From contig NZ_AP018694.1 in NCBI RefSeq assembly GCF_009689585.1, positions 5,323,501 to 5,387,500 of the forward strand: a stretch of DNA of 64,000 nt. Reading direction: 5' to 3'. Numbering within the stretch: position 1 is the first letter of the stretch; the number at the start of each line of letters is the position of its first letter. The position numbers and the translations under genes were made by a program. This stretch comes from Aquipluma nitroreducens. GTDB lineage: Bacteria; Bacteroidota; Bacteroidia; Bacteroidales; Prolixibacteraceae. Below the pieces are notes generated by a model, which worked only from the letters and a program-made list of their open reading frames with translations, was not told the origin of the DNA and did no database searches. Shown one piece after another: positions 1-64,000 of this stretch.

Positions 1-567
1 CTTTTTTTTAAGGTATTCGTTGGTGCTGAAATAGGCTTTTGCCATCAAATAGCCGAAAGTAATACCGATTAATGAGCCAGCCAAAACATCACCCGGATAG
101 TGCACTCCATTGTAAATGCGGCTATATGCCACAAGAAATGCCCAAAGGAATAGTCCGTATTTTAAATATCTGAATTTTGAATCGAGTACAAAACAAAGAA
201 AAGTTGCCAACCCAAAAACATTAGCTGCATGTGAGGACGCAAAACCATACAATCCGCCCGGGCCGGCTTTGCTTAGGTAAATTAATCCGGATAGCGACGG
301 CTCATGCGAAGGACGTAAGCGTTGAACGGTATTTTTCAGCAAACCCGAGGCCGTTTGGTCGCAAAGAGTAATCGTCAGAGCCACAAAGACAAGCATCAGA
401 ACTCCCTGCATTTTGTACCGTCTGATCATCAGGAAAATAATCAGCAGGTACATCGGGATCCAAATCAATTTATCGCTTAGCCAATACATCATTGGATCAA
501 AAAAAGCATTGTGGCTTCCGTTGATCAGCATAAATAATTGAGTATCTAATTGTTTCAGGTATTCCAT
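1..567 (-). CDS. PAP2-family membrane phosphatase, C-terminus cut by window edge
   Basis: The reading frame opens at ATG 567-565 and stays open for 189 codons to base 1, so the stop lies outside the window. The three PAP2 signatures are visible in order: KNTVQRLRP (KX6RP), GFASSHAAN (PSGH-like, here SSH) and SRIYNGVHYPGD (SRX5HX3D). Several hydrophobic helices separate them. The family removes phosphate from membrane lipid pyrophosphates such as undecaprenyl-PP, or from phosphatidyl lipids; the substrate here is unknown. It follows the 636-1079 gene by 68 bases. A second, unrelated-looking PAP2 gene is at 29736-30422. Confidence 0.88.
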   Translation of the reverse strand, partial: MEYLKQLDTQLFMLINGSHNAFFDPMMYWLSDKLIWIPMYLLIIFLMIRRYKMQGVLMLVFVALTITLCDQTASGLLKNTVQRLRPSHEPSLSGLIYLSKAGPGGLYGFASSHAANVFGLATFLCFVLDSKFRYLKYGLFLWAFLVAYSRIYNGVHYPGDVLAGSLIGITFGYLMAKAYFSTNEYLKKK

Positions 568-635
568 CTTGTTTTATCTTTAAGCTTGTAATGTTGATTC
601 TGCTCGCAAAATATGAAAAGCGCAATTGAATCCGG

Positions 636-1079
636 TTATTCAGGTCGCCGGGTCAGATCATATAAAATGTCAACAACATCGTTGACGACTTTTCGGCAAA
701 TAATTTTGTGGTGTTTCCGCTCGGCTACATCGGCTTCAGAGGCGTGTTTTTTTAATAATTCAGCACAAATAGTAGTTCCGTGAATATCTTCAAATAAATG
801 ATTTAATTCACGAACCTTTTTGTACGAGGCCAGTTTGGTATCCAAGTCTTTTGGATCCGAATTGCCGTAAGTTAAACCAAGTACCATAAATCCGCCAGTT
901 ACTGCACCACATTTCTGGCGCAACCGCCCCATTCCGCCGCCAAAGGTCGAAGAAATGAGTTTTGCCGTATTTTCGTTTAAATCTAATTCTTCGGAAAATG
1001 CCAGAAGTACCGATTGCGAGCAGGCATATCCTTCGTCGAAGTAGGATAGGGCTTTAGAGATAGTGTTTTCCTTTGTCAT
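636..1079 (-). CDS. C_GCAxxG_C_C family redox protein
   Basis: This is a 147-residue soluble protein of the C_GCAxxG_C_C family (Pfam PF09719). The conserved cysteine pattern is seen: C19 in GYACSQ, the KCGAVTGG block near residue 57, TTICAELL and then KIICRKVV. Members are thought to be redox-active and may bind a metal or cofactor through these cysteines, but no reaction is established. The start lies 6 bases after the stop of the alcohol dehydrogenase at 1086-2174, so the two are probably co-transcribed, perhaps as a redox pair. The function remains open. Confidence 0.85.
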   Translation of the reverse strand: MTKENTISKALSYFDEGYACSQSVLLAFSEELDLNENTAKLISSTFGGGMGRLRQKCGAVTGGFMVLGLTYGNSDPKDLDTKLASYKKVRELNHLFEDIHGTTICAELLKKHASEADVAERKHHKIICRKVVNDVVDILYDLTRRPE

Positions 1080-1085
1080 AATTTT

Positions 1086-2174
1086 TTAGTTCATGCCATC
1101 CGATCTGAAATCGAGTAATATCTTAATGTTTTCGGCTGGATTCTCGTCAAGTATTTCAAATCCACGCTGGGTTTGCGAGCCATGCAGGATTTGTGAAATT
1201 AATGCTTCGGGTTTAAACCTGCCATTTTTTAGGTGTTCAATTGCTTCAGCAAACTCGCCGTGGCTAACCCGCGACGATACAATTTTTGCTTCTTTCCAGA
1301 TTAGCTCTTTGAATACGATTGGAGCTGGTTCGTTACCCAGACCAAGAACGCAGACTGTTCCGCCTCCGCAGACACTTTGAATACATCCGCGAACCGGATT
1401 GATCAAGCCATCAATATCATGGGCATGTCCAACTGCCTCAAAAGCAATGTCAACTCCTTTGCCTTCGGTTTCAGCTTTAATACGTTCCACCGGATTTTCT
1501 TTGGAAGCATTAATTGCAATGACATTCTTGTAATATTTTGGGCCAATAGCCAAACGCGATTCTAAAATATCGACCATAAAAACAGTATTGTCGGTAACCG
1601 TGCGCACCGCTTCCAGAATGCAAAGGCCAACTTTTCCTGACCCCCAGATTACAATGGTATCGCCTTCCTTTACATTGGCGCGGTTTTTTGCATGACAGCC
1701 GATGCTTAGAACTTCGACCAGTGCCACATGTTCATCCGGAATATTCGCCGGAACTTTATACAACATGGATGGCGGTAGAGAAATGAATTGGGCAAATCCG
1801 CCATCCGAATCAATGCCAATGAGTTTTAGGCTTGTACATGCCGGATAATGACCTTTTAAACAGGCAGGGCATTTCCCACACCAGATGATCGGATCTGGAG
1901 CTACCTTGTCGCCAACAGCCCAGCCTTCAACACCATTGGCTACTTCAACAACCAATCCACCAAATTCATGTCCCATGATCATCGGTGTTTTGGTTCGCGG
2001 GTGAAATTCGCCTTTGTGGATGTGCTGATCGCTTCCGCAAATACATCCATAAGTAACCTCAATCAAAACTTCTCCGGGTTTACAGGTCGGTTTTTTCACA
2101 TCTAACCATTCCACCTTATTGTATTCTGTTAAAACAGCAGCTTTCATACCGTTGGTTTTGTTGTTGTAATTCAA
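1086..2174 (-). CDS. Zinc-dependent alcohol/polyol dehydrogenase (MDR family)
   Basis: This is a 362-residue medium-chain dehydrogenase. Visible are the catalytic zinc region CICGSDQH and GHEFGG, the four-cysteine structural zinc loop CGKCPACLKGHYPAC, and the NAD(P) Rossmann motif GSGKVGLC. It should oxidise a secondary alcohol or polyol, or reduce the matching carbonyl, with NAD(P); threonine or sorbitol dehydrogenase-like substrates are possible, but none can be chosen from sequence. The frame opens at 2174, but the tenth codon, Met at 2147-2145 (MKAAVLTEY), is the classical family start and may be the true one. It is first in a probable operon with the C_GCAxxG_C_C gene. Confidence 0.9.
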   Translation of the reverse strand: MNYNNKTNGMKAAVLTEYNKVEWLDVKKPTCKPGEVLIEVTYGCICGSDQHIHKGEFHPRTKTPMIMGHEFGGLVVEVANGVEGWAVGDKVAPDPIIWCGKCPACLKGHYPACTSLKLIGIDSDGGFAQFISLPPSMLYKVPANIPDEHVALVEVLSIGCHAKNRANVKEGDTIVIWGSGKVGLCILEAVRTVTDNTVFMVDILESRLAIGPKYYKNVIAINASKENPVERIKAETEGKGVDIAFEAVGHAHDIDGLINPVRGCIQSVCGGGTVCVLGLGNEPAPIVFKELIWKEAKIVSSRVSHGEFAEAIEHLKNGRFKPEALISQILHGSQTQRGFEILDENPAENIKILLDFRSDGMN

Positions 2175-2286
2175 ATTAAGTTTTGAAGCCTATAACAAAG
2201 ATAATGATGCATGGGAGACTGCTATCATAAGTATTATAGTTTTGTTTGGAATTTTCTACAAAAAGCTAAGCTATAAATATGGTCAT

Positions 2287-2323
2287 AAAAAAGCCCCGAC
2301 CTCTTTCGAGGCGGGGCTTTTTT
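2287..2323 (-). terminator. Strong rho-independent terminator after the GGGtGRT gene
   Basis: A GC-rich stem (gccccgacctc / gaggcggggc with a short loop) is flanked by A and T runs on both sides. It starts 15 bases beyond the stop of the gene at 2339 and lies ahead of the dehydrogenase gene. It should end the scaffold/GGGtGRT transcript; its symmetry would also allow termination on the plus strand. Confidence 0.85.
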
Positions 2324-2338
2324 ATATTTTCAGTTGAA

Positions 2339-3331
2339 TTATGCCTGAGAAATAGCAACAGCAACTGCTACACTGGCGCCAACCATTGGGTTGTTACCCA
2401 TTCCGATCAATCCCATCATTTCAACGTGAGCAGGAACTGAAGAAGAGCCTGCAAACTGAGCATCAGAGTGCATACGTCCCATGGTGTCGGTCATACCGTA
2501 AGACGCAGGACCAGCAGCCATGTTGTCGGGATGCAACGTACGGCCTGTTCCGCCGCCTGATGCTACCGAGAAATATTTCTTTCCTTGTTCGATACATTCT
2601 TTTTTGTAAGTACCTGCAACAGGGTGTTGGAAACGGGTAGGGTTGGTTGAGTTTCCGGTGATAGAAACGTCAACGCCTTCGCTATGAAGAATAGCAACAC
2701 CTTCGCGAACATCGTTGGCTCCGTAACAATTTACTTTGGCTTTATCACCTTTTGAGTAAGCGATACGTTCAACTACTTTCAATTCGCTGGTGAAATAGTC
2801 AAAATCTGTTTGCACATAAGTGAAACCATTGATACGGGCGATGATTTTAGCGGCATCTTTTCCCAATCCGTTCAGGATAACGCGCAATGGTTCTTTGCGA
2901 ACGCGGTTGGCAGATTTGGCAAGACCAATTGCGCCTTCAGCGGCAGCAAACGATTCGTGACCAGCTAAGAAAGCGAAACATTTGGTTTCTTCTTTCAGCA
3001 ACATGGCAGCCAGGTTTCCGTGACCGATACCTACTTTACGATCGTCGGCAACCGATCCGGGAATGCAGAAAGCCTGCAAGCCTTCGCCCAAAGTAGCGGC
3101 AATGTCAGCAGCATTGGTTTGTCCTTTTTTGATAGCGATAGCGCCGCCCACGATGTAAGCCCACATGGCGTTTTCGAAAGCGATTGGTTGAATGTCTTTT
3201 ACAATTTTGTAAACATCCACGCCTTTGTCTTCGCAAATTTTTCTGGCTTCTTCACATGAAGAAATGCCGTAAGAATTCAACACTTTATTGATCTGGTTGA
3301 TCCTTCTGTCGTAACTTTCAAATAATGGCAT
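2339..3331 (-). CDS. GGGtGRT protein
   Basis: This 330-residue protein carries the sequence that names its family, GGGTGRTLHPDNMA, near residue 258 (Pfam PF14057, GGGtGRT protein). It has no signal peptide or membrane segment, so it is cytoplasmic. The family has no firmly established biochemical role but recurs beside a NifU/IscU-like Fe-S scaffold, as here, where the scaffold gene ends 12 bases upstream. The C-terminus is rich in Gly and Ala (GMGNNPMVGASVAVAVA). The gene and its partner look clearly more GC-rich than the polysaccharide locus and show no damage. A role in metallocluster assembly or use is inferred from context only. Confidence 0.93.
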   Translation of the reverse strand: MPLFESYDRRINQINKVLNSYGISSCEEARKICEDKGVDVYKIVKDIQPIAFENAMWAYIVGGAIAIKKGQTNAADIAATLGEGLQAFCIPGSVADDRKVGIGHGNLAAMLLKEETKCFAFLAGHESFAAAEGAIGLAKSANRVRKEPLRVILNGLGKDAAKIIARINGFTYVQTDFDYFTSELKVVERIAYSKGDKAKVNCYGANDVREGVAILHSEGVDVSITGNSTNPTRFQHPVAGTYKKECIEQGKKYFSVASGGGTGRTLHPDNMAAGPASYGMTDTMGRMHSDAQFAGSSSVPAHVEMMGLIGMGNNPMVGASVAVAVAISQA

Positions 3332-3343
3332 ATCTGTTTCTCC

Positions 3344-4036
3344 TTATTCTTTACGTGGGTCAATTACTTTCACTGCATCTTCCATACGGCCATATTTGCC
3401 TGAAGCTTTTGTTAAAGCCTCGTTGGCATCCATACCGGTTTTGATCATGTCCATCATGCGGCCAAGGCTTACGAATTCGTAACCAATGATCTCGCTTGAT
3501 TCGCTCAAACCGATTTTAGTGATGTAACCTTCAGCCATTTCGAGGTAACGAGGGCCTTTTGCAACAGTTCCGTACAAAGTACCGGTTACACCGCGCAAAC
3601 CTTTACCTAAATCTTCCAGGCCGGCGCCAATTGGCAGACCGCCTTCAGAAAAAGCTGTTTGGGTACGTCCGTAAACAATTTGTAAGAACAATTCGCGCAT
3701 AGCGGTGTTGATCGCGTCGCAAACCAAGTCGGTGTTCAACGCTTCCAGAATGGTTTTTCCGGGAAGGATTTCAGAAGCCATAGCAGCCGAGTGGGTCATA
3801 CCGGTACAACCGATTGTTTCAACCAATGCTTCCTGAATGATACCTTCTTTCACGTTCAGTGTCAGCTTGCAAGCTCCTTGTTGAGGTGCACACCAGCCAA
3901 CTCCGTGGGTCAATCCCGAGATGTCTTTTACTTCTTTGGCTTTTACCCAACGTCCTTCTTCAGGAATTGGAGCCGGGCCATGATTCGCTCCCTGAGCGAC
4001 ACAAATCATGCCTGCAACTTCATGTGTAAAACTCAT
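3344..4036 (-). CDS. Iron-sulfur cluster assembly scaffold protein, NifU/IscU-like
   Basis: This is a 230-residue protein with the fold and cysteines of the NifU_N/IscU scaffold family. Cys residues occur in VGWCAPQQGACKL, in the IGCTGMTHSAA loop (counterpart of the IscU GCGSAIAS loop) and in DLVCDAIN. It is longer than IscU (about 130 residues), with a C-terminal extension. The role would be transient building of an Fe-S cluster for transfer to a client. It is first in a two-gene operon with the GGGtGRT gene, which is the likely client or co-factor; that link is inference. Confidence 0.9.
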   Translation of the reverse strand: MSFTHEVAGMICVAQGANHGPAPIPEEGRWVKAKEVKDISGLTHGVGWCAPQQGACKLTLNVKEGIIQEALVETIGCTGMTHSAAMASEILPGKTILEALNTDLVCDAINTAMRELFLQIVYGRTQTAFSEGGLPIGAGLEDLGKGLRGVTGTLYGTVAKGPRYLEMAEGYITKIGLSESSEIIGYEFVSLGRMMDMIKTGMDANEALTKASGKYGRMEDAVKVIDPRKE

Positions 4037-4062
4037 ATAGTCTAATTTTTAATTTGAAATAT

Positions 4063-4076
4063 ATTGAGAACTCAAT
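4063..4076. promoter_or_regulatory. Palindrome upstream of the Fe-S scaffold operon
   Basis: The 14-base perfect palindrome attgagaactcaat lies 27 bases upstream of the scaffold start codon, where an operator or -35/-10 overlap would be expected. Function is inferred from position only. Confidence 0.35.
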
Positions 4077-4102
4077 TTTTTATTAATACTTATAATTCAT
4101 GT

Positions 4103-4122
4103 CCGTCAGCTAAAGCAGACGG
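4103..4122. repeat. Hairpin of a dispersed repeat family
   Basis: The sequence ccgtcagctaaagcagacgg folds into an imperfect stem and is followed by caaaggataa. Closely similar hairpins with the same tail occur at about 18391-18420 and 18498-18520. It lies between the crcB/DUF190 operon and the scaffold operon. Confidence 0.45.
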
Positions 4123-4192
4123 CAAAGGATAACACTTCGATTGTAGTTTAACGCTTGCAACAGCTTTTTACTGAAAATTGCGACTGATTACT

Positions 4193-4558
4193 CTACATCC
4201 CGAACATCCTTTTTTCTCCTGTTTTATACAGCAATACATTCGTCTTTTCCAGCGTTACCAAACATCCGTATTTCATCGTTTCGAGCTGTGGACGGATTGT
4301 TTCGTAAAACGAATTGATTTTATCTTCTTCGTCAACCAATTCAACTACCAATGGCACTTTGTCGCTCACTTCCCAGAATTTGTAGGAATGGATGACTGAA
4401 CTTGCCCCGAAACCCATAATACCTTTTGTTACGGTAGCTCCGGCAATTCCTTTCTTTTTCGCCTGAAATACTATGTATTCATATAAAGGCTCTTGATTGA
4501 TCTGGTCGGTTGAACCAATAAAAAACTTTAATACACATGCTACTGTATTGTTTTCCAT
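4193..4558 (-). CDS. DUF190 protein linked to fluoride export
   Basis: This is a 121-residue protein of the DUF190 family (Pfam PF02641), small and soluble with a ferredoxin-like, PII-like predicted fold. Motifs seen include GIAGATVTKGIMGFGASSVIHS and KVPLVVELVDEEDKI. The family is often encoded next to the fluoride channel CrcB, as here, where only one base separates the crcB stop from this ATG. A role as sensor or modulator of the channel is inferred from the pairing. Expression should be set by the fluoride riboswitch upstream of crcB. Confidence 0.88.
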   Translation of the reverse strand: MENNTVACVLKFFIGSTDQINQEPLYEYIVFQAKKKGIAGATVTKGIMGFGASSVIHSYKFWEVSDKVPLVVELVDEEDKINSFYETIRPQLETMKYGCLVTLEKTNVLLYKTGEKRMFGM

Positions 4559-4559
4559 A

Positions 4560-4937
4560 TTAGGTTAGTTTAATGATGAAACGTCCGGCGTAAACAGCCA
4601 TTAATCCAATAAATACACTGAGCGAAGTATATAATGCAAAACGAATCCATTCCTGCTCGCGACCTAACAAAAAGGCATCATTTGAAAAGCTTGAGAATGT
4701 GGTAAAGCCGCCACATATTCCTACTGCAAGGAACAGTCGGATGTCGGCGCTTAAGAAATCGCCTTTTTCGGAAATGCCATAAATTAAACCAATAAGCAGA
4801 CATCCAACAATATTAACGATAAACGTACTCCATGGGAAAACAGAAGTAACATTAACTTGAAAGTAGCGGGAAATGAGAAAACGAGCAACCGTACCGATGA
4901 ATCCACCTAGTCCAACAATCAAAATAGATTTTACCAT
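4560..4937 (-). CDS. crcB: Fluoride exporter CrcB/Fluc
   Basis: This is a 125-residue, four-helix membrane protein of the CrcB/Fluc family, the usual length for this dimeric channel. Diagnostic segments are GGFIGTVARF at the N-terminus, the PWSTFIVNIVGC helix and GICGGFTTFSSFSN, with the Phe/Thr-rich track that lines the fluoride pore. It passes fluoride out of the cell. A fluoride riboswitch lies 29 bases upstream, and the DUF190 gene follows after one base. Start ATG 4937-4935 fits the family N-terminus. Confidence 0.96.
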   Translation of the reverse strand: MVKSILIVGLGGFIGTVARFLISRYFQVNVTSVFPWSTFIVNIVGCLLIGLIYGISEKGDFLSADIRLFLAVGICGGFTTFSSFSNDAFLLGREQEWIRFALYTSLSVFIGLMAVYAGRFIIKLT

Positions 4938-4965
4938 AAAATTACGTTCTAAATAACTTATTCAT

Positions 4966-5024
4966 TGGTAGATGTCATCAGCCTGAACTTGCGTTACGGC
5001 GGTTAAAGGCAGACCTCATTGCCG
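4966..5024 (-). promoter_or_regulatory. Fluoride (crcB motif) riboswitch
   Basis: Read on the minus strand, the segment holds the hallmarks of the crcB RNA in the right order: GGCAATGAGGTCTGCC forming the first stem and loop, then TTTAACCGCC, a variable hairpin, and GCTGATGACATCTACC. The A-ACCGC and GCTGATGA-CTAC blocks are the conserved pseudoknot and ligand pocket of the fluoride riboswitch. It lies directly ahead of crcB. Fluoride binding would be expected to switch on crcB and the DUF190 gene. Confidence 0.9.
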
Positions 5025-5444
5025 ACCACAAATATAATTATTCGAAAAGATTGTGCCTGATCCTGGATGTGGAAATACGATGGGAGTAAGTAAAATTGAT
5101 AAAGAATTCATATTCATCAGCGGATGTTTTTTTTTATCCTTTGATGAAAGATAAGGCTAGTGATGTTGAAATGAAATCAGGTAATCAGGAAAAAATAGAC
5201 TGATCGTTTATTCTAGTTCGGGTGGATGAGTTACTCGATTTGTTGAGAAGGACATTCAGTAGAAATAATTGCCAATAAACTTTCAAATTCGGGTTAGATC
5301 GTAGCGAAAAATCGATTAAACATGACGAGTAAAACTAATTCAAATAGCAGGATCGAAATTGTAGTCGATAATCTCAGAAACAATTCAAATGATACTTGAA
5401 TTTTAAAGTTTTACGCTCATGTTGAAAATGTTGCAATCGATATT
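5025..5444. other. Intergenic stretch, nothing recognised
   Basis: About 420 AT-rich bases upstream of the fluoride riboswitch, which should contain its promoter. No convincing coding frame, RNA or repeat was found. Confidence 0.5.
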
Positions 5445-5603
5445 TTATATTTTTTTTGCGCCAATCCTTGCAAAATAACGACTTCTAGCTTCTTTAGGGT
5501 CAGCTCCGACTGCGATATAAATTCTTGTTTTGACATCAATAATTACTTCTTGTAACTTGGTCAAATCAGGAGTAGTAAAACTCGGTTGTTTCTTTTCGAA
5601 CAT
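5445..5603 (-). CDS. Small hypothetical protein, 52 residues
   Basis: A short frame runs from ATG 5603-5601 to TAA 5447-5445, preceded by a purine-rich AGAAAGAA at suitable spacing. The product starts MFEKKQPSFTTPDLTKLQ and ends RSRYFARIGAKKI. It looks like a natural small soluble protein: balanced composition, a charged C-terminal helix and a central VKTRIYIAVG strand. It is monocistronic and lies between crcB and the two-component genes. No family is recognised. Confidence 0.45.
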   Translation of the reverse strand: MFEKKQPSFTTPDLTKLQEVIIDVKTRIYIAVGADPKEARSRYFARIGAKKI

Positions 5604-5972
5604 TTTAATTTCTTTCTATTAATGAATACTACACACATTTAGAATAAACCTATTCTGGTATCAGTACCTGGGAAATAAGGCCTGATCTCATTTTTGCTGG
5701 TATAAAACGGATTATTTATCTTTTAGAAAAGACCACGTATTAAGATCTATATGCACAAACGTGAAAACTTCAGAAAAGTTGTAAAAAATCAAAGGTACTA
5801 TTTAAAATGGTGTTACCATCTCTTGAGTTGTAAATACAACAATCATTTGATGTTGCGGCTTGTGATCTTATTTTTCAGGGACAAAGCTGTTAATCGATCG
5901 AAAACACGCAAAAAAAAGGGAATCCAAGGACTCCCAATTTTTAAATGATATTTTCTAAAATTTAGCATTTAG
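5604..5972. other. Intergenic stretch downstream of the response regulator
   Basis: About 370 AT-rich bases between the small ORF and the end of the response regulator gene. A 65-codon plus-strand frame at 5751-5948 has an unnatural composition and was not accepted. No RNA or terminator stands out. Confidence 0.4.
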
Positions 5973-6878
5973 TTAAGCTTCAAAGTTCCCACTTCTCGAT
6001 ACCTGAATGCCATATTTTTTTAATCTTCTTATCAATGAATCTCGCGTGATTCCTAATAATTCGGCTGTTTTATTTTGATTGTAGTTTTTTTCTATAAGTG
6101 CCAGACGAATTAGATTTAATTCATTTTCTTCCAAGTTATAATTGATTTTTGCCTGCGGCGAATCTGTCTTATTGGAGGTATTAGTCATGAAATCACTTTC
6201 CGACAAGTATTCATTTTTGCATAAGATCAGGGCTCTTTCAACCATATTTTTTAACTCTCTTACATTTCCAGGGAAAGAATAATTCTTTAAAAAGCTAATG
6301 GTCGTCTTTTCTATTTTAGGTGTAGGTTTATTTAGTTTTCGGGCAAACTCCGAAGCAAAATGATTGAGAAGCGGTTCAATATCTTCAATTCGCTCGCGCA
6401 ATGGTGGAATTTTGATGTGAATCGTGTTTAGCCGATGTAACAGGTCTAACCTGAACTTTTTTTCTTCGATTAATTGGTTAATGTCGTGGTTTGTCGCGGC
6501 GATTATTCTAAAATCGGTAGCAATTGGTTCTGTTTCGCCTACCCGGGTTATCGTTTTTTCTTCGATGGCTCTTAATATTTTGGCCTGAAGATTAATCGGC
6601 ATATCGGCGATTTCATCCAGGAATAGAGTGCCTTGATTACTAACCTCAAAAAATCCTTTTTTGTCGACAATTGCTCCAGTAAATGAACCTTTCTTATGGC
6701 CAAAGAATTCACTTTCTAAAAGAGAATCTGTTATGGCACTGCTGTTTACTGCGCAGAAAATATTGTCTTTCCTGCTACTTTCGTAATGAATGATGCGCGC
6801 AACATTTTCCTTGCCAGTTCCACTTTCTCCGGTAATTAGTACACTTGTATCTCTGTATTTAGAGGCAGTCATGGCCAA
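5973..6878 (-). CDS. Sigma-54 response regulator, AAA+ and DNA-binding part (after frameshift)
   Basis: This 301-residue frame holds most of an NtrC-type activator: Walker A GESGTGKE, the sigma-54 contact loop GSFTGA (usual GAFTGA), Walker B GTLFLDEIADMP, the arginine-containing PPLRER segment, and a Fis-type C-terminal helix-turn-helix (QNKTAELLGITRDSLIRRL). It should activate sigma-54 promoters after phosphorylation. The apparent ATG at 6878 is not a true start: the frame reads back through DLAYFKNLQEKIKRDF and joins the receiver domain of the 6869-7402 frame once one base is restored near 6961-6968. As read, receiver and output domains are on separate frames. Confidence 0.9.
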   Translation of the reverse strand: MAMTASKYRDTSVLITGESGTGKENVARIIHYESSRKDNIFCAVNSSAITDSLLESEFFGHKKGSFTGAIVDKKGFFEVSNQGTLFLDEIADMPINLQAKILRAIEEKTITRVGETEPIATDFRIIAATNHDINQLIEEKKFRLDLLHRLNTIHIKIPPLRERIEDIEPLLNHFASEFARKLNKPTPKIEKTTISFLKNYSFPGNVRELKNMVERALILCKNEYLSESDFMTNTSNKTDSPQAKINYNLEENELNLIRLALIEKNYNQNKTAELLGITRDSLIRRLKKYGIQVSRSGNFEA

Positions 6879-7402
6879 TTCCAGAATATCCTTGATTTGT
6901 TGACTTTCGCCAATGAAATCGCGCTTGATCTTTTCTTGCAGGTTTTTGAAATAAGCGAGGTCTTTTCCTCCATATTTTTTATGACTCGTTGAAGATCTAA
7001 AAATTTGCGAGTTCTTTGGATGGCTATTTGTATGTCAGTATGTCGAAATGGCTTTTTAAGGTAATCAATGGCTCCGTTTCTTAATGCTGTAATTACGGTT
7101 TCCATGTCGCCATGAGCAGAAACAATAATGACTTCCAATTTAGGATAACTTTGCTTAACCTCTTTTAAAATATCCAGCCCGCTGATTCCTTTTAACCGAA
7201 CATCCAGAATAAGCAAGTCAATATCCTGACTTTTCAATATTGCCCGGCCTTTGTGTACATTGTTGGCTGTAAATGAGATGTATCCCTGATTGAGAAGAAA
7301 TTCTTCAATCTCTTCAGTGAAATTGATCTCGTCATCAATAACAAGCACTTTCATTTGAGCATTTAATTGATGATTTTCGGGTTTTCCAGTAGTATTAAAC
7401 AT
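6869..7402 (-). CDS. Response regulator receiver part of a frameshifted NtrC-type regulator
   Basis: The N-terminal 140 residues are a complete CheY-like receiver: acidic pair D23-D24, phospho-acceptor D67 in LLILDVRL, Thr/Ser in VIIVSAHG and the lysine in YLKKPF. The last 40 residues (from TSLISKTCKK) are out of frame and do not resemble any protein; the proper continuation lies in the 5973-6878 frame. Start may be Met17 (MKVLVIDDE) rather than Met1. The first codons overlap the end of the hybrid kinase gene by 8 bases, so the two are translationally coupled and form a cognate pair. Confidence 0.9.
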   Translation of the reverse strand: MFNTTGKPENHQLNAQMKVLVIDDEINFTEEIEEFLLNQGYISFTANNVHKGRAILKSQDIDLLILDVRLKGISGLDILKEVKQSYPKLEVIIVSAHGDMETVITALRNGAIDYLKKPFRHTDIQIAIQRTRKFLDLQRVIKNMEEKTSLISKTCKKRSSAISLAKVNKSRIFWNWP

Positions 7403-9392
7403 GACTGAAAGTGTTTTTTTTATTCATGAAATCTTGAATTGGAATTTTCAATGCTATGATTGTTCCTGTTTTAGGATTGCTTTGAATTTCAATTTCGCCA
7501 CCTAATTCCTTTATAATGCCATATGAAATTGATAATCCCAAGCCGGTACCTTTCCCGGGCTCTTTGGTTGTAAAGAATGGTAGCAATACTTTATCAATAT
7601 TTTCCTGAGAAATGCCTATTCCATTATCTTTAATCTCAACGAGAATAATATTGTTCTGTAAAGCGGTTGAAATCTCAACTCGCTTTTTGAATTTGCCGCA
7701 ATTTCTTTTTTTCTTCTCTTCTATTGCATCTTTCGCATTGACAAGCATGTTTAGTATAACTTGTTCGAACCGGTATGCATTTCCGGATAAAGTTGGTATA
7801 TTTTTGAATGGATGAAAAGTCAGATCAATTTCTTTATGCGAGAATTGCTCGGAAATCATTGATATACAGTTTTGAATGCTTGCATTGATTTCAAAATCTG
7901 CTTGAACAAAGTCATCCTGATCTCTGGAAAAAGTTCTCACATGATCTATTATTTTCCTGATCCTGGTGATGTTGTCAAAAACCTTATTAATTTTTGTTTT
8001 AAGATAATCTTCGGTTATTGTTTTGGCATCAATAGAATAAACAATGTTGTCAATAATCAATGAAATGGTATTTAGCGGCTGGTTTATTTCATGTGCCATT
8101 CCAGTTGCTAATTCTCCGATTCCAGTCATTCGTTCTGTATGTCGTAACTGTTTTTCGATTAGTTTCCTTTCCGAAATATCTCTGATGACTGACATAAATG
8201 CTTTTATTTCACCGTCATTCCCTTTTATCTGTGTTGTGCTTATTTCTCCAAAAAACTCGGTCTGATCAATCCTTTTTAGTGCGATTTCAAAATTCTGAAT
8301 CATTCCATGCGTCAATGTTGTTTTACAGATTTTTGTTAAATCATCTTGCGACTTTTCTGGAATAAAATTCATAAAATGCATACCTTCAATTACAGTTTTA
8401 CAACCAGCTAATTCTTTTGCTACATCTGAGGCCTCTATTATCTTTCCCTCTAAGTCAGTAATGATTATTCCATCCGGAGAAGTCTTTAGCAATGAGTGAT
8501 ACAATTCCTCAGACTCGATCAGAGCCATTTGAGCTTCTTTCAGTTCAGTAATATCAGTCATTGAGAGCAAACATTTTTGATTTTCATCAATCATTGCACC
8601 TTTAAGATATACATAAACCGATTTTCCTGAAGTTGGCTTTAGCTTTACTTCACATCCAGTATGTTCTTTATTTTCAAATACATTACCTAGAAATTTCTTC
8701 AGCGTGCTATGCGATTCTCTTGCTACGAATTCTTTTAAGTTAAGATCAATTAACTTATTAAATTCATTTCCCAAAAGCTTTGAACCTATAAGGTTTATTT
8801 CCAGAATACTTCCTTTAACATTTATTGTGCAATAGCCAATTGGCGCTAAATCATATAGTTTGAAATATTTTTTTCTTGATTCTTCTGTTTCAGTTTGAGC
8901 AAGCCGTAAAGCCTCATTCTGCAACTTCATTTCAATCTGTTTCTTCTCAAGTTCAATTTTAGATTCTTGCAATGATTCTTTGCTTGCTATCAGGTTCCTT
9001 TTTTGTCGGTCCAGTTCAAGAAATATTCTCACCTTGCTGATGAATATCGTTTTATTTACTGGCTTTGTAAGATAATCGATGGCTCCATTATCATAGCCTT
9101 TAAACATCTGAATTTCATCTGAAGAATATGCTGTCAGAAAGATTATAGGTAATAAATCTCTGTTCGGTAAATTCCTTATGTTACCAGCAAGTTCAAAACC
9201 ATCCATTTCTGGCATTTGTATATCAAGAACGGCCAGCGCAAAATTATTTTCATTTAAAAGTGAAAGAGCTTCTTTCCCCGAAGTTGCAAGGTAAATATTG
9301 GCATCAACATCTTTCAATATCGTTTTTAATACCGATAAATAAAAGGAGTTGTCGTCGACTATTAAAATTTTCGAAATTTCGTTATTTAACAT
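7395..9392 (-). CDS. Hybrid sensor histidine kinase, receiver-PAS-PAS-HisKA-HATPase
   Basis: This 665-residue protein has an N-terminal receiver (acceptor D57 in LAVLDIQMP), a charged coiled-coil linker (about residues 130-175), two PAS domains (about 175-290 and 290-410), a HisKA box GELATGMAHEINQPLN and an HATPase domain with DNGIGIS and GKGTGLGLSISYGI. There is no membrane segment, so it senses a cytoplasmic or relayed signal, probably through the N-terminal receiver. The gene overlaps the NtrC-type regulator by 8 bases, marking that protein as its partner. Kinases that start with a receiver often act in phosphorelays. Confidence 0.93.
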   Translation of the reverse strand: MLNNEISKILIVDDNSFYLSVLKTILKDVDANIYLATSGKEALSLLNENNFALAVLDIQMPEMDGFELAGNIRNLPNRDLLPIIFLTAYSSDEIQMFKGYDNGAIDYLTKPVNKTIFISKVRIFLELDRQKRNLIASKESLQESKIELEKKQIEMKLQNEALRLAQTETEESRKKYFKLYDLAPIGYCTINVKGSILEINLIGSKLLGNEFNKLIDLNLKEFVARESHSTLKKFLGNVFENKEHTGCEVKLKPTSGKSVYVYLKGAMIDENQKCLLSMTDITELKEAQMALIESEELYHSLLKTSPDGIIITDLEGKIIEASDVAKELAGCKTVIEGMHFMNFIPEKSQDDLTKICKTTLTHGMIQNFEIALKRIDQTEFFGEISTTQIKGNDGEIKAFMSVIRDISERKLIEKQLRHTERMTGIGELATGMAHEINQPLNTISLIIDNIVYSIDAKTITEDYLKTKINKVFDNITRIRKIIDHVRTFSRDQDDFVQADFEINASIQNCISMISEQFSHKEIDLTFHPFKNIPTLSGNAYRFEQVILNMLVNAKDAIEEKKKRNCGKFKKRVEISTALQNNIILVEIKDNGIGISQENIDKVLLPFFTTKEPGKGTGLGLSISYGIIKELGGEIEIQSNPKTGTIIALKIPIQDFMNKKNTFSHV

Positions 9393-9516
9393 GATATTGA
9401 TTGAGTGGGAGAAGTCTCATTTGTAAAAATATATAAATATTATCGCAAATTATTTCAAAAGATGAAATAGACTCAATTATTTATGAATGCACAGAAGAAC
9501 TCGTGTGATACATTTG

Positions 9517-11127
9517 TCAATTTTCATTTGGCAGCGAAAAAAAGAACTTACTTCCTTTTCCTGGTTCGCTTTCAACCCAAATTTTTCCCTTATGCATTTC
9601 TATAAAATCGTTACACAAGATTAATCCCAATCCACTTCCTTTTTCGTTGGCGGTGCCTGGAATTGAGACTTTTTGATTTATATGGAAGAGTTTTCTTTTC
9701 GTTTCTGAATTCATACCTATGCCATTATCGGCAATAATGATTTCAGTTTGATTGTTTAATGAATGAGCACTTATGGTTATGATTCCTTGAGGGTTTGAAT
9801 ATTTGATTGCGTTACTTATTAAATTCCTAAAGATTGAGGTCAGCATTTTTGTATCCGCAAATATCTCAAATTCGCTTGGTATAGCGCAATTTAGCTTTAA
9901 TTGTTTAAGAAATAGAACCGATTCTAAATTTTCTGAAACATAATTAATAATTGGACATAGTTTTTGTTGTTTTGGTTGAAAAGGTATTGTGCCAGTTTGC
10001 ACTTTTGACCATTCCAATAAATCATCTAATAATTTAAGTGTTCTATTCGCATCGTCCTCAATGAGACTTAAATAGTTTTTTCTTTCACTGTCACTAAATT
10101 CCTCATATTGAATTAGTAATATGTCTAAAAATTCGATAATGCTGTTGAATGGACTTCGCAAATCATGGGCAATAATAGAAAAGAATTTGTTCTTGGTTTC
10201 AATTAATTCTTTCAATTTATTTTCTTTTTCAGACAAATTGACTACTAACTTTTGGAATCTTTCTTCGCCTACGATCACGGTTTCTTCCGCTTTCTTGCGG
10301 GATGTTATATCATTAATAATCATTTGAACTGCCGGGAAACCGTTGTGCGTAGTTCTGATTAATTTAATTTCAGCATCAAATTCATGACCATTTGTTCGAA
10401 GCAACTTTTCTTCAAATGTCGTTTCAATTTGACCAAGCGTAACCGATTTATTTTTTTTTATATAATTCTTCCGCGATCTTGGTGGTATAATCTTGTTAAT
10501 CCTCATTCCTTTAACTTGAAGTGGTGATTTTTCTTCAAGCATTTGACGACCTGCCTGATTTATAAATTCAAATCTGTTGTTTTGAATTATAGCAATTAAT
10601 GAAGGATAGCTTTCTATCAAACTGGCGAATTGTTCTTCTTTTTGTTTGAAGTTTTCTTCAGCAAGTTTATATCTTGTGATATCTTGAATTGTTCCGTATG
10701 ACCGAATCGGATTGCCCTCAATGTCAAAATCGCTACTACAAATTTCATTGATCCATTTAATTCGCCCATCATTGAAACGTAGCCGATAGTTGATTTCAAT
10801 AGGTTTTCTGCTTGTTTTTAATTCTTCCTGTGCCCGAATCTTTATTTGGCGGTCGTCTGGATGCACAACTTCGAGATAATTTGAAAAACTGGCGCCATAT
10901 TTTCTCGCATCAAGCTCAAGAGTTTCAAATATTTCATCCGACCATATGAGTTTATTGTATTCATGGTCGAGAAACCACCGAGCCATGTGAGCATTGATCT
11001 GTGCCCTTTCCAGAAATTTTAAATGGATTTCTTCATCCCGTGGATATGCATATATAATTTCATAGGGATCATTCAATTCTTCATTGATAATATTGGAAAT
11101 TGATGACTTTGACTCTGTCTTTTTCAT
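9517..11127 (-). CDS. PAS-domain sensor histidine kinase
   Basis: This 536-residue cytoplasmic kinase has two PAS/PAC units (about residues 45-160 and 165-280; a PAC-like end is IRSYGTIQDITRYK), a short coiled coil, a HisKA box FFSIIAHDLRSPFNS and an HATPase domain with ADNGIGMN and KGSGLGLILCNDF. It has no receiver and ends in GKGSKFFFSLP, typical for Bacteroidota kinases. It lies 124 bases upstream of the hybrid kinase and could belong to the same signalling group. Its ATG overlaps the TGA of a 45-codon frame (11124-11261) as ATGA, suggesting coupled translation. Confidence 0.92.
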   Translation of the reverse strand: MKKTESKSSISNIINEELNDPYEIIYAYPRDEEIHLKFLERAQINAHMARWFLDHEYNKLIWSDEIFETLELDARKYGASFSNYLEVVHPDDRQIKIRAQEELKTSRKPIEINYRLRFNDGRIKWINEICSSDFDIEGNPIRSYGTIQDITRYKLAEENFKQKEEQFASLIESYPSLIAIIQNNRFEFINQAGRQMLEEKSPLQVKGMRINKIIPPRSRKNYIKKNKSVTLGQIETTFEEKLLRTNGHEFDAEIKLIRTTHNGFPAVQMIINDITSRKKAEETVIVGEERFQKLVVNLSEKENKLKELIETKNKFFSIIAHDLRSPFNSIIEFLDILLIQYEEFSDSERKNYLSLIEDDANRTLKLLDDLLEWSKVQTGTIPFQPKQQKLCPIINYVSENLESVLFLKQLKLNCAIPSEFEIFADTKMLTSIFRNLISNAIKYSNPQGIITISAHSLNNQTEIIIADNGIGMNSETKRKLFHINQKVSIPGTANEKGSGLGLILCNDFIEMHKGKIWVESEPGKGSKFFFSLPNEN

Positions 11128-11261
11128 CTGTCAATTATTCGTTTTTCAATAACCATATGAAACTTGCCCAAATGGACATCATCTAGCGCCAAGTATGTTT
11201 CCTCAGGACTCGTTTTATGAGCTTTTGTTTTTAATACGCCAGTTTTGTAAAATAGATTCAC
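11124..11261 (-). CDS. Possible 45-codon leader ORF overlapping the kinase start
   Basis: A frame opening with GTG at 11261-11259 runs 45 codons and ends in TGA overlapping the kinase ATG (ATGA). Its end, LDDVHLGKFHMVIEKRIIDR, looks like real protein. The last 90 bases align without gaps to 21866-21955, where the frame is broken by TAA but also ends in IIDR-TGA overlapping the ATG of the SGNH gene. No other gene or clear promoter was recognised in the remaining 215 bases up to the asnB-like gene. The start is uncertain because a second short frame opens at a nearby ATG. Confidence 0.35.
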   Translation of the reverse strand: MNLFYKTGVLKTKAHKTSPEETYLALDDVHLGKFHMVIEKRIIDR

Positions 11262-11476
11262 CTAACATGATTAAATAACTCTTGACACTAAAAAATGTTT
11301 GATATTGAAAATCAGAAAATTGAAGGATAAGTGTGAATAGATTTAGTTTATCTTTCCGTAATTGCCATGAAGAGGATTTTTTTGCTGAATGTTTACAAAA
11401 TAAGGAAATGATACCACCAATACTCTAGATTGAAAGATTTGTGATACAAAATAGGCAGAAATAATTACCCGAATTT

Positions 11477-13456
11477 CTAAAGTTTTGATTGATCAATAAT
11501 CCTATAATTCTTTAGGTTTTCAACATTTGCAATTACTGGTTCCTGAATGAACTTTTTATATAGAATTTGGGTCGAAAGAATTCCAACAATTGCCATCTGA
11601 TCAATTTCGGATATTAATCCATGGGTTTCAATTTTTGCAAGTAAGTTTTTTACTTTTTCAGGATTGAAAATGCCATATGTCCTTAATGATTCGTCTGAAA
11701 GCATATCTTTTAAATAGCTTGTTGACTTCTGAGTAATAAGGTTGCTAATTGGTGCACGATATGCTTGTTTTGACCTACTCGTAATGGAGTCTGGAATCTT
11801 ACCAATGCTTAATTTCTTAAGAATAAATTTTTCATTTAAGCCATTAAGTTTGTAATTATCTGGCAGCTGATTGCAGAATTCGATAACCCGATAATCTAAA
11901 AATGGATAGCGTCCTTCTACTGAATTCCCCATTGCCATCCGATCGCCTTGAGAGGATAACAAATATCCGGACATGAAAATATTAGCTTCAAGAAATTGAG
12001 ACTTTGAGAGATCACTCCAAGTTCCGAAATTTTCAGGGAGATTATTATAGACAATGTTTATTGGATCGCTCTTATCCAAAGACGGGGCAAAATCGTCTGT
12101 AAAAAATGATTTTAGTCTACTGGTATTGTGCCAACGGAGTAGATGAGAATAAAGTGGATCTTCTGTTTCTTTCAATTTATATCCAAAAAACATTTTTAAA
12201 GCCAGATCTGGAGAATCTTTCAAGAGTGGAATATACGGATAAAGTTTTGTCAGGAGTTTTGGTCGGGCAGTCGAATTCGGTTCGTTTGCCCAAAACCTTC
12301 TGATTTTTGCTTCCTTGAATATATTGTAACCACCTAAGAATTCATCAGCACCCTCGCCGGTTATTACGACTTTAATGTTGCTTTCCCTTACCTTTTTTGA
12401 CAACAAAAACATTGGGGTAGGAGAGGTTCTCAGAATCGGAAATTCAGTATGCCAGATTGTTTCTGCAAAATTTTCGGCCAGTTCTTCCGAAGTACACGAA
12501 AATGCAGTATGATTTGTTCCAAAAAACTTAGCCGCCTCTAGCTGAAATGCTGTTTCATCGTATGTTTTATCGGTAAATCCAATCGAAAAAGTGTTTAAAA
12601 TATTTGAGTCAATATCCTTAATGTAAGCAGTTGTAACGCTTGAATCCAGGCCACCACTTAAATATGCACCTACCGGAACATCAGCTCTCAGTCTAATCTT
12701 TACTGCGTCATGTAGTAATTCATCAAGTTCTTCAATTGATTCGGAGAAACTTCTGTCTTGAGCTTCCTTACCGGAAGTAAAATTCATGTTCCAATACTTT
12801 TGAATTTGAATACCATTTGAATTTACTTTCATGAAATGACCTGGCTGCAGCTCAACGATATTTTTGAATGGAGTTTTAGGCGCAAGTGTGGTCCAGAATG
12901 TAAAAATCTGGGCGAGACTTTCCTGATCAAGGGATCTTTCAATCTGGTTAAGCGTAAAAAGTCCTTTAATTTCAGAACAAAATGCAAAGGTTTTATTTTG
13001 TGACCAATAGAATAATGGCCGGATTCCAACTCTGTCACGAGCCAAAAACATTTCTTTTTTATTCCTATCCCAAATGCAGAAAGCAAATTGACCATTAAAT
13101 TGTGTCAGGCATTCTGAGCCATATTTGGCATACATCTGAATTACAACTTCAGTATCACAGTTGGTTTTAAACCTGACTCCAGTGCTCTCTAGCTTTAACT
13201 TTAATTCAAGATAATTAAATATTTCGCCATTATAAACGATCCAATATCTTCCTGTTTCATCGCACATGGGTTGTTGTCCTGACGAAAGGTCAATAATGCT
13301 TAAACGAACATTTCCAATTCCCAGATTTTCATCGAGATAAACTCCACTTTCATCAGGTCCTCTGTGGTTTATCATCGAAAGCATCTTCTTTACGTTTTGC
13401 TCTGTAGAAGGCTCTTTTGATGAATGGTAATTATATATTCCGGCAATTCCGCACAT
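11477..13456 (-). CDS. asnB: Asparagine synthase (glutamine-hydrolysing) family protein
   Basis: This 659-residue protein has the two expected halves: an N-terminal class II glutaminase starting MCGIAGI with nucleophile Cys2 and the NHRGPDESG and YNGEIFNY blocks, and a C-terminal ATP-pyrophosphatase with PP-loop SGGLDSS at about 268-274. It transfers ammonia from glutamine to an adenylated carboxylate. It is the last gene of a run with methyltransferase, NTF2-like, acyl ligase and carrier protein genes spaced 12-24 bases apart (152 before the ligase). The context suggests it amidates a special carboxylic acid rather than, or as well as, aspartate; that is inference. Confidence 0.92.
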   Translation of the reverse strand: MCGIAGIYNYHSSKEPSTEQNVKKMLSMINHRGPDESGVYLDENLGIGNVRLSIIDLSSGQQPMCDETGRYWIVYNGEIFNYLELKLKLESTGVRFKTNCDTEVVIQMYAKYGSECLTQFNGQFAFCIWDRNKKEMFLARDRVGIRPLFYWSQNKTFAFCSEIKGLFTLNQIERSLDQESLAQIFTFWTTLAPKTPFKNIVELQPGHFMKVNSNGIQIQKYWNMNFTSGKEAQDRSFSESIEELDELLHDAVKIRLRADVPVGAYLSGGLDSSVTTAYIKDIDSNILNTFSIGFTDKTYDETAFQLEAAKFFGTNHTAFSCTSEELAENFAETIWHTEFPILRTSPTPMFLLSKKVRESNIKVVITGEGADEFLGGYNIFKEAKIRRFWANEPNSTARPKLLTKLYPYIPLLKDSPDLALKMFFGYKLKETEDPLYSHLLRWHNTSRLKSFFTDDFAPSLDKSDPINIVYNNLPENFGTWSDLSKSQFLEANIFMSGYLLSSQGDRMAMGNSVEGRYPFLDYRVIEFCNQLPDNYKLNGLNEKFILKKLSIGKIPDSITSRSKQAYRAPISNLITQKSTSYLKDMLSDESLRTYGIFNPEKVKNLLAKIETHGLISEIDQMAIVGILSTQILYKKFIQEPVIANVENLKNYRIIDQSKL

Positions 13457-13480
13457 TGAAAATGAGTTTAGATTTATTGT

Positions 13481-14392
13481 TTAACGGTTTGCACTGACCC
13501 TTCTAGCTTTTAATACCCGAATATTTCCATGCTCATCGCAGATTTCAGTGACCTCTCCATAGTTAACATTTGAACGAAGTTTTTTGCCTAGATATTCGCC
13601 CTGTCCTAATCCACATTCAAAAATAAGGTATCCATTGTTGCACAAATATTCCGGAGAGATTGAAATAAGTTTGTTGAAAATTGATAATCCAAATGGTCCT
13701 GCATCAAATGCTTCTGATGGCTCATGTTCAGCGATTTCTTTTGCCATTTGCTTTACTTTTACTGTTGAAATGTATGGTGGAGCGCTAACTATAATATCTA
13801 CCTTATTTTTTATTTCCATCGATTCAAAGGGGTCAAACATATCAGAATTGTAAAAGGAAACCCGACTCTCCAGTTTAAAATGTTTTGCATTTATAATCGC
13901 AGCTTCAATTGCTGGCTTGTAAATGTCTGATCCTAATATTATTGTGTCTTTACAGTAATTCGCAATAGCAAGGGCAACGGTTCCAATTCCGGTGCATAAA
14001 TCAATTACACTGACTTTTGATTGCGTTGAATAATCTTTTAATACTAATTTGATTGCCGTTTCAGCTAAAAGCTCAGTTTCTTTTCTGGGAATATAAAGCC
14101 CTTTGTTTACAATATAATCCAAGCCCATGAAATTCTGTCTTTCGGTCAAATGAGCAAGTGGAACTCCTTGTAATCTGCACTTAATTAACTCATCAAGATC
14201 ACTAATTTGATTAGGCTCCAGAATTGGTAAGTCAAGTTTAATGGCTTTAATTGGTGAAACTCTATTCCCAGCTACAGTATGCCACAACGCGTATAGAGTA
14301 TTTAAAGCATTTTCCTCACTTTTATCAGTCAGAATGCTTAATTGGCTCTCAAGTTCAGTTAAATATTTTTGAAATAGGACTTCTTGTTTCAT
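13481..14392 (-). CDS. PrmC/HemK-like methyltransferase with altered NPPY motif
   Basis: This 303-residue protein aligns along its length with PrmC-type N5-glutamine methyltransferases: an N-terminal helical domain, the linker LQGVPLAHLTERQNFMGLDY, IPRKETELL, and the SAM-binding motif VIDLCTGIGTVALA. The signature (N/D)PPY of amide-nitrogen methylases is replaced by SAPPY (VSAPPYIS), which removes the residue that usually hydrogen-bonds the amide. A different nucleophile or a different amide is therefore likely. It is not the housekeeping release-factor methylase by context: it sits 24 bases ahead of the asparagine synthase and 12 after the NTF2-like gene. Confidence 0.85.
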   Translation of the reverse strand: MKQEVLFQKYLTELESQLSILTDKSEENALNTLYALWHTVAGNRVSPIKAIKLDLPILEPNQISDLDELIKCRLQGVPLAHLTERQNFMGLDYIVNKGLYIPRKETELLAETAIKLVLKDYSTQSKVSVIDLCTGIGTVALAIANYCKDTIILGSDIYKPAIEAAIINAKHFKLESRVSFYNSDMFDPFESMEIKNKVDIIVSAPPYISTVKVKQMAKEIAEHEPSEAFDAGPFGLSIFNKLISISPEYLCNNGYLIFECGLGQGEYLGKKLRSNVNYGEVTEICDEHGNIRVLKARRVSANR

Positions 14393-14404
14393 CTCTATAT
14401 CTCT

Positions 14405-14821
14405 TTAATTTTCCAATGATATTGGCAAGCCCTCTATTTGTACTGTTGTTTTTGAATAGGTATGCTTTTGAATAAGCTTCCCATCCTTAAAGTACAAAAT
14501 ATCAACTCCATGTCTTATTTCATTCTTCCCCTTGTAGTTAGTCAAGTGGGATGGCCATTCCAACTTCCACATAAATATCATTCTTTGCTCTTCCGCATCA
14601 AAGGAAACGCCTTCCTCAGTAAATATGAAATTTCCATGATTAATAAACCACAACATCCAAGCCTTTTTCAGTGCTCTTTTACCAATAACCGTTGCACCCG
14701 TCCAATTTTCAAAAATAACATCTTCATGAAATAAATTCATAACTCTTTCTAGGTCATGGTCATTCCATGCCATGAGCCATTCATTAAAAAGGGTCACTGC
14801 TTCAGTCTTTGAAAGATTCAT
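14405..14821 (-). CDS. NTF2-like/SnoaL-like domain protein
   Basis: This 138-residue single-domain protein has the cone-shaped NTF2/SnoaL pattern: LFNEWLMAWNDHDLERVMNLF, HEDVIFENWTG, and C-terminal strands GVDILYFKDGKLIQKHTYSK. The family includes cyclases, isomerases, dehydratases and plain ligand-binding proteins, so the reaction cannot be named. It is encoded 23 bases after the acyl ligase and 12 before the methyltransferase, so it probably acts on the ligase/carrier-protein product. No signal peptide is seen. Confidence 0.85.
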   Translation of the reverse strand: MNLSKTEAVTLFNEWLMAWNDHDLERVMNLFHEDVIFENWTGATVIGKRALKKAWMLWFINHGNFIFTEEGVSFDAEEQRMIFMWKLEWPSHLTNYKGKNEIRHGVDILYFKDGKLIQKHTYSKTTVQIEGLPISLEN

Positions 14822-14844
14822 TTTCCTTGATTTAAAACTACAAT

Positions 14845-16410
14845 TTATTGACTTATGAGCTTTTTTAATTCTGATTTGTCAAACTTTCCATTGCTGCTTT
14901 TGGGCATCTCTGAGAGTAAAATAATTTTCTGTGGTACCATAAAAGGTTCAAGTTGAGCCATACATTCCTGTTGGATCTCCCTTTCTTGAATTGTTATTTG
15001 ATCGTGCGTGGTTATGAAAGCAACGATAGATTCACCTAAAATCACATCTGGAAATCCCAGTACCACAACTTCTTTTATTCCAGCTATTTTGTATATGATA
15101 TTTTCAACTTCAACAGGACTTACTTTTTCACCTCTTGTTTTGATAATGTCATCATTTCTTCCAAGAAAATATAAAAATCCTTCCTCATCCATCTTAAACA
15201 AATCATGCGCACATAAAACCCGTTCGCCTGGGATTAATCCGGGCTTCAGCATCATATTGCTTAACTCTTCATTATTCCAATAACCAGCCATTACATGAGG
15301 ACCACGCACATGCAGAATTCCAGTCTCTCCTGGACCAACCCGATTCCCTTCAGGAGATAAAAGAAAAACCTCGGTGCCAGGTATCGCTTTGCCAACAGAA
15401 TTTGGCTTTTCATCGTTTAATTCAGGCTCCAAATAGCAAACCCTTTTACATTCAGTTAGCCCGTACATTTTAAAGATGAGAGCATTGGGGAATATTTTCT
15501 TCAGGTCGGCAATAAATTCTTCAGGAAGTGCAGCTGCTGTATTTGTGATCTTTTCGACACAGTCGAAAGTTAGTCCTGTTTTTTTATGAGTTGCAATCAT
15601 CATCGCATAAATTGATGGAACTCCAGGAAAGACTGTCGGTTTTAGTTTTTCTATCTGCCTGAATATTGTTGGTGGAAAATTGAATGAGTGTTCAATAATT
15701 AATGTTCCACCAATAGTGATTGCCATAATTAGCTGATAAAGTCCATAATCGAATGCCAATGGTAAAACAAGCATAATTCGTTCGTTTTCAGTTAATCTTA
15801 AATATTCGATTAGACTCCATGATGTGAAAACCATAGACTGATGCGTCATCATTACGCCTTTTGGAAATCCGGTACTACCCGAGGTGTAGATCAGCGCTGC
15901 CAGATCATTTGGAATTATCTTTGGTAGATTTGCAATTTCACTACTGGAAATGATTTCTTCAAAGTTTGTAAACTCAAATGCTGAATCATTTGTAAGGACC
16001 TCACCTTCTGTCAAGATTAATTCATTTATCTCATTTAATTCTTTAATTGCAAGAAATAATTCGGGATGGAGATTACCACTAGAGATTACAATTTTAGAAC
16101 CACTATCTTTTAAAATGTAATTGAGTTTATTTGCTTTTGTTTGGGGATTTATGACCAGAAAAACGCCACCAGCAAGAGTTATACCGTATATTGAAACGAT
16201 AGATTGCCATGAGTTATTCATGTATATCGCAATACGGTCGCCTTTTTCAATCCCCGTATTTACCAAATGAAATGCCAAGTTTTTTGCACACTCAGTTAAT
16301 TCCTCGTACGAATACTCCTTCTCTTTAAAAATAGCTGCTGTTTTTAAAGGGTGATTTAAACAGGAGAACTCCAAGGCCTCTCCTAATAAACGTTGTGGTC
16401 TTGAATTCAT
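14845..16410 (-). CDS. AMP-forming acyl-CoA/acyl-ACP ligase
   Basis: This 521-residue member of the ANL adenylating superfamily shows the phosphate loop YTSGSTGFPKG, the MYGLTEC core motif, the ADP-ribose region with FLGRNDDIIKTRGEKVSP, and the catalytic lysine in KSSNGKFDKSEL. It activates a carboxylic acid as the adenylate and passes it to a thiol. A free-standing acyl carrier protein gene lies 152 bases upstream, making the carrier the likely acceptor. The sequence resembles the ligases of small metabolite and polysaccharide-associated clusters rather than long-chain fatty acid ligases, but the acid is unknown. Confidence 0.9.
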   Translation of the reverse strand: MNSRPQRLLGEALEFSCLNHPLKTAAIFKEKEYSYEELTECAKNLAFHLVNTGIEKGDRIAIYMNNSWQSIVSIYGITLAGGVFLVINPQTKANKLNYILKDSGSKIVISSGNLHPELFLAIKELNEINELILTEGEVLTNDSAFEFTNFEEIISSSEIANLPKIIPNDLAALIYTSGSTGFPKGVMMTHQSMVFTSWSLIEYLRLTENERIMLVLPLAFDYGLYQLIMAITIGGTLIIEHSFNFPPTIFRQIEKLKPTVFPGVPSIYAMMIATHKKTGLTFDCVEKITNTAAALPEEFIADLKKIFPNALIFKMYGLTECKRVCYLEPELNDEKPNSVGKAIPGTEVFLLSPEGNRVGPGETGILHVRGPHVMAGYWNNEELSNMMLKPGLIPGERVLCAHDLFKMDEEGFLYFLGRNDDIIKTRGEKVSPVEVENIIYKIAGIKEVVVLGFPDVILGESIVAFITTHDQITIQEREIQQECMAQLEPFMVPQKIILLSEMPKSSNGKFDKSELKKLISQ

Positions 16411-16562
16411 AAGATTGGCAATTAAGTTTTAAATGTAATAATCTTGCTGTATCGAATTGGTTTCGCAATCTATAATCATTCCAAGCTTTATTGAGGTAGT
16501 ATCTAATATCAGAGTACGCTGAAACAGATCAGTCAATAACCGGATACCAAATAACTAGAAAA

Positions 16563-16829
16563 CTATTTATTGGCATTCGTATTTAATTTCCGGAAAACAA
16601 AATCTGAAATTGCATTAATTGACTCAAAGTTTGCTTCAAGGAGCTCATTGTCGTCTGTCGTGATTGAGAAATTATCTTCAATAAAACCAATGATCGAAAT
16701 AAAACCCATTGAATCCATTATCCCCTGAGCAAAAATGAGTGTGTCATTATTAACTTGATCAGTTGAAACGTATGAAGTTTTAAGAATAAACTGTTTAATT
16801 TGTTCCTGAATTTGAAAAATATCTACCAT
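16563..16829 (-). CDS. Acyl carrier protein
   Basis: This 88-residue four-helix carrier protein has the phosphopantetheine site GIMDSMGFISII (Ser in DSMG). The loop before it and the acidic helix EDNFSITTDDNELLEANF are typical of carrier proteins. It is free-standing and is the first gene of the ligase/NTF2/methyltransferase/asparagine synthase run. It should hold the acid loaded by the ligase at 14845-16410 while the other enzymes work on it. It differs from the housekeeping AcpP consensus (DSLD). Confidence 0.9.
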   Translation of the reverse strand: MVDIFQIQEQIKQFILKTSYVSTDQVNNDTLIFAQGIMDSMGFISIIGFIEDNFSITTDDNELLEANFESINAISDFVFRKLNTNANK

Positions 16830-16925
16830 AAATCCTTTTATTTAATTTAACAATTTTTTGCCTGAAAATGTTTTTGCTTTTCCAATTATTAAGTAATGAG
16901 AAAGAAACAATGTCGTGTTCGCTTT

Positions 16926-17022
16926 ATTAACAACCCCTAAATCCCCTAAAGGGGACTTGTCTCAGCTACAGTCGATTGCGATGTTTGTGATCAAAGCCCC
17001 TTCAGGGGTTTGGGGTGAAAAG
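16926..17022. repeat. REP-like long imperfect hairpin
   Basis: The segment aacccctaaatcccctaaagg continues to ggactt and is matched in inverse by aaagccccttcaggggtttgg about 45 bases later. Each arm also contains its own small ccccta/tagggg stem. Such CCCC/GGGG-rich hairpins are scattered in many Bacteroidota genomes. It lies in the 334-base gap between the NAD-synthase-like gene and the carrier protein and could end transcription between them. No gene was accepted in this gap. Confidence 0.65.
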
Positions 17023-17163
17023 AAAGACGACAATATAGATTTTGCAGAACTTAAGTCTTATTCATATGGAATAATAATACGAAATCGAGCAAATCTATTA
17101 TTGTCAAATTTAAATTTAATTACTGAAATTAAATCGTTTCAACCCTTTTTACTTGTTAAATTA

Positions 17164-18183
17164 TCAATAAGTTATTGGAGCCATTCTTAAATATTCTGTT
17201 GTTTTTTTCTTTCGGATTAAATTATTGTAAATATGTCTGATTTCTTCTTTCGTTTTTCCCAAGACCTTTCCGACTTCTTCTTCTGGAACTCCATTTTCTA
17301 ATCCATACCATATGAGATCCATTTCAAGATATGGCATTTGAAAGAAGAACTCTTCCTGAGTTTGTTCAGCAGAATAGGTGTCGGAAGTAGGTGTGCGTTT
17401 AATGATTTCTTCAGGAATTCCTAAATGTTCAGCTAATTGGTAAACTTGAGATTTGTAGAGATGTGCAATAGGCATTATGTCAGCTCCACCATCTCCATTC
17501 TTAACAAAAAAACCTTGTTCAACTTCATGTTTGTTTGGTGTGCCAATCATGGCAAAATGCAATCGTTCAGCATGGTAATAGAGCATTGACATCCGGCAGC
17601 GTTGCTTGAAATTGGATGCTGCAACAATTTGTAGATATTCCTTAATTGGTAATATTTTGCTTTTTGCTTTTCCATCTGAACCTATGATTGTAAGCGAAAA
17701 AACAGGCGGTAAAAATTGATTCAATCCACTTTGGTTGATTCCTATTTTCATTTTAAAATCGTTGGGATTATATTCTGGAAAAATAGCAGTTACAGCTTCA
17801 TCTCTTCGACGATAACATCCGAATCCGTCTAAAGCTCTGGTTATCTCTTCCTCCAAAGTTTTAATATTTAATTTACCTGCCAGTTTTAAGGCAAATTCTT
17901 TGCTTTCAGGACTTGAGTCTTTTTCTGGCAGCATAATACCTATAACATTTTCTGAACCGATTGCTTTTACTGTCAATGCCAGAGTTACCGACGAGTCAAT
18001 TCCTCCACTGATTCCAATAACGGCACCCTTACGTTTTAGTACTACCAGGATATCATCTTTTAATCTTCTGGAGATTCGATCTGCTTCAGCTTCCACATTC
18101 TCAAATTTTAATATGTCTTTTGAAAATGGAATTGTTATTCTTGGTTCCATTGTATTTAATTGTTTTTTTTGATTAGCGTTCAT
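17164..18183 (-). CDS. NAD synthase-like ATP-pyrophosphatase (amide-forming ligase)
   Basis: This 339-residue N-type ATP pyrophosphatase resembles ammonia-dependent NadE. Seen are the PP-loop ISGGIDSSVTLAL, the IGTPNKHE segment, a KNGDGGADIMPIAHLYKSQV block and PTSDTYSAEQTQEEFFF. There is no glutaminase domain. It adenylates a carboxylate and couples ammonia. It may be the ordinary NAD synthase, but the insert with CYRRRDEA and its place 334 bases ahead of a carrier protein/acyl ligase/asparagine synthase run suggest a dedicated role. Start is probably Met12 (MEPRITIPF) at 18150, since the first residues are Lys/Gln/Asn rich. Confidence 0.85.
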   Translation of the reverse strand: MNANQKKQLNTMEPRITIPFSKDILKFENVEAEADRISRRLKDDILVVLKRKGAVIGISGGIDSSVTLALTVKAIGSENVIGIMLPEKDSSPESKEFALKLAGKLNIKTLEEEITRALDGFGCYRRRDEAVTAIFPEYNPNDFKMKIGINQSGLNQFLPPVFSLTIIGSDGKAKSKILPIKEYLQIVAASNFKQRCRMSMLYYHAERLHFAMIGTPNKHEVEQGFFVKNGDGGADIMPIAHLYKSQVYQLAEHLGIPEEIIKRTPTSDTYSAEQTQEEFFFQMPYLEMDLIWYGLENGVPEEEVGKVLGKTKEEIRHIYNNLIRKKKTTEYLRMAPITY

Positions 18184-18213
18184 TTGATTTGTATTGTTTG
18201 AAAAGCCCTAAAG

Positions 18214-18230
18214 TGTACAGCTACTGTACA
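18214..18230. promoter_or_regulatory. 17-bp palindrome upstream of the NAD-synthase-like gene
   Basis: The sequence TGTACAG-CTA-CTGTACA is a perfect 7-bp-arm palindrome 31 bases before the gene start. The position suits a repressor operator. No regulator can be assigned. Confidence 0.4.
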
Positions 18231-18340
18231 GGCATTGTATAAGCATCGTGATGGAATTTTAGTAATTAAGGCAAATAAATATTTGAAAATAATACTAAAA
18301 TTGTATGGTCGGATTTTCAATTCCACCGAGAGGTGGTTTA

Positions 18341-18526
18341 TGCCTTGAAAAACGATTTCACGCGGACGAATTTATTATCTAAATTCTAACCGTTGACTGA
18401 AGCCAAAGGCGAAGGATAGTTTTTCAAATTAGTGGGTTAATGGCTTTTGCCCTGAAAAACGAATTCACGCTGACAATTTTATTATCTGTATTCTAACCGT
18501 TGGCTGAAGCCAACGGCAAAGAACAA
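18341..18526. repeat. Two direct copies of an about 80-bp hairpin-bearing repeat
   Basis: Copy one begins tgccttgaaaaacgatttca at 18341 and copy two tgccctgaaaaacgaattca at 18448, a period of 107 bases. Both run through TTATTATCT, TTCTAACCGTTG and the hairpin ccgttggctgaagccaacgg (exact in copy two, degraded in copy one). A third hairpin of this type is at 4103-4122. Confidence 0.7.
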
Positions 18527-19040
18527 AAATGTTGTCAGAATCTATTGTTATGCAAATTCTTATTTAATTGCTTTAATGAGTAGGTGTTCATAATCATTCA
18601 CATTTGTTGAAATGTTTTTTACAAATCGCTGTGTAACGCGAATTGTGAATTTTTATGTTGTATGGAATAGAGATTTGGATTGTATGCTGATAATCAATCG
18701 ATTGACTGTTCTTATGTCAGAGGTGTTCGTGTGGTCTTCAATGAAATCTTAGCGTTCGCAAAGATACAAACTTTGGGATTAAAAATAAGATCATAAATAA
18801 TCGAATAAGCAGAAATTTTGAACAAGTTTTATTAAATATCATGTTGATAACTATTTCGTAACAGGTTGCTGTATAGCCTCCTTAATTTATAATTTTGTGT
18901 TAATCTGTTGATTTGGATTTTTAATTTTATAACATGATGAGATCGCAATTAATGGCATTAAAATCCAAGCCCGAGCAACGTTTTTGCAGTGAGATAATGG
19001 TCTTGTTTTTTTATTTATTCATTTTTAATTTTTTTTTAAC
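18527..19040. other. Long AT-rich upstream region
   Basis: About 510 bases without a credible gene, lying between the repeat pair and the plus-strand gene at 19041. The stretch gcaaagatacaaactttggg near 18757 is a short palindromic, promoter-like element. The last 15 bases before the start codon are almost all T or A, which is weak for a ribosome-binding site. Confidence 0.4.
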
Positions 19041-19499
19041 ATGGCAAAGACAAAAAGCCTGTTGACTGCTGGCCTTAGAGGCACAGTGGGCGGAACTTTA
19101 GTGTTTCGCAGATTAAATGGGGAAACCGTTGTAGCTGCGGCTCCGGTTCCCAGTAGTAAAAAATCTTCTGAAGGCCAGGTGATGCAGCGAGAGCGGTTTC
19201 GATTGGCTTCCCTCTATGCCAAACGTGCATTTAATGATCCGGAGTTGCGAGTTGAATATGAGCTTGTGGCGAAAGTGAAGAAATTGCCCTCTGCAAGTGC
19301 GGCTGCTATTGCTGATTATTTCCGTTCTCCGGAAATAATGAATGCAAAAATAAGCACCGATCAATCGGGAATCGTAATCGTTGAAGTGGTTGTAGTCGAT
19401 TACCTTAGGGTAAAATCGGTAACAATCTCGGTTAATGCTCCTGATGGCTCGGTGCTTGAGTCTGGAAACGGTGTTTTAGGCATCGACAATCAAACATGA
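19041..19499 (+). CDS. Hypothetical protein, ends early at an in-frame TGA
   Basis: The 152-residue frame begins MAKTKSLLTAGLRGTVGGTLVF and has a basic N-terminal half and a beta-rich C-terminal half (VVVVDYLRVKSVTISVNAPDGS). It resembles small Bacteroidota proteins of unknown role that start with a similar Gly-rich motif, but no family is assigned. The frame stops at TGA 19497-19499, then continues in the same phase for 36 more sense codons (TYQVQNSSNLVSETRFDITA...) to TAG 19608-19610, followed by a terminator. The natural gene is probably 19041-19610 with a Trp codon changed to TGA. An IS982 copy inserted just downstream. Confidence 0.7.
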   Translation: MAKTKSLLTAGLRGTVGGTLVFRRLNGETVVAAAPVPSSKKSSEGQVMQRERFRLASLYAKRAFNDPELRVEYELVAKVKKLPSASAAAIADYFRSPEIMNAKISTDQSGIVIVEVVVVDYLRVKSVTISVNAPDGSVLESGNGVLGIDNQT

Positions 19500-19631
19500 A
19501 CTTATCAGGTTCAGAATTCGTCAAATTTGGTCTCTGAAACCAGATTTGACATTACTGCAACTGATTTGCCAGGAAATGTAACTACCCAAAGCCTATCTTA
19601 TCAGGATTAGGAGTTGCATGATTCATAAGTA

Positions 19632-19666
19632 GGAGGGGAGTAGCGCTAACTACTTCCCTCTTTTTT
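19632..19666 (+). terminator. Rho-independent terminator
   Basis: The stem gaggggagtag / ctacttccctc (one mismatch, short loop) is followed by six T. It lies 22 bases after TAG 19608-19610, which supports the longer reading of the preceding gene rather than the stop at 19497. Confidence 0.85.
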
Positions 19667-19817
19667 GGATGTTGTCAGCACATAAAAGAACTATTTCCTG
19701 CCCGAAGTTATAGAAACGCCATCAATTAAGCAAATTTAAAAGTTTAATATTTTCGATTGTTATTCTTGATTTACTGATCCATTTAGATCAATAAATCATT
19801 TGGAATTATTTATTGAA

Positions 19818-20848
19818 ACTCGTTGTGCGATTGAAAATAATTAATAAAACATTGTCAAAAAAGTTGTGCATTATATTGATATTCAATATATTAGTAGAAA
19901 ACAAACGCCAATTCATTATTCTACTTATGCACAACCTGAAGGCAAATTTCGACAAGTTTATTGGTTTAACCAAATCGTTCTTTTCTGATCGGATTAATGA
20001 GTTTGACAACTTTCAAAACTACCCAAGAAATCCAAAAATGTCAGATTGTCAAATAATTGCATTAGCTCTAACTGCAGAATCTATTGGCATTGACTCTGAA
20101 AGTTACTTCTTTGGTAAACTTAAGTCAGATTATACCAGCGATTTTCCAAACCTGATCGACCGTTCTAATTTTAATCGCAGACATAAGCGGCTTTATCCCT
20201 GGATTTCTGCCTTTAATCAGGGCTTATCAAACATTCTAAACCAAGGAGAAGATACTTACATTGTTGATTCTATTCCTGTTCCAGTTTGTCAAATAGCCCG
20301 GGAGAAACGAAGCAAAATTTGCAGGGAGAACTTTGAAACAGCACCAGATAAAGGTTATTCTGCTGTTAGCAAGTCCTATTATTACGGCTACAAATTACAT
20401 CTTGTAACTTCTGTTCGAGGTGTATTTTCAAGCATGGACATGAGTAAAGCAAGCGTTCACGATGTTTATTATTTGACTGATGTTAAACACTCTCTATTAA
20501 GCAATTGCAGGCTCATTGGAGACAAAGGATATCTATCAAAAGAACATCAATTGGATTTGTTTTCATCGTGCAATATTCGATTAGAAACACCCAAAAGAAG
20601 CAATCAAAAAGGCAAAGAACCTTTTGCGTACATTTTTAAAAAGTCAAGAAAACGAATCGAAACACTATTCTCTCAACTATGCGATCAATTTATGCTCAAG
20701 CGTAACTATGCAAAATCAAACCTGGGCATTTCGGTTCGTATTTTATCAAAAATTACAGCAGTGACAGTGCTTCAATATTTTAACTTTTTAAACAACAAAC
20801 CCTTGAATAAACTTAAGTATGCTCTCGCATCTTAATCGCACAACGGGT
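19818..20848 (+). mobile_element. Complete IS982-family insertion sequence
   Basis: The ends are ACTCGTTGTGCGATT on the left (19818-19832) and its near-perfect inverse at 20834-20848 (ACCCGTTGTGCGATT read inward). Both sides are flanked by the 8-bp direct repeat TTATTGAA (19810-19817 and 20849-20856). Length is 1031 bp with one transposase gene. An intact duplication and open frame point to a recent, probably active copy. Confidence 0.9.
19927..20835 (+). CDS. IS982 family transposase
   Basis: This is a DDE transposase of about 302 residues starting MHNLKANFDKFIGL. Catalytic acids lie in YIVDSIPVPVC, LIGDKGYLSKE and the later KRIETLFSQLCDQF helix, all typical of IS982. The open frame extends upstream to 19813, but that part overlaps the terminal inverted repeat, so the Met at 19927 is preferred. 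The frame is intact. Confidence 0.93.
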   Translation: MHNLKANFDKFIGLTKSFFSDRINEFDNFQNYPRNPKMSDCQIIALALTAESIGIDSESYFFGKLKSDYTSDFPNLIDRSNFNRRHKRLYPWISAFNQGLSNILNQGEDTYIVDSIPVPVCQIAREKRSKICRENFETAPDKGYSAVSKSYYYGYKLHLVTSVRGVFSSMDMSKASVHDVYYLTDVKHSLLSNCRLIGDKGYLSKEHQLDLFSSCNIRLETPKRSNQKGKEPFAYIFKKSRKRIETLFSQLCDQFMLKRNYAKSNLGISVRILSKITAVTVLQYFNFLNNKPLNKLKYALAS

Positions 20849-20945
20849 TTATTGAAATTTTTTCTTTGTTTCGTCAAATTCTGGTTCTGAGAATTGGATG
20901 ATTATTCATTTTTGTGATAACGAATTAATCGAGAGGCTCAACTGG

Positions 20946-21869
20946 TTACTTTTTTTTCCATATCAATCGAGTGATACTGTCTGTAATACATTGATTTTGA
21001 TGAAAAAAGTCTCGGAAGTTTTTTTCATTATAGATTATGTTGCTATCCCTTGAATAATCGTAGGTTGTTCCAAGTGCCGTGATATTGGAAATGAATTGGT
21101 CATAAAACCTCATTAAATTATGTGTAGTAAGATAATTATAGTATTCATAATACATTGGAAGAATTAGAAACTCAATTTTAATGTCTTTTGATTTACAATA
21201 AGTTACTATCTTTCTTAACTCATCAATATAGTTCGTATTGTATAAATAATTTATATACATTCCATCTAAACTTGATACGAACGATTTACTAATTGAGGTT
21301 GTCAAAGGAAATGAAAAAGGACTTATTTCTGTTTGAAAATTCTTTGTAATCTTAAATTTAATATTTTGGTAGGTATCAATTATGGTTGCCGAATTGAATA
21401 GGTATTGGTAGGGCTTATCCATATTGTCCTTTGCAAATTGAAACAAATTCTTTTTTGGGTTTATTACTAAATTCGGAAATGATAATTGGATTATTACATT
21501 ATCTAGTTTTGATTGAGCTATAGCGAACCAAAAGATATTGAACTTAGTTTCCATGTTCGCACCTGGAATACTTAAATTATAGAATTTATTTCCAGTGAGA
21601 TCAGTAATCAGTTCTTCATTCATATGGTAGGACTGAGAATCTCCTATGATTATATTTTTGCATGGCTTTCGTCTAAATTCAAATATTTTCCATAACACAT
21701 TTCCTCGCATTTGTACCTCATAGGAACGATTAATTATTTTCAACTTTGAATTATTGTCAACTATTCCTGGGATATCGTAGAAATTATAGGGATTAATCAG
21801 AAATATGATTAGCCAAGTGAGCAAAATTGGACTACTAAAAATGAATATTTGGATTAAATTTTTTTTCAT
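20946..21869 (-). CDS. SGNH-like membrane-anchored protein, partner of the MBOAT acyltransferase
   Basis: This 307-residue protein has one N-terminal membrane helix (LIQIFIFSSPILLTWLIIFLI) and a periplasmic domain with the SGNH block I motif IIIGDSQSY near residue 75 and a late D-x-x-H-like FRDFFHQNQ. It resembles AlgJ/AlgX/DltD-type proteins that pass acyl groups from an MBOAT channel onto a polymer. The MBOAT gene is immediately upstream (gap 131 bases). Its ATG overlaps the TGA of a decayed leader frame shared with the 9517-11127 kinase gene. The acceptor is probably an extracellular polysaccharide. Confidence 0.8.
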   Translation of the reverse strand: MKKNLIQIFIFSSPILLTWLIIFLINPYNFYDIPGIVDNNSKLKIINRSYEVQMRGNVLWKIFEFRRKPCKNIIIGDSQSYHMNEELITDLTGNKFYNLSIPGANMETKFNIFWFAIAQSKLDNVIIQLSFPNLVINPKKNLFQFAKDNMDKPYQYLFNSATIIDTYQNIKFKITKNFQTEISPFSFPLTTSISKSFVSSLDGMYINYLYNTNYIDELRKIVTYCKSKDIKIEFLILPMYYEYYNYLTTHNLMRFYDQFISNITALGTTYDYSRDSNIIYNEKNFRDFFHQNQCITDSITRLIWKKK

Positions 21870-21955
21870 CTGTCTATAATTTGTTTTTTAATTGCCAGAT
21901 GGAACTCGCCATATTAGGCATCCTCGTGTATGAGAGTATCGCTCTCATGGCTCGT
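21866..21955 (-). repeat. Decayed copy of the leader ORF found at 11124-11213
   Basis: These 90 bases align gap-free with the end of the short frame ahead of the kinase at 11127. Shared features are acgag at the start, the codons for GxFHxxIxKxIID and the ending gacagatgaaaaa. A TAA codon interrupts the frame here. In both places the TGA overlaps the ATG of the next gene. Confidence 0.6.
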
Positions 21956-22000
21956 TTCATTATTTGATGAATGTAATTGATTTCGTGATTCCAATAAAAA

Positions 22001-23443
22001 TTAAAACTTCATATACACAAAGGTGGAAATTTCTGAATTTTGAAAATATATTAGGATGATTACTAAATAATATAAAGACCAACGAACCCATCTTGGCTGA
22101 TTAAAAAATAAAGATTGCAAATCATATCCCTTTTCAATTAATATTTCATAGCACAATAGAATTATAAAATAGCAAAGAGCCATTTTAAATTTGAATGAGT
22201 CAGTAAGCAAATGGAAACCAGAAAATCGGATATCAATATTCTTAAACAAGTTGGTTATAAAATAAACGGCGTCTACTAACGAATTGGAAAAGAAGAAAAC
22301 TATCGAAAAACTCATAAATATATAGACCAATATTCTGGATATTGTATTGCTAAACCACAATGGAAATCCGGATGCTAATTTTAGCCGATATCTTTTAGTA
22401 TAAAATTCATAGATAATGGCTAAAGCTTGAAGTAACCCAAGTATAACAAAAGTCCAATTGGCTCCGTGCCAGATTCCAATTATTAGAAAGGTAACAAATA
22501 TTCCAAGAACAGAAGCTATATTACCTAATTTTCTATATTTTATGATGAATGGGAAATAGATGAATTCATTACACCAGGATGATAAGGAAATATGCCATCT
22601 CTTCCAAAATTCGGTAATGCTTTTGGACAAAAATGGACGGTTAAAATTATCTATAATTTCTATTCCAAATAATTTTGCTGAACCTAATGCAATATCAGTA
22701 TAACCTGAAAAGTTATAGTAAACATAAATTAGTTGTATAAATAGTACTGAAATGAGCGGAGTCCCTGAATATTGATATACATTATTATAGACCATTTCAA
22801 GAGGTTCATGCAAGTTGTCAGCAATGACCATTTTTTTGAATGCCCCAAATAAAATAAGCCTCAATCCGCTTGAAAAGAGAGTTTGATTAAAATTTTTCAG
22901 ATTACTAATCTGTGGAAAAAAATGATCGGAACGTTCAACTGGGCCAGAAAGAAATTTTGGGAAAAATAAAAGGAAACTTGAGAATCGAATAAAATTTCTC
23001 TCTGGCATTTCAAAACCTCTATTAATTCGGATTAAATATCCAATTGATTGAAAGGTATAATAGGATATTCCAATAGGTAGAATCAATTTTAGAAGACCGA
23101 TTTCTACGGGTATTTGAGCAATTTGGAAAAATGAATTAATACTCTCAAAAATAAAATTAATGTATTTAAAAAAAATCAATATTCCTATGTCTAATCCAAT
23201 CAACGACCAGAATGTGATTTTTCTCAGCTTGGTATTCTTTAGGCATTTGTAGAGATTAAGTCCTCCAAAATAATTTAAAGCTGTAAATGTGAATGAAAAT
23301 AACAGCACATTTACAGATATAGAATAAATAAAAAAGATACTAGCGATAAATATAACCCAATATTTATATTTGCTATTTATTGCATAATAAACAATCAAAG
23401 AAATACTTAATAGAAAAAAATAATGAAATGAAATGAATGTCAT
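22001..23443 (-). CDS. MBOAT-family membrane O-acyltransferase (AlgI-like)
   Basis: This 480-residue protein has about ten membrane helices and the MBOAT hallmarks: RPFLSKSITEFWKRWHISLSSW and the catalytic histidine in GIWHGANWTF. Such proteins draw acyl groups from the cytoplasm across the membrane and hand them to an SGNH partner for O-acylation of polymers such as alginate, peptidoglycan or teichoic acid. The partner is the next gene, 20946-21869. The frame is complete and typical in length (450-500). The target polymer is not shown by sequence; the nearby exopolysaccharide locus is one candidate. Confidence 0.92.
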   Translation of the reverse strand: MTFISFHYFFLLSISLIVYYAINSKYKYWVIFIASIFFIYSISVNVLLFSFTFTALNYFGGLNLYKCLKNTKLRKITFWSLIGLDIGILIFFKYINFIFESINSFFQIAQIPVEIGLLKLILPIGISYYTFQSIGYLIRINRGFEMPERNFIRFSSFLLFFPKFLSGPVERSDHFFPQISNLKNFNQTLFSSGLRLILFGAFKKMVIADNLHEPLEMVYNNVYQYSGTPLISVLFIQLIYVYYNFSGYTDIALGSAKLFGIEIIDNFNRPFLSKSITEFWKRWHISLSSWCNEFIYFPFIIKYRKLGNIASVLGIFVTFLIIGIWHGANWTFVILGLLQALAIIYEFYTKRYRLKLASGFPLWFSNTISRILVYIFMSFSIVFFFSNSLVDAVYFITNLFKNIDIRFSGFHLLTDSFKFKMALCYFIILLCYEILIEKGYDLQSLFFNQPRWVRWSLYYLVIILIYFQNSEISTFVYMKF

Positions 23444-23482
23444 ATTGTTTTGGATCGCGTTATTATGATTGGTTCAATTAGA

Positions 23483-23510
23483 TTTTATACGCACAGTTGT
23501 GCGTATAAAA
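23483..23510. promoter_or_regulatory. Perfect 12-bp-arm hairpin between divergent genes
   Basis: ttttatacgcac-agtt-gtgcgtataaaa is a perfect inverted repeat located 40 bases ahead of the MBOAT gene and 288 bases ahead of the beta-helix gene. It could be an operator or a small bidirectional terminator. The rest of the 354-base gap is AT-rich and shows nothing else that can be named. Confidence 0.5.
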
Positions 23511-23797
23511 TAAGTTAAAAATCATCAAATTTTTTATTCCTGATTTATATTAAAAAAAGTGAATTATTATTTTGAGCTTATGTATTTGAAATACAATATG
23601 TTGTCATCTTTATAATTATGTTTTTTTATTTTATTTAATCTTTGGAATACCATTTGAATTTGTTGACTCGTTAAAGACACGGTCCTTTATTTACTGAATG
23701 TATTCATACTAATTATTGATTAATGTATGGATAGATAAGGTGGAGATGAAAGTACGAAGGAGATGATTTACTCAGTAATTTTTAAAAAACGACAGCG

Positions 23798-26700
23798 ATG
23801 AAAAGTATTTATGAGAGATTTGCAAAAAGAACATTACTATCCATTCTGATTATCCATTTATTTATATTAAGCAATGCTGCAACTTACTATGTAAGCAATG
23901 CGGGTAGTGATTCCAATTCTGGACTTACATCAGCATTCCCTTGGAAAACTATATCCATGGTTAATAATAAAACATTTAATCCGGGTGATGCAATTTTATT
24001 TAAAAAGGGCGATGTTTTTGTAGGTCGATTAAATGTTCCTTCGTCTGGTTCTGCTGGTAATCCCATTACTTTAGGAAATTATGGAACAGGTGCAAACCCA
24101 ATCATTAATGCCAATAACGTTGATGCAAGGTGTATTTCAACTAGCGATAGGAATTATATTACAATTGATGGTATTGATTTAAAGAATGCTACTGATTACG
24201 GTATATCCGGAAGCAACTCTACTCATATTACTATTCAGAATTTAACAATGAGTAATATGGGAACAACAAATGCCTTTACGACTGCAGTTACCTACACTGG
24301 CGGATATACGATAATAACCAATTGCACTATTACAAATATATCGGCGGTTGGTATAGAATTGTCAGGTGGGCACAATCTTGTTACTTACAATGATATAAGT
24401 TATACAAATGCTGCCTATACTGGTTGGGGAGCAGGAATACATGTAGCTGCTGCAACGGTCGCCGACGATGGTACAGAAATAGCTTATAACACTATACATG
24501 ATAATGGAGGTGTAGGTCTGAACGCAAATTGTCATGGAATATATGTGGACATAAAAGTAACTAACTGTAAGGTACATCATAATACGATTACCAATTCAAG
24601 TAAGGGCAGTGGAATTAAATATGCAGCAAGTGGAAGTATTTATAATAATTTCATAAGTAGTTCACGATGGAGTGGTATGGAAGTTGGAGGAAAGGTTACA
24701 TCCGACAGTTCCACAATGGTTATATACAACAATATTCTTACAGGAAATAGAACAGGAATATTAGAACTACAACAGGGAACCGGGATTTTAAAAATAAGTA
24801 TATTAAACAATACTTTTTACCTCAATAATAATACTACTGAAGACGCTTACCCTGAAGAATTACAAGTTTTGAATAATGTGAACGGTTATTTAATTGTTAA
24901 AAATAATATTTTTTACGCTACAACTGGACGATATGCTTTTGATATAGCTACTCAAGGCAATGCGACCATAAATAACAATTGTGTTTATATAGCATCAGGT
25001 AATTTCATTAAATATAATGGCTCGGGCATATCTTGGGCTACATGGCAAGGATATGGGTTTGATACCAATGGAATAAATGCCAATCCCAAATTTGTGTCAA
25101 CCTCTGATTTTCAGTTACAGCTTGGTTCTCCGGCTATTAATGCCGGAGTAGGTGTTGGACTAACAACTGATTATGCTGGAAATTCGATAGTAGGAAATCC
25201 TGATATAGGTGCTTATGAATACGGTTCTACTACTATTGATACTGAAAAACCTACAATTACTGGATTTGCAATTCCAGTGTCATCCATTTCTCAAACAATT
25301 TCAATAACATCTTTTTCAGCAACTGACAATATCGGAGTCACAGGATATTTATTAACCGAAACATCCACTACGCCTTTAGTAGGAGCCATTGGCTGGTCAT
25401 CGACAAAACCTACAATTTATGCTTTTTCATCTATTGGAACAAAGACACTTTATGCATGGGCAAAAGATGCAGCAGGAAATGTTTCGGCATCAAAATCGGC
25501 AAGTGTAACGATTTCTGCTCCTGTAGCCAGTACTTTCACATTTACCGGTACTTCGTCGGGTAATGTAAACAGTCCTTCTGCTAATTTTACAGTTACACCT
25601 AATAATGTTTATACTGGAACAATAACTATTACGCCATCAGGTACAGGTAGTGTTGGACTTTCAGCTAAAGTGCTTACATTTTCCAATTCTTCGACTGCAC
25701 AAACATTTTCAATCACACCGACTGTTGCGGGAAGTATTACTTTAACACCAACCAATAATGGTACATTAACTAATCCAACCAAATTGATCTATACTGCAAA
25801 TGCTATTTTGCCGAATGCTCCAACCTCAGTTGTTGCCACTGCTGGAGACGCTAGCGCATTAGTTACATTTATAGCTCCAACAAATACAGGAGGTTCGGCT
25901 ATTACAGGTTATACTGTGACTTCAATTCCTGCAGGAGGAGTCGATACCAATGCAGGATCAACTTCTCTGACACATTCTATTGGGGGATTAACCAATGGCA
26001 CTTCCTATACTTTTACAGTTAAAGCGAACAATTCTGTTGGAAGCTCTGTTGCTTCAATAGCTTCAAATTCGATAACACCAAAAGTTGCCGATGTGATTAC
26101 AAAGCAGGGTGATATTGTCCCTTCACATTTTAAAACCGTATGGGAAGGATTAAATGGCTTGAACCATATGAATATCAATGTTGTATCAGCTACTTTGGAA
26201 GATGTTCCATTATCAGTTGATGATGAAATAGCCGTATTTAGTGGTTCTAAATGTGTAGGTACTACAAAATTAACCAAAACGATTGTTTCTTCTGATAATA
26301 CTACATTCCTTTCCATTTTGGCATCACAAGATGATGGCTCAGGTAATGGTTTTAGCGATAATGATACTATTGTCTTTAAAATTTGGGATAGTAAAACCCA
26401 AAGCGAATTGCAGGTAAATGGAGTTGTTTATCGCAGCGATGTTTCTACCTGGAAAACAAACGGAAAATATTCTCCTGCAGCTACTGCTGTCGTTGAAATT
26501 GCTTCTTATAATGTAATTACTCAAAGTATCGAATTGCTGAAAGGATACAACATGATTTCTACTTATGTTTCTGTTCAGAACCCTAACGTTAGCGCTGTTA
26601 CCAAAAGTCTTCAGGATCAAGGTAGTTTGATTAAGATGCAGGATGAAACCGGCAATTCATTAGAGAATTGGGGCGATTTCGGAGGTTGGATCAATCAGCT

Positions 26701-27709
26701 TGGCTCAATGGAAGAAACAGAAGGCTATAAAATTCAAGTTGCTAATAATTGCACCTTGCAGGTAACAGGAAGATCAATCGCAATGCCTTTTGATATTTCA
26801 CTGAAAACAGGTTGGAATATTATTTCATATCCACGTACTGATGTGGTCAATGCAATGAATGTCTTTCAAACCTTGATTGATCAGAATAAATTAGTTAAAG
26901 TTCAGGATGAAGTTGGTAATTCAATCGAGAACTGGGGTCTATTTGGAGGTTGGAAAAATGGTATTGGTAATCTAATTCCTGGTAAAGCCTATAAGGTTAA
27001 AATCAGTGCTGATGCAATACTTACATTTCAAGAGAGCTACCCAAAATCTGCTGTTGTTTTAGCAAAAGCAGAAGAAACAGAATATTATCATTCGTTAGTT
27101 GAAGGAAATGGAACTGATCACATGAACATTAATATCACAGGTCTAAATACTATCGGTATTTCAGTAGGTGATGAAATCGCCGCCTTTGATGGAGAACTTT
27201 GCGTTGCAACTACTAAAATCACGGAAGCAAATGTTTTGAGTGGTTCAGTTAGTTTAGCATCATCTTTTTCAACCAATAACCAAAATCCAGATGGTTTTAA
27301 GGTTGGAGATCAAATTCAAATCTCGACATGGAGTAAACTTAGCGGTGATGAATCAAAAGTCAACACTGAAGTTATTACAGGACAGATGAAATATGAAAAA
27401 AATGCTACTGTGTTAGTCAAGATGAAGTCAGCAACAATTGCAACTGCAATAACTAATTTAAATGATGCTGTAAAAATTGATGTATTTCCAAATCCATGTC
27501 AAGATCAGGTTACTATTCGTTTTTCTAAAATTCCTGAAGTCGATAGCCGAATTGAGATTTCGGATATATCAGGACGAAAACTTATTGCCAAGCCTATTTC
27601 AGGAAATACAGAAGAAATTAATTTAGACTCGTTCACGCCCGGATTATATCTGGTAAAATCGATCTTGGGTAAAAATGAATATGTACAAAAGTTGATCGTT
27701 AATAAATAG
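23798..27709 (+). CDS. Large secreted beta-helix protein with T9SS sorting tail
   Basis: This 1303-residue exported protein starts with a signal peptide (cleavage near SNA-ATYYVS, residue 28). A right-handed parallel beta-helix follows to about residue 465, rich in NNTF/NNI turns and closing with NPKFVSTSDFQLQLGSPAINAG and DIGAYEYG. Next are two Ig-like modules, a fibronectin type III module (about 670-760), and two copies of a HMNIN...DEIAVFSG/DEIAAFDG module separated by two tandem ENWGxFGGW repeats. The C-terminus (VFPNPCQDQV to YVQKLIVNK) is a type A type IX secretion sorting domain. It is probably surface-attached or released and binds or cleaves polysaccharide; no catalytic residues are identified. 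It stands alone with its own terminator. Confidence 0.92.
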   Translation: MKSIYERFAKRTLLSILIIHLFILSNAATYYVSNAGSDSNSGLTSAFPWKTISMVNNKTFNPGDAILFKKGDVFVGRLNVPSSGSAGNPITLGNYGTGANPIINANNVDARCISTSDRNYITIDGIDLKNATDYGISGSNSTHITIQNLTMSNMGTTNAFTTAVTYTGGYTIITNCTITNISAVGIELSGGHNLVTYNDISYTNAAYTGWGAGIHVAAATVADDGTEIAYNTIHDNGGVGLNANCHGIYVDIKVTNCKVHHNTITNSSKGSGIKYAASGSIYNNFISSSRWSGMEVGGKVTSDSSTMVIYNNILTGNRTGILELQQGTGILKISILNNTFYLNNNTTEDAYPEELQVLNNVNGYLIVKNNIFYATTGRYAFDIATQGNATINNNCVYIASGNFIKYNGSGISWATWQGYGFDTNGINANPKFVSTSDFQLQLGSPAINAGVGVGLTTDYAGNSIVGNPDIGAYEYGSTTIDTEKPTITGFAIPVSSISQTISITSFSATDNIGVTGYLLTETSTTPLVGAIGWSSTKPTIYAFSSIGTKTLYAWAKDAAGNVSASKSASVTISAPVASTFTFTGTSSGNVNSPSANFTVTPNNVYTGTITITPSGTGSVGLSAKVLTFSNSSTAQTFSITPTVAGSITLTPTNNGTLTNPTKLIYTANAILPNAPTSVVATAGDASALVTFIAPTNTGGSAITGYTVTSIPAGGVDTNAGSTSLTHSIGGLTNGTSYTFTVKANNSVGSSVASIASNSITPKVADVITKQGDIVPSHFKTVWEGLNGLNHMNINVVSATLEDVPLSVDDEIAVFSGSKCVGTTKLTKTIVSSDNTTFLSILASQDDGSGNGFSDNDTIVFKIWDSKTQSELQVNGVVYRSDVSTWKTNGKYSPAATAVVEIASYNVITQSIELLKGYNMISTYVSVQNPNVSAVTKSLQDQGSLIKMQDETGNSLENWGDFGGWINQLGSMEETEGYKIQVANNCTLQVTGRSIAMPFDISLKTGWNIISYPRTDVVNAMNVFQTLIDQNKLVKVQDEVGNSIENWGLFGGWKNGIGNLIPGKAYKVKISADAILTFQESYPKSAVVLAKAEETEYYHSLVEGNGTDHMNINITGLNTIGISVGDEIAAFDGELCVATTKITEANVLSGSVSLASSFSTNNQNPDGFKVGDQIQISTWSKLSGDESKVNTEVITGQMKYEKNATVLVKMKSATIATAITNLNDAVKIDVFPNPCQDQVTIRFSKIPEVDSRIEISDISGRKLIAKPISGNTEEINLDSFTPGLYLVKSILGKNEYVQKLIVNK

Positions 27710-27725
27710 TTTTGGTTCGATTTGG

Positions 27726-27758
27726 AATCCCCGGTTCGTTAATGTTCCGGGGATTTTT
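27726..27758 (+). terminator. Terminator of the beta-helix gene
   Basis: aatccccgg / ccggggatt stem with a 12-base loop followed by a T run, 17 bases after the stop codon. Confidence 0.85.
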
Positions 27759-27901
27759 ATGAGTACAATCATCGTCATTGCCTGCCTAAGGCAGCTTACG
27801 TGTACCTGCTTTACCCCTTCTATGTTGTAATCCAAATTCTTTGAGCATTATTTTTTCTGACTATTTTTTTCTGTTTTTCAAATCGCTTGGTCCCAATAGA
27901 T

Positions 27902-28061
27902 TATCTTTGCTTTTAGTAAAGAGGAAGGGGACACAGGCTCTGCTGGGGAGCAACCTGTCAGCAATACTCTTTACGGATACACTGTATAAGGGAAGGTTTT
28001 CGAACCTTCCTTTTACTTATACAGGAATCCAGATATGGCTAAGAAAAACCCAATGTTTTAA
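27902..28061 (+). ncRNA. Structured leader or small RNA candidate with Bacteroidota promoter
   Basis: TATCTTTG at 27902-27909 fits the Bacteroidota -7 element TAnnTTTG. From about 27916 the sequence folds into nested stems: GTAAAGAG pairs with CTCTTTAC (27916-27923 / 27967-27974) enclosing ACAGG/CCTGT and GCTC/GAGC; then CTGTATAAG pairs with CTTATACAG (27982-27990 / 28016-28024) enclosing GGAAGGTT-TTCG-AACCTTCC. An AGGAA ribosome-binding site and a nine-codon frame (ATG 28035, MAKKNPMF, TAA 28059) follow. It may be a riboswitch-type leader whose gene was truncated, or a stand-alone RNA. No known class was recognised. The rest of the gap from 27759 shows only a small ctgcctaaggcag palindrome. 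Confidence 0.5.
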
Positions 28062-28074
28062 GTTTTAAGCCGAT

Positions 28075-29440
28075 GGACGATAAACATCTCATAAAAACAA
28101 CCTTCTATCAGTAGACAAATTAATGCTACATTTCCCTGTTTCAGTTTTTACAAGTAAAGAGCCGCATTCTCGTTAAGCAGACTAAGCTGCAAGGGGCAGT
28201 TAGCGGTCACTTTGATATACTGATTGTTTTTAAGGATTCATTTGACAACTCCCGGAACATATTCCACTTTGTTTTTGAGTACATAATACATTCGGTTCAA
28301 TACTTTTCTTGCAATTCTGACAATCGCTTTGTTTGGGTCCATTCTCTTGATATAACTATGATAGCTCATCGTCAGGGCAGGATCAAACCTTGCGGCAAAC
28401 CAGGAACTCTCAATTAATGATCTTCTGAGAGTATTATGTCCCCGAAACGTCATTTCCCCGTTATTGGCTTTTTCCCCGGAAGAGTGATAATTGGGAACCA
28501 GTCCTACAAACCCGGCAAAATGATCAGTGTTTTCAAACCGTTCAATATTTTCGATCTCTGTCAAGAACGTGATGGCAGTTATTAGCCCAATTCCAGGTAT
28601 AGTTCGCAGCAAAGCGATATTTCCAGCATATCTTTCACTGCGCGACAATAACCTGATCTCTCTAAGCACTTCCAGCAATAGTTTCCGTTGTTGTTCGGCC
28701 TCTTGCACCAATATTTTTAACGCCTGTGTCCCGGATCCGTGTTGCAATGAAACTTCACCGAGCCATTTCATAAATCTCTTTGACCAATGGGACCCAGATT
28801 TTTCAAATTCCGGTGGATAATCGATTCCATAGAAGTACAGAAACGATTTAATCCGTTGCTTGAACCGAACCATGTCTTTGACCAAAGTTGCCCGCATACG
28901 AACCAAGGACCTGTCTTCCAACGTTGATGAACTTGGAATGTATATAGACTTTAAATCACCTGAACGTAATGACCGTGCTAGTTTTCGGCTGTCAGTCGGG
29001 TCATCTTTCTGCAATTGCTCCTTCTGTGAGGTCGGAACATCTGCCGGGTTGATAACGACATTGTTTATTCCCATTTCCTTTAACCTGTAATGAGTCCAAA
29101 AACCACTAAAACCAGCTTCATATACCGAATTGTAATTGCCACCGGGAAAATTACGCTTCAGGTAGTTGCACAATATTACTGCACTGGCAGGCTGGGTGAA
29201 TGTTTTATGTAACAGCTCTTCTGTTAAAATTGTCACTGTCCAGCTTTTCAGGTGAACATCAATCCCGACAAAAAAATTTTGTCCTTTAAAATCTAATTCC
29301 GTCTTTTGTGTTTGCATAAGTCTTTGAGTTTTATTAGTTAATAGCGTAACTAAAAATAATACTCTTTTGACTTATGCTACTTTAGCAAAATCGTATATTA
29401 CAAACATAGGGACTCGTTTGTAAAGAGACGATTGTTTATA
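28075..29440 (-). mobile_element. IS110-family element, ends approximate
   Basis: A complete IS110/IS1111-type recombinase gene with about 160 bases of noncoding DNA downstream and about 120 upstream. Ends are placed provisionally by a weak subterminal similarity (gataaacatctc near 28080; tataaacaatcgtctc inverted near 29420-29435). The downstream noncoding part, 28080-28237, contains on the minus strand a CCGCTAA...GCGG stem with an inner GCAG-CTTAGT-CTGC hairpin and is where a guide (bridge/seek) RNA would be expected in the IS1111 subgroup. No simple target duplication was found, as usual for this family. Confidence 0.45.
28238..29317 (-). CDS. IS110/IS1111 family transposase (DEDD recombinase)
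   Basis: This is a 359-residue DEDD recombinase with an N-terminal RuvC-like domain: Asp in VGIDVHLKSW, Glu in VYEAGFSGFW and Asp pair in KDDPTDSRKLAR. The C-terminal Tnp20-like domain holds LLRTIPGIGLITAITFLTEI and GLVPNYHSSGEKANNGE with the serine block. The frame is intact. Family members move as circles and choose targets with a structured guide RNA from a noncoding end of the element. Confidence 0.93.
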   Translation of the reverse strand: MQTQKTELDFKGQNFFVGIDVHLKSWTVTILTEELLHKTFTQPASAVILCNYLKRNFPGGNYNSVYEAGFSGFWTHYRLKEMGINNVVINPADVPTSQKEQLQKDDPTDSRKLARSLRSGDLKSIYIPSSSTLEDRSLVRMRATLVKDMVRFKQRIKSFLYFYGIDYPPEFEKSGSHWSKRFMKWLGEVSLQHGSGTQALKILVQEAEQQRKLLLEVLREIRLLSRSERYAGNIALLRTIPGIGLITAITFLTEIENIERFENTDHFAGFVGLVPNYHSSGEKANNGEMTFRGHNTLRRSLIESSWFAARFDPALTMSYHSYIKRMDPNKAIVRIARKVLNRMYYVLKNKVEYVPGVVK

Positions 29441-29735
29441 AGTTTTTAACTCATTTTTAATTCATTTCTGAAAGAATTTGGTTGTAGTAATGACGTCCTC
29501 ATCCCCAACCCCTGCCCGACAGGTCAGATTCTCCAGATTCGACAAGCTCATCAAACATGGAGAAGTTTACTATTCCGCACCAAAACTACTCGTGCCGATT
29601 TATCCTGAACATCCTGGAAAATAATATGACAGACCAGTCGGAAACAAAGCAGAAAAAACTACTTCTTTCTCATGAAATCTCAGGGAACCAGCAAACAACA
29701 ATTAGTTTTTTAATAATTGAAATTTCCATTTGAAA
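29441..29735. other. Intergenic stretch right of the IS110 element
   Basis: About 300 bases. A CCCCAACCCCTGCCCGACAG segment near 29502 is GC-rich against the background and recalls the REP-like repeats at 16926-17022, but no partner arm is clear. No gene seen. Confidence 0.35.
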
Positions 29736-30422
29736 TTATTGAAAAATGTAATGAAATACTCCACTAATTAAATCACGACTCGCCTCGAATAATGTGGCTA
29801 TTTGATAACTGAGAATAAAAAAACAAGCATAAAATATACCTGGAAATTTGAGGGAAAGCGCTAATGTTTTCTCTGAAAATATTTTAAATATTTTTAAAAC
29901 AGAAATTCCCCAAATTATAAAGATTCCGATTGCAGCACCAGCTAATATATCTGTAGGATAATGAAACCCTAAATAAATTCTGGGAAAACAGATAATGAAA
30001 AAAACATATGCATATGAAATTATACCCCACTTTTTAGAAACAAGAAAAATTCCAGTTGCTAGTGAGAAGAAAAGAACGGCATGATCACTTGGAAAGGAAC
30101 TCCATGTGGCTAGGTCAGATAATGGAGCTATTTGAAAAGTGAAATCGAATTCTGGATTAAGCATAGGCCTAGCTCTAAAAGGAAATAATTTAGCCAAACC
30201 TCGACCAACAACTATTGCAATAATGCAACCATATAAAGTAATAATAATTTTTGCACGGCTATGTGAGTTTTTACTTTTCTCGTTAAACCAAAGATACCAA
30301 AGGACTGCTACAATCGCTCCTCCCTTTACAAGGTTATTACTTACTATTAGTAACACAATTTTCGTAAAAAAAAATGTACTATGACCTAGTGCATTTAGCA
30401 TATTAATAATAATACCATCCAT
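29736..30422 (-). CDS. PAP2-family membrane phosphatase of the polysaccharide locus
   Basis: This 228-residue membrane protein has the PAP2 triad KLFPFRARP, SSFPSDHAV and PRIYLGFHYPTD, with about six helices. It probably dephosphorylates undecaprenyl pyrophosphate released during polymerisation, recycling the lipid carrier. It lies at the downstream end of the exopolysaccharide locus, separated from wecG by a transposase relic, so membership of that operon is inferred. It differs from the PAP2 gene at the left edge in length and motifs. Confidence 0.9.
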   Translation of the reverse strand: MDGIIINMLNALGHSTFFFTKIVLLIVSNNLVKGGAIVAVLWYLWFNEKSKNSHSRAKIIITLYGCIIAIVVGRGLAKLFPFRARPMLNPEFDFTFQIAPLSDLATWSSFPSDHAVLFFSLATGIFLVSKKWGIISYAYVFFIICFPRIYLGFHYPTDILAGAAIGIFIIWGISVLKIFKIFSEKTLALSLKFPGIFYACFFILSYQIATLFEASRDLISGVFHYIFQ

Positions 30423-30586
30423 AATTTTTCTATTTTTTTCGATAGATTACCTTAATGTTAACTAGTAAGCCCTTAAAAACGAGCGAAGGTGTTGATTGTT
30501 AACAGCATTTTGTTTATTTCGCACCTATCGGATATGATTTTATTTGCAGGATTTTTTGCAATTTAGTAGATAACCTTGCAGAAATA

Positions 30587-31189
30587 TGATTGGGAAAAAC
30601 AAGCAAAACGGACAAATGAGTTTTTTATATCAAGCTCTACAAGATCAGCTTAATCCCAAGCATCCACTTTATAAACTTCCAATACGATCAACTGGAAATC
30701 AATTGAGGATGATTTTTCGGGGTATTACATTGATTTTGGTCGTCCGGCCAGACCAATTCGATTGATGGTATCACTTGTGATATTAAAACAATTGGATTAT
30801 CTGAGTGACGAATCTATTGTTTCGAAGTGGGTGGAAAATCCGTATTACCAATATTTTAGTGGCGAAACACATTTTCAATGGACAATGCCCTGTGATCCGA
30901 GCGATCTTGTTCATTTTCGTAACCGGATAGGCTCAGGGCGGCAATTGAACCAATCTTCTCACATGCCAAACATGATCATCGCATGGCAAGGAACTTCCTA
31001 AAAGGATTTGCAGGAGACCAGATCAATGCCCTGATGTCCGCTTCTGTATTTAACTTTCGTAGATGTATGCGAAAAGTTAAACTTTTGCTCAAATTCTTGC
31101 CCGATTGGGTAATTTATAGGCTAATGAGAGCCGAACCATACTGTTTTATCGTGACGAAATTAAAAACAATGAATCTGGCTTTTAATTAA
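30587..31189 (+). pseudogene. Relic of an IS5/IS1182-type transposase
   Basis: A start MIGKNKQNGQMSFLYQAL is followed by a frameshift near 30680, then DDFSGYYIDFGRPARPIRLMVSL and QWTMPCDPSDLVHFRNRIG in another frame. After a large internal deletion the C-terminal NFLKGFAGDQINALM appears in a third frame. This order matches the N- and C-terminal parts of IS5-type transposases of Bacteroidota, with the catalytic centre lost. It cannot be active. It separates wecG from the PAP2 gene. Confidence 0.85.
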
Positions 31190-31338
31190 CGACATGAATT
31201 AATGAGCAAAAGACAACTGAGAATATTTTAAAATGACTTTTTAAGGATTGACTAACTATAAATTTTGTAATGAAAGTAGCTTTTCCAACTTTTTGTTAAC
31301 GATGACGGTATGAAATGTTGGGGAGTATTATAAATAAT

Positions 31339-32073
31339 TCAACCTTTTACTTTCTCTTTTAATACTGCCCATGTAAATTTCGAATTACCAACCAGATAGC
31401 GATACCACATTCTTCTGGGTTCCTGAATAAACCGATAGAACCATTCTAAACCAATATTTTGCATCCAATAGGGAGCTCTTTTTGTGAAACCTGCAATGAC
31501 ATCAAAAGTACCTCCAACTCCCATGGTAAAGTTGACATTTGAAAGTACATCACGGTATTCATACAAAAAATTTTCTTTTCTCGGAGACGTAATGGCAACA
31601 AAAAGCAATTGCGCTCCACTATCAGCTATTTGCCTTGCAACTTCAGGTTCTTCATTTTTAGTAAAATATCCATTACGGTAACCTGCAATTAATCTCGATC
31701 CGTATTTTTCAGTATAAATAGTTACAACTTTTTTAATCACTTCTTCTTTTGCTCCAAAGAAAAAACATTTATAGCCTTTCTCGTAAGACAAATGAACAAG
31801 CTGTTGCATCAAATCAATACCGGCAACTCTTTCAGGTATTTTCTTGCCAAGAAAACGTGCAGCCCAAACAATGCTCTGACCATCGGCATTAATCACATCG
31901 CAAGACACTACACTTTCGAACAATTTTTTATCTTTTTGCATGGAGACAACTTTTCCTGCATTGATGACGACATGGTTAATCTTTTTATTTTGACTAATCG
32001 TTTCATCAACCAGAGAAACAGTTTCCGACATAGTAATAGCGTCAACAGGAATGCCTAAAAAGTCAATTTTCAT
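31339..32073 (-). CDS. wecG: WecG/TagA/CpsF family glycosyltransferase
   Basis: This 244-residue GT26 enzyme has the typical NADGQSIVWAARFLGKKIPERVAG motif, CFFFGAKEEV and the C-terminal GLEWFYRFIQEPRRMWYRYL. The family adds ManNAc or ManNAcA to a lipid-linked GlcNAc acceptor on the cytoplasmic membrane face. WecB is encoded 3 bases upstream and a nucleotide-sugar dehydrogenase at 52591-53901, so UDP-ManNAcA is a likely donor. It is the last glycosyltransferase gene of the locus. Confidence 0.92.
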   Translation of the reverse strand: MKIDFLGIPVDAITMSETVSLVDETISQNKKINHVVINAGKVVSMQKDKKLFESVVSCDVINADGQSIVWAARFLGKKIPERVAGIDLMQQLVHLSYEKGYKCFFFGAKEEVIKKVVTIYTEKYGSRLIAGYRNGYFTKNEEPEVARQIADSGAQLLFVAITSPRKENFLYEYRDVLSNVNFTMGVGGTFDVIAGFTKRAPYWMQNIGLEWFYRFIQEPRRMWYRYLVGNSKFTWAVLKEKVKG

Positions 32074-32076
32074 ACG

Positions 32077-33243
32077 CTAAATTGTTTTAGATTCATTCAT
32101 CTCCACCAATTTTTTAACGATTCGTTCGGCTGTGTGACCATCCCATAATTCCGGTCTTGAGGGATATCTGTTTAGTTTAAGTGTGTGAAAATACTCTTCT
32201 CGAATTCTTTCAATATTGTTTCCAACAAGGACACTTGCTCCGCCATGTTTTCTCAACGTTATAGGCCTTTCTGTATTCCAGCGCAAAGTCAGGCAAGGAG
32301 TTCCCAATACACAGCATTCTTCCTGAAGTCCACCCGAATCAGTTAGCATGATATTCGCGCCCATATTCAGACGGAGCATTTCATGATATCCCAATGGCTC
32401 TAAAAGAATGAGTGAGGGATGATTTTTTACTTTATCCCACAAATCATAAAATAATAATTGTTTTCGCGCTCGGGGGTGAATTGGCCAAATTAGAATATGA
32501 TTCTTTGTAACTTGATTTGTCAGAAAATTTACTATTGGGACAAATGTTTTTTCTGAATCAACATTCGATGGACGGTGAAGGGTCATCAATGCGAATTCTC
32601 CGTCATTTGGTATTTTAGGTGAGAAAATGGTTTCAGGAATCAGATTACTTTGTATAATTTTCTCTATAGTTAGCTTTTGAGCCTTGCCTTTGTTGGCTTC
32701 AAGAGTATCAATCATGATGTTTCCAACAAAATGTATTTTTGCTTCCGGAGTCCCTTCATTTCTGAGATTTTCCGAAGATAATTTATCCGGAGTAAGCAAA
32801 AGATCTGATAGCCGGTCTGTGACCAAGCGATTTATCTCCTCTGGCATAGTCATATCACCTGAACGGAGGCCTGCTTCAATGTGACATACCTTAAAATTAA
32901 GTCTTTTAGCAATTACAGAACATGATAAAGTGGCATTCACATCACCGACAACTATTACCCAATCCGGTTTATGTTTAACCAATACCTTTTCAAATGCAAT
33001 CATAGTGTATCCCAATTGCTCAGCATCGCTGCCAGAGCCAATTTCAAGATTTATATCCGGGTTTGGAATACCGAGCTCCTTAAAAAATGCTTCTGACATT
33101 CTAACATCATAATGTTGACCTGTATGTACCAAAATATGTTGTATGGAGACTTGATTTGTCAAATTATACATTTCTATTGCTCTAATAAAAGGGGCGATTT
33201 TCATGAAATTTGGGCGGGCACCCACAACTGATAGAATCTTCAT
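32077..33243 (-). CDS. wecB: UDP-N-acetylglucosamine 2-epimerase (non-hydrolysing)
   Basis: This 388-residue GT-B-fold enzyme shows GARPNFMKIAPF, HTGQHYDVRMS, HIEAGLRSGDMTMPEEINR and TDSGGLQEECCVLGTPCLTLR. It interconverts UDP-GlcNAc and UDP-ManNAc in the cytoplasm. Together with the dehydrogenase at 52591-53901 it should supply UDP-ManNAcA for WecG, whose gene follows 3 bases later. Length and motifs are complete. Confidence 0.95.
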   Translation of the reverse strand: MKILSVVGARPNFMKIAPFIRAIEMYNLTNQVSIQHILVHTGQHYDVRMSEAFFKELGIPNPDINLEIGSGSDAEQLGYTMIAFEKVLVKHKPDWVIVVGDVNATLSCSVIAKRLNFKVCHIEAGLRSGDMTMPEEINRLVTDRLSDLLLTPDKLSSENLRNEGTPEAKIHFVGNIMIDTLEANKGKAQKLTIEKIIQSNLIPETIFSPKIPNDGEFALMTLHRPSNVDSEKTFVPIVNFLTNQVTKNHILIWPIHPRARKQLLFYDLWDKVKNHPSLILLEPLGYHEMLRLNMGANIMLTDSGGLQEECCVLGTPCLTLRWNTERPITLRKHGGASVLVGNNIERIREEYFHTLKLNRYPSRPELWDGHTAERIVKKLVEMNESKTI

Positions 33244-33329
33244 AGCTTTATTTAAGTTTAATAAATATGTATGTGTATTTATAATTAAGTGTTTGATAAT
33301 GAAATTATTTATCGAGTCAATAACCTCTG

Positions 33330-34502
33330 CTAATGATTGTCGGTCAGTAATAAATATTCACTCAAAGCATAAAACATCCATGCCTGTGCCCAACGCATAT
33401 AAGGAATTCTGGAAGGAAAATATTTATTTGCCTGATAAAAAAAATACCCTTTATCCGATTGCATATTTTCAAGCGTCCATGAAATAATATTTTTTGCAAG
33501 ACTTTTGTATTCCTGAAACTTTCCAAGTTTGGATAATGTGATTATCACCTGAGCAGGTGCATGAATATCTATGGGGTAAATAGAATTATTGTAATATTTG
33601 GATATTCCTTCATGTGTAAAAAATGTTTTAATGTAATAATCAAAACCTATATTTAAATGATCTTTAAAATTATTATCACCAGAGTACTTCATGTAATCTG
33701 ATATACATTCCAGATTGTATCCGGTATGGAAGTTATCTATCCATTGATGAAAACCTAATGTTCCATAACTCCAGGAACCATCATTTTTTTGGTAATCGCA
33801 ACAAAATATTACCGATTTCTTTGCAGATTCCAACAATTCATTTTCGTGAGTAAAACTATAAACTCTGGATAAGAGTCGACTGCCAAGCAAAGAAGCGTTA
33901 AAAACGACGGTTTTATCTAATGGGGAATAGGAAAATGCGAAATTTCCTTTTTCATCATAAGTTCGGTTTAGATCTTTAATAATAAAATCGCAGGCGCTTC
34001 GAGCTATATCAAGCAATTGTTCCTCTCCATTAATTTCAAAAGCATCGAGCAACGCATTGCTGATAAAAGTTGTCGCAACTATTGTTGGCGTGTTTTTAGG
34101 TTGAAAAAAAGCTTTTGCCTGCCAGTCAAAGTTGTACCCCCAACAAGTTCCAGAATATCCCCTTGATTGACAAAGCTTTAATTCTTCAATAAAAAAAAGA
34201 ATTTGGGTTAGATTTTCCTGGTTGGGTTTTTTTTTATACAAATTGCAATAGGCCGATAGAAACAGACCAAGTGCCTTAGGATTGTATTCTTTCTTTATTC
34301 CTGCAATTTTTCTGAAATTAACAGGTGACCGTTTGAAAAATTGAATCCAAGCCAGTTTGAAAATTCTGCTTTTTCTAAATAGTGGAATGATGTCAAAAAA
34401 ACGACTGTTTAATCCATCATATGGATCATAACCTTTAAAGGCTTCGGATTTGCAATATTCTTCTAATTTGTCAAACCTTTCCTTGATCATTTTGTCTTCC
34501 AT
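33330..34502 (-). CDS. Alpha/alpha-toroid (six-hairpin glycosidase-like) protein
   Basis: This 390-residue protein is built of repeated helical hairpins with aromatic-rich loops (SGTCWGYNFDWQ, NDGSWSYGTLGFHQWIDNFHTGYNLE, YPIDIHAPAQ, IPYMRWAQAWMF). This is the pattern of six-hairpin glycosidases, polysaccharide lyases and glucuronyl epimerases. No signal peptide is present, so it may act on a cytoplasmic lipid-linked or nucleotide-linked sugar. The gene starts 5 bases after the bi-domain oxidoreductase, and the two probably act in one step of sugar modification. The exact reaction is unknown. Confidence 0.75.
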   Translation of the reverse strand: MEDKMIKERFDKLEEYCKSEAFKGYDPYDGLNSRFFDIIPLFRKSRIFKLAWIQFFKRSPVNFRKIAGIKKEYNPKALGLFLSAYCNLYKKKPNQENLTQILFFIEELKLCQSRGYSGTCWGYNFDWQAKAFFQPKNTPTIVATTFISNALLDAFEINGEEQLLDIARSACDFIIKDLNRTYDEKGNFAFSYSPLDKTVVFNASLLGSRLLSRVYSFTHENELLESAKKSVIFCCDYQKNDGSWSYGTLGFHQWIDNFHTGYNLECISDYMKYSGDNNFKDHLNIGFDYYIKTFFTHEGISKYYNNSIYPIDIHAPAQVIITLSKLGKFQEYKSLAKNIISWTLENMQSDKGYFFYQANKYFPSRIPYMRWAQAWMFYALSEYLLLTDNH

Positions 34503-34507
34503 CCAAA

Positions 34508-36640
34508 TCAGATTTTAACAAATAATCCATTTTTCAATGATTCCAATACGGCAAAACTAGCTTTCGTAACTGCAATTATCTCTTCAAATGAAATTGGAGA
34601 TGGGTCCCCATTTATAATTGAATAAATAAAATCATTCACCATTTTCGCCTGACCTTTATCCTGATTAAATAGTTTAGTTTTAAATTTCTTCTTACCAAAG
34701 ACTTGTAACTCTTTGAAATTGTTGAGAATTCCAGCACTGCCGGCATTAAAAACTTCGATGTATTCTTTGGGTAATGATTTTGGACCATTGGCATAATATG
34801 AAACAACTCCAATGGAGCCGTTGGCAAAAGTAAGTTGAATACTCAATGTATCATTATTATCTTCCGGATCAGGTAATGCCTTGGCAAATACACCTATTGG
34901 CAAACTTCCATTTAAATAAGTTAAATAATCAATAAAATGACAAACTTCACCAATTATTCGTCCTCCCCCAACTTCCAAATCTTGAATCCATGAATCATTT
35001 GGAATCTTCCCAGCATTGATCCGATAATTCATGGACATAGCTCCTTTTCCCATTCTTTCCTTCAATTGAATAGAAAGCTTACTGAATCGACGATTGAATC
35101 CTACTAACAAGTGTTGTTCTCCGTTATATTCGATAGTAATTTGCGATAATTCATCATATGTAAGACATATCGGCTTTTCAACAAAAACATTTTTGCCATT
35201 CTTTAATGCTTTTAATACATATTCCGCATGAGAATCGTGACGAGTCGCTATAAATATGGTATTAATTTCATCAACTTGTAAAATAGTTTTTTCATCCGAT
35301 GTACAATAGTCAAAGCCAAATCGTTCGGCTACTCTTTTTGATGTAGCTCCTGTGTTTGTAAGGATTCCTTTTCGAGAAACCTGATTGTTTTTTGGAATAT
35401 TAGGTAACAGATTACCTTGAGCATAACTTCCGGCACCTACAAAAGCAATGTTTACTTTAGCAATTGGAGAAGTTTTATTAGTGTATATTTTTTGATGTAA
35501 TATCTGCTCTTTTTCAATGTTGTATTTTAGTATGATCCCAAGATAAGGCTCTGCTTTATTCAGAATCATATCATAAGCCTCATGTGATTTATCGAAATCA
35601 AATGTGTGTGTAGTGAGATAGTCAATATTGATTATTCCGTCTGAAATTAATTGTTGAAAAGCTTCCATGTTGCGTTTTTCGGTCCATCGTACATAGGCAA
35701 CCGGATAATCGATTCCTTTTTCTTCGTAATTAAAATCATAACGGCCAGGACCATATGAGCATGACATTTTTAGCTCCAGCTCTTTGCGATACCAAAATGG
35801 ATCACGTTCAAAACCAGTTGGTACAGCTCCAAGTATAATAACTTTTCCTTTCTTTCTGGCAATGGCACCAGCAAAATTTACCGGATCGAGACTATCCGTT
35901 GCAGCAGCTATGATCACAGCATCAACACCAATTCCATTGGTAAATTGATGAATTTGGTCTTCAATGCCCGCTGAATTTCTTTCAAGAGCTAAATCAGTGC
36001 AATGTAATTTTGCTGATTCAATAGCTGAACGATTCACATCGATCCCTATAACTCTCACTCCTGAAGCCTTTAACATGAGACAAGTTAATTGACCCAGTAG
36101 GCCTAATCCAATTACTGCACAGGTTTCTCCTAGTCTTAAATCCGCTTGTCGGATTCCTTGCATAGCAATGGCTCCTAGTGTGTTATATGCTGCGTTTTTT
36201 AAATCGGCCTTTTTATTTAGTTTCACCACTAAGTTGCCAGGAACTGAAATTATCTCGGCATGAACTGCATAACCAACTCCGGCACAAGCAACCCAGTCGC
36301 CTTTTGAAAATTCGGTAATCCCTTCTCCAACTTCAAGAATTTCACCTGCACTCGAATAACCCAGTGGAGAATATGCCTCCAACTTCTTTGAAACGGCTCT
36401 GTATGTTTGTATCGGACCTTGTTGTATTAATGTGTCAATAACCTGTTTGACTTGTTGTGGTCGTTCTTTAGCTTTACCAATCAAACTTTTTCGGGCTGCT
36501 TGCACTGTTGAACTCTCAGTACCCGCACTTATTAGTGAATAATGGTTTTTAACTAATACCATACTTTTTCCTAATTGCGGTGCTGGCACTTCCTGGACTA
36601 GCATTTCGCCATTGTTTAGTTTTTGGGTAAGTTGTTGCAT
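34508..36640 (-). CDS. Bi-domain oxidoreductase: zinc-type MDR fused to Gfo/Idh/MocA
   Basis: This 710-residue fusion has an N-terminal medium-chain dehydrogenase-like domain (residues 1 to about 365; HYSLISAGTES, GLGLLGQLTCLML) and a C-terminal Gfo/Idh/MocA domain (about 385-705; AFVGAGSYAQGN, VFVEKPICLT, GGGRIIGEVCHFIDYL). The MDR half lacks the usual structural zinc cysteines. The family sits in surface polysaccharide clusters and is thought to oxidise and re-reduce a nucleotide- or lipid-linked sugar, possibly for epimerisation. It is paired with the toroid protein downstream. A broken second MDR N-terminus lies directly upstream (36657-36896). Confidence 0.88.
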   Translation of the reverse strand: MQQLTQKLNNGEMLVQEVPAPQLGKSMVLVKNHYSLISAGTESSTVQAARKSLIGKAKERPQQVKQVIDTLIQQGPIQTYRAVSKKLEAYSPLGYSSAGEILEVGEGITEFSKGDWVACAGVGYAVHAEIISVPGNLVVKLNKKADLKNAAYNTLGAIAMQGIRQADLRLGETCAVIGLGLLGQLTCLMLKASGVRVIGIDVNRSAIESAKLHCTDLALERNSAGIEDQIHQFTNGIGVDAVIIAAATDSLDPVNFAGAIARKKGKVIILGAVPTGFERDPFWYRKELELKMSCSYGPGRYDFNYEEKGIDYPVAYVRWTEKRNMEAFQQLISDGIINIDYLTTHTFDFDKSHEAYDMILNKAEPYLGIILKYNIEKEQILHQKIYTNKTSPIAKVNIAFVGAGSYAQGNLLPNIPKNNQVSRKGILTNTGATSKRVAERFGFDYCTSDEKTILQVDEINTIFIATRHDSHAEYVLKALKNGKNVFVEKPICLTYDELSQITIEYNGEQHLLVGFNRRFSKLSIQLKERMGKGAMSMNYRINAGKIPNDSWIQDLEVGGGRIIGEVCHFIDYLTYLNGSLPIGVFAKALPDPEDNNDTLSIQLTFANGSIGVVSYYANGPKSLPKEYIEVFNAGSAGILNNFKELQVFGKKKFKTKLFNQDKGQAKMVNDFIYSIINGDPSPISFEEIIAVTKASFAVLESLKNGLFVKI

Positions 36641-36656
36641 AATAGAGGATTATTTT

Positions 36657-36896
36657 GTATTTCTTTAATTTGTAAATTACTTCGACCGCTTTTTTACCCG
36701 ATCTTACATTCTTTAAGTCTTCAATTAATTGATTTTGTTTAACTTCGATTTTATGGTTTACAATTGATCCCCTTCTTTACCAGTTCTGATTAACGAATAT
36801 TCATTTTCGATGAAGACCAGATTACTTGAAAAATAAGGCATTGGTATTTCGTCATTATACAATTCTCTTGTCTTGAAATTTTGATTGAATTGTTTT
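36657..36896 (-). pseudogene. Relic of the N-terminus of a second MDR/bi-domain oxidoreductase
   Basis: Minus-strand translation gives NFKTRELYNDEIPMPYFSS and NLVFIENEYSLIRTGKEGD before a stop, then, two bases shifted, EDLKNVRSGKKAVEVIYKL. These correspond to EVPAPQLGKSMVLVKNHYS, LISAGTES and ERPQQVKQVIDTL of the intact protein just downstream. It has no start codon and carries a frameshift. The remaining part of the 325-base gap shows nothing else. Confidence 0.6.
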
Positions 36897-36965
36897 TATT
36901 TAATTGTATTCAAAAAATTAGTTGTTTATCCCTAGTAAACAACTAATTAGAAAAATGACATGTCT

Positions 36966-38459
36966 TTAAAAATAATTACAATGTCTTTTGAATTGAACAA
37001 CCAATTCCTCATTAACAAGTGACGTATATTTCTCAATTTCATCTTCGATGTGCATATTTCTTATATTGTTTTGCAACATATAAGAAGAATAGAATGTAAC
37101 TACTGATGAATTGATAAGGTCTATAACCGAATAATCCGAGGATTTAACTTTATAAATAATTCTAATGAAGTTTTTATACATCGCGTTATGCCCTTTCTCT
37201 CTCAAAAAATTAAATTTCTTAAACTTTAAACCATTATTTTTAATATGAGTTAAAGAAAGAAAATCATCTATAAGAATCGTTTCATTGTCGAATCTAACTT
37301 CAATTTTTTCCTGAACACCACGAAGTGAATTTCCCATATCAGAAACGGTGATATTTAGAATGGAGCCATTTTTATATAATACTGAAATAGAGGATGACTC
37401 ATGATCATTTGGATTCGAAATTAAATTAATCTCGATTGGAATACTGCCAATCCAGAAATTTGCGAGGTCAAACCAATGTACAACATTTCCGGTTATTCTT
37501 GTTCCCTGATTTTTCCATAGATACCAATGGTTTTTGTTTATGTTTACTTCTTTAATTGAGCAGGTAACAATAATTATTTTATTCTGTACAACTTGTCGAA
37601 CATATCTGCTATGATTTATAAATCGCCTATTGAATCCAATTTCAATTTTGGCTCCTTTATTATAAATTTCAATCAGTTTATCAAGGTCTTCAAGAGCCAC
37701 AATTGGTGGCTTTTCAATAAAAATAAAAGTGTTAGGATTAGAATCAAATATTTTAAATGCAATAGAAGCATGATCAGAATGATAAGTGGCAATAATAGCA
37801 ACAGGTTTTTTAATGTTTTCCAATAGAGGAAAGGAATCATTTGGTGTAAGAAAACTATAGTGAAAACCATATTTCATTTTAAAATCTTCAGCTGTTTCTG
37901 CTTTATAATCAATACATGCAACTTTAGTTATCTTTTTAAAATGATGAATAATAAACATTCTAACATAGCCACCTAATCCGTAAATGAATAGACCATTATC
38001 ATACTTCGTTTGTGGAAAATTCTGCTGAAGAGTATCTAAGGTAATGTAGTTAGAAATATCTAAATTAAACAGTTCATACGATTCAATTTCAGCAAATTGA
38101 TTAAAATTACTTAGATAATACTCCAGCTTAGATGCTATTTTAGTAAAATCAATATCTACGCATTTGAAGAATTGATTTCGGATAACAAAATTATGGTGAT
38201 CAGTCTGGTATTGTGTTGAGATATTGATATACTTTGAAGATTGAAAATCAATAGTAAGAAAGGTTAAGTATCTTATTTGCTTATTTTTGTGAGCAAAATA
38301 TTTACGTAAAGTCCTACCTACTCCTTCAAATCTAAAAAAATATAATAACTTGAAATATTTATTACTAAAATTTGGTCTATCCCGATCTTTATTTTCAAAC
38401 TGCTTAACATCGAGTATGTTGAAACCTTTCAGGTTTCTAAGCTGTACAAGATTTGTCAT
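36966..38459 (-). CDS. Gfo/Idh/MocA family oxidoreductase with a long N-terminal region
   Basis: The C-terminal two thirds of this 497-residue protein (from about residue 155) form a Gfo/Idh/MocA domain: LFIYGLGGYVRMF, FIFIEKPPIVALEDLDKL, EIGFNRRF and GTRITGNVVHWFDLANFW. The first 150 residues match no family I recognise and are rich in Lys, Phe and Asn. It would oxidise or reduce a sugar using NAD(P). The likely order EKPP and HWFD corresponds to the family catalytic Lys and His. It follows two glycosyltransferase genes (gap 64) and is AT-rich like them. Confidence 0.8.
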   Translation of the reverse strand: MTNLVQLRNLKGFNILDVKQFENKDRDRPNFSNKYFKLLYFFRFEGVGRTLRKYFAHKNKQIRYLTFLTIDFQSSKYINISTQYQTDHHNFVIRNQFFKCVDIDFTKIASKLEYYLSNFNQFAEIESYELFNLDISNYITLDTLQQNFPQTKYDNGLFIYGLGGYVRMFIIHHFKKITKVACIDYKAETAEDFKMKYGFHYSFLTPNDSFPLLENIKKPVAIIATYHSDHASIAFKIFDSNPNTFIFIEKPPIVALEDLDKLIEIYNKGAKIEIGFNRRFINHSRYVRQVVQNKIIIVTCSIKEVNINKNHWYLWKNQGTRITGNVVHWFDLANFWIGSIPIEINLISNPNDHESSSISVLYKNGSILNITVSDMGNSLRGVQEKIEVRFDNETILIDDFLSLTHIKNNGLKFKKFNFLREKGHNAMYKNFIRIIYKVKSSDYSVIDLINSSVVTFYSSYMLQNNIRNMHIEDEIEKYTSLVNEELVVQFKRHCNYF

Positions 38460-38523
38460 TCTTAAACTTTAAGTTTTTTGATGAATTCATAACTTTATGC
38501 TAACAATAATTTATTGTAAGGAT

Positions 38524-39630
38524 TTAATGAGTTCCTAATATTTCATAAAATATCTCATTAATTTTATTTTCAAAGTGATTTAATGTAAAATTATTCATAA
38601 ACCTTTCATATCCTCTCTTTCCCATTTCTATTCCCAAATCTTTATCGTTCAATAATATGGCTATTTTTTCTGCAAGCATTTGAGGATCCTGAGTTTTAAC
38701 TAAAAACCCTGTTTCATTATCAATTACAATATCCGGAATACTACCTTCAAATGTTGAAATTACGGGTAAGCAATATTGCATTGCTTCTATTGTAACTAAA
38801 GGAAATGCATCATTATAAGTTGGAAAAACAAATATATCTGCTTCTTGAAATTCAACAAATTTATTATCGCCATAACGAGGGCCTATTATTTTTACTACCT
38901 CTGTTAAGTTTTGATTAGTGATTTTATTTTCCAAAAATTCAATTGTTAAATCTGTAGGCGCTCCAACTAACCTTGCTTTAAATTGATATCCTTGATCTTT
39001 AAGAATTTCCAAAGCTTCTAACAATATTAAAATACCTTTATTGCGTATATAATTTGATAAATAAAGAATTTGTGGAACAGATCGGTTTAATTGATTTACG
39101 TTTCTATTAAATTTGGGCTGCACTTCTATACCATTAGGTACAATATAAGGAGTGTTTTTATACACATCAGAAATATCATCTGCAAGTTTCTTTGATAAGC
39201 ATATAACAAAAGTATTTTTAAATAACCATGTATATAACCATTTTCTTAGAAAGTTCTTTTGCGCACTTTGTTTGATACCCTTACCATGTAAATGAAATAC
39301 AATTTTTGAACCAAATAATTTTAATATGAAGACATAAAATGCATCACGATAAAATCCTAAACCAGTAGGGCAAAGGGTAAAATAGACCATATCAGGCTTC
39401 TTTATTAGAACTTTTTTTGCAATCTTGTATACGTAAACGATTGCTTTAAAAATTTTTGAAAAAGAAAACTTTTGTAGATCTTTCATCGATTTAGCAAATC
39501 TAAAATCAACTATTTCTATGTGAAAATTACTTTTAATTAATTTACTGTTTAAAATGTAATTATTCATTAAACTTACCCCATGTAAAGGTGGAGGCAATTG
39601 CAAAATGCATAGAATTCTTTTTGTATTCAT
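38524..39630 (-). CDS. Glycosyltransferase, family 4-like
   Basis: This 368-residue GT-B enzyme has an N-terminal PPPLHGVSLMNN donor-side loop, FHLHGKGIKQ, and the C-terminal EX7E-type motif VTIEAMQYCLPVISTFEGSIPDIV. It should add one sugar to the growing lipid-linked repeat unit in the cytoplasm. The stop of the upstream glycosyltransferase is 12 bases before it. Sugar specificity is not readable from sequence. Confidence 0.88.
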   Translation of the reverse strand: MNTKRILCILQLPPPLHGVSLMNNYILNSKLIKSNFHIEIVDFRFAKSMKDLQKFSFSKIFKAIVYVYKIAKKVLIKKPDMVYFTLCPTGLGFYRDAFYVFILKLFGSKIVFHLHGKGIKQSAQKNFLRKWLYTWLFKNTFVICLSKKLADDISDVYKNTPYIVPNGIEVQPKFNRNVNQLNRSVPQILYLSNYIRNKGILILLEALEILKDQGYQFKARLVGAPTDLTIEFLENKITNQNLTEVVKIIGPRYGDNKFVEFQEADIFVFPTYNDAFPLVTIEAMQYCLPVISTFEGSIPDIVIDNETGFLVKTQDPQMLAEKIAILLNDKDLGIEMGKRGYERFMNNFTLNHFENKINEIFYEILGTH

Positions 39631-39642
39631 CGATTATTTTTT

Positions 39643-40764
39643 TTAGCTCCGTACAAATTCTATTGCATCCACAAATCCTTTAATAAAAGAATTTATAGAA
39701 CATTTTGTCTCAAGCATTTTACGTATATTTATTTTCATTTGGTATTGAACGTCTTTACTTTTCAAATATTGACTGATTATAAAAGCCATTGCTTCTGTTG
39801 TATGTGCTTCAACTATATAACCAGTTTTTTGATTAATTAAATATTCTATTTCAGGACCATGACCATCTTGCTCAAAGGTCACAACCGGACAATCGAAATT
39901 AAAGGCATGATTAACTGAAAGACCTACAAGACCGGGCATTACCATTAAATCAGAACAATATAACAATTCACCATTTATAATGTCATCATGGATTGCGCCA
40001 TAAAACTTAATATTATTTTCAATTCCTTTATGTTTTACTAAATCCTCTAATTGATTTAAAAAATTACCATCGCCCACAAAATGAATGCATATGATATTTC
40101 CATATATTTTATACAAAAATTCATATATATCAAGAAGTATTTGGGGTTGTTTAAATTCTAATATTCTTCCAATAAATATTAAATTGTATTTATGTTTAAA
40201 GCCAATTTTATTTTTTATTTTTTCCTTTCCTTCCTTTTCAAAATTATCTCTAAATGAATTTAATATATTGGTGTTCAAGCAATTGGGTGCTGTGAATAGT
40301 TTATCACAATTGATATACTCTGAAAATAATATTTTAGCTTCGTTTCCATAAAAAATTACAGCATCTGCTTTTTTTATAAAATATAATCTTAATTTATCAT
40401 TTAATGATTTATTAGGATAAAACCCTTTTGTTCTATCATATCCATGTCCCCAAAGAATAAATTTTATCCCCAAGAATCTTGCTAGCATGAAAGTAGGAAT
40501 AAGTGATGCAATACCTATTGAAAATTCATGTATTATTATTTCTGGTCTGTTCTTAAATATATAAGGAAATACATTTAAGAATACATTAGTTTCTTTTTTT
40601 GAATATTGAAAACTACTTACTTTCATAGAATAACTAGAGGAAACTTGATTTATACTAGACTTATTTGCAGAATGTAAAAGCACAAAATCGATTTCTTTAT
40701 GAAGTTCATCTAATACTTCTTTTCTATAATAAGTAAAAATTCTCTGAACTATTAATATTTTCAT
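39643..40764 (-). CDS. Glycosyltransferase, family 4-like
   Basis: This 373-residue GT-B protein shows FILWGHGYDRTKG, NLIFIGRILEFKQPQILLD and GLSVNHAFNFDCPVVTFEQDGHGPEIEYL, the last being the donor-binding region with its acidic residues. It is probably one step of repeat-unit assembly. It lies in the same run as the next glycosyltransferase (12-base spacing) and is strongly AT-rich. Confidence 0.87.
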   Translation of the reverse strand: MKILIVQRIFTYYRKEVLDELHKEIDFVLLHSANKSSINQVSSSYSMKVSSFQYSKKETNVFLNVFPYIFKNRPEIIIHEFSIGIASLIPTFMLARFLGIKFILWGHGYDRTKGFYPNKSLNDKLRLYFIKKADAVIFYGNEAKILFSEYINCDKLFTAPNCLNTNILNSFRDNFEKEGKEKIKNKIGFKHKYNLIFIGRILEFKQPQILLDIYEFLYKIYGNIICIHFVGDGNFLNQLEDLVKHKGIENNIKFYGAIHDDIINGELLYCSDLMVMPGLVGLSVNHAFNFDCPVVTFEQDGHGPEIEYLINQKTGYIVEAHTTEAMAFIISQYLKSKDVQYQMKINIRKMLETKCSINSFIKGFVDAIEFVRS

Positions 40765-40829
40765 TTAAGTATTTTGATTCAGAAGTCCTGAAATTGGAAA
40801 TAGATTCATTATTATTGGCATAATTGAAG

Positions 40830-41597
40830 TTAATCTTGAGTGCTTTTTATGTTCATTAATGAATCAAAATTATGTTCCTTGCCACCGAGCCAGTCAATGA
40901 GCTTTCCATTTTTATCATAGTCCGGATGTACCATAACTTCAATTTTTTTATTTTCACACAAAGAGGGATATTTTTGCAGAAGTGATGATACATCCAATTG
41001 ATTTCCAAAATAATCTGTTAGATTACGATTATTAATTTTAATTCGATTATTAACTAATCTACGATAACCTATTTTATAAAATGCTGTTGATTTATTTATG
41101 TTATTAAGAATTCTAATTGAAGATATATTGTATGTTTTTAATAACGGAAAAATAATTTTTGTTATTGGAAATATTTCATGGATATGATGATGTGTATCAA
41201 TATGAGTTATCTTAATCCCAGTTTTTATTACTCTCTCTATTTGAGCAACAAATTCTTGATGTATTAATTTCTTTTCGTATCCTGATAAAAAGAAAAAAAT
41301 CATTCTTACATCTTTAAACTTAAAATGATTATTTCGATCTAATATTCTTGTGATTTCACTGTGTGATGTCAGATGATAACCTGCATCCAGATTTAGATGA
41401 ACTCCCAATCTATCATTAAATTTATGTTTAAATGCAAGTTCAACTGCTTCCTCAAACCCAGGCATATTAGCCATTATTGTTGTACTATTAATAAGATTTT
41501 TATTAAATGATTCAACAATTGCTTTATTTACTGATGATTTTAATCCAAAATCATCAGCATTTACTATAATGTTTTTTGAATATTCTTTATTAGCCAT
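40830..41597 (-). CDS. ChbG/HpnK-type (YdjC) carbohydrate deacetylase
   Basis: This 255-residue protein has the metal-binding motifs of the YdjC/ChbG fold: NADDFG near residue 16, LGVHLNLD, and HIDTHHHIH. The family removes acetyl groups from N-acetyl sugars, for example acetylated chito-oligosaccharides or glycolipid head groups. No signal peptide is present, so a lipid- or nucleotide-linked cytoplasmic intermediate is the likely substrate. It lies between two glycosyltransferases and an IS21 relic. Confidence 0.87.
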   Translation of the reverse strand: MANKEYSKNIIVNADDFGLKSSVNKAIVESFNKNLINSTTIMANMPGFEEAVELAFKHKFNDRLGVHLNLDAGYHLTSHSEITRILDRNNHFKFKDVRMIFFFLSGYEKKLIHQEFVAQIERVIKTGIKITHIDTHHHIHEIFPITKIIFPLLKTYNISSIRILNNINKSTAFYKIGYRRLVNNRIKINNRNLTDYFGNQLDVSSLLQKYPSLCENKKIEVMVHPDYDKNGKLIDWLGGKEHNFDSLMNIKSTQD

Positions 41598-41695
41598 AAT
41601 GCAATATTGTTAGCAATAACAAGCTGTTTATTTCAATCGAAAAGTATAACAGTAGTTCACTTCAAAAGTATGCTATTTTAAATAAATAAAATACT

Positions 41696-41735
41696 AGTAC
41701 ACTTATGAACGGCGTACCCCGTTCATAAGTGTACT
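41696..41735. repeat. Perfect 17-bp-arm inverted repeat beside the IstB relic
   Basis: agtacacttatgaacgg is followed by six bases and its exact inverse ccgttcataagtgtact. It lies 22 bases beyond the stop of the istB relic, where an IS21 end would be. It may be the fused or terminal repeat of the lost element, and as a hairpin could block transcription. Confidence 0.6.
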
Positions 41736-41756
41736 GGAGACCGAATTTTTCGCGGT

Positions 41757-42040
41757 TTATTTTTCATTTTTCATCATTTCTTTTGTTTCACTTAACCGGT
41801 AGGATTCTCCATTCATGCTTACGAGATTCGGCTTGTAGGTCAAACGGTGTAATAATGCTCAGTGAATAACGGATTGCCATAATTTCATTCAATTGGTCAA
41901 AACCCAGGTTGGTGGATACAATTGTTGACTAGAGATCGCCTGTAAGGAGAAATTATTAAAGAGCCATTCTACTCCTTCTTTGTCAAATAAGAGAAATAGC
42001 CAAATTCATCACTGATTGCCAGAATATATTTTTCAAACCT
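41757..42040 (-). pseudogene. Decayed istB (IS21 helper ATPase) fragment
   Basis: The minus strand reads SDEFGY, then DKEGVEWLFNN, then after frame changes VSTNLGFDQLNEI, and ends cleanly in LLHRLTYKPNLVSMNGES and YRLSETKEMMKNEK before TAA 41759-41757. This matches the Walker B region and C-terminus of IstB, with several frameshifts and a short deletion. No istA remains. It occupies the gap between the ChbG-like gene and the glycosyltransferase at 42318. Confidence 0.8.
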
Positions 42041-42317
42041 CAGTTCTATCTATCGCAGCGTTCGCTGTGCTGTTTGATTCACGCAGTTGTGTTGTCCGTA
42101 TATGGTGATAAAATAAACTCTATAACCCAGCAGAAACGCTTTCACTTTTCGGAGTGGCCTCAAAATTCAAATTCTAAAAATAAGAAGGAATTAATCTACA
42201 CAAATAAGAATGAAATTTTGAAGCAATTTTTATGTCTATATTCAATTTTGGGTTGAGAAAAAGCAATTTTATTTTAGATACATTTACAATTTATTGATAA
42301 TCAATTATTATTGCCAG

Positions 42318-43442
42318 TCAGCTTTTTAATAAGGACTCACGATTAAAAATTTGGGTTAACGCCACATCTAAAAAATCACTTTTTAATGAGCGAAACTGTA
42401 TATAATTTCCAAAAGATAATGTTTTTTCAATATAGAGTTCATTATACAGACTTTTGAAAGTGTGAGTATCTGTTAGGAGATTATTTTTCATTGCAATATA
42501 ATCAAAAAGCTTGCCTGGCATTCCATAACCTTCAGATATTTCGTAATCAGGATTTACTAAAACGAATAAAGAATCCATACTTTTCATTATTATTAGAGAA
42601 GTCATGCGGTCTACGATCCCATAAAATTTGATTCTATTGTGGAATTCTACGTCACAATTATCAAGAATATATTCGTTTTGAAGATTTGAGGAGCCTGCAA
42701 TATGTAACATAGTAAATTTATTTTCAATTTTCATTTTTAATAGATCTAATATGATCTTTGGATCTCGTCCTGTATTTAAAGTTCCAATATATCCAATATT
42801 GTAAAATTCTGGACTTAAATCTAATTTTTTACAGCTCATCCCATCTTTATAGTCAATAGCAGAAATGTAATTATGAACAACTTCTATTTTATTAATGTCA
42901 ACATATTTAATCAGTTTATTTTTCATCCCGTTAGTCGTTGTGATGATTTTATCTGCTTTTTTAAGCACTTTGATTTCAAAATATCTTGCAAGTTTTGAAA
43001 ATAAGTTTTTCTTAAATTGTGGGTTGAATGAATTTAAATCCCTATATTCAACTATAAACTGGCTCTTTGGGTGAAATATTTTGTATAGTAATCCAATCTG
43101 TAAATTAGTATATTTTGGGCAAGTACAATATAGTATATCAAATTTTCTAAAAACAATTTTTAAAAACCCCATTGGCAAAAAAGAAAAATGATCTTTATTA
43201 ATTAATTTAATATTACTTCTCGAATGAAAATTTTTTGGAGATAAAATAATTTTTCTCTCTGATAAAATCTTTTTTGATCTAAGAACTTCCACATTATCGA
43301 TTTGTAGTTTGCTTTCTGTTAAAACTGAGCATTTTAAATCTTCAAATGTTTTTAGAAAATTAATTGTTCCTAATATTCTTCGTGTACCTCCGGTGGGAGA
43401 TTCATTGATTATCTTACAAATGTAAAGCAATTGAATTTTCAT
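42318..43442 (-). CDS. Glycosyltransferase, family 4-like
   Basis: This 374-residue protein has a GT-B layout: N-terminal PTGGTRRILGTINFLK loop, a middle VVHNYISAIDY, then NIGYIGTLNTGRDPKIILDLL and the donor-side EGYGMPGKLFDYIAMKNNLL. It should add a sugar during repeat-unit synthesis. It is strongly AT-rich. It is placed 55 bases after the deacetylase at 43498-44535. Confidence 0.85.
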   Translation of the reverse strand: MKIQLLYICKIINESPTGGTRRILGTINFLKTFEDLKCSVLTESKLQIDNVEVLRSKKILSERKIILSPKNFHSRSNIKLINKDHFSFLPMGFLKIVFRKFDILYCTCPKYTNLQIGLLYKIFHPKSQFIVEYRDLNSFNPQFKKNLFSKLARYFEIKVLKKADKIITTTNGMKNKLIKYVDINKIEVVHNYISAIDYKDGMSCKKLDLSPEFYNIGYIGTLNTGRDPKIILDLLKMKIENKFTMLHIAGSSNLQNEYILDNCDVEFHNRIKFYGIVDRMTSLIIMKSMDSLFVLVNPDYEISEGYGMPGKLFDYIAMKNNLLTDTHTFKSLYNELYIEKTLSFGNYIQFRSLKSDFLDVALTQIFNRESLLKS

Positions 43443-43497
43443 TTTTTCCTGTTTTTCGCTGAGACAAATAAGCTAAAAATTAAATAATTGAGCTATT

Positions 43498-44535
43498 TCA
43501 ATTCTGTAGCAGATTTGACTTAGCAATTGATGAAACTGTTAAAAATCTGCTATTTTCTTTTTCTTTTTTTATAAATTGTTCCAGATAATAGAGAGATAGT
43601 TCACTAAAGTTTTTTGGATGACCAATTATCACGAAATCCTGATTATTTGTTTTTCTGTGTTTTCTATGCAAATAAGGAAGATATATTGGAGAATAATTAT
43701 CAATAGATGCTGTTTTAAAATTATTAGTGAAAAGACGAAATAATTTATGATATAGTGATTCATTATTCGGAATATAGCTTGCGGATGCTATGCCATCTCC
43801 ATATTTATTTTGATCAAATTGTTTTGTTAATTTTAACCTTTTATAAATATCATAGAATAAGCTAACTTTATGTCGAGATATTGGTAACTCCACAAACTTT
43901 CCACAATTATCTTCAATCATTAAATCTTTTTTAAACTTATACCTTTCATAACAAGGACATAGTCTGTAATCATATTTTTGGAAATCACTATCGGCATATG
44001 CTTCAACCAAAACAGAAGAATCGATTACTATGCCATTATCAGAAAATAACTCTGTATAATTGGTATAAGTTTGTATAGAATAACCGCCTGCTCTAAATGA
44101 ATTAACCGGCATGTTTATAATTTGTTCTAATAACAATTTTGCGTTAGCAAATAATGTTTTTGATTCCGTTGGTTCAAGATCACTAAGTTTATAATGTTTC
44201 GGATTAACTTTCCACACATTTTCAGAATAGTCTGAATGTAACCATTGAGGATGAATATGTAACTGAATATCGTGCCCATTTTCTGATAAACTTCGAATTT
44301 GACTTGTAATTAGTTCATAATCAATTTCCAAAGACTTGTGTCTAGATTTTAATTCATATACTTTTAAGAGATAAGCAGAATCAACATAAATTGTCATTTT
44401 AACATTGTACTTGTTCAAAATCTCTATTAATTTATCTAAAGGTCGAATCATACAGTTGATAACTGAACCTGTCCTTTCACCCATAAAAAGTTCATAATCT
44501 ATGGTTATAAATATATTAGATTTTTTATAATTCAT
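43498..44535 (-). CDS. Polysaccharide deacetylase-like (NodB-fold) protein
   Basis: This 345-residue protein shows the features of the carbohydrate esterase 4 barrel: FITIDYELFMG (motif 1, with D and E), DIQLHIHPQW (metal histidines), SFRAGGYS (motif 3), a later VELPISRH and C-terminal VIIGHPKNF. It has no signal peptide. It may remove an N- or O-acetyl group from a precursor; alternatively it is a related hydrolase of unknown substrate. It lies next to an IS5 insertion. Confidence 0.78.
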   Translation of the reverse strand: MNYKKSNIFITIDYELFMGERTGSVINCMIRPLDKLIEILNKYNVKMTIYVDSAYLLKVYELKSRHKSLEIDYELITSQIRSLSENGHDIQLHIHPQWLHSDYSENVWKVNPKHYKLSDLEPTESKTLFANAKLLLEQIINMPVNSFRAGGYSIQTYTNYTELFSDNGIVIDSSVLVEAYADSDFQKYDYRLCPCYERYKFKKDLMIEDNCGKFVELPISRHKVSLFYDIYKRLKLTKQFDQNKYGDGIASASYIPNNESLYHKLFRLFTNNFKTASIDNYSPIYLPYLHRKHRKTNNQDFVIIGHPKNFSELSLYYLEQFIKKEKENSRFLTVSSIAKSNLLQN

Positions 44536-44653
44536 TTTTAAAAGTTATGTGGTCAGAAATACTACTTTTTATAATTGTGAGTATTCATTTGTGGTTTGAA
44601 AAGACGGTTCATTTTGAGTTTTAAGATACTTTTAAATATATAATCTTGTAAGA

Positions 44654-45535
44654 GACTGTTTAAATTTAGAATATTTGTAAATAAAACACTGACTATCAGT
44701 TGATTAATTGGTTTTGTTTAGCTATCTTATTGGTTACCAAACTGTTAAGAACACATGAAACACTATCCAACCAATCTCACCGATAGCCAATGGATGCTAT
44801 TAAGTGGCATTTTAAACGACAACCGTAAGAGAAAACATTCTTTACGGGATATTTTCAATGCCATTTTCTATTTGATTAAAACAGGTTGTCAATGGCGTAT
44901 GATACCTGGCTGTTTTCCCAATTGGGAACTAGTTTATTACTATTTCACTAGATGGAAGAACAACGGTGTCATAGAACAAGTACATGAACTGCTTCGCGAC
45001 AAAATACGCAAGAAAGCAGGGAAATATGAATCTCCCAGTTTGGCTTGTATTGATAGCCAGTCTATTAAGACAACCAGATTGGGCGGCGAATCTCGCGGTT
45101 TTGATGGAGGCAAAATGATCAAAGGCCGCAAACGCCATATTGTTACAGATACAATGGGTTTGCTGCTGGCCGTTGTTGTACATGCTGCAAATGTGCATGA
45201 CAGCAAGGGAGCAAGTGATGTAATTGCCTTACTGAAAGGTAGGTTCGAAAGGCTGGTCAAGATCGTTGCTGATGGTGGTTATCGTGGAGAACTCATAGAG
45301 AAGACCAAAACCACATTCGGCTGGATACTTGAAATCGTTTTGAGATCAGACCATTCCAGTAAATTTACCGTTATTCCCAAAAGATGGGTTGTCGAAAGAA
45401 CGTTTGCCTGGTTTGAAAGTTACCGAAGACTCAGTAAAGACTTCGAATACCTGACCAACACTAGCCAGGTAATGATTCAGATTGCAATGATAAGACTAAT
45501 GCTTAATAGAATCAAAAATTAAAATTTAAACAGTC
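44654..45535 (+). mobile_element. IS5-family insertion sequence
   Basis: Inverted ends GACTGTTTAAATTT are seen at 44654-44667 and, inverted, at 45522-45535, enclosing one intact transposase gene (882 bp in all). No clear target duplication could be defined, so the outermost bases are provisional. It sits between two polysaccharide genes, against the direction of the locus. Confidence 0.8.
44755..45522 (+). CDS. IS5 family transposase
   Basis: This is an intact 255-residue DDE transposase: N-terminal LTDSQWMLLSGIL and GCQWRMIP blocks (DUF4096-like), then catalytic Asp in ACIDSQSIK, Asp in IVADGGYRG and Glu in RWVVERTFAWFE. The uninterrupted frame suggests the element is or was recently mobile. 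Confidence 0.94.
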   Translation: MKHYPTNLTDSQWMLLSGILNDNRKRKHSLRDIFNAIFYLIKTGCQWRMIPGCFPNWELVYYYFTRWKNNGVIEQVHELLRDKIRKKAGKYESPSLACIDSQSIKTTRLGGESRGFDGGKMIKGRKRHIVTDTMGLLLAVVVHAANVHDSKGASDVIALLKGRFERLVKIVADGGYRGELIEKTKTTFGWILEIVLRSDHSSKFTVIPKRWVVERTFAWFESYRRLSKDFEYLTNTSQVMIQIAMIRLMLNRIKN

Positions 45536-45562
45536 ACTAAATCTTCAATAGAATACTATATT

Positions 45563-46582
45563 TTATTGACAAATTCGATTTAGCTCTTTATTAAATTTAC
45601 CAATAAAAGTATCCCAATTATTCTCAAAACAAAAGTTTTGAATTTTAAGGTGATTAGATTTCATATCATATTTTTTATCTCTGAGAATTTTAATTATTTC
45701 GTCATAATTATTATAGGTCCGTATAAAACCGTAAGAGCTTATGTCTTTAAATGCACCAATATTAGGTCCAATTATATTTGAGCCCATTCTTATTGAATCC
45801 ATTAAAGATCCGGAACTTAAAACAGATTCAGATTTATAAGTAAATAAAATATAACTTGCTTGATTTGCCAATCTGGAAATATCTCCAAGTTCATAAGAAT
45901 CATCCAAATGAATAATATATTCTGACAAGTATTGATTTAAGTTTTTTTTATATTCATCGTCTGCACATTTGCCTACTATTAATATTTTAAATATTTCAGA
46001 TTTATTTGAATCTTTCAAATATTTTAAAAATTCAACAATTCCTTTATATGGATGAATGTCTCCCCAAATAAGTATATCGTATTTTTTTTGTAAGTCTGCA
46101 ATGGCTGGTATTATTTCCTGAACAGGATGTATCAGGTATTTTACCTTTATGGAATATTTTGAATAATTACTTTTAGCAAAATCAATTCCACTTAAGGAGT
46201 GTGTAATGATTAAATCGGAATATTTCATCAATAACCAGTACATGAAGTTGGTCAGGTGATTAATTTTAAAATCATGAGGACGCTTATTATGTAATATCCA
46301 AACTATTTTTTTTTTCAAAATTTTTGCTAATAATAAAAAAAGAAAAAAAATGATGACCTTTATTTTCGCATTTCTATATCGTGTTGTATTTTCAATCCAA
46401 TTAAACAGAAATATATCACTGCTGAACAAATATTTGAAAAATTCAAGTATTCCATTTTTATTAGTAGATCTATTGACAATGGTATGTTTTTTCAATAACG
46501 ATTTCTCAAAATTAAAAGTATAGGGATTAGCAAAAGGATTCAATTTTGTATCGGATTTTGGGAAAAAATAGATTCTGGACAT
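45563..46582 (-). CDS. Glycosyltransferase-like protein of the polysaccharide locus
   Basis: This 339-residue protein has a GT-B-like arrangement: IVWILHNKRPHDFK, ITHSLSGIDFAK, ILIWGDIHPYKGIVEFLKYL and SSGSLMDSIRMGSNIIGPNIGAFKD in the donor-binding half. It is more divergent than its neighbours but fits the glycosyltransferase 4 superfamily. Its stop lies only 28 bases from the IS5 copy, whose insertion may have separated it from the deacetylase gene downstream. Confidence 0.75.
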   Translation of the reverse strand: MSRIYFFPKSDTKLNPFANPYTFNFEKSLLKKHTIVNRSTNKNGILEFFKYLFSSDIFLFNWIENTTRYRNAKIKVIIFFLFLLLAKILKKKIVWILHNKRPHDFKINHLTNFMYWLLMKYSDLIITHSLSGIDFAKSNYSKYSIKVKYLIHPVQEIIPAIADLQKKYDILIWGDIHPYKGIVEFLKYLKDSNKSEIFKILIVGKCADDEYKKNLNQYLSEYIIHLDDSYELGDISRLANQASYILFTYKSESVLSSGSLMDSIRMGSNIIGPNIGAFKDISSYGFIRTYNNYDEIIKILRDKKYDMKSNHLKIQNFCFENNWDTFIGKFNKELNRICQ

Positions 46583-46814
46583 AGAAATGGGTTTAATTAT
46601 TTTACTTAAAAATCCAAATTGGTATTTTGTGCCGGTTTTAATTCTGGCAATAAGACAAAAGTTATTTTAAAGCGGCCAATTTGGTTTAACTCCTGTCAAA
46701 AATATTTTGCATTTCTTGCCTTTGGGGCATAGAATGTCTCTTGATTTGTATTTTTTGAGTTAATGGAACTACAACAATATTCGAAAACTTACAGGCATAA
46801 ATATCACTGAAATT

Positions 46815-48112
46815 CATTGCTGTCCACTTAAAATAAATTGAGGGACAGTTGGTTACAATTTAGTTCTTTGACATCGTTGTTATCTATTTTGCTAAAGAGC
46901 TCTTTTATAGGAGTTTTATCAAGAAGGGATATTCCCAGAACTGTTAAAATCTCGTAGGTTGAATGATCAAGTTTGAGGTCATGGCACACTATTGCTACCA
47001 TACAGTAGGTAATAATAGCCGTGTAAATCTGGATACGAACAGCATTCTCTGTTGTCCCCCAGAATGACTTTATTTTGAGGTGTTGTTTAATCCATTTGAA
47101 AAATAGTTCGATCTGCCAACGATTCTTATAAAGCAATGCAATTTGCTCGGGTGGAAGTTCGAGGTTGTTGGAAAGGAAGATGAAAGTCCTGTCCATTTCT
47201 GCATCGTAAAAAACCACTTTTCTGAGCTTTTTCGGGTAATGCTTTAAGGTATAGAATCCGATAAGGACACCGACCTGGTCACTCATAACACCCGTACTTG
47301 CATTGACAGGCCTGTATTCAGAGCATTCAAATTGCATGTTCTTTTTTGACCTGATTACAAAGTAAGAGCCAAGTTGAGTTATTCTGTAAAGTCTTTCAAA
47401 ATCGACATATCCACGGTCGAAAATGTAATAGGCACCGCTCTCGTAGGGAATCAAGTCCATCGCCTTCACGTCATGCACTTTTGCATCAGTAATGTGTACA
47501 AATGCTGGTATTTGAGTGGTGATATCGTAAAGCGTGTGAATCTTGATGCCTCCTTTTGTTTTGCGGAAATTAGCCCACCAGAATAAGCTCAGGCAAAGAT
47601 CGATAGTTGTTGAGTCGAAGGCGTAAACTTTGCCCTTCACTTCAAAATTATCGTTCGAAAGTTTTTTTCTGGCATTACCGATCAGGTAATAGGCAAGTTC
47701 CTCAAAAATGCGATAGTCACGTGATTCATTTGCCTTTGCAAGGTTGCTTCGCGTGACACTTTTACCGAATCCAAGATGGTAACTTTTTTGACTGTGGGCA
47801 TCCAACGAAATGATCAGTTCTCTGAGACTGTCCCGGTTTGAAAGTTGTCCGAAGATCATCACCAAAAGTTGGTTCCAGCAAGTAAAATGCTTGACATATC
47901 TGTTGCCTTTGTACTTCTCAACTATGCCGTCAAAAAACCTACTTGGCAGAAATTCTATCAATTGTGCGAAAACATATTTGCCTTGAATCATCATTTTATT
48001 CTTGATTAGAGTAAAACTACCAATTCAAATCGTCACGCACGAAAGGAGCTCGCAACTAATAGATATACAATGTTTTCAAAGAACGATTTCTAATTTTTAA
48101 TGGACACTAATG
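46815..48112 (-). mobile_element. IS4-family insertion sequence (first copy)
   Basis: The 12-bp ends CATTGCTGTCCA (46815) and CATTAGTGTCCA (inverted, ending 48112) enclose the transposase. The flanks are identical 9-bp direct repeats ACTGAAATT (46806-46814 and 48113-48121). Length 1298 bp. The exact duplication indicates a recent insertion. Confidence 0.88.
46828..47994 (-). CDS. IS4 family transposase
   Basis: This is an intact 388-residue transposase with an N-terminal DUF4372-like region (FTCWNQLLVMIFGQLSNRDSLREL), catalytic Asp in VYAFDSTTIDL, Asp in YIFDRGYVDFE and the YREK-type signature YKNRWQIELFFKWIK. It begins MMIQGKYVF and fits the normal length of the IS4 branch common in Bacteroidota. 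Confidence 0.94.
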   Translation of the reverse strand: MMIQGKYVFAQLIEFLPSRFFDGIVEKYKGNRYVKHFTCWNQLLVMIFGQLSNRDSLRELIISLDAHSQKSYHLGFGKSVTRSNLAKANESRDYRIFEELAYYLIGNARKKLSNDNFEVKGKVYAFDSTTIDLCLSLFWWANFRKTKGGIKIHTLYDITTQIPAFVHITDAKVHDVKAMDLIPYESGAYYIFDRGYVDFERLYRITQLGSYFVIRSKKNMQFECSEYRPVNASTGVMSDQVGVLIGFYTLKHYPKKLRKVVFYDAEMDRTFIFLSNNLELPPEQIALLYKNRWQIELFFKWIKQHLKIKSFWGTTENAVRIQIYTAIITYCMVAIVCHDLKLDHSTYEILTVLGISLLDKTPIKELFSKIDNNDVKELNCNQLSLNLF

Positions 48113-48370
48113 ACTGAAATTATAGAATAAAAAACATCAATAAATAAAATGGATTTTTTTACTTTTTTGAAGTTGTATTTTGTATTCTACATTATGAAAG
48201 AAAGTTATTATCTTTCCATTATATCCATTTTTTTTTAATTATAGGTATTATTCCAATACATGAACTATCTAAAAACCCAAATCAAATTCTGAAGATAACT
48301 TTATTATTTCTCTTAATTTTTCATGAGGTAATTCCGAATACATACCAATAAATAATTTACTCTCTTAATT

Positions 48371-49459
48371 CTAAGTACATGACAAAAATTTAAAAATATC
48401 GATATCATCTTGAAAGAAAGCGTTTAAAAGAACAGTTGCAATATATGTTAGACCATATTTGAATAGACTTTTAGTTTTGTTTCCATGTTTCTTGATCGGG
48501 ATTGGTTTGATGTATCTGTGCAAATAATCACCGACAAGGTATGCCCATGTAAAAGCTACTATCACCAATGCAAACAGTTTTTCAATTCTTCCAATCTCAG
48601 TCAAGTGTGTATCTTCAATATTAAAGCCACTTGTTTTTAAAGCTCTAAAAGCAGTTTCAATCTGCCATCGTTCTTTGTAAATACAAAGTGCATCTTCTGG
48701 CTTGTTGAATGAGATAACAATCTGCAATTCAGGCTTTCCATCTTTGTTCTTTACTTTAGAGGCTGACAGATAACACAGTTGATCGTTCAGATAAATAATA
48801 CGGTGGTTCACTCGGCAACCATTTAGCGGCAAATCGGCAAACAGCCAACTGGCTTTAACTCGTTTGCCATTGTGAGGTTGCAAAACCCAAAAGTTTTCGC
48901 GGATGCGGATATAGTAACGAATCCGGTTCTCATTCAGATACTTGATCCATCGTTCTCCAACAAACTCCCGATCTGCGGTCAAACAATCCAACGAAGCAGA
49001 TCCAAAAAGACGGATAAACCGTTCAATCAATTCAATGCGTTCATTGGTGTTTGAATTACCAAACTTGGGCAACAACTTAAACAACAGCGGAAAAGCAACT
49101 CCATGATAAACAACTGCAATTACCAATACATTGATATTCTGCTGTCCAAACTTCCAATTTGTCCTATCCATTGCCAGACGGAAAGGTGGTTCATGAGGTA
49201 ATAGTCTGAATATTAATTTGGCGATCAAATCTGTATCAAGTAGATATTCAGACATAAACCGCTGTATTCTCCTCAGAGAGGAACTGGTACTGGCATTACT
49301 GTCAAAAGCTGTAGCCAACTTCTCAAAACCAACTGTTTGCACCTTACATAGTGCACTGATCATGAAAACAAAGAACTTTACTCGTGCCAGATTCCAACCT
49401 GATTGCTTATGGAAAATGGAAACTAATTCACTACTTTTAGCATCTACCCTGGGTGTCAT
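48371..49459 (-). CDS. IS4 family transposase
   Basis: This 362-residue DDE transposase is distinct from the one at 46828-47994. Catalytic acids lie in LAMDRTNWKFG, LTADREFVGERW and the YREK-type YKERWQIETAFRALKTSGF. The stop codon is inside the left inverted repeat. The frame is intact. Confidence 0.93.
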   Translation of the reverse strand: MTPRVDAKSSELVSIFHKQSGWNLARVKFFVFMISALCKVQTVGFEKLATAFDSNASTSSSLRRIQRFMSEYLLDTDLIAKLIFRLLPHEPPFRLAMDRTNWKFGQQNINVLVIAVVYHGVAFPLLFKLLPKFGNSNTNERIELIERFIRLFGSASLDCLTADREFVGERWIKYLNENRIRYYIRIRENFWVLQPHNGKRVKASWLFADLPLNGCRVNHRIIYLNDQLCYLSASKVKNKDGKPELQIVISFNKPEDALCIYKERWQIETAFRALKTSGFNIEDTHLTEIGRIEKLFALVIVAFTWAYLVGDYLHRYIKPIPIKKHGNKTKSLFKYGLTYIATVLLNAFFQDDIDIFKFLSCT

Positions 49460-49578
49460 ATTTCTTACTAAGTGATGTGGTAATCCCTTGTAAGATAATG
49501 ATATTCAGGGTTTTATGCAAATATTTTAATGCTTATTTTGTTGATAATCAATTGTTTATGTTTTTGTCATGTACTAAG
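48371..49578 (-). mobile_element. IS4-family insertion sequence (second, different copy)
   Basis: Ends CTAAGTACATGACAAAAA (48371) and CTTAGTACATGACAAAAA (inverted, ending 49578) differ at one base in 18. They are flanked by 9-bp direct repeats CTCTTAATT (48362-48370 and 49579-49587). Length 1208 bp. It interrupts a gene now in decay. Confidence 0.9.
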
Positions 49579-49760
49579 CTCTTAATTATTTTATGAAAAA
49601 GTGAATTTTTACCATCTAGCCATAAATTATACACCTTTACATTATCGTATCCCAGTAATTTAACAAACGACGAATAAATTCAATTCGGACACTGGAAGCC
49701 ACCATGTGACTTTTCGTTAATCTCTTGATCTAATAAATAATAATTTCATTTTCCCCCATA

Positions 49761-50990
49761 TTATATATTTCCAGTGCTCCGATGATTTAGAATTAGTGTT
49801 TTTTTCTCCTTTTCATAAATAGTTTGATAAATATATAAGGCAAAAACTGTGGCAATTAAATATCGCGAATGAAAAACGTAATAAGAAGTTAAACTTGTTA
49901 TTAAAAGATACCACAAATAATACTTTACATAATTAAATTCTTTAGGTATCGGTAACGTGAAACTTTTGATCCAAATAAGAATATATGCGAATACTGATAA
50001 AATCCCAAACATGGCGTACATTCCGATAATTCCAACATCTGAAAAATAAAACCCTTGTTCATTGGTTAATTTGTCCACAAAAAGACCATATTCTGTTTCT
50101 AAAGCGTATGGTACACCATTTCCAAATATTCTACTGATATTGTTTGGAGAAAACTCTGTAAGAAAGTAGATGCCTTCTATAACCCGAATATTATTCTCAC
50201 CCGCTTGTATATCACTTTTCTGTTGTTCAACTATTCCATTAACTATGGGGTTGTTTGAATTATATAAAAATTTTAAAAAAAACAGCAACCCTATAAAAGA
50301 AATAATAACAATAATTTTTTTGAAAATAGCTAAATTTTTTACCAGATGATAAAAAAATAGTAGTGATAATGTGAAAATGTCCTGCCGGTTAACCTGCATT
50401 ACACAAACAACTACACCTAAAATTGAGAGTAGAAACCACAACCATCTTTTATCTTTTTGCGTAGTTAGTTTGTTTATTGCCATAAATGAAGCTAAATAGA
50501 ATATCCCACCTCCCGGAAATCTTATTCTTATTATCCCCCTGCCTTCTTCTGAAAACTCATCACCATATCCAAAAAGTATTGGATCAGGATGGGTGAATTG
50601 ATAGAAATAAAGAATAATATATATTATCCCATAAATAAGAATGATCTTTTCGATAGTTTTAATTGGAATTTTTATCTCTAACAAATAAAAAAAGAAAATC
50701 CATAACATATAAGGAACTGTTGCTAAAATACTATTCATTATACTTTGGCCCCATGAAATATATGCCATAAATATAGAAATCAGCATGGATAAAAAAATCA
50801 ACTGTATTGGTAATACAAAGCCTTGACGTTTACGAAAAATAAAAGGCAGAGATAATGCAATAGAAAAAGCAATATATAAGAACCAAAAATAAATATTAAT
50901 ATTTTTACTTAAAAATCGTGCTTCAAAAAAATTAAAAGCAATAAGCACTAATAAAAACACGAACAATACCTTAAGTTGCTTTGTCATCAA
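49761..50990 (-). CDS. O-antigen/exopolysaccharide polymerase, Wzy-like
   Basis: This 409-residue protein has about ten to twelve membrane helices and a large external loop (IVEQQKSDIQAGENNIRVIEG to FGNGVPYALETEYG). This is the layout of Wzy/WaaL-type O-antigen polymerases, which are poorly conserved in sequence. It would join flipped repeat units at the periplasmic face. It lies directly after the flippase gene in the transcript order. It could instead be a ligase, but the locus context favours polymerase. Confidence 0.75.
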   Translation of the reverse strand: MMTKQLKVLFVFLLVLIAFNFFEARFLSKNINIYFWFLYIAFSIALSLPFIFRKRQGFVLPIQLIFLSMLISIFMAYISWGQSIMNSILATVPYMLWIFFFYLLEIKIPIKTIEKIILIYGIIYIILYFYQFTHPDPILFGYGDEFSEEGRGIIRIRFPGGGIFYLASFMAINKLTTQKDKRWLWFLLSILGVVVCVMQVNRQDIFTLSLLFFYHLVKNLAIFKKIIVIISFIGLLFFLKFLYNSNNPIVNGIVEQQKSDIQAGENNIRVIEGIYFLTEFSPNNISRIFGNGVPYALETEYGLFVDKLTNEQGFYFSDVGIIGMYAMFGILSVFAYILIWIKSFTLPIPKEFNYVKYYLWYLLITSLTSYYVFHSRYLIATVFALYIYQTIYEKEKKTLILNHRSTGNI

Positions 50991-51134
50991 ATAGATATTA
51001 ATATTAAGGGAATTTTATCGAATACATTAGATGTAATCAATTTGCAAATTCTTAAAATTTTCGTTATCACATATTGTTTGGTGGGATATCTTTCGGCAGA
51101 TTCCCTAGGATGTTTTGTAATTGAACTACTTTAA

Positions 51135-52502
51135 TTATTTAATCCAAATCCCTTTTTTATTTTTATTAATCACCATATGATATTGTAAGGGCGCTAAAAA
51201 GTAACCATTAAAGTTCGCTATGATGGAAGCAACAAAAAGAGCATAAACACCCATTTTAAAATATGTTATTAACATAATCGCCACTGCTATATATATTAGT
51301 GGACTTATTAAACATGCCCAGAATTGTAATCTTAATGCATTTATTCCATTTAAAAGATAAACATATTTTCCATAAAACATTTTTACATTGATAAATAAGA
51401 ATCCCCAAAATGAAAGATAGAAACCAATAATTACTTTCCCTTCTCCGAGCCAAAGACGATATACATTTTCCGAAAGGATGAACATTACACAACTAATTAT
51501 AACCCAAATGATATTTAATCGATTATAATTTTTTACCGCATTTTTTATCCATTTAATATCGTTTTTTAAATAGGCCTCAGTAGATGCGGACCAAAATGGC
51601 ATTAAAAATATTACTGATATCATATCTAAAACGCCAAAATATTTTAAGACAATATTATATGATGTTACATCAGCAGTGCCAAAATTCCGCGCAATGATAA
51701 TATTTGCTGTTTGAAATTGTATAATACCTGCAATCTGGATTACAAAAAATATCAGACCTAAATTAAAAAGATCTTTAGCATACGAGAATTTGATTTTTGT
51801 GAAACTGGGACGGTATTTTTTAAATTCACCGTTAAAAAAAAATACATTTGCTCCAACTAAAACCAAGATAGGTGAAGCACAAAGCGCGACTCCTAAATTT
51901 ATTAAGGATCCTTCCGTTGTTTTTATCAGAATAAAAATAAAAATTAAAGAGAAAAGCTGTCCTATAACATCAATTAATGATGATTTTGCCGGTTGTTGAT
52001 TTGCTAAAAATAGTGTCGAGATTATTTTTAAAACAAACTGTAAACAAAAATATGTAAATACAATTATTACTAAAATTGAAACCTCCGACCGCATACTTTC
52101 CGAAATATTCAAAATATTCGCCCAATTCAAAAAATGGTTGACAATTAAAAAAATAATCCAGACAATAAAAAATATTATTGCCAGTATTGCATAAGTAGTA
52201 CTTACATAAATTTGGGCAAGTTCATTATTGTCTTTTGCTTTTGCTTCAGCAAATTTATTGCGTAATCCTTGTGTTAAGCCAATATCAAAAAAAACAAACC
52301 ACCCCACTATAGAGCTGACGGTTAGCCAAATACCATAACGGGATGGATTTATGTAATTGATGGTTAAAGGAACTAAAACTAAACTTATTGCAATACTTAA
52401 ACCTTTGACTAAAAACGAAGCCAAAATGTTTTTCTTGGCTTTAATGCTTCGTTCGTGGCCTTTTGTAAAAAAATTTAAAATGATCTGGATATACCTATTC
52501 AT
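51135..52502 (-). CDS. Polysaccharide flippase, Wzx-like (MOP superfamily)
   Basis: This 455-residue protein has about twelve membrane helices. The N-terminal segment after a short basic leader (ASFLVKGLSIAISLVLVPLT, then PSRYGIWLTVSSIVGWFVFFDIGL) is characteristic of Wzx/RfbX-type flippases. It moves lipid-linked repeat units from the cytoplasmic to the periplasmic face. It lies between the nucleotide-sugar dehydrogenase and the Wzy-like polymerase. Confidence 0.9.
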   Translation of the reverse strand: MNRYIQIILNFFTKGHERSIKAKKNILASFLVKGLSIAISLVLVPLTINYINPSRYGIWLTVSSIVGWFVFFDIGLTQGLRNKFAEAKAKDNNELAQIYVSTTYAILAIIFFIVWIIFLIVNHFLNWANILNISESMRSEVSILVIIVFTYFCLQFVLKIISTLFLANQQPAKSSLIDVIGQLFSLIFIFILIKTTEGSLINLGVALCASPILVLVGANVFFFNGEFKKYRPSFTKIKFSYAKDLFNLGLIFFVIQIAGIIQFQTANIIIARNFGTADVTSYNIVLKYFGVLDMISVIFLMPFWSASTEAYLKNDIKWIKNAVKNYNRLNIIWVIISCVMFILSENVYRLWLGEGKVIIGFYLSFWGFLFINVKMFYGKYVYLLNGINALRLQFWACLISPLIYIAVAIMLITYFKMGVYALFVASIIANFNGYFLAPLQYHMVINKNKKGIWIK

Positions 52503-52590
52503 GTATATTGTTAATTATAAAATAATTATCAATTCAAGTCGTATTTATTTTGTTTATCCTACCAATACCTAATCGTTAGATCTTTTATTT

Positions 52591-53901
52591 TCAGAGTTTA
52601 AATGTGGAATCTGATGCATTCCTGATTACATTCCTTAAATCAACTATAAGTTTTGCATTTTTAATAATCATTTCAGGATTAAATTCATTGTGATTGGTTG
52701 CTACTACGATGCAATCGGCATTTCGTATCGTTTCTTCAGTTAATTCAACTGATCTGAAAAAATTGCCATTAGGTGTTTTGACAGATGAAATATACGGATC
52801 GTGATAATTTACTTCCCCACCTTTTTTTATAACGAGATCTATAATCTGCAGAGCCGGTGATTCGCGTGCGTCATCGATATTGGGTTTATAAGCAACACCA
52901 AGGAATAGAATTTTACTTCCATTTACTGGTTTCTTTTGTTTATTTAGAGCGGTAGCGATTTTTATATACATATAGTTTGGCATGCGCATATTGATATGTC
53001 CAGCTGCATGTATCATGCTTAAATCGAAATCATATTTTTTTGCGATGTGTTCGAGATAAAAAGGATCAAGTGGAATACAGTGTCCGCCTATGCCTGGTCC
53101 CGGATAGAAGGCCTGAAATCCAAAAGGTTTTGTTTTGGCAGCTTCAATCACTTCCCAAATATCAATTCCCATTTTGTTGGATAAAAGGGCTAGTTCGTTT
53201 ATTAGACTAATGTTAACCAAGCGGTATGTGTTTTCTAATATTTTAACCATTTCAGCAACTTTGGGCGAGCTTACCAAATGGAGTTTATCAATAGCTTTAG
53301 AGTAAATGCGCTCTCCAATTTCAAGACCATCCTTTGTGATGGCTCCTAATACTTTAGGTGTATTTTTTGTATGAAAACTTTCATTGCCAGGATCTACGCG
53401 TTCAGGCGAATAGGCCAGCCAAAAATCAGGTCCATGCTTCAACCCTGATTCATTTTCAATTATAGGAAGCATGAAATCTTCAGTCGTGGTGGGGTAGGTA
53501 GTACTTTCGAGACTAATAAAAGTACCTGGCTTCATGTTTTGTCCAATTGCCATACATGCTGTTTCAATATAACTCATGTCAGGTTTGCGAAATCGATCTA
53601 AAGGTGTAGGCACACAGATTAGCAGAGCATCGCAATCTTTAATTCTCTTGAAATCAGTTGTTGCGCGAAGTTTAATGGTTTCGACCACTTCTCGCAAAAC
53701 AGCGTCCCGGATATCTTTGATGTAATTGTCTCCACGATTGATTTTTTCAACTTTTTCTTGTGATTTATCGAATCCAATAACATTCACTCCGGCTTGAGCA
53801 AAGCTAACCGCAAGCGGAAGTCCGACATAACCTAAACCGATTATTCCAACGATTTCAGTATTGTTGTCAATTTTTTCTAGAAGTAATGAAGCGTTATTCA
53901 T
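52591..53901 (-). CDS. Nucleotide-sugar 6-dehydrogenase (UDP-ManNAc/UDP-GlcNAc type)
   Basis: This 436-residue enzyme has the N-terminal Rossmann motif GIIGLGYVGLPLAVSFA, SLESTTYPTTTED, the catalytic cysteine in GPGIGGHCIPLDPFYL and the C-terminal LFLGVAYKPNIDDARESP. It oxidises C6 of a UDP-sugar to the uronic acid with two NAD+. Sequence style fits the WecC/WbpA group acting on N-acetylhexosamines rather than UDP-glucose. With WecB at 32077-33243 the probable product is UDP-ManNAcA, though UDP-GlcNAcA is possible. Confidence 0.9.
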   Translation of the reverse strand: MNNASLLLEKIDNNTEIVGIIGLGYVGLPLAVSFAQAGVNVIGFDKSQEKVEKINRGDNYIKDIRDAVLREVVETIKLRATTDFKRIKDCDALLICVPTPLDRFRKPDMSYIETACMAIGQNMKPGTFISLESTTYPTTTEDFMLPIIENESGLKHGPDFWLAYSPERVDPGNESFHTKNTPKVLGAITKDGLEIGERIYSKAIDKLHLVSSPKVAEMVKILENTYRLVNISLINELALLSNKMGIDIWEVIEAAKTKPFGFQAFYPGPGIGGHCIPLDPFYLEHIAKKYDFDLSMIHAAGHINMRMPNYMYIKIATALNKQKKPVNGSKILFLGVAYKPNIDDARESPALQIIDLVIKKGGEVNYHDPYISSVKTPNGNFFRSVELTEETIRNADCIVVATNHNEFNPEMIIKNAKLIVDLRNVIRNASDSTFKL

Positions 53902-54111
53902 AATGTTTAAAGAATTATAATTTGATTGATTTATGGGGTGTCTTTTTTCAAATACTTAGGTGTTAATTTACTAGTGTTGTTTTAAGCTTGGAATAATTAT
54001 TGTCATTCTGAATTTATTTCACCATCTATTCTCAGATAACTGATTCCGAAACAAGTTCGGAGTGATTTTTCATCATTAGGAGCTTAACAAATTAATAGGT
54101 TAAGTTATCCC

Positions 54112-54522
54112 TTATTTCCACCATGATTTTTTAACAATTTCTTGAGGTATTTCTTCTTCCGGGCAAATCATTTTAAAAATTTCTTCCCAGGAAGGTATCC
54201 CGCCTAAGTTTCGGTCGTCGATATAAATATCAGCTAAAATCTTACGACTATCATTTTCGTCCCAGACTTCTTCGGGAAAATTTTTATTGACCGCATAAAA
54301 ATCAATACCATTTGAAAGACAAAACGTTACAGCATCGTCGAGTTTTTGACCAGCCCGATGGCTCCATAAAATTAACCGGTGACCCTTTGCCTGAAGCTTA
54401 CTCAGTGTTTCGAAAGCCAAGGGACGAGTACGTCCGATGGAAGGATATCGATGCTCAACAATGGTGCCGTCGAAATCGACTGCAATGATTAATGAACGCC
54501 GGAAGGATGTTCTAAAGTCCAT
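54112..54522 (-). CDS. HAD-like hydrolase of the polysaccharide locus
   Basis: This 136-residue protein has the HAD motif I AVDFDGTIVEH, a Ser in ILWSHRAG and the acidic motif IYIDDRNLGG. It is a minimal, cap-less HAD phosphatase-like fold, similar to small hydrolases frequent in Bacteroidota. The substrate is unknown; a sugar phosphate is plausible in this position between the autokinase and the nucleotide-sugar dehydrogenase. An overlapping frame at 54489-54743 is not accepted. Confidence 0.82.
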   Translation of the reverse strand: MDFRTSFRRSLIIAVDFDGTIVEHRYPSIGRTRPLAFETLSKLQAKGHRLILWSHRAGQKLDDAVTFCLSNGIDFYAVNKNFPEEVWDENDSRKILADIYIDDRNLGGIPSWEEIFKMICPEEEIPQEIVKKSWWK

Positions 54523-54540
54523 GTTGTAATTGGGGCTGAA

Positions 54541-54607
54541 CGATTAAATGGTTTAATAGTCAAATGGTTGAATTGATAAATGGTTTGATGGTTATATGGT
54601 TGAAGGT
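54541..54607. repeat. Degenerate short tandem repeat
   Basis: About five loose copies of the unit aaatggttta/aatggttgaa (unit roughly 14-16 bases) run from the HAD gene start to the end of the autokinase gene. Such aatggttgaa arrays are common between genes in Bacteroidota. Confidence 0.6.
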
Positions 54608-54612
54608 TCAGA

Positions 54613-57015
54613 TTAAACTTTTTCTTTCTTTTTTCTGCGATGCTTTTTCCCATCTTCCTCGTCGGAATAATAACTACTTTGGTCGGCTTCGTATTGATAA
54701 TACTTGTAATAGGCATTTCCGAATGCATTTGGCTTGATGTCATTTACAACAATTGTAATGTTTTCGATGGTCTTCTTGTTGGCATATTGGTTGATCATTT
54801 CGATCTCATGCTTGCGTGAAAATCCATATCGAAGGATGAACACATTGAGGTCTGATAATTGACTTATGATATGACCGTCGGTCACCATTGCTGTTGGAGC
54901 ATTGTCAATGACGATGTAATCAAACCGGGAGCGAAGTGAATCAATCAGAATTTTCATTTCAGGTTTCCCCAATATTTCAGCAGGATTCGGAGGAATTGGC
55001 CCTGACGGTAAAAATGAAAGATTTTCAATTGTTGTAGGAAATATAATCTGATCAATCGAATTAACTCCAATGAGGTAATTACTTAGACCATTTTCGTTTG
55101 GAAGATTAAAAATTTTATGCAATCTTGGTTTACGCATATCAGCGCCAATAATCAATACTTTTTTATTATTCATGGCAAGGATGGTTGCCAGATTGACTGA
55201 TGAGAAAGATTTCCCTTCACCAGGGTTGGTCGAATGAATGGATAACACCTTCCCAATAGGTTCTGATAACATGAACTGCAGATTAGTACGTAAAGCGCGG
55301 AAAGACTCTGCAATGTTTGATTTTGGATTTTCATGAACGACTAAATCAGATTTGGTCTGACTATGCATGATATTACCTAAAATCGGAATACTGGTGTTTC
55401 TCTCCAAGTCCAGTTGGGTTCTGATGCGATCATCAAAGAAATTAATAAGCAGGAGAAGTGCGATAGGCATTCCAGTGCCCAAAATAAATCCAAGACCCAA
55501 TATAACTTTTGAATTAAGACTAATTTGTTTCGCTGTTTCAGGGCGTGCGACGTCAATCACCTGTACGTCGGGCATGGTTGATGCCAAGGCAATGTTTGTT
55601 TCAGCCCGTTTTTGCAACATGAAGGTATATACCTCGTTGGTCAGGTTAAACTGACGTTGAATATTAACCATTTTTTGTTCTTTCTGAGGCAACTTATTCA
55701 TCTGAAAGCTGATTTTATCTTGTCTTTCCTTTTGGCTGTTGATATTTGCCGTGGCATTATCGATCAGGTTGCGGAGATTCTCATTTAACTGATTACGAAC
55801 TTGATTCAATTCTTTATCGATCATGATTAAAGTAGGATTGTTTTCCTTGGCGCTGAATGAAAGTACCTGACGACGGTTGTATAACTCGCCCAACTTAAGA
55901 ACCAACGCATTGAGCGAAGCATCCTGTATGCCAACTACTGAAGGAGAAACTATTTCCTTGAGATCGCTATTATCTTTCAAATATTTAAGTAAATTTTGAA
56001 AATAGTCCAGTTGCATTTTACTTTTTGCCTGTTCTGATTCAATTTCTTTTAGGTTATCCATCACTAATTTACCCTCTGCACCCAAATCGATGATGTTATT
56101 TTGAGACCGAAAATTGCTGAACTTTGTTCCTGCAGTATTTAGAGAATCAGAAATGCCTTCTAATTGGGTATTGATAAAATTAAGAGAGCGGCGTTGTGCT
56201 TCACTTTGAAAATTCATTTTCCCTTCAATGTACACTTTGATCACTTCATTCAAAAAATCACCTTGTCGATAAGGATCTTCTCCTTCAATAGAGCATTCAA
56301 TGATATCCCCCTTTTTATCTTTCAAAGTTGTCTTGAGCATTTTCTGATAGGCTAGTGTTGCATCATTTAAATCATTAAATACAAAATAATATTTTCCTGA
56401 AATCGTCTCGAAATTATTTGCCTTTTTTAATAATGTAAAATTGAAGTATTTGTTTACAAATGGTTGGCCAAAAGTTCCTGATCCCTCCTGTTTAATATTT
56501 GTAATTTGTTGACCTTTTTCAATCTTGCCATTTACTGATACGTTGTAATTGTCACCGGAAGTAGGGGTAATGTATATCGCAATTCCCGTTGTATTAATAA
56601 AATTTTGAGCCTCTTGGACATCAAAAGGTTCTTGTTTGTATATATCTCTCCAGACAAACAAATCTTTGGAGTACCAAGTTGTTCTCCAGTTCAGGTTTAA
56701 AAGAGCTTGATTGATGTTGTAATATGAATTGATGATTTCTAACTGATTATAAATGTTGTTTTTAGGCAAATCTACAACGCCCTGAAATATACTTTTCATG
56801 TTTAATGCGTCCGACTTTTCAGGAACCAATACTGAAGTACTGATCTGGTATTTTGGTTTCGTTATTTTGGTATATACAAATGCAAGTATTAGACCTAAGG
56901 CGCCAAAAAGGGCAAGCCAATGCCACTGACGACGCATCAGATAGATGATTTTTTTGATATCAAATTCTTCTTCTTGATTTCCACTCTCAGTGAAATTTGT
57001 TAGATTTTCGTTCAT
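54613..57015 (-). CDS. Wzc-like chain-length regulator and tyrosine autokinase
   Basis: This 800-residue inner-membrane protein has a Wzz domain with helices at about 35-52 and 505-525, a long periplasmic coiled-coil region between, and a C-terminal BY-kinase with Walker A STNPGEGKSFSS, Walker A' VLIIGADMRKPR and Walker B IVIDNAPT. The tail is tyrosine-rich (YYKYYQYEADQSSYYSDEE), the autophosphorylation cluster. It sets polymer length and couples to the Wza-like exporter at 57151-57963. The GAD in Walker A' in place of the usual D is normal variation in the family. Confidence 0.95.
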   Translation of the reverse strand: MNENLTNFTESGNQEEEFDIKKIIYLMRRQWHWLALFGALGLILAFVYTKITKPKYQISTSVLVPEKSDALNMKSIFQGVVDLPKNNIYNQLEIINSYYNINQALLNLNWRTTWYSKDLFVWRDIYKQEPFDVQEAQNFINTTGIAIYITPTSGDNYNVSVNGKIEKGQQITNIKQEGSGTFGQPFVNKYFNFTLLKKANNFETISGKYYFVFNDLNDATLAYQKMLKTTLKDKKGDIIECSIEGEDPYRQGDFLNEVIKVYIEGKMNFQSEAQRRSLNFINTQLEGISDSLNTAGTKFSNFRSQNNIIDLGAEGKLVMDNLKEIESEQAKSKMQLDYFQNLLKYLKDNSDLKEIVSPSVVGIQDASLNALVLKLGELYNRRQVLSFSAKENNPTLIMIDKELNQVRNQLNENLRNLIDNATANINSQKERQDKISFQMNKLPQKEQKMVNIQRQFNLTNEVYTFMLQKRAETNIALASTMPDVQVIDVARPETAKQISLNSKVILGLGFILGTGMPIALLLLINFFDDRIRTQLDLERNTSIPILGNIMHSQTKSDLVVHENPKSNIAESFRALRTNLQFMLSEPIGKVLSIHSTNPGEGKSFSSVNLATILAMNNKKVLIIGADMRKPRLHKIFNLPNENGLSNYLIGVNSIDQIIFPTTIENLSFLPSGPIPPNPAEILGKPEMKILIDSLRSRFDYIVIDNAPTAMVTDGHIISQLSDLNVFILRYGFSRKHEIEMINQYANKKTIENITIVVNDIKPNAFGNAYYKYYQYEADQSSYYSDEEDGKKHRRKKKEKV

Positions 57016-57150
57016 TTATGTTATTGTTTTTGTAGTAGATGCTTGATGATTATTTTCAAAGGTTGTTTAAGCGCTTCCTGATTTATTTTCTCTTGTTTTC
57101 TTTAATTTTTTTTCATTGATATTACTTATGCGCTTATAACAATGAAATAA

Positions 57151-57963
57151 TTATAATTTGGGTATAACAAATCCAAGTACTGCGATTAGCACGGATAGCG
57201 AAGATAAAACGAGTGAATAGGCCTGACTATTTAATTGAAAGTTTTTGTATTTGTCAGGTTGAACAATTACAAAATCGTTTGGCTGCAGATAAAATGCATC
57301 TGAAAGATACACATTTTTTGAACTCAAATCGAGCATATATGTTTTTCTGCCTTCAGGTACAGTTCGAACAACCATAACACTTTTTATAGTGGCAAAATCA
57401 GTATTTCCGTTGGCTAAGGCCAAAGCTTCCAGAATGGTAATTGAATTGTTGTAATTATAATAATCCCCAGGATTTCGGACCTCCCCCGAAACAGTAATCT
57501 TAAAATTCAATAGTTTCACTTTAACAATTGCGTCCTTTAAAAATTCATCGGCTTTTTTTTGAACCACCGATTCAATTTGTGAGAGCGGGATTCCTGATAC
57601 ATTAATTTTTCCTAACATGGGAAGTTTAATGTTTTCTTCCTGATCAACTTCAAATCCATAAAGATAAGCTCCACTAGGAGTCGTATACTTCATATACCCC
57701 TGTCCATAACTGGTTTCCATGTTTGATTCAGGATTGTACAGTAGGTTTACTTCGGGATTCATGGACTTGATACTAACATATAAAATATCTCCTGTTTTCA
57801 AAATATATTCTGCTGGCAAACCACGATTAATTTCATTGTTGGTGACATCTTTCAGAAAAATTAAATCCTTACTACTACGGCAGGAGAACAATGTAGTCAT
57901 GAAAATAATTAGAACGAGCGATGAAATATATTTGATACTTAGTTTTGATTGTATTGAGCCCAT
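57151..57963 (-). CDS. Polysaccharide export lipoprotein, Wza-like
   Basis: This 270-residue protein has a lipoprotein signal peptide with lipobox TLFSC (Cys28), a Poly_export domain (YILKTGDILYVSIKSMNPEVN), an SLBB-type segment (VSGEVRNPGDYYNYNNSITI) and a single C-terminal hydrophobic helix ending VLGFVIPKL. It forms the outer-membrane export channel for the polysaccharide, working with the Wzc-like protein encoded 135 bases downstream. Confidence 0.93.
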   Translation of the reverse strand: MGSIQSKLSIKYISSLVLIIFMTTLFSCRSSKDLIFLKDVTNNEINRGLPAEYILKTGDILYVSIKSMNPEVNLLYNPESNMETSYGQGYMKYTTPSGAYLYGFEVDQEENIKLPMLGKINVSGIPLSQIESVVQKKADEFLKDAIVKVKLLNFKITVSGEVRNPGDYYNYNNSITILEALALANGNTDFATIKSVMVVRTVPEGRKTYMLDLSSKNVYLSDAFYLQPNDFVIVQPDKYKNFQLNSQAYSLVLSSLSVLIAVLGFVIPKL

Positions 57964-58153
57964 TGATAAAGTATTAGTTGTTAAATTGATGTTTTGTATG
58001 TTTTTTTTTTAATATTGATTTTCTATATGTTTCGTTTATTCTCACTTAAAATGCAATTATAGAATAAAATACTGAAACAGTATCAGAATCTTATTCTGAT
58101 CATTAAATAATTAATAAGTAGAGCAAGAATGCATTTGTTTTCGGACTTTGCAG

Positions 58154-59554
58154 TTATTGGCCATTCCCAGTTAATACAACGCGAACAGTCTTTAAAAGAA
58201 TAATTAAATCTAATTTTAACGACCATGTGTCGATGTATTGCATATCCATCTTCATCCATTGATCAAATGGGATATTGTTTCTTCCAGATACCTGCCAGAT
58301 ACAAGTTATTCCAGGCTTCATACTTAATCTCCTATTTTGCCATCGTATGTATTGTTTTACTTCAGACGGAATTGGTGGACGTGGACCAACTACCGCCATT
58401 TCGCCTTTCAAAACATTAATAAATTGCGGTAATTCATCCAAAGATGTTTTACGTAAAAACTGACCGATTTTAGTTACTCTCGGGTCATTTTTTATCTTGA
58501 AAACAGGACCTTCCTGCTCATTTTGTGCTTGCAGAGATTCCTTTAAGCTTTCCGCATTAACAACCATTGTTCTAAATTTGTAACAAAAAAACTGCCTCCC
58601 ATTTAGACCCATCCTTTTCTGCATAAAAAAGACTGGTCCTCCATCAAGCTTAATCAAAAATGCTATAATTAAAATGATTGGTGATAAAATAATGAGAACC
58701 GAAATGGAGATTATATAGTCTAGCAGTACTTTAAATTTGAGCGCCAGATAATTATCGGGTGTATTTCGAAAGGTTAAAAATGGCATTTGATTTAAAAATG
58801 AGAGTGTCGATTGCATCTTTATGTAGTTAAGTAATAACGATTGCATTCGAAAAACAACTCCGACTTCTGCACATGAATAGATATACTTTTGAATTTCATT
58901 TTGTTCTAATGAGCTTTTGCAGTAGAATACTTCATCAATTGACTTGTTGTCAATTACTTCAGAAAGATCACTGACACAAGGTATAATATGAAATTCCTGA
59001 CCATATTTAGATTTAATTACTTCATCATCAGTCATAATTGCCCATATCCGATATCCCCAATCTTTAGTTTCAACCAATCGGTCAATAAAATAACTTGAAT
59101 CTTCATCTGCAATAATCAAAATTAATCTGCTATTTAACCCTTCTCTCCGAAGGTATTTCATTGTTGCTGATAAAATGAACTTATAAGAATATAATACAAT
59201 TAAATTTAATATGGCAAAAATACCTAATACTAATCTGGATACTCCATTAAGATCTAAAAAAACAATGGCGACATAAAGTAAAACATTTCCAATAATTATC
59301 GAGGTTAAGTATTCGATAAATAATACTGAATACATCTTCAAACGACCAATTCTACCTAAATTCGACTGGTTTAGTATTAATAACCAAAGTGGAACAATAA
59401 TGAAAAGTAAGGTTTTATATTGCGTTAGATCACTTTGTACAGGTACAAAAAACTCATGTGTCAACCATTTTGCACCATCAAAACATAAAATGGTCAAAAT
59501 TACCTGAAAAACTACATTTAATTTTTCAAGAACTGGTTCTCTTTCTTTAAGCAT
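58154..59554 (-). CDS. Initiating sugar-phosphate transferase (WcaJ/WbaP type)
   Basis: This 466-residue protein has four to five N-terminal membrane helices, a CoA-binding-like middle domain and the C-terminal bacterial sugar transferase domain: DYIISISVLIILSP, QKRMGLNGRQFFCYKFRTM, TKIGQFLRKTSLDELPQFIN, VVGPRPPIPSEV and LSMKPGITCIWQVSGRN. It transfers a sugar-1-phosphate to undecaprenyl phosphate, the first committed step of repeat-unit assembly. It is encoded second in the locus, after UpxY. Confidence 0.95.
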   Translation of the reverse strand: MLKEREPVLEKLNVVFQVILTILCFDGAKWLTHEFFVPVQSDLTQYKTLLFIIVPLWLLILNQSNLGRIGRLKMYSVLFIEYLTSIIIGNVLLYVAIVFLDLNGVSRLVLGIFAILNLIVLYSYKFILSATMKYLRREGLNSRLILIIADEDSSYFIDRLVETKDWGYRIWAIMTDDEVIKSKYGQEFHIIPCVSDLSEVIDNKSIDEVFYCKSSLEQNEIQKYIYSCAEVGVVFRMQSLLLNYIKMQSTLSFLNQMPFLTFRNTPDNYLALKFKVLLDYIISISVLIILSPIILIIAFLIKLDGGPVFFMQKRMGLNGRQFFCYKFRTMVVNAESLKESLQAQNEQEGPVFKIKNDPRVTKIGQFLRKTSLDELPQFINVLKGEMAVVGPRPPIPSEVKQYIRWQNRRLSMKPGITCIWQVSGRNNIPFDQWMKMDMQYIDTWSLKLDLIILLKTVRVVLTGNGQ

Positions 59555-59746
59555 GGTATTTTGTTGTTATGTAAAAATGAAAGAAAAAGATTTTGCAATT
59601 AAATTTGTTAGCCGTTCTATCAATTCTTTAAATAGCACAATAAAAAAAACATGTCAGGTAGCCAAACAAATTTTGATGAAGAGTATACTTTAAATTAGTA
59701 AATTAAAATGAAAAAAATAAATTTCATTTTTTCCAGATTAACATTC

Positions 59747-60283
59747 TCAACACGAGAATCTTTGAGCTGAATTTTCTTCAATTAATTTTACGTCTTCTCT
59801 GGAAATGTTAGCATAAAGGCTACAATTTAGTGAGTTAACCCGTATCAAAAGTCTCACTTGTCCATAAATGTTGGCAACTTCACCTTTTATACCTTTTAAT
59901 GATCCATTCAAGACCTCAACAATAGCACCCTTTTGAATATGCTCATAAGTTAGGGAAACCTCTTGATCACATTGATGAAGGAAGTTTCTAACATTTGTAA
60001 TTTGAAATTCTGGGATGGATTGCGCTCGTCCACCAAAACTTATATAGCAAATAGCTCCTGGAGTGTTTAGGGCATTAAAGAACTCTTTGAAACTTACCTT
60101 TACGAAAATATAGCATTTAAATAAAGGTTCTTCAACCCATTTTTTACGGTCGCTCCAAGTTTTTAATACCTTTCTTGTTGGTAAATAACATTCGATGTTT
60201 TTTACCTGCAAATGGTCAAAAAGCCTTTTTTCTCCGTTTGCTTTGGTATATATGGCATACCAATGGTAGTTAAGTTTTTCCAA
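59747..60283 (-). CDS. UpxY-type NusG-like transcription antiterminator
   Basis: This 178-residue protein has an NGN domain (WYAIYTKANGEKRLFDHL, EPLFKCYIFVKVS) and a KOW domain (GAIVEVLNGSLKGIKGEV), the architecture of UpxY/LoaP/RfaH proteins. In Bacteroides such genes head capsule operons and keep RNA polymerase going through the operon. As the first gene of a locus of some 30 kb it probably has the same task here. The 310-base leader before it contains TAGAA/TTCTA palindromes. Confidence 0.93.
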   Translation of the reverse strand: MEKLNYHWYAIYTKANGEKRLFDHLQVKNIECYLPTRKVLKTWSDRKKWVEEPLFKCYIFVKVSFKEFFNALNTPGAICYISFGGRAQSIPEFQITNVRNFLHQCDQEVSLTYEHIQKGAIVEVLNGSLKGIKGEVANIYGQVRLLIRVNSLNCSLYANISREDVKLIEENSAQRFSC

Positions 60284-60307
60284 AATGGTAACGTTTATAA
60301 CATTATT

Positions 60308-60350
60308 AATTCTAATTTAACTAGAATAATTTCTAATTAATTCTAATTAG
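60308..60350. promoter_or_regulatory. TTCTAATT-rich palindromic cluster ahead of UpxY
   Basis: The segment holds TAGAA-TAAT-TTCTA (60322-60335) plus extra TTCTAATT units on both sides, 25-67 bases before the UpxY start. Matching palindromes occur at 60565-60580 and 60997-61014. A shared operator is inferred. Confidence 0.5.
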
Positions 60351-60564
60351 TGTTGTGTGCAACTTTGAAATTTCTTTAATGTTATAAAATTAAGCTAGAA
60401 AAACTTAAGAATCAATACGTATTTTCCGACACCATTTCTGATTTAGATTTTATCTTTAAGTCTTTATAAATATGGAGTTACAAGAATTCTATGAAGTAAA
60501 ATAAATTTTTCTTCAAATTTATTTGTTATTTGATAAAACATAAAAATACTGTTGAAATATTTTT

Positions 60565-60580
60565 ATTAGAAAATTCTAAT
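60565..60580. promoter_or_regulatory. ATTAGAA-AA-TTCTAAT palindrome
   Basis: Perfect 7-bp-arm palindrome 16 bases beyond the stop of the OrfA-like gene, between it and UpxY. It is the same half-site as at 60322-60335 and 60997-61014. Confidence 0.5.
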
Positions 60581-60595
60581 TTACAAAAATCATGA

Positions 60596-60862
60596 TTATT
60601 TTGATTTTTCTAATTTGCCTTTTAGGATTAGGTTCTCAAGACTTAAATCAGCAAACATTCTTTTTAATCTGTCATTCTCTTCCTCCAGTTCATTTAGTCT
60701 ATGGATTTCAGATATATTCATACCCCCATATTTTACTCTCCAGTTGTAGATTGTAGCTTGGCTTATTCCATATTTTTTAATAAGCGCTGGAATTGTAGTT
60801 CCATTTTCATTTTCTTGTAGAATACGATAAATCTGTGATTCTGCAAATCTCTTTTTTGTCAT
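60596..60862 (-). CDS. Orphan IS3 OrfA-like helix-turn-helix protein
   Basis: This 88-residue protein matches OrfA of IS3-type elements: MTKKRFAESQIYRIL start, HTH GTTIPALIKKYGISQATIYNWR, and a C-terminal leucine-zipper-like coil LEEENDRLKRMFADLSLENLIL. Normally an overlapping OrfB integrase follows; here the next 310 bases to UpxY contain none, and no terminal repeats are seen. The frame is intact, so it may have been kept as a DNA-binding regulator of the polysaccharide locus. The alternative is a simple IS3 leftover. Confidence 0.85.
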   Translation of the reverse strand: MTKKRFAESQIYRILQENENGTTIPALIKKYGISQATIYNWRVKYGGMNISEIHRLNELEEENDRLKRMFADLSLENLILKGKLEKSK

Positions 60863-60996
60863 AGTTTGCTGAATATTTAGTTAATAATTAATTAATCGTG
60901 CTTAGACAAATTACCCTGTTGCTGAACAAGTGTGGTATAACTTCGAATTCTGTATTGTAATGCGAAGTTGAGCTTCAGGCAACTAATTCAGGAGAT

Positions 60997-61014
60997 ATTA
61001 GAATAAATTCTAAT
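60997..61014. promoter_or_regulatory. ATTAGAA-TAAA-TTCTAAT palindrome upstream of the OrfA-like gene
   Basis: Perfect 7-bp-arm palindrome 135 bases before the OrfA-like start codon. It shares half-sites with the two palindromes near UpxY; the spacer is four bases here and two at 60565. Confidence 0.5.
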
Positions 61015-61508
61015 TATAGGTAGAGTAGATGGAATTGTTGCAAGTATGATCTAATGGTGATTATCGTATAAATAAAATATCAAATTCAAAAAACTTGCAA
61101 AGGATGATATTTTTATCGGTAAAATTTAATTGAAAAATATAGGAAAACCTACTGTTATCCACATTTTTTGCGATATAACACTACTTTTGGGAGATGTATT
61201 TTTAATCTAAAAACTCTAAAACAACGAAGAGATAGAAATGTTCATCATTTTCTAAATTCATTCTCTTAATTACAAATTTTAGAATTTTCCATACAATTAT
61301 AAAGCTTTTATTTCAAAAAAAAAATAAATTTTATTATCGCACATGAGATTTTATTGTTTCACACGATTGTGCTGAATATATCTTGTTTGATTTACAATAT
61401 CTTTTATCAGTCTATAAATGTTCAATTTACTGAATAAATATGGTTTGCAATTCCATTTGAATAAATTCATAATGATGTAAAGAATTATTCGTCGTATATT
61501 TTTAATTG
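61015..61508. other. AT-rich intergenic stretch
   Basis: About 490 bases between the OrfA-like gene region and the Hdr-like operon end. No coding frame, RNA or terminator was recognised. It marks the change from the AT-rich polysaccharide locus to a more GC-balanced operon. Confidence 0.4.
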
Positions 61509-63350
61509 CTATTTAATTGCTACATCTTTCAAACTAAAATCTAAGGCCGTTTCATTCGAAAAGTCTAAACTTTTTGTTATTGACATGCATACGATTTCTG
61601 CGATATCGTGAACGGGCAAGTTAGGACTTTGGGCGAATGTTTTTTTGCACAGCGGGCAAGCAGTTACTAGTATATCTGGGTTGTAATTTCGGTATTCGTC
61701 CAAAGCCTTATTCCGAATTTGGCTGCGCTCAGTCATTTTAATTTTGATGTTGGCCAGACTTCCACCACAGCAGAAGGCTGCTTCTTTTTCATTCTTAATT
61801 GGAATTACTTCGGTATATTCGTCAAGCAACAATCTTGGTTGGTGATAGATGCCACTACCACGACCAAGTTCACAGGGATCGTGATAAATCACCCGAAGTG
61901 GCAACTTATTTACCGGCAGACGCTTGTCGGTCATTAAATTAAGCAAATATTCAGAGTGATGCTGAACAGTTATTCCAGGTATTGCATAATCTTCTTTAAA
62001 CACCTTGTAACAAATAGGGCAGGAGACTACCAGTTTTTTTGCTCCTGAAGCAAGTATTCGCTCGCGGTTATGATCGATCAGTTTTTGGGCTGCTTTGTAT
62101 TGTCCAATCTGCATCAATGGACGACCACAGCAAGCTGTTTTATCCTCGTCCATAAACCAGTATTTTACACTGGCAACCGCAAAGATTTCTTTCATCGATT
62201 TAATGATGGCTGGAGTGAGATGAGTCATACATCCGGCAAAATAAATCACTTCAGTTTGCGGACTAACATCAACTTTGCCATTCTTCAGGTATTCGTACGA
62301 CGAATTGTATTCTTTGGTCGATTCAATGCGTTGGGTCATACGTAAGCTGTTCAATTCCAATCCAACAGGGCAGTCGGGTTGGCACCTTCCGCAAAGCATA
62401 CAATTGAATAATTTTTCGTCGGTAATTTTTCTGTTCCTGATGTGCTTCAACGCATAAACTGATTGGGTGTCCTTAATGGCAGCATGAGTCATTTGGCAAC
62501 TGTCTAGACAAATTCCGCAGCGCGAACACGAATAGATTTGGATTCGGGAATAGCCATCGATTCGCTTTTGAACTTTAATGCCATAGTTTCGGAGGAAAAT
62601 CATGACAACCTCAACCGGAATATGCATGTAACGCGAAACAGGCAACGCGAAGAAAAATAAGCCCAATGCTCCTGAATAGGCCCACCATAATGGCATTTCC
62701 AGCGATTGAACCGGTAAAATTGACGAAAGTAATTGTCCGGCTGGCTGACTTATAATGCTTCCGTTGTGGTGAATGCCGGCAGATACGCTTTCGGCCAAAA
62801 AGCGAAGCGGGAAGATGAGCCAGAGGGCAGTCAAAGCAACGCGGTCGCCCGTTTTAAGTTGCGTAGTTTTTTTCATTCCAAACATCCGGCTATTCAACCG
62901 TTTATAGTAGGCCAGTGCGACGCCTGAAAGCACAAACAAGAGCAGTAAATCCATACATGCAGCCAGTATTTTCCCTGAAAGTGTGATAGCAGGCTGGGTC
63001 ATAAAGTAGCGCATGAAAATTGCTTTGTATGCCGGAACATTGAAGGTTTGATAATGAATGCAGGCTTCGATATGACCAACAACAATTAGCAGGAACCATC
63101 CAAATGCCAGGCTCATATGCATATAACCCAAAACTGGATTTTTTCTGAATATTTTTCGGTGGAGTAGTGATTCTGAGAATGTTTCGCGAATTGCAAGTAA
63201 ACTTTTTCGAGTGAAAATATTATGGACAATACGGCTTTTGTCGATTTTTGAAAGTTCGGAAATCCAAATACCTACAATAATGATAAGGAAGCAGGAAATA
63301 AACAAAAGCCCGATTGTAAATGGTAATATGAAAGATGGAGGAAATTTCAT
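61509..63350 (-). CDS. Membrane-bound Fe-S protein with CCG domains, HdrCD/DsrK-like
   Basis: This 613-residue protein has about five N-terminal membrane helices with several histidines (HMSLAFGWFLLIVVGH) recalling NarI-type cytochromes. Two 4Fe-4S motifs follow, CSRCGICLDSC and CMLCGRCQPDCPVG, then two CCG domains ending in CCGRPLM and CCGGSLA. The layout combines the HdrC/HdrD functions and would pass electrons between a quinone or heme site and a thiol/disulfide or flavin partner. The downstream partners are encoded 6 bases (ferredoxin-like) upstream and beyond (HdrA-like). Confidence 0.88.
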   Translation of the reverse strand: MKFPPSFILPFTIGLLFISCFLIIIVGIWISELSKIDKSRIVHNIFTRKSLLAIRETFSESLLHRKIFRKNPVLGYMHMSLAFGWFLLIVVGHIEACIHYQTFNVPAYKAIFMRYFMTQPAITLSGKILAACMDLLLLFVLSGVALAYYKRLNSRMFGMKKTTQLKTGDRVALTALWLIFPLRFLAESVSAGIHHNGSIISQPAGQLLSSILPVQSLEMPLWWAYSGALGLFFFALPVSRYMHIPVEVVMIFLRNYGIKVQKRIDGYSRIQIYSCSRCGICLDSCQMTHAAIKDTQSVYALKHIRNRKITDEKLFNCMLCGRCQPDCPVGLELNSLRMTQRIESTKEYNSSYEYLKNGKVDVSPQTEVIYFAGCMTHLTPAIIKSMKEIFAVASVKYWFMDEDKTACCGRPLMQIGQYKAAQKLIDHNRERILASGAKKLVVSCPICYKVFKEDYAIPGITVQHHSEYLLNLMTDKRLPVNKLPLRVIYHDPCELGRGSGIYHQPRLLLDEYTEVIPIKNEKEAAFCCGGSLANIKIKMTERSQIRNKALDEYRNYNPDILVTACPLCKKTFAQSPNLPVHDIAEIVCMSITKSLDFSNETALDFSLKDVAIK

Positions 63351-63356
63351 ATGATT

Positions 63357-63701
63357 CTACGAATTGACGGGTTTATATTTCAGTATACTCTTTTTTATGA
63401 GCATGATAACATTGCGGAGGTTGATTCCGCGAGGGCAAACCAACATGCACTTACCACAGAGCATACATTTTTGGATCTCAGATTCGAGCTCTACCGTTTC
63501 GCCACGACGCAACAACAAGTTCATTCGCCGTACATTGAAACTGACCAAATCAGCAGCGCTGCAAGTGGCGGTGCATCCACCACACGACAGGCATACCTTG
63601 AAGGATGGTTCAATTTCTAAAACCTCATTCAGAAGACGGCCGTCAAACTGATCGTAGTCGATTGTTCGCTGTTTGATCACAGAAAAGCCAAAATCTTTCA
63701 T
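63357..63701 (-). CDS. 4Fe-4S ferredoxin-like subunit, HdrC-like
   Basis: This 114-residue protein carries two four-cysteine clusters, CLSCGGCTATCS and CMLCGKCMLVCPRG, as in HdrC-type heterodisulfide reductase subunits. Its ATG overlaps the stop of the HdrA-like gene as TAATG, so translation is coupled. It likely relays electrons from the flavoprotein to the membrane Fe-S protein at 61509-63350. Confidence 0.88.
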   Translation of the reverse strand: MKDFGFSVIKQRTIDYDQFDGRLLNEVLEIEPSFKVCLSCGGCTATCSAADLVSFNVRRMNLLLRRGETVELESEIQKCMLCGKCMLVCPRGINLRNVIMLIKKSILKYKPVNS

Positions 63702-64000
63702 TAATTATTCTTTTTTAGCCAATTGTTTACTTCCATAGCTGCCGATCTGGCATGTAAAATGGTATCGTTTACCGACATGGGGGCGGTGCAGCTACCTGCC
63801 AAAAATATTCCTTCTTGCTCTGAAAAATTGGATTTCAGAAATGAGTCGGTAGTTTTCAGAAAACCTGACTCTTCGCAGCCGATGCTACAGGTAGTCGCAG
63901 CTTTTGCGGTTCCTTTTCCGGCTTCCATGCCCACAAGCAGAACCAGCAAATCAACATTCATTTTGAGTGGCCTGCCTGAAAGCGTATCTTCTGATTTGAT
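63701..64000 (-). CDS. HdrA-like flavoprotein, N-terminal part outside the window
   Basis: The frame is open from base 64000 to TAA 63703-63701 (99 residues). The visible end reads VDLLVLLVGMEAG, TTCSIGCEESGFL, EQEGIFLAGSCTAPMSVNDTI, which is the C-terminal FAD/Fe-S region of HdrA-type proteins (GIFLAGxCxxPxxxxDT). An internal Met at 63961 is not the start because the upstream codons (SEDTLSGRPLK) fit the family. It should accept or split electrons at a flavin. Confidence 0.85.
   Translation of the reverse strand: MKSEDTLSGRPLKMNVDLLVLLVGMEAGKGTAKAATTCSIGCEESGFLKTTDSFLKSNFSEQEGIFLAGSCTAPMSVNDTILHARSAAMEVNNWLKKNN

Follow-up and report, generated by a model that had tools for sequence, protein, structure and literature searches.

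A conserved gene set around a free-standing acyl carrier protein in Aquipluma nitroreducens, with a predicted aspartate-loading ligase

The 64,000-nucleotide stretch of the Aquipluma nitroreducens genome analysed here (the window) contains a cluster of six minus-strand open reading frames. From high to low coordinates these code for (i) a NadE-like ammonia-dependent amide ligase of the PRK00876/NF002048 type (17164..18183; 339 aa); (ii) a free-standing acyl carrier protein (ACP; 16563..16829; PF00550) with a D-S motif at Ser40; (iii) an AMP-forming ligase (14845..16410; PF00501) with a VinN-type pocket, predicted to be an aspartate:ACP β-ligase; (iv) an accessory SnoaL/NTF2-like protein (14405..14821; PF12680); (v) a PrmC/HemK-like methyltransferase paralog (13481..14392; TIGR00536); (vi) an AsnB-type glutamine-dependent amidotransferase (11477..13456; PF00733, GATase_7, TIGR01536). 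Pfam and NCBIfam matches agreed with the names given to all six genes in a first-pass annotation of this DNA, and the cluster as such is confirmed. The same annotation had described five genes spaced as one run and NadE 334 bases away. Ligase, NTF2, PrmC and asnB genes are indeed tightly packed, as gaps of 23, 12 and 24 bases separate them; the ACP gene (152 bases from the ligase gene) and the NadE gene (334 bases from the ACP gene) are attached more loosely than one run would imply. Sequence motifs are intact in the ACP (D-S serine), AsnB (Cys2 and SGGLDSS), NadE (SGGIDSS) and the ligase (A3 motif and Lys509), the sole exception among those examined being the PrmC-like protein, where APPY replaces NPPY. 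A Bacteroidota-type promoter pattern matched once in the window (4.2 expected) and not in the cluster.

The ACP scored 24.5 bits with PF00550 (cut-off 20.8), and the D-S pair is present in all 30 ACPs listed. The NadE-like protein matched PF02540 and reached 435 bits with NF002048 (cut-off 313), a NadE subfamily found in 13 of 395 genomes of the phylum. No glutaminase domain was found in its 339 residues; a separate NadE of 547 aa is encoded elsewhere in the genome. AsnB exceeded the cut-off of TIGR01536 and reads PILRTSPTP where the other AsnB of the genome reads TTVRASTP, a segment which in E. coli AsnB (TT[IV]RASTP) presumably has a role in aspartate binding. The PrmC-like protein scored above the cut-off of TIGR00536 (HemK family) and just below that of TIGR03534 (193.8 of 199.1 bits); the latter score and the missing NPPY motif set it apart from PrmC release-factor methyltransferases. 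In a tree it was placed apart from the PrmC of the same genome on a very long branch, and its gene showed a dN/dS of 0.16 when compared with that of locus L016. The NTF2-like protein matched one PHROGs family of unknown function.

A scan with the ligase returned 67 loci, 38 of which were kept (at least 48% identity); the 29 dropped loci (22-30% identity) had no partner matches except one weak ACP in L043. Genes for NadE-like, AsnB, carrier and PrmC-like proteins were found all together in 22 of the 26 ligase-anchored loci with at least 4 kb of sequence on both sides, the kind of co-occurrence that the first-pass annotation had proposed to look for, and the SnoaL/NTF2-like protein occurred in 11 of the 38 (at least 100 bits). 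In a sample of 12 loci anchored on NadE, the ACP was present in all (three at 28-30 bits), AsnB and the ligase in 11 each (L104 had no ligase match) and PrmC in none; PrmC was found only alongside the VinN-type ligase with its aspartate pocket. Across loci, NadE and AsnB are as constant as ligase and ACP. The six-gene set is a conserved module that occurs in several Bacteroidota and in other phyla. A literature search confined to open-licence papers found no description of the full set.

A chance grouping of housekeeping or fatty-acyl genes, in keeping with the NCBIfam labels NAD synthase, asparagine synthase and acyl-CoA ligase, can be dismissed almost completely. The outcome named earlier as speaking against a dedicated cluster was that its NadE-like and AsnB proteins are the only housekeeping copies and that the order is conserved nowhere. 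What was found is an additional genomic copy for each of NadE, AsnB and PrmC, so that this objection fails, and conserved clustering: since the same families are grouped in genomes of several phyla, chance is refuted. Moreover, Sinorhizobium meliloti SMb20650, which we take to be a relative of the ligase, does not replace FadD (PMC7232532). The housekeeping names given to the NadE-like and AsnB-like genes by automatic annotation are probably misleading here.

When the pocket segment of the ligase (residues 205-345) was compared with the PDB, VinN alone matched at E<=1e-8. According to three reports (PMC11253843, PMC7756342, PMC12186527), VinN loads aspartate or 3-methylaspartate via the β-carboxyl onto a free-standing carrier, with D230 serving the substrate amine and the K330/R331 loop placing its Arg at the α-carboxylate. 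Residues D230, F231, S299, K330 and R331 of VinN align with D221, Y222, T291, K322 and R323 of the ligase. The loop before the K-R pair is short, gap-free with respect to VinN and, in the S. meliloti alignment, two residues shorter than in linear gramicidin synthetase. D221 is identical in 41 of 41 aspartate-type loci, the K322/R323 equivalents are kept in all 40 that cover those positions, the Ser299 position is Thr in every locus covering it, and Y222 retains a bulky residue in place of F231. All five residues were found in 40 of the 41 loci; the exception, L039, has a truncated ligase that shows the two pocket residues covered. The L040 ligase lies in two open reading frames, and the split ligase of L111 was omitted from this comparison. 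In a full-length search linear gramicidin synthetase ranked first by summing three stretches, its best single stretch scoring 157 bits vs 237.7 bits for the one stretch of VinN. A fold search with an AF2 model of the ligase (pLDDT 83.6) placed acyl-CoA synthetases (MenE, 4CL, MatB) on top and DltA at rank 31; VinN was absent from the best 50 matches, which counts against the VinN reading. From the pocket we infer β-aspartyl-ACP as the ligase product, in support of the aminoacyl group suggested previously. Among 11 further ligases linked to NadE, all keep the Arg, one keeps the Asp and none the Lys; the Arg equivalence is less sure in the six whose preceding loop is one residue longer. As NadE and AsnB persist with ligases that lack the aspartate pocket, they may act on a substrate other than the aspartyl group.

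VinN and its carrier VinL (vicenistatin), like BolO/BolC and AfcQ, resemble the module in pairing a stand-alone ligase, matched at its substrate-contact positions, with a free ACP. In vicenistatin biosynthesis the PLP decarboxylase VinO follows, whereas the module has NadE, AsnB and PrmC-like enzymes instead; the host pathways of VinN-type ligases are polyketide or peptide pathways.

Upstream of NadE, beyond an insertion-sequence transposase-like reading frame on the plus strand (19813..20835; assigned by eye from its translation, unmatched to a family), lie two minus-strand genes for an SGNH-type, DltD-like protein that has a hydrophobic stretch at its N-terminus (20946..21869) and a DltB-like MBOAT acyltransferase (22001..23443; PF03062). 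The cluster probably starts at these genes; in some relatives, both families also occur inside it. The MBOAT is 50-54% identical to MBOATs adjoining NadE, ligase or PrmC in L009, L011, L018, L021 and L023, and its family was found within the flanks (at most 10 kb) of 8 of the 38 loci. The SGNH-type protein had no match in Pfam and, like a 152-aa protein, none in PHROGs; its residues G76-D77-S78 and D287..H290 are invariant with respect to the L009 and L011 homologs. In these two loci an MBOAT also precedes an SGNH-type gene, but this MBOAT is a different paralog (34-35% identical to the MBOAT of the window). MBOAT and SGNH-type protein are likely to form a transfer pair. Ligase, carrier, MBOAT and SGNH-type protein mirror DltA-C-B-D, and the MBOAT matches the DltB model, albeit below cut-off (162.9 of 375 bits). 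A system of the D-alanylation type, in which an amino acid is simply loaded and O-linked to a polymer while NadE, AsnB and PrmC serve other ends, is nevertheless improbable: the ligase pocket is VinN-like with its K-R pair, DltA is absent from the best 25 of 107 models for the ligase, and the module contains, in addition to Dlt-like components, a methyltransferase and ammonia ligases that are as constant as ligase and ACP. A GNAT-like protein, so called for its 28-30% identity to a single annotated GNAT, is encoded beside the module in M. ciceri, Nitratireductor, L100 and L101; the L101 copy had no Pfam match and the L100 copy no NCBIfam match.

On pSymB of S. meliloti, four related genes form one run, asnB-ACP-ligase-nadE, with ligase and NadE 45% and 48% identical to those of the window and the same five pocket residues. 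About 10-12 kb from the operon lie a GNAT-like gene and a gene of PrmC type, whose product shares 40% identity with PrmC of L009. This PrmC keeps NPPY, in contrast to APPY in the window, and the annotated stretches examined hold no MBOAT/SGNH pair, unlike the window. No comparable ligase lies within about 6 kb of the two other pSymB ACPs found; the search behind them missed the operon's own ACP and may have overlooked others. Ligase and ACP of the operon presumably correspond to SMb20650 and SMb20651. Provided that this mapping holds, ligase-dependent acylation of the carrier has been reported: expression of SMb20650 in E. coli led to acylated SMb20651 (Ramos-Vega 2009, cited in PMC7232532).

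The best NCBIfam model for the ligase was TIGR03098 (439.2 bits, cut-off 592.35) and the second-best for AsnB TIGR03108 (424.1 bits, cut-off 816.9), which together with the decarboxylase TIGR03099 make up the XrtA/PEP-CTERM exopolysaccharide set. An exosortase was found in 6 of 38 genomes searched, that of L033 being outside this search (five over cut-off, the strongest in L035, L036 and L038), and none in this bacterium's own genome; TIGR03099 exceeded its cut-off in none of 29, and 27 gave weaker matches. With both other models below cut-off, membership in the XrtA system was rejected. The Wbp/Vim linking-sugar system of Porphyromonas gingivalis likewise pairs an AsnB-like amidotransferase with aminoacylation of a surface sugar; the relevant passages of PMC7468200 do not mention ACP, ligase or NadE, all three present in the module. 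These passages describe uronamide formation by the AsnB-like PGN_1234, the putative N-acetyltransferase-type enzyme VimA, proposed to add Ser, and TIGR03108 asparagine synthases adjoining VimA-related genes in exosortase loci. By analogy with WbpS of the linking sugar, AsnB and perhaps NadE might amidate a polysaccharide uronic acid, with ligase and ACP separately aminoacylating the same sugar. The TIGR03108 likeness and a nucleotide-sugar dehydrogenase gene in the window (52591-53901) fit this possibility, which we consider unlikely: within flanks of at most 10 kb, a relative of the dehydrogenase is encoded near just 2 of the 38 ligase-anchored loci and 1 of the 12 NadE-anchored ones, a scarcity that weakens uronamide formation as sole role of AsnB, and in S. 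meliloti and Mesorhizobium asnB adjoins the ACP, ligase and nadE genes with no intervening gene.

The dehydrogenase gene is part of a polysaccharide locus (31339..59554), assigned by eye from translations and, like the cluster, on the minus strand, with genes for a sugar epimerase (32077-33243), a flippase-like protein (51135-52502), Wzc (54613-57015), Wza (57151-57963) and an initiating transferase (58154-59554). When seven query families including MBOAT were searched in flanks of at most 10 kb, matches were obtained near 17 of the 38 ligase-anchored loci, and some families of the window locus recur beside the module; the flanks of the other 21, among them the closest relatives L004-L008 and L016, gave no match. 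A modifying group for the nearby polysaccharide, as proposed in the first-pass annotation, is hence plausible for part of the loci, and that interpretation as a whole is partly supported. The 21 loci would also suit a specialised metabolite, namely a diffusible small amide derived from aspartate, in place of a polymer decoration, as would the macrolactam and lipopeptide pathways served by VinN-type ligases with free ACPs and, in L103, a 1564-aa reading frame with a ligase-like region (128 bits), perhaps an NRPS. Such a product is rather improbable in view of the MBOAT or GNAT-type transferases near the module and the polysaccharide genes near the 17 loci.

The reading preferred here is a carrier-bound aspartyl-amide pathway that loads, amidates and transfers a group, most likely onto a surface polysaccharide; taken as a whole, we give it an even chance. 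The ligase would adenylate the β-carboxyl of aspartate (or 3-methylaspartate) and form a β-aspartyl (isoaspartyl) thioester on the ACP, leaving α-amine and α-carboxylate free. NadE-like protein and AsnB would then add ammonia to the exposed α-carboxylate, giving an isoasparaginyl-type group, which in most relatives may be N-methylated by the PrmC-like enzyme. In this genome the MBOAT and its SGNH partner would transfer the group across the membrane, while certain other genomes, among them M. ciceri, would use GNAT-type transferases; a cell-surface polysaccharide is the most likely acceptor. Against this reading stand the APPY motif of the window's own PrmC-like protein and the occurrence of polysaccharide genes near only 17 of the 38 loci, none of them among the closest relatives. 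An O-antigen amino sugar carrying β-linked aspartate features in the title of a paper on Providencia stuartii O33 (cited in PMC10609480).

More tentatively, and with considerable doubt, the module may represent a carrier-bound dicarboxylate amidation pathway spread over several phyla. Different ligases would load aspartate or des-amino dicarboxylates by one carboxyl onto a dedicated ACP, AsnB and then NadE would convert the other carboxyl to an amide and possibly to an amidine, PrmC-like enzymes would N-methylate the product in the aspartate branch, and MBOAT or GNAT transferases would place the group on cell-surface polymers. In a sister branch, the ligase/decarboxylase pair of the XrtA set would make β-alanyl-ACP instead.

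Beyond the earlier annotation, the analysis adds the MBOAT/SGNH pair, the likeness to VinN, the changed PrmC motif and, in S. meliloti, a relative for which ACP acylation has been published. It provides an assayable candidate substrate, the β-carboxyl of aspartate, and a logic of loading, amidation, methylation and transfer for gene sets that, across several bacterial phyla, now carry the names NAD synthase, asparagine synthase and acyl-CoA ligase. A possible role is also offered for the S. meliloti carrier protein, an orphan said to require more functional study (PMC5686131), as is a hypothesis open to testing for the ligase and decarboxylase found together in XrtA exopolysaccharide loci.

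All six minus-strand open reading frames of the carrier-protein cluster were found exactly where the first-pass annotation had placed them, and its gene names (NadE-like, acyl carrier protein (ACP), AMP-ligase, NTF2-like, PrmC-like and AsnB) were backed by Pfam and NCBIfam. Intergenic gaps from NadE to AsnB measure 334, 152, 23, 12 and 24 bases. The genome is a single contig of 5.71 Mb, with the window at C1:5323501-5387500; elsewhere it encodes NadE (547 aa), AsnB (557 aa) and PrmC (282 aa, with an NPPY motif). The genes of the cluster thus exist in addition to these, and the condition that the annotation had named as refuting its reading (NadE and AsnB as sole housekeeping copies, in an order conserved nowhere) does not hold. 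A σ54 activator-type response regulator in the window (5973-7402, minus strand) is seemingly split into ORFs of 177 and 301 aa; the same family is represented by one ORF of 475-478 aa in L005 and L007 (handles below L100 denote ligase-anchored loci in other genomes).

A scan with the ligase yielded 67 loci, of which 38 with at least 48% identity were retained and 29 with 22-30% identity discarded. Partners at the retained loci were NadE-like (32), AsnB (34), ACP (33), PrmC-like (31) and NTF2-like proteins (11), with many of the missing ones falling at contig ends. All four main partners occurred together in 22 of the 26 loci with at least 4 kb of sequence on each side. Of the other four, L007 and L024 lack PrmC, L033 lacks both NadE and PrmC, and L038 lacks AsnB. 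The hosts comprise Bacteroidota and records labelled Balneolaceae, Chlorobiota, Pseudomonadales, Acidiferrobacteraceae, Thiotrichales, Planctomycetota, Thermoleophilia and Nomurabacteria; these records are mainly metagenome bins whose taxon labels may be wrong. Of 395 genomes of the phylum, 13 carried the NadE-like family. Its 12 loci other than that of the window contained an ACP in every case (three scoring just 28-30 bits), AsnB in 11 (missing in L102), a ligase in 11 (missing in L104, and just 90 bits in L103) and PrmC in none. From both sets of counts, the core consists of NadE, AsnB, ACP and ligase, with PrmC restricted to one branch. The carrier-protein module is real and conserved; a search of the open-licence literature found no published description of it. 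Among 14 control genomes, only Methanosarcina acetivorans had a member of the NadE-like family NF002048 above cut-off.

The substrate of the ligase was approached through its pocket. With the full-length protein, linear gramicidin synthetase A ranked first as the sum of three stretches (best single one 157 bits), followed by VinN with one stretch at 237.7 bits. The pocket-lining segment (residues 205-345) had VinN (3wv4/3wv5/3wvn) as its sole match at E<=1e-8. VinN segments WDFGLYK, FTNSAAALP and YGQTECKRI align with FDYGLYQ, ITNTAAALP and YGLTECKRV of the window ligase, the third ungapped. According to a review and two papers (PMC11253843, PMC7756342, PMC12186527), VinN activates the β-carboxyl group for a free-standing ACP; D230 binds the amine, F231 and S299 face a shortened loop carrying K330 and R331, and R331 lies at the α-carboxylate of the aspartate-type substrate, S299 being included by one paper. 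The counterparts in the window ligase are D221, Y222, T291, K322 and R323. All five were kept in 40 of 41 aspartate-type loci (the 38, the window, Sinorhizobium meliloti and M. ciceri); the peptide patterns of the scan did not include the pocket segments. In the truncated ligase of the remaining locus, L039, both pocket residues covered match. Against the likeness to VinN counts an AlphaFold2 model of the ligase (pLDDT 83.6), for which acyl-CoA synthetases topped the fold search and VinN was not among the best 50 matches listed. Loading of an aspartate-type group as the first step is fairly well supported, and at this step the module resembles VinN/VinL.

XrtA loci carry a PLP decarboxylase beside the TIGR03098 ligase and ACP, a grouping which resembles VinN-VinO-VinL and suggests that β-alanyl-ACP may be formed there; membership of the module itself in the XrtA set was rejected by the tests made.

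In 11 other ligases from NadE-containing loci the arginine was kept throughout, the aspartate in one and the lysine in none; in six the loop is one residue longer and the arginine was aligned across the gap, and the ligases, which share descent, may not count as independent events. Such a pattern would mean that NadE-linked ligases always bind a second carboxylate and only some of them an amine. It fits a route, which we infer beyond the loading step, in which the ligase would load an aspartate-type group onto the ACP, and NadE and AsnB would then amidate the carboxylate left free. A wider pathway, with other ligases loading des-amino dicarboxylates and AsnB/NadE acting on the second carboxyl, appears rather unlikely, its odds being lowered by the gapped arginine alignment in six of 11 ligases. 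A serious rival is that AsnB makes a uronamide, as known for an AsnB-like protein of P. gingivalis (PMC7468200); however, a nucleotide-sugar dehydrogenase was nearby in just two of 38 loci.

PrmC was encountered only alongside ligases with the aspartate pocket (at 31 of the 38 loci, in the window, and in both S. meliloti and M. ciceri) and was not found in the Nitratireductor module. This co-occurrence suggests that the PrmC-like enzyme would act on the aspartate-derived group. Among 32 PrmC copies, 28 have NPPY and four APPY. In most cases the NPPY gene comes immediately after that of the ligase, with an NTF2-like gene intervening in L017, L020, L023 and L026. The APPY paralogue stands alone in the window (genome-wide) and in L016 (within 16.8 kb), while L004 and L008 carry both. 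In the tree, APPY copies form one group (support 92/91), and all cluster copies are separate from the genome's own PrmC, itself on a very long branch. Between window and L016, dN/dS was 0.16 for the APPY gene and 0.08-0.11 for the other five, and the APPY gene is, as judged by sequence comparison, under purifying selection. The NPPY asparagine is required for N-methylation, and the window copy may therefore have an altered acceptor or no catalysis. Another kind of small methyltransferase is located near the module in the NadE-anchored locus L105.

The same four genes form a single run next to minCDE on pSymB of S. meliloti, where the ligase pocket is identical. PMC7232532 describes smb20650 of pSymB, an acyl-CoA ligase homologue, as cotranscribed with the ACP gene smb20651; co-expression of both in E. 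coli gave acylated ACP, and SMb20650 did not replace FadD. A search of pSymB for ACPs passed over the operon's own divergent one and may have missed more; the two others that it found lie in 13 kb stretches that, when examined, contained no such ligase. Judged from these stretches rather than a plasmid gene table, smb20650 and smb20651 are probably the ligase and ACP genes of this operon. Other papers state that SMb20651 function requires more investigation (PMC5686131) and list smb20650 among genes down-regulated under Myxococcus attack (PMC10315480). The operon's AsnB is one 645-aa ORF in strain 1021 (L119) and two overlapping ORFs in strain ml46 (L120:10204-12142).

At the presumed transfer step the module resembles the D-alanylation system Dlt. 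Upstream of NadE, on the same (minus) strand and beyond a transposase-like ORF, lie genes for an SGNH-type protein with GDS and DxxH motifs (20946-21869) and for an MBOAT (22001-23443). MBOATs of 50-54% identity adjoin NadE, ligase or PrmC in L009, L011, L018, L021 and L023; the SGNH homologues of L009 and L011 come after another MBOAT paralogue (34-35% identical). In these two loci (L009:4587-13960 and L011:101-9616) the module is surrounded by three MBOAT genes and an additional ACP, pointing to several acyl decorations per locus. A GNAT-like protein, so labelled for its 28-30% identity with a single annotated GNAT, with two copies lacking a family match, adjoins the module in M. ciceri, Nitratireductor, L100 and L101, and lies about 10 kb off in S. 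meliloti; L105 carries a FemAB/GNAT-type protein. Either an MBOAT or a GNAT-type enzyme could move the acyl group off the carrier. S. meliloti has two related GNAT-like proteins of about 370-380 aa and M. ciceri has one (L125:16616-17731, L120:25445-26566, L126:5870-7018); they sit beside PrmC-type or polysaccharide genes. Transposase-like ORFs recognized by eye (19813-20835 and 44755-45522, plus strand; 28238-29317, 46828-47994 and 48371-49459, minus strand) are scattered through the polysaccharide region of the window, the one at 19813-20835 being that which parts the MBOAT/SGNH pair from NadE.

Near the module, the window also encodes a 1303-aa right-handed β-helix protein (23798-27709, plus strand) that bears fn3 as well as a type IX secretion tail; L004 and L016 have relatives of it upstream of NadE. 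A family with no Pfam match in its N-terminal part occurs near the module in 12 of 39 loci (for example L016:15093-16691, with a type IX secretion tail, and L004:16119-17717); the genome's own copy (C1:5399573-5400364) lies about 12 kb past the window. β-Linked aspartate is a known O-antigen substituent, as indicated by a title on Providencia stuartii O33 referenced in PMC10609480. Genes of seven polysaccharide query families were present in the flanks examined of 17 of the 38 loci and in none of those of the closest relatives. By this distribution, a surface-polymer role of the module is likely, short of proof.
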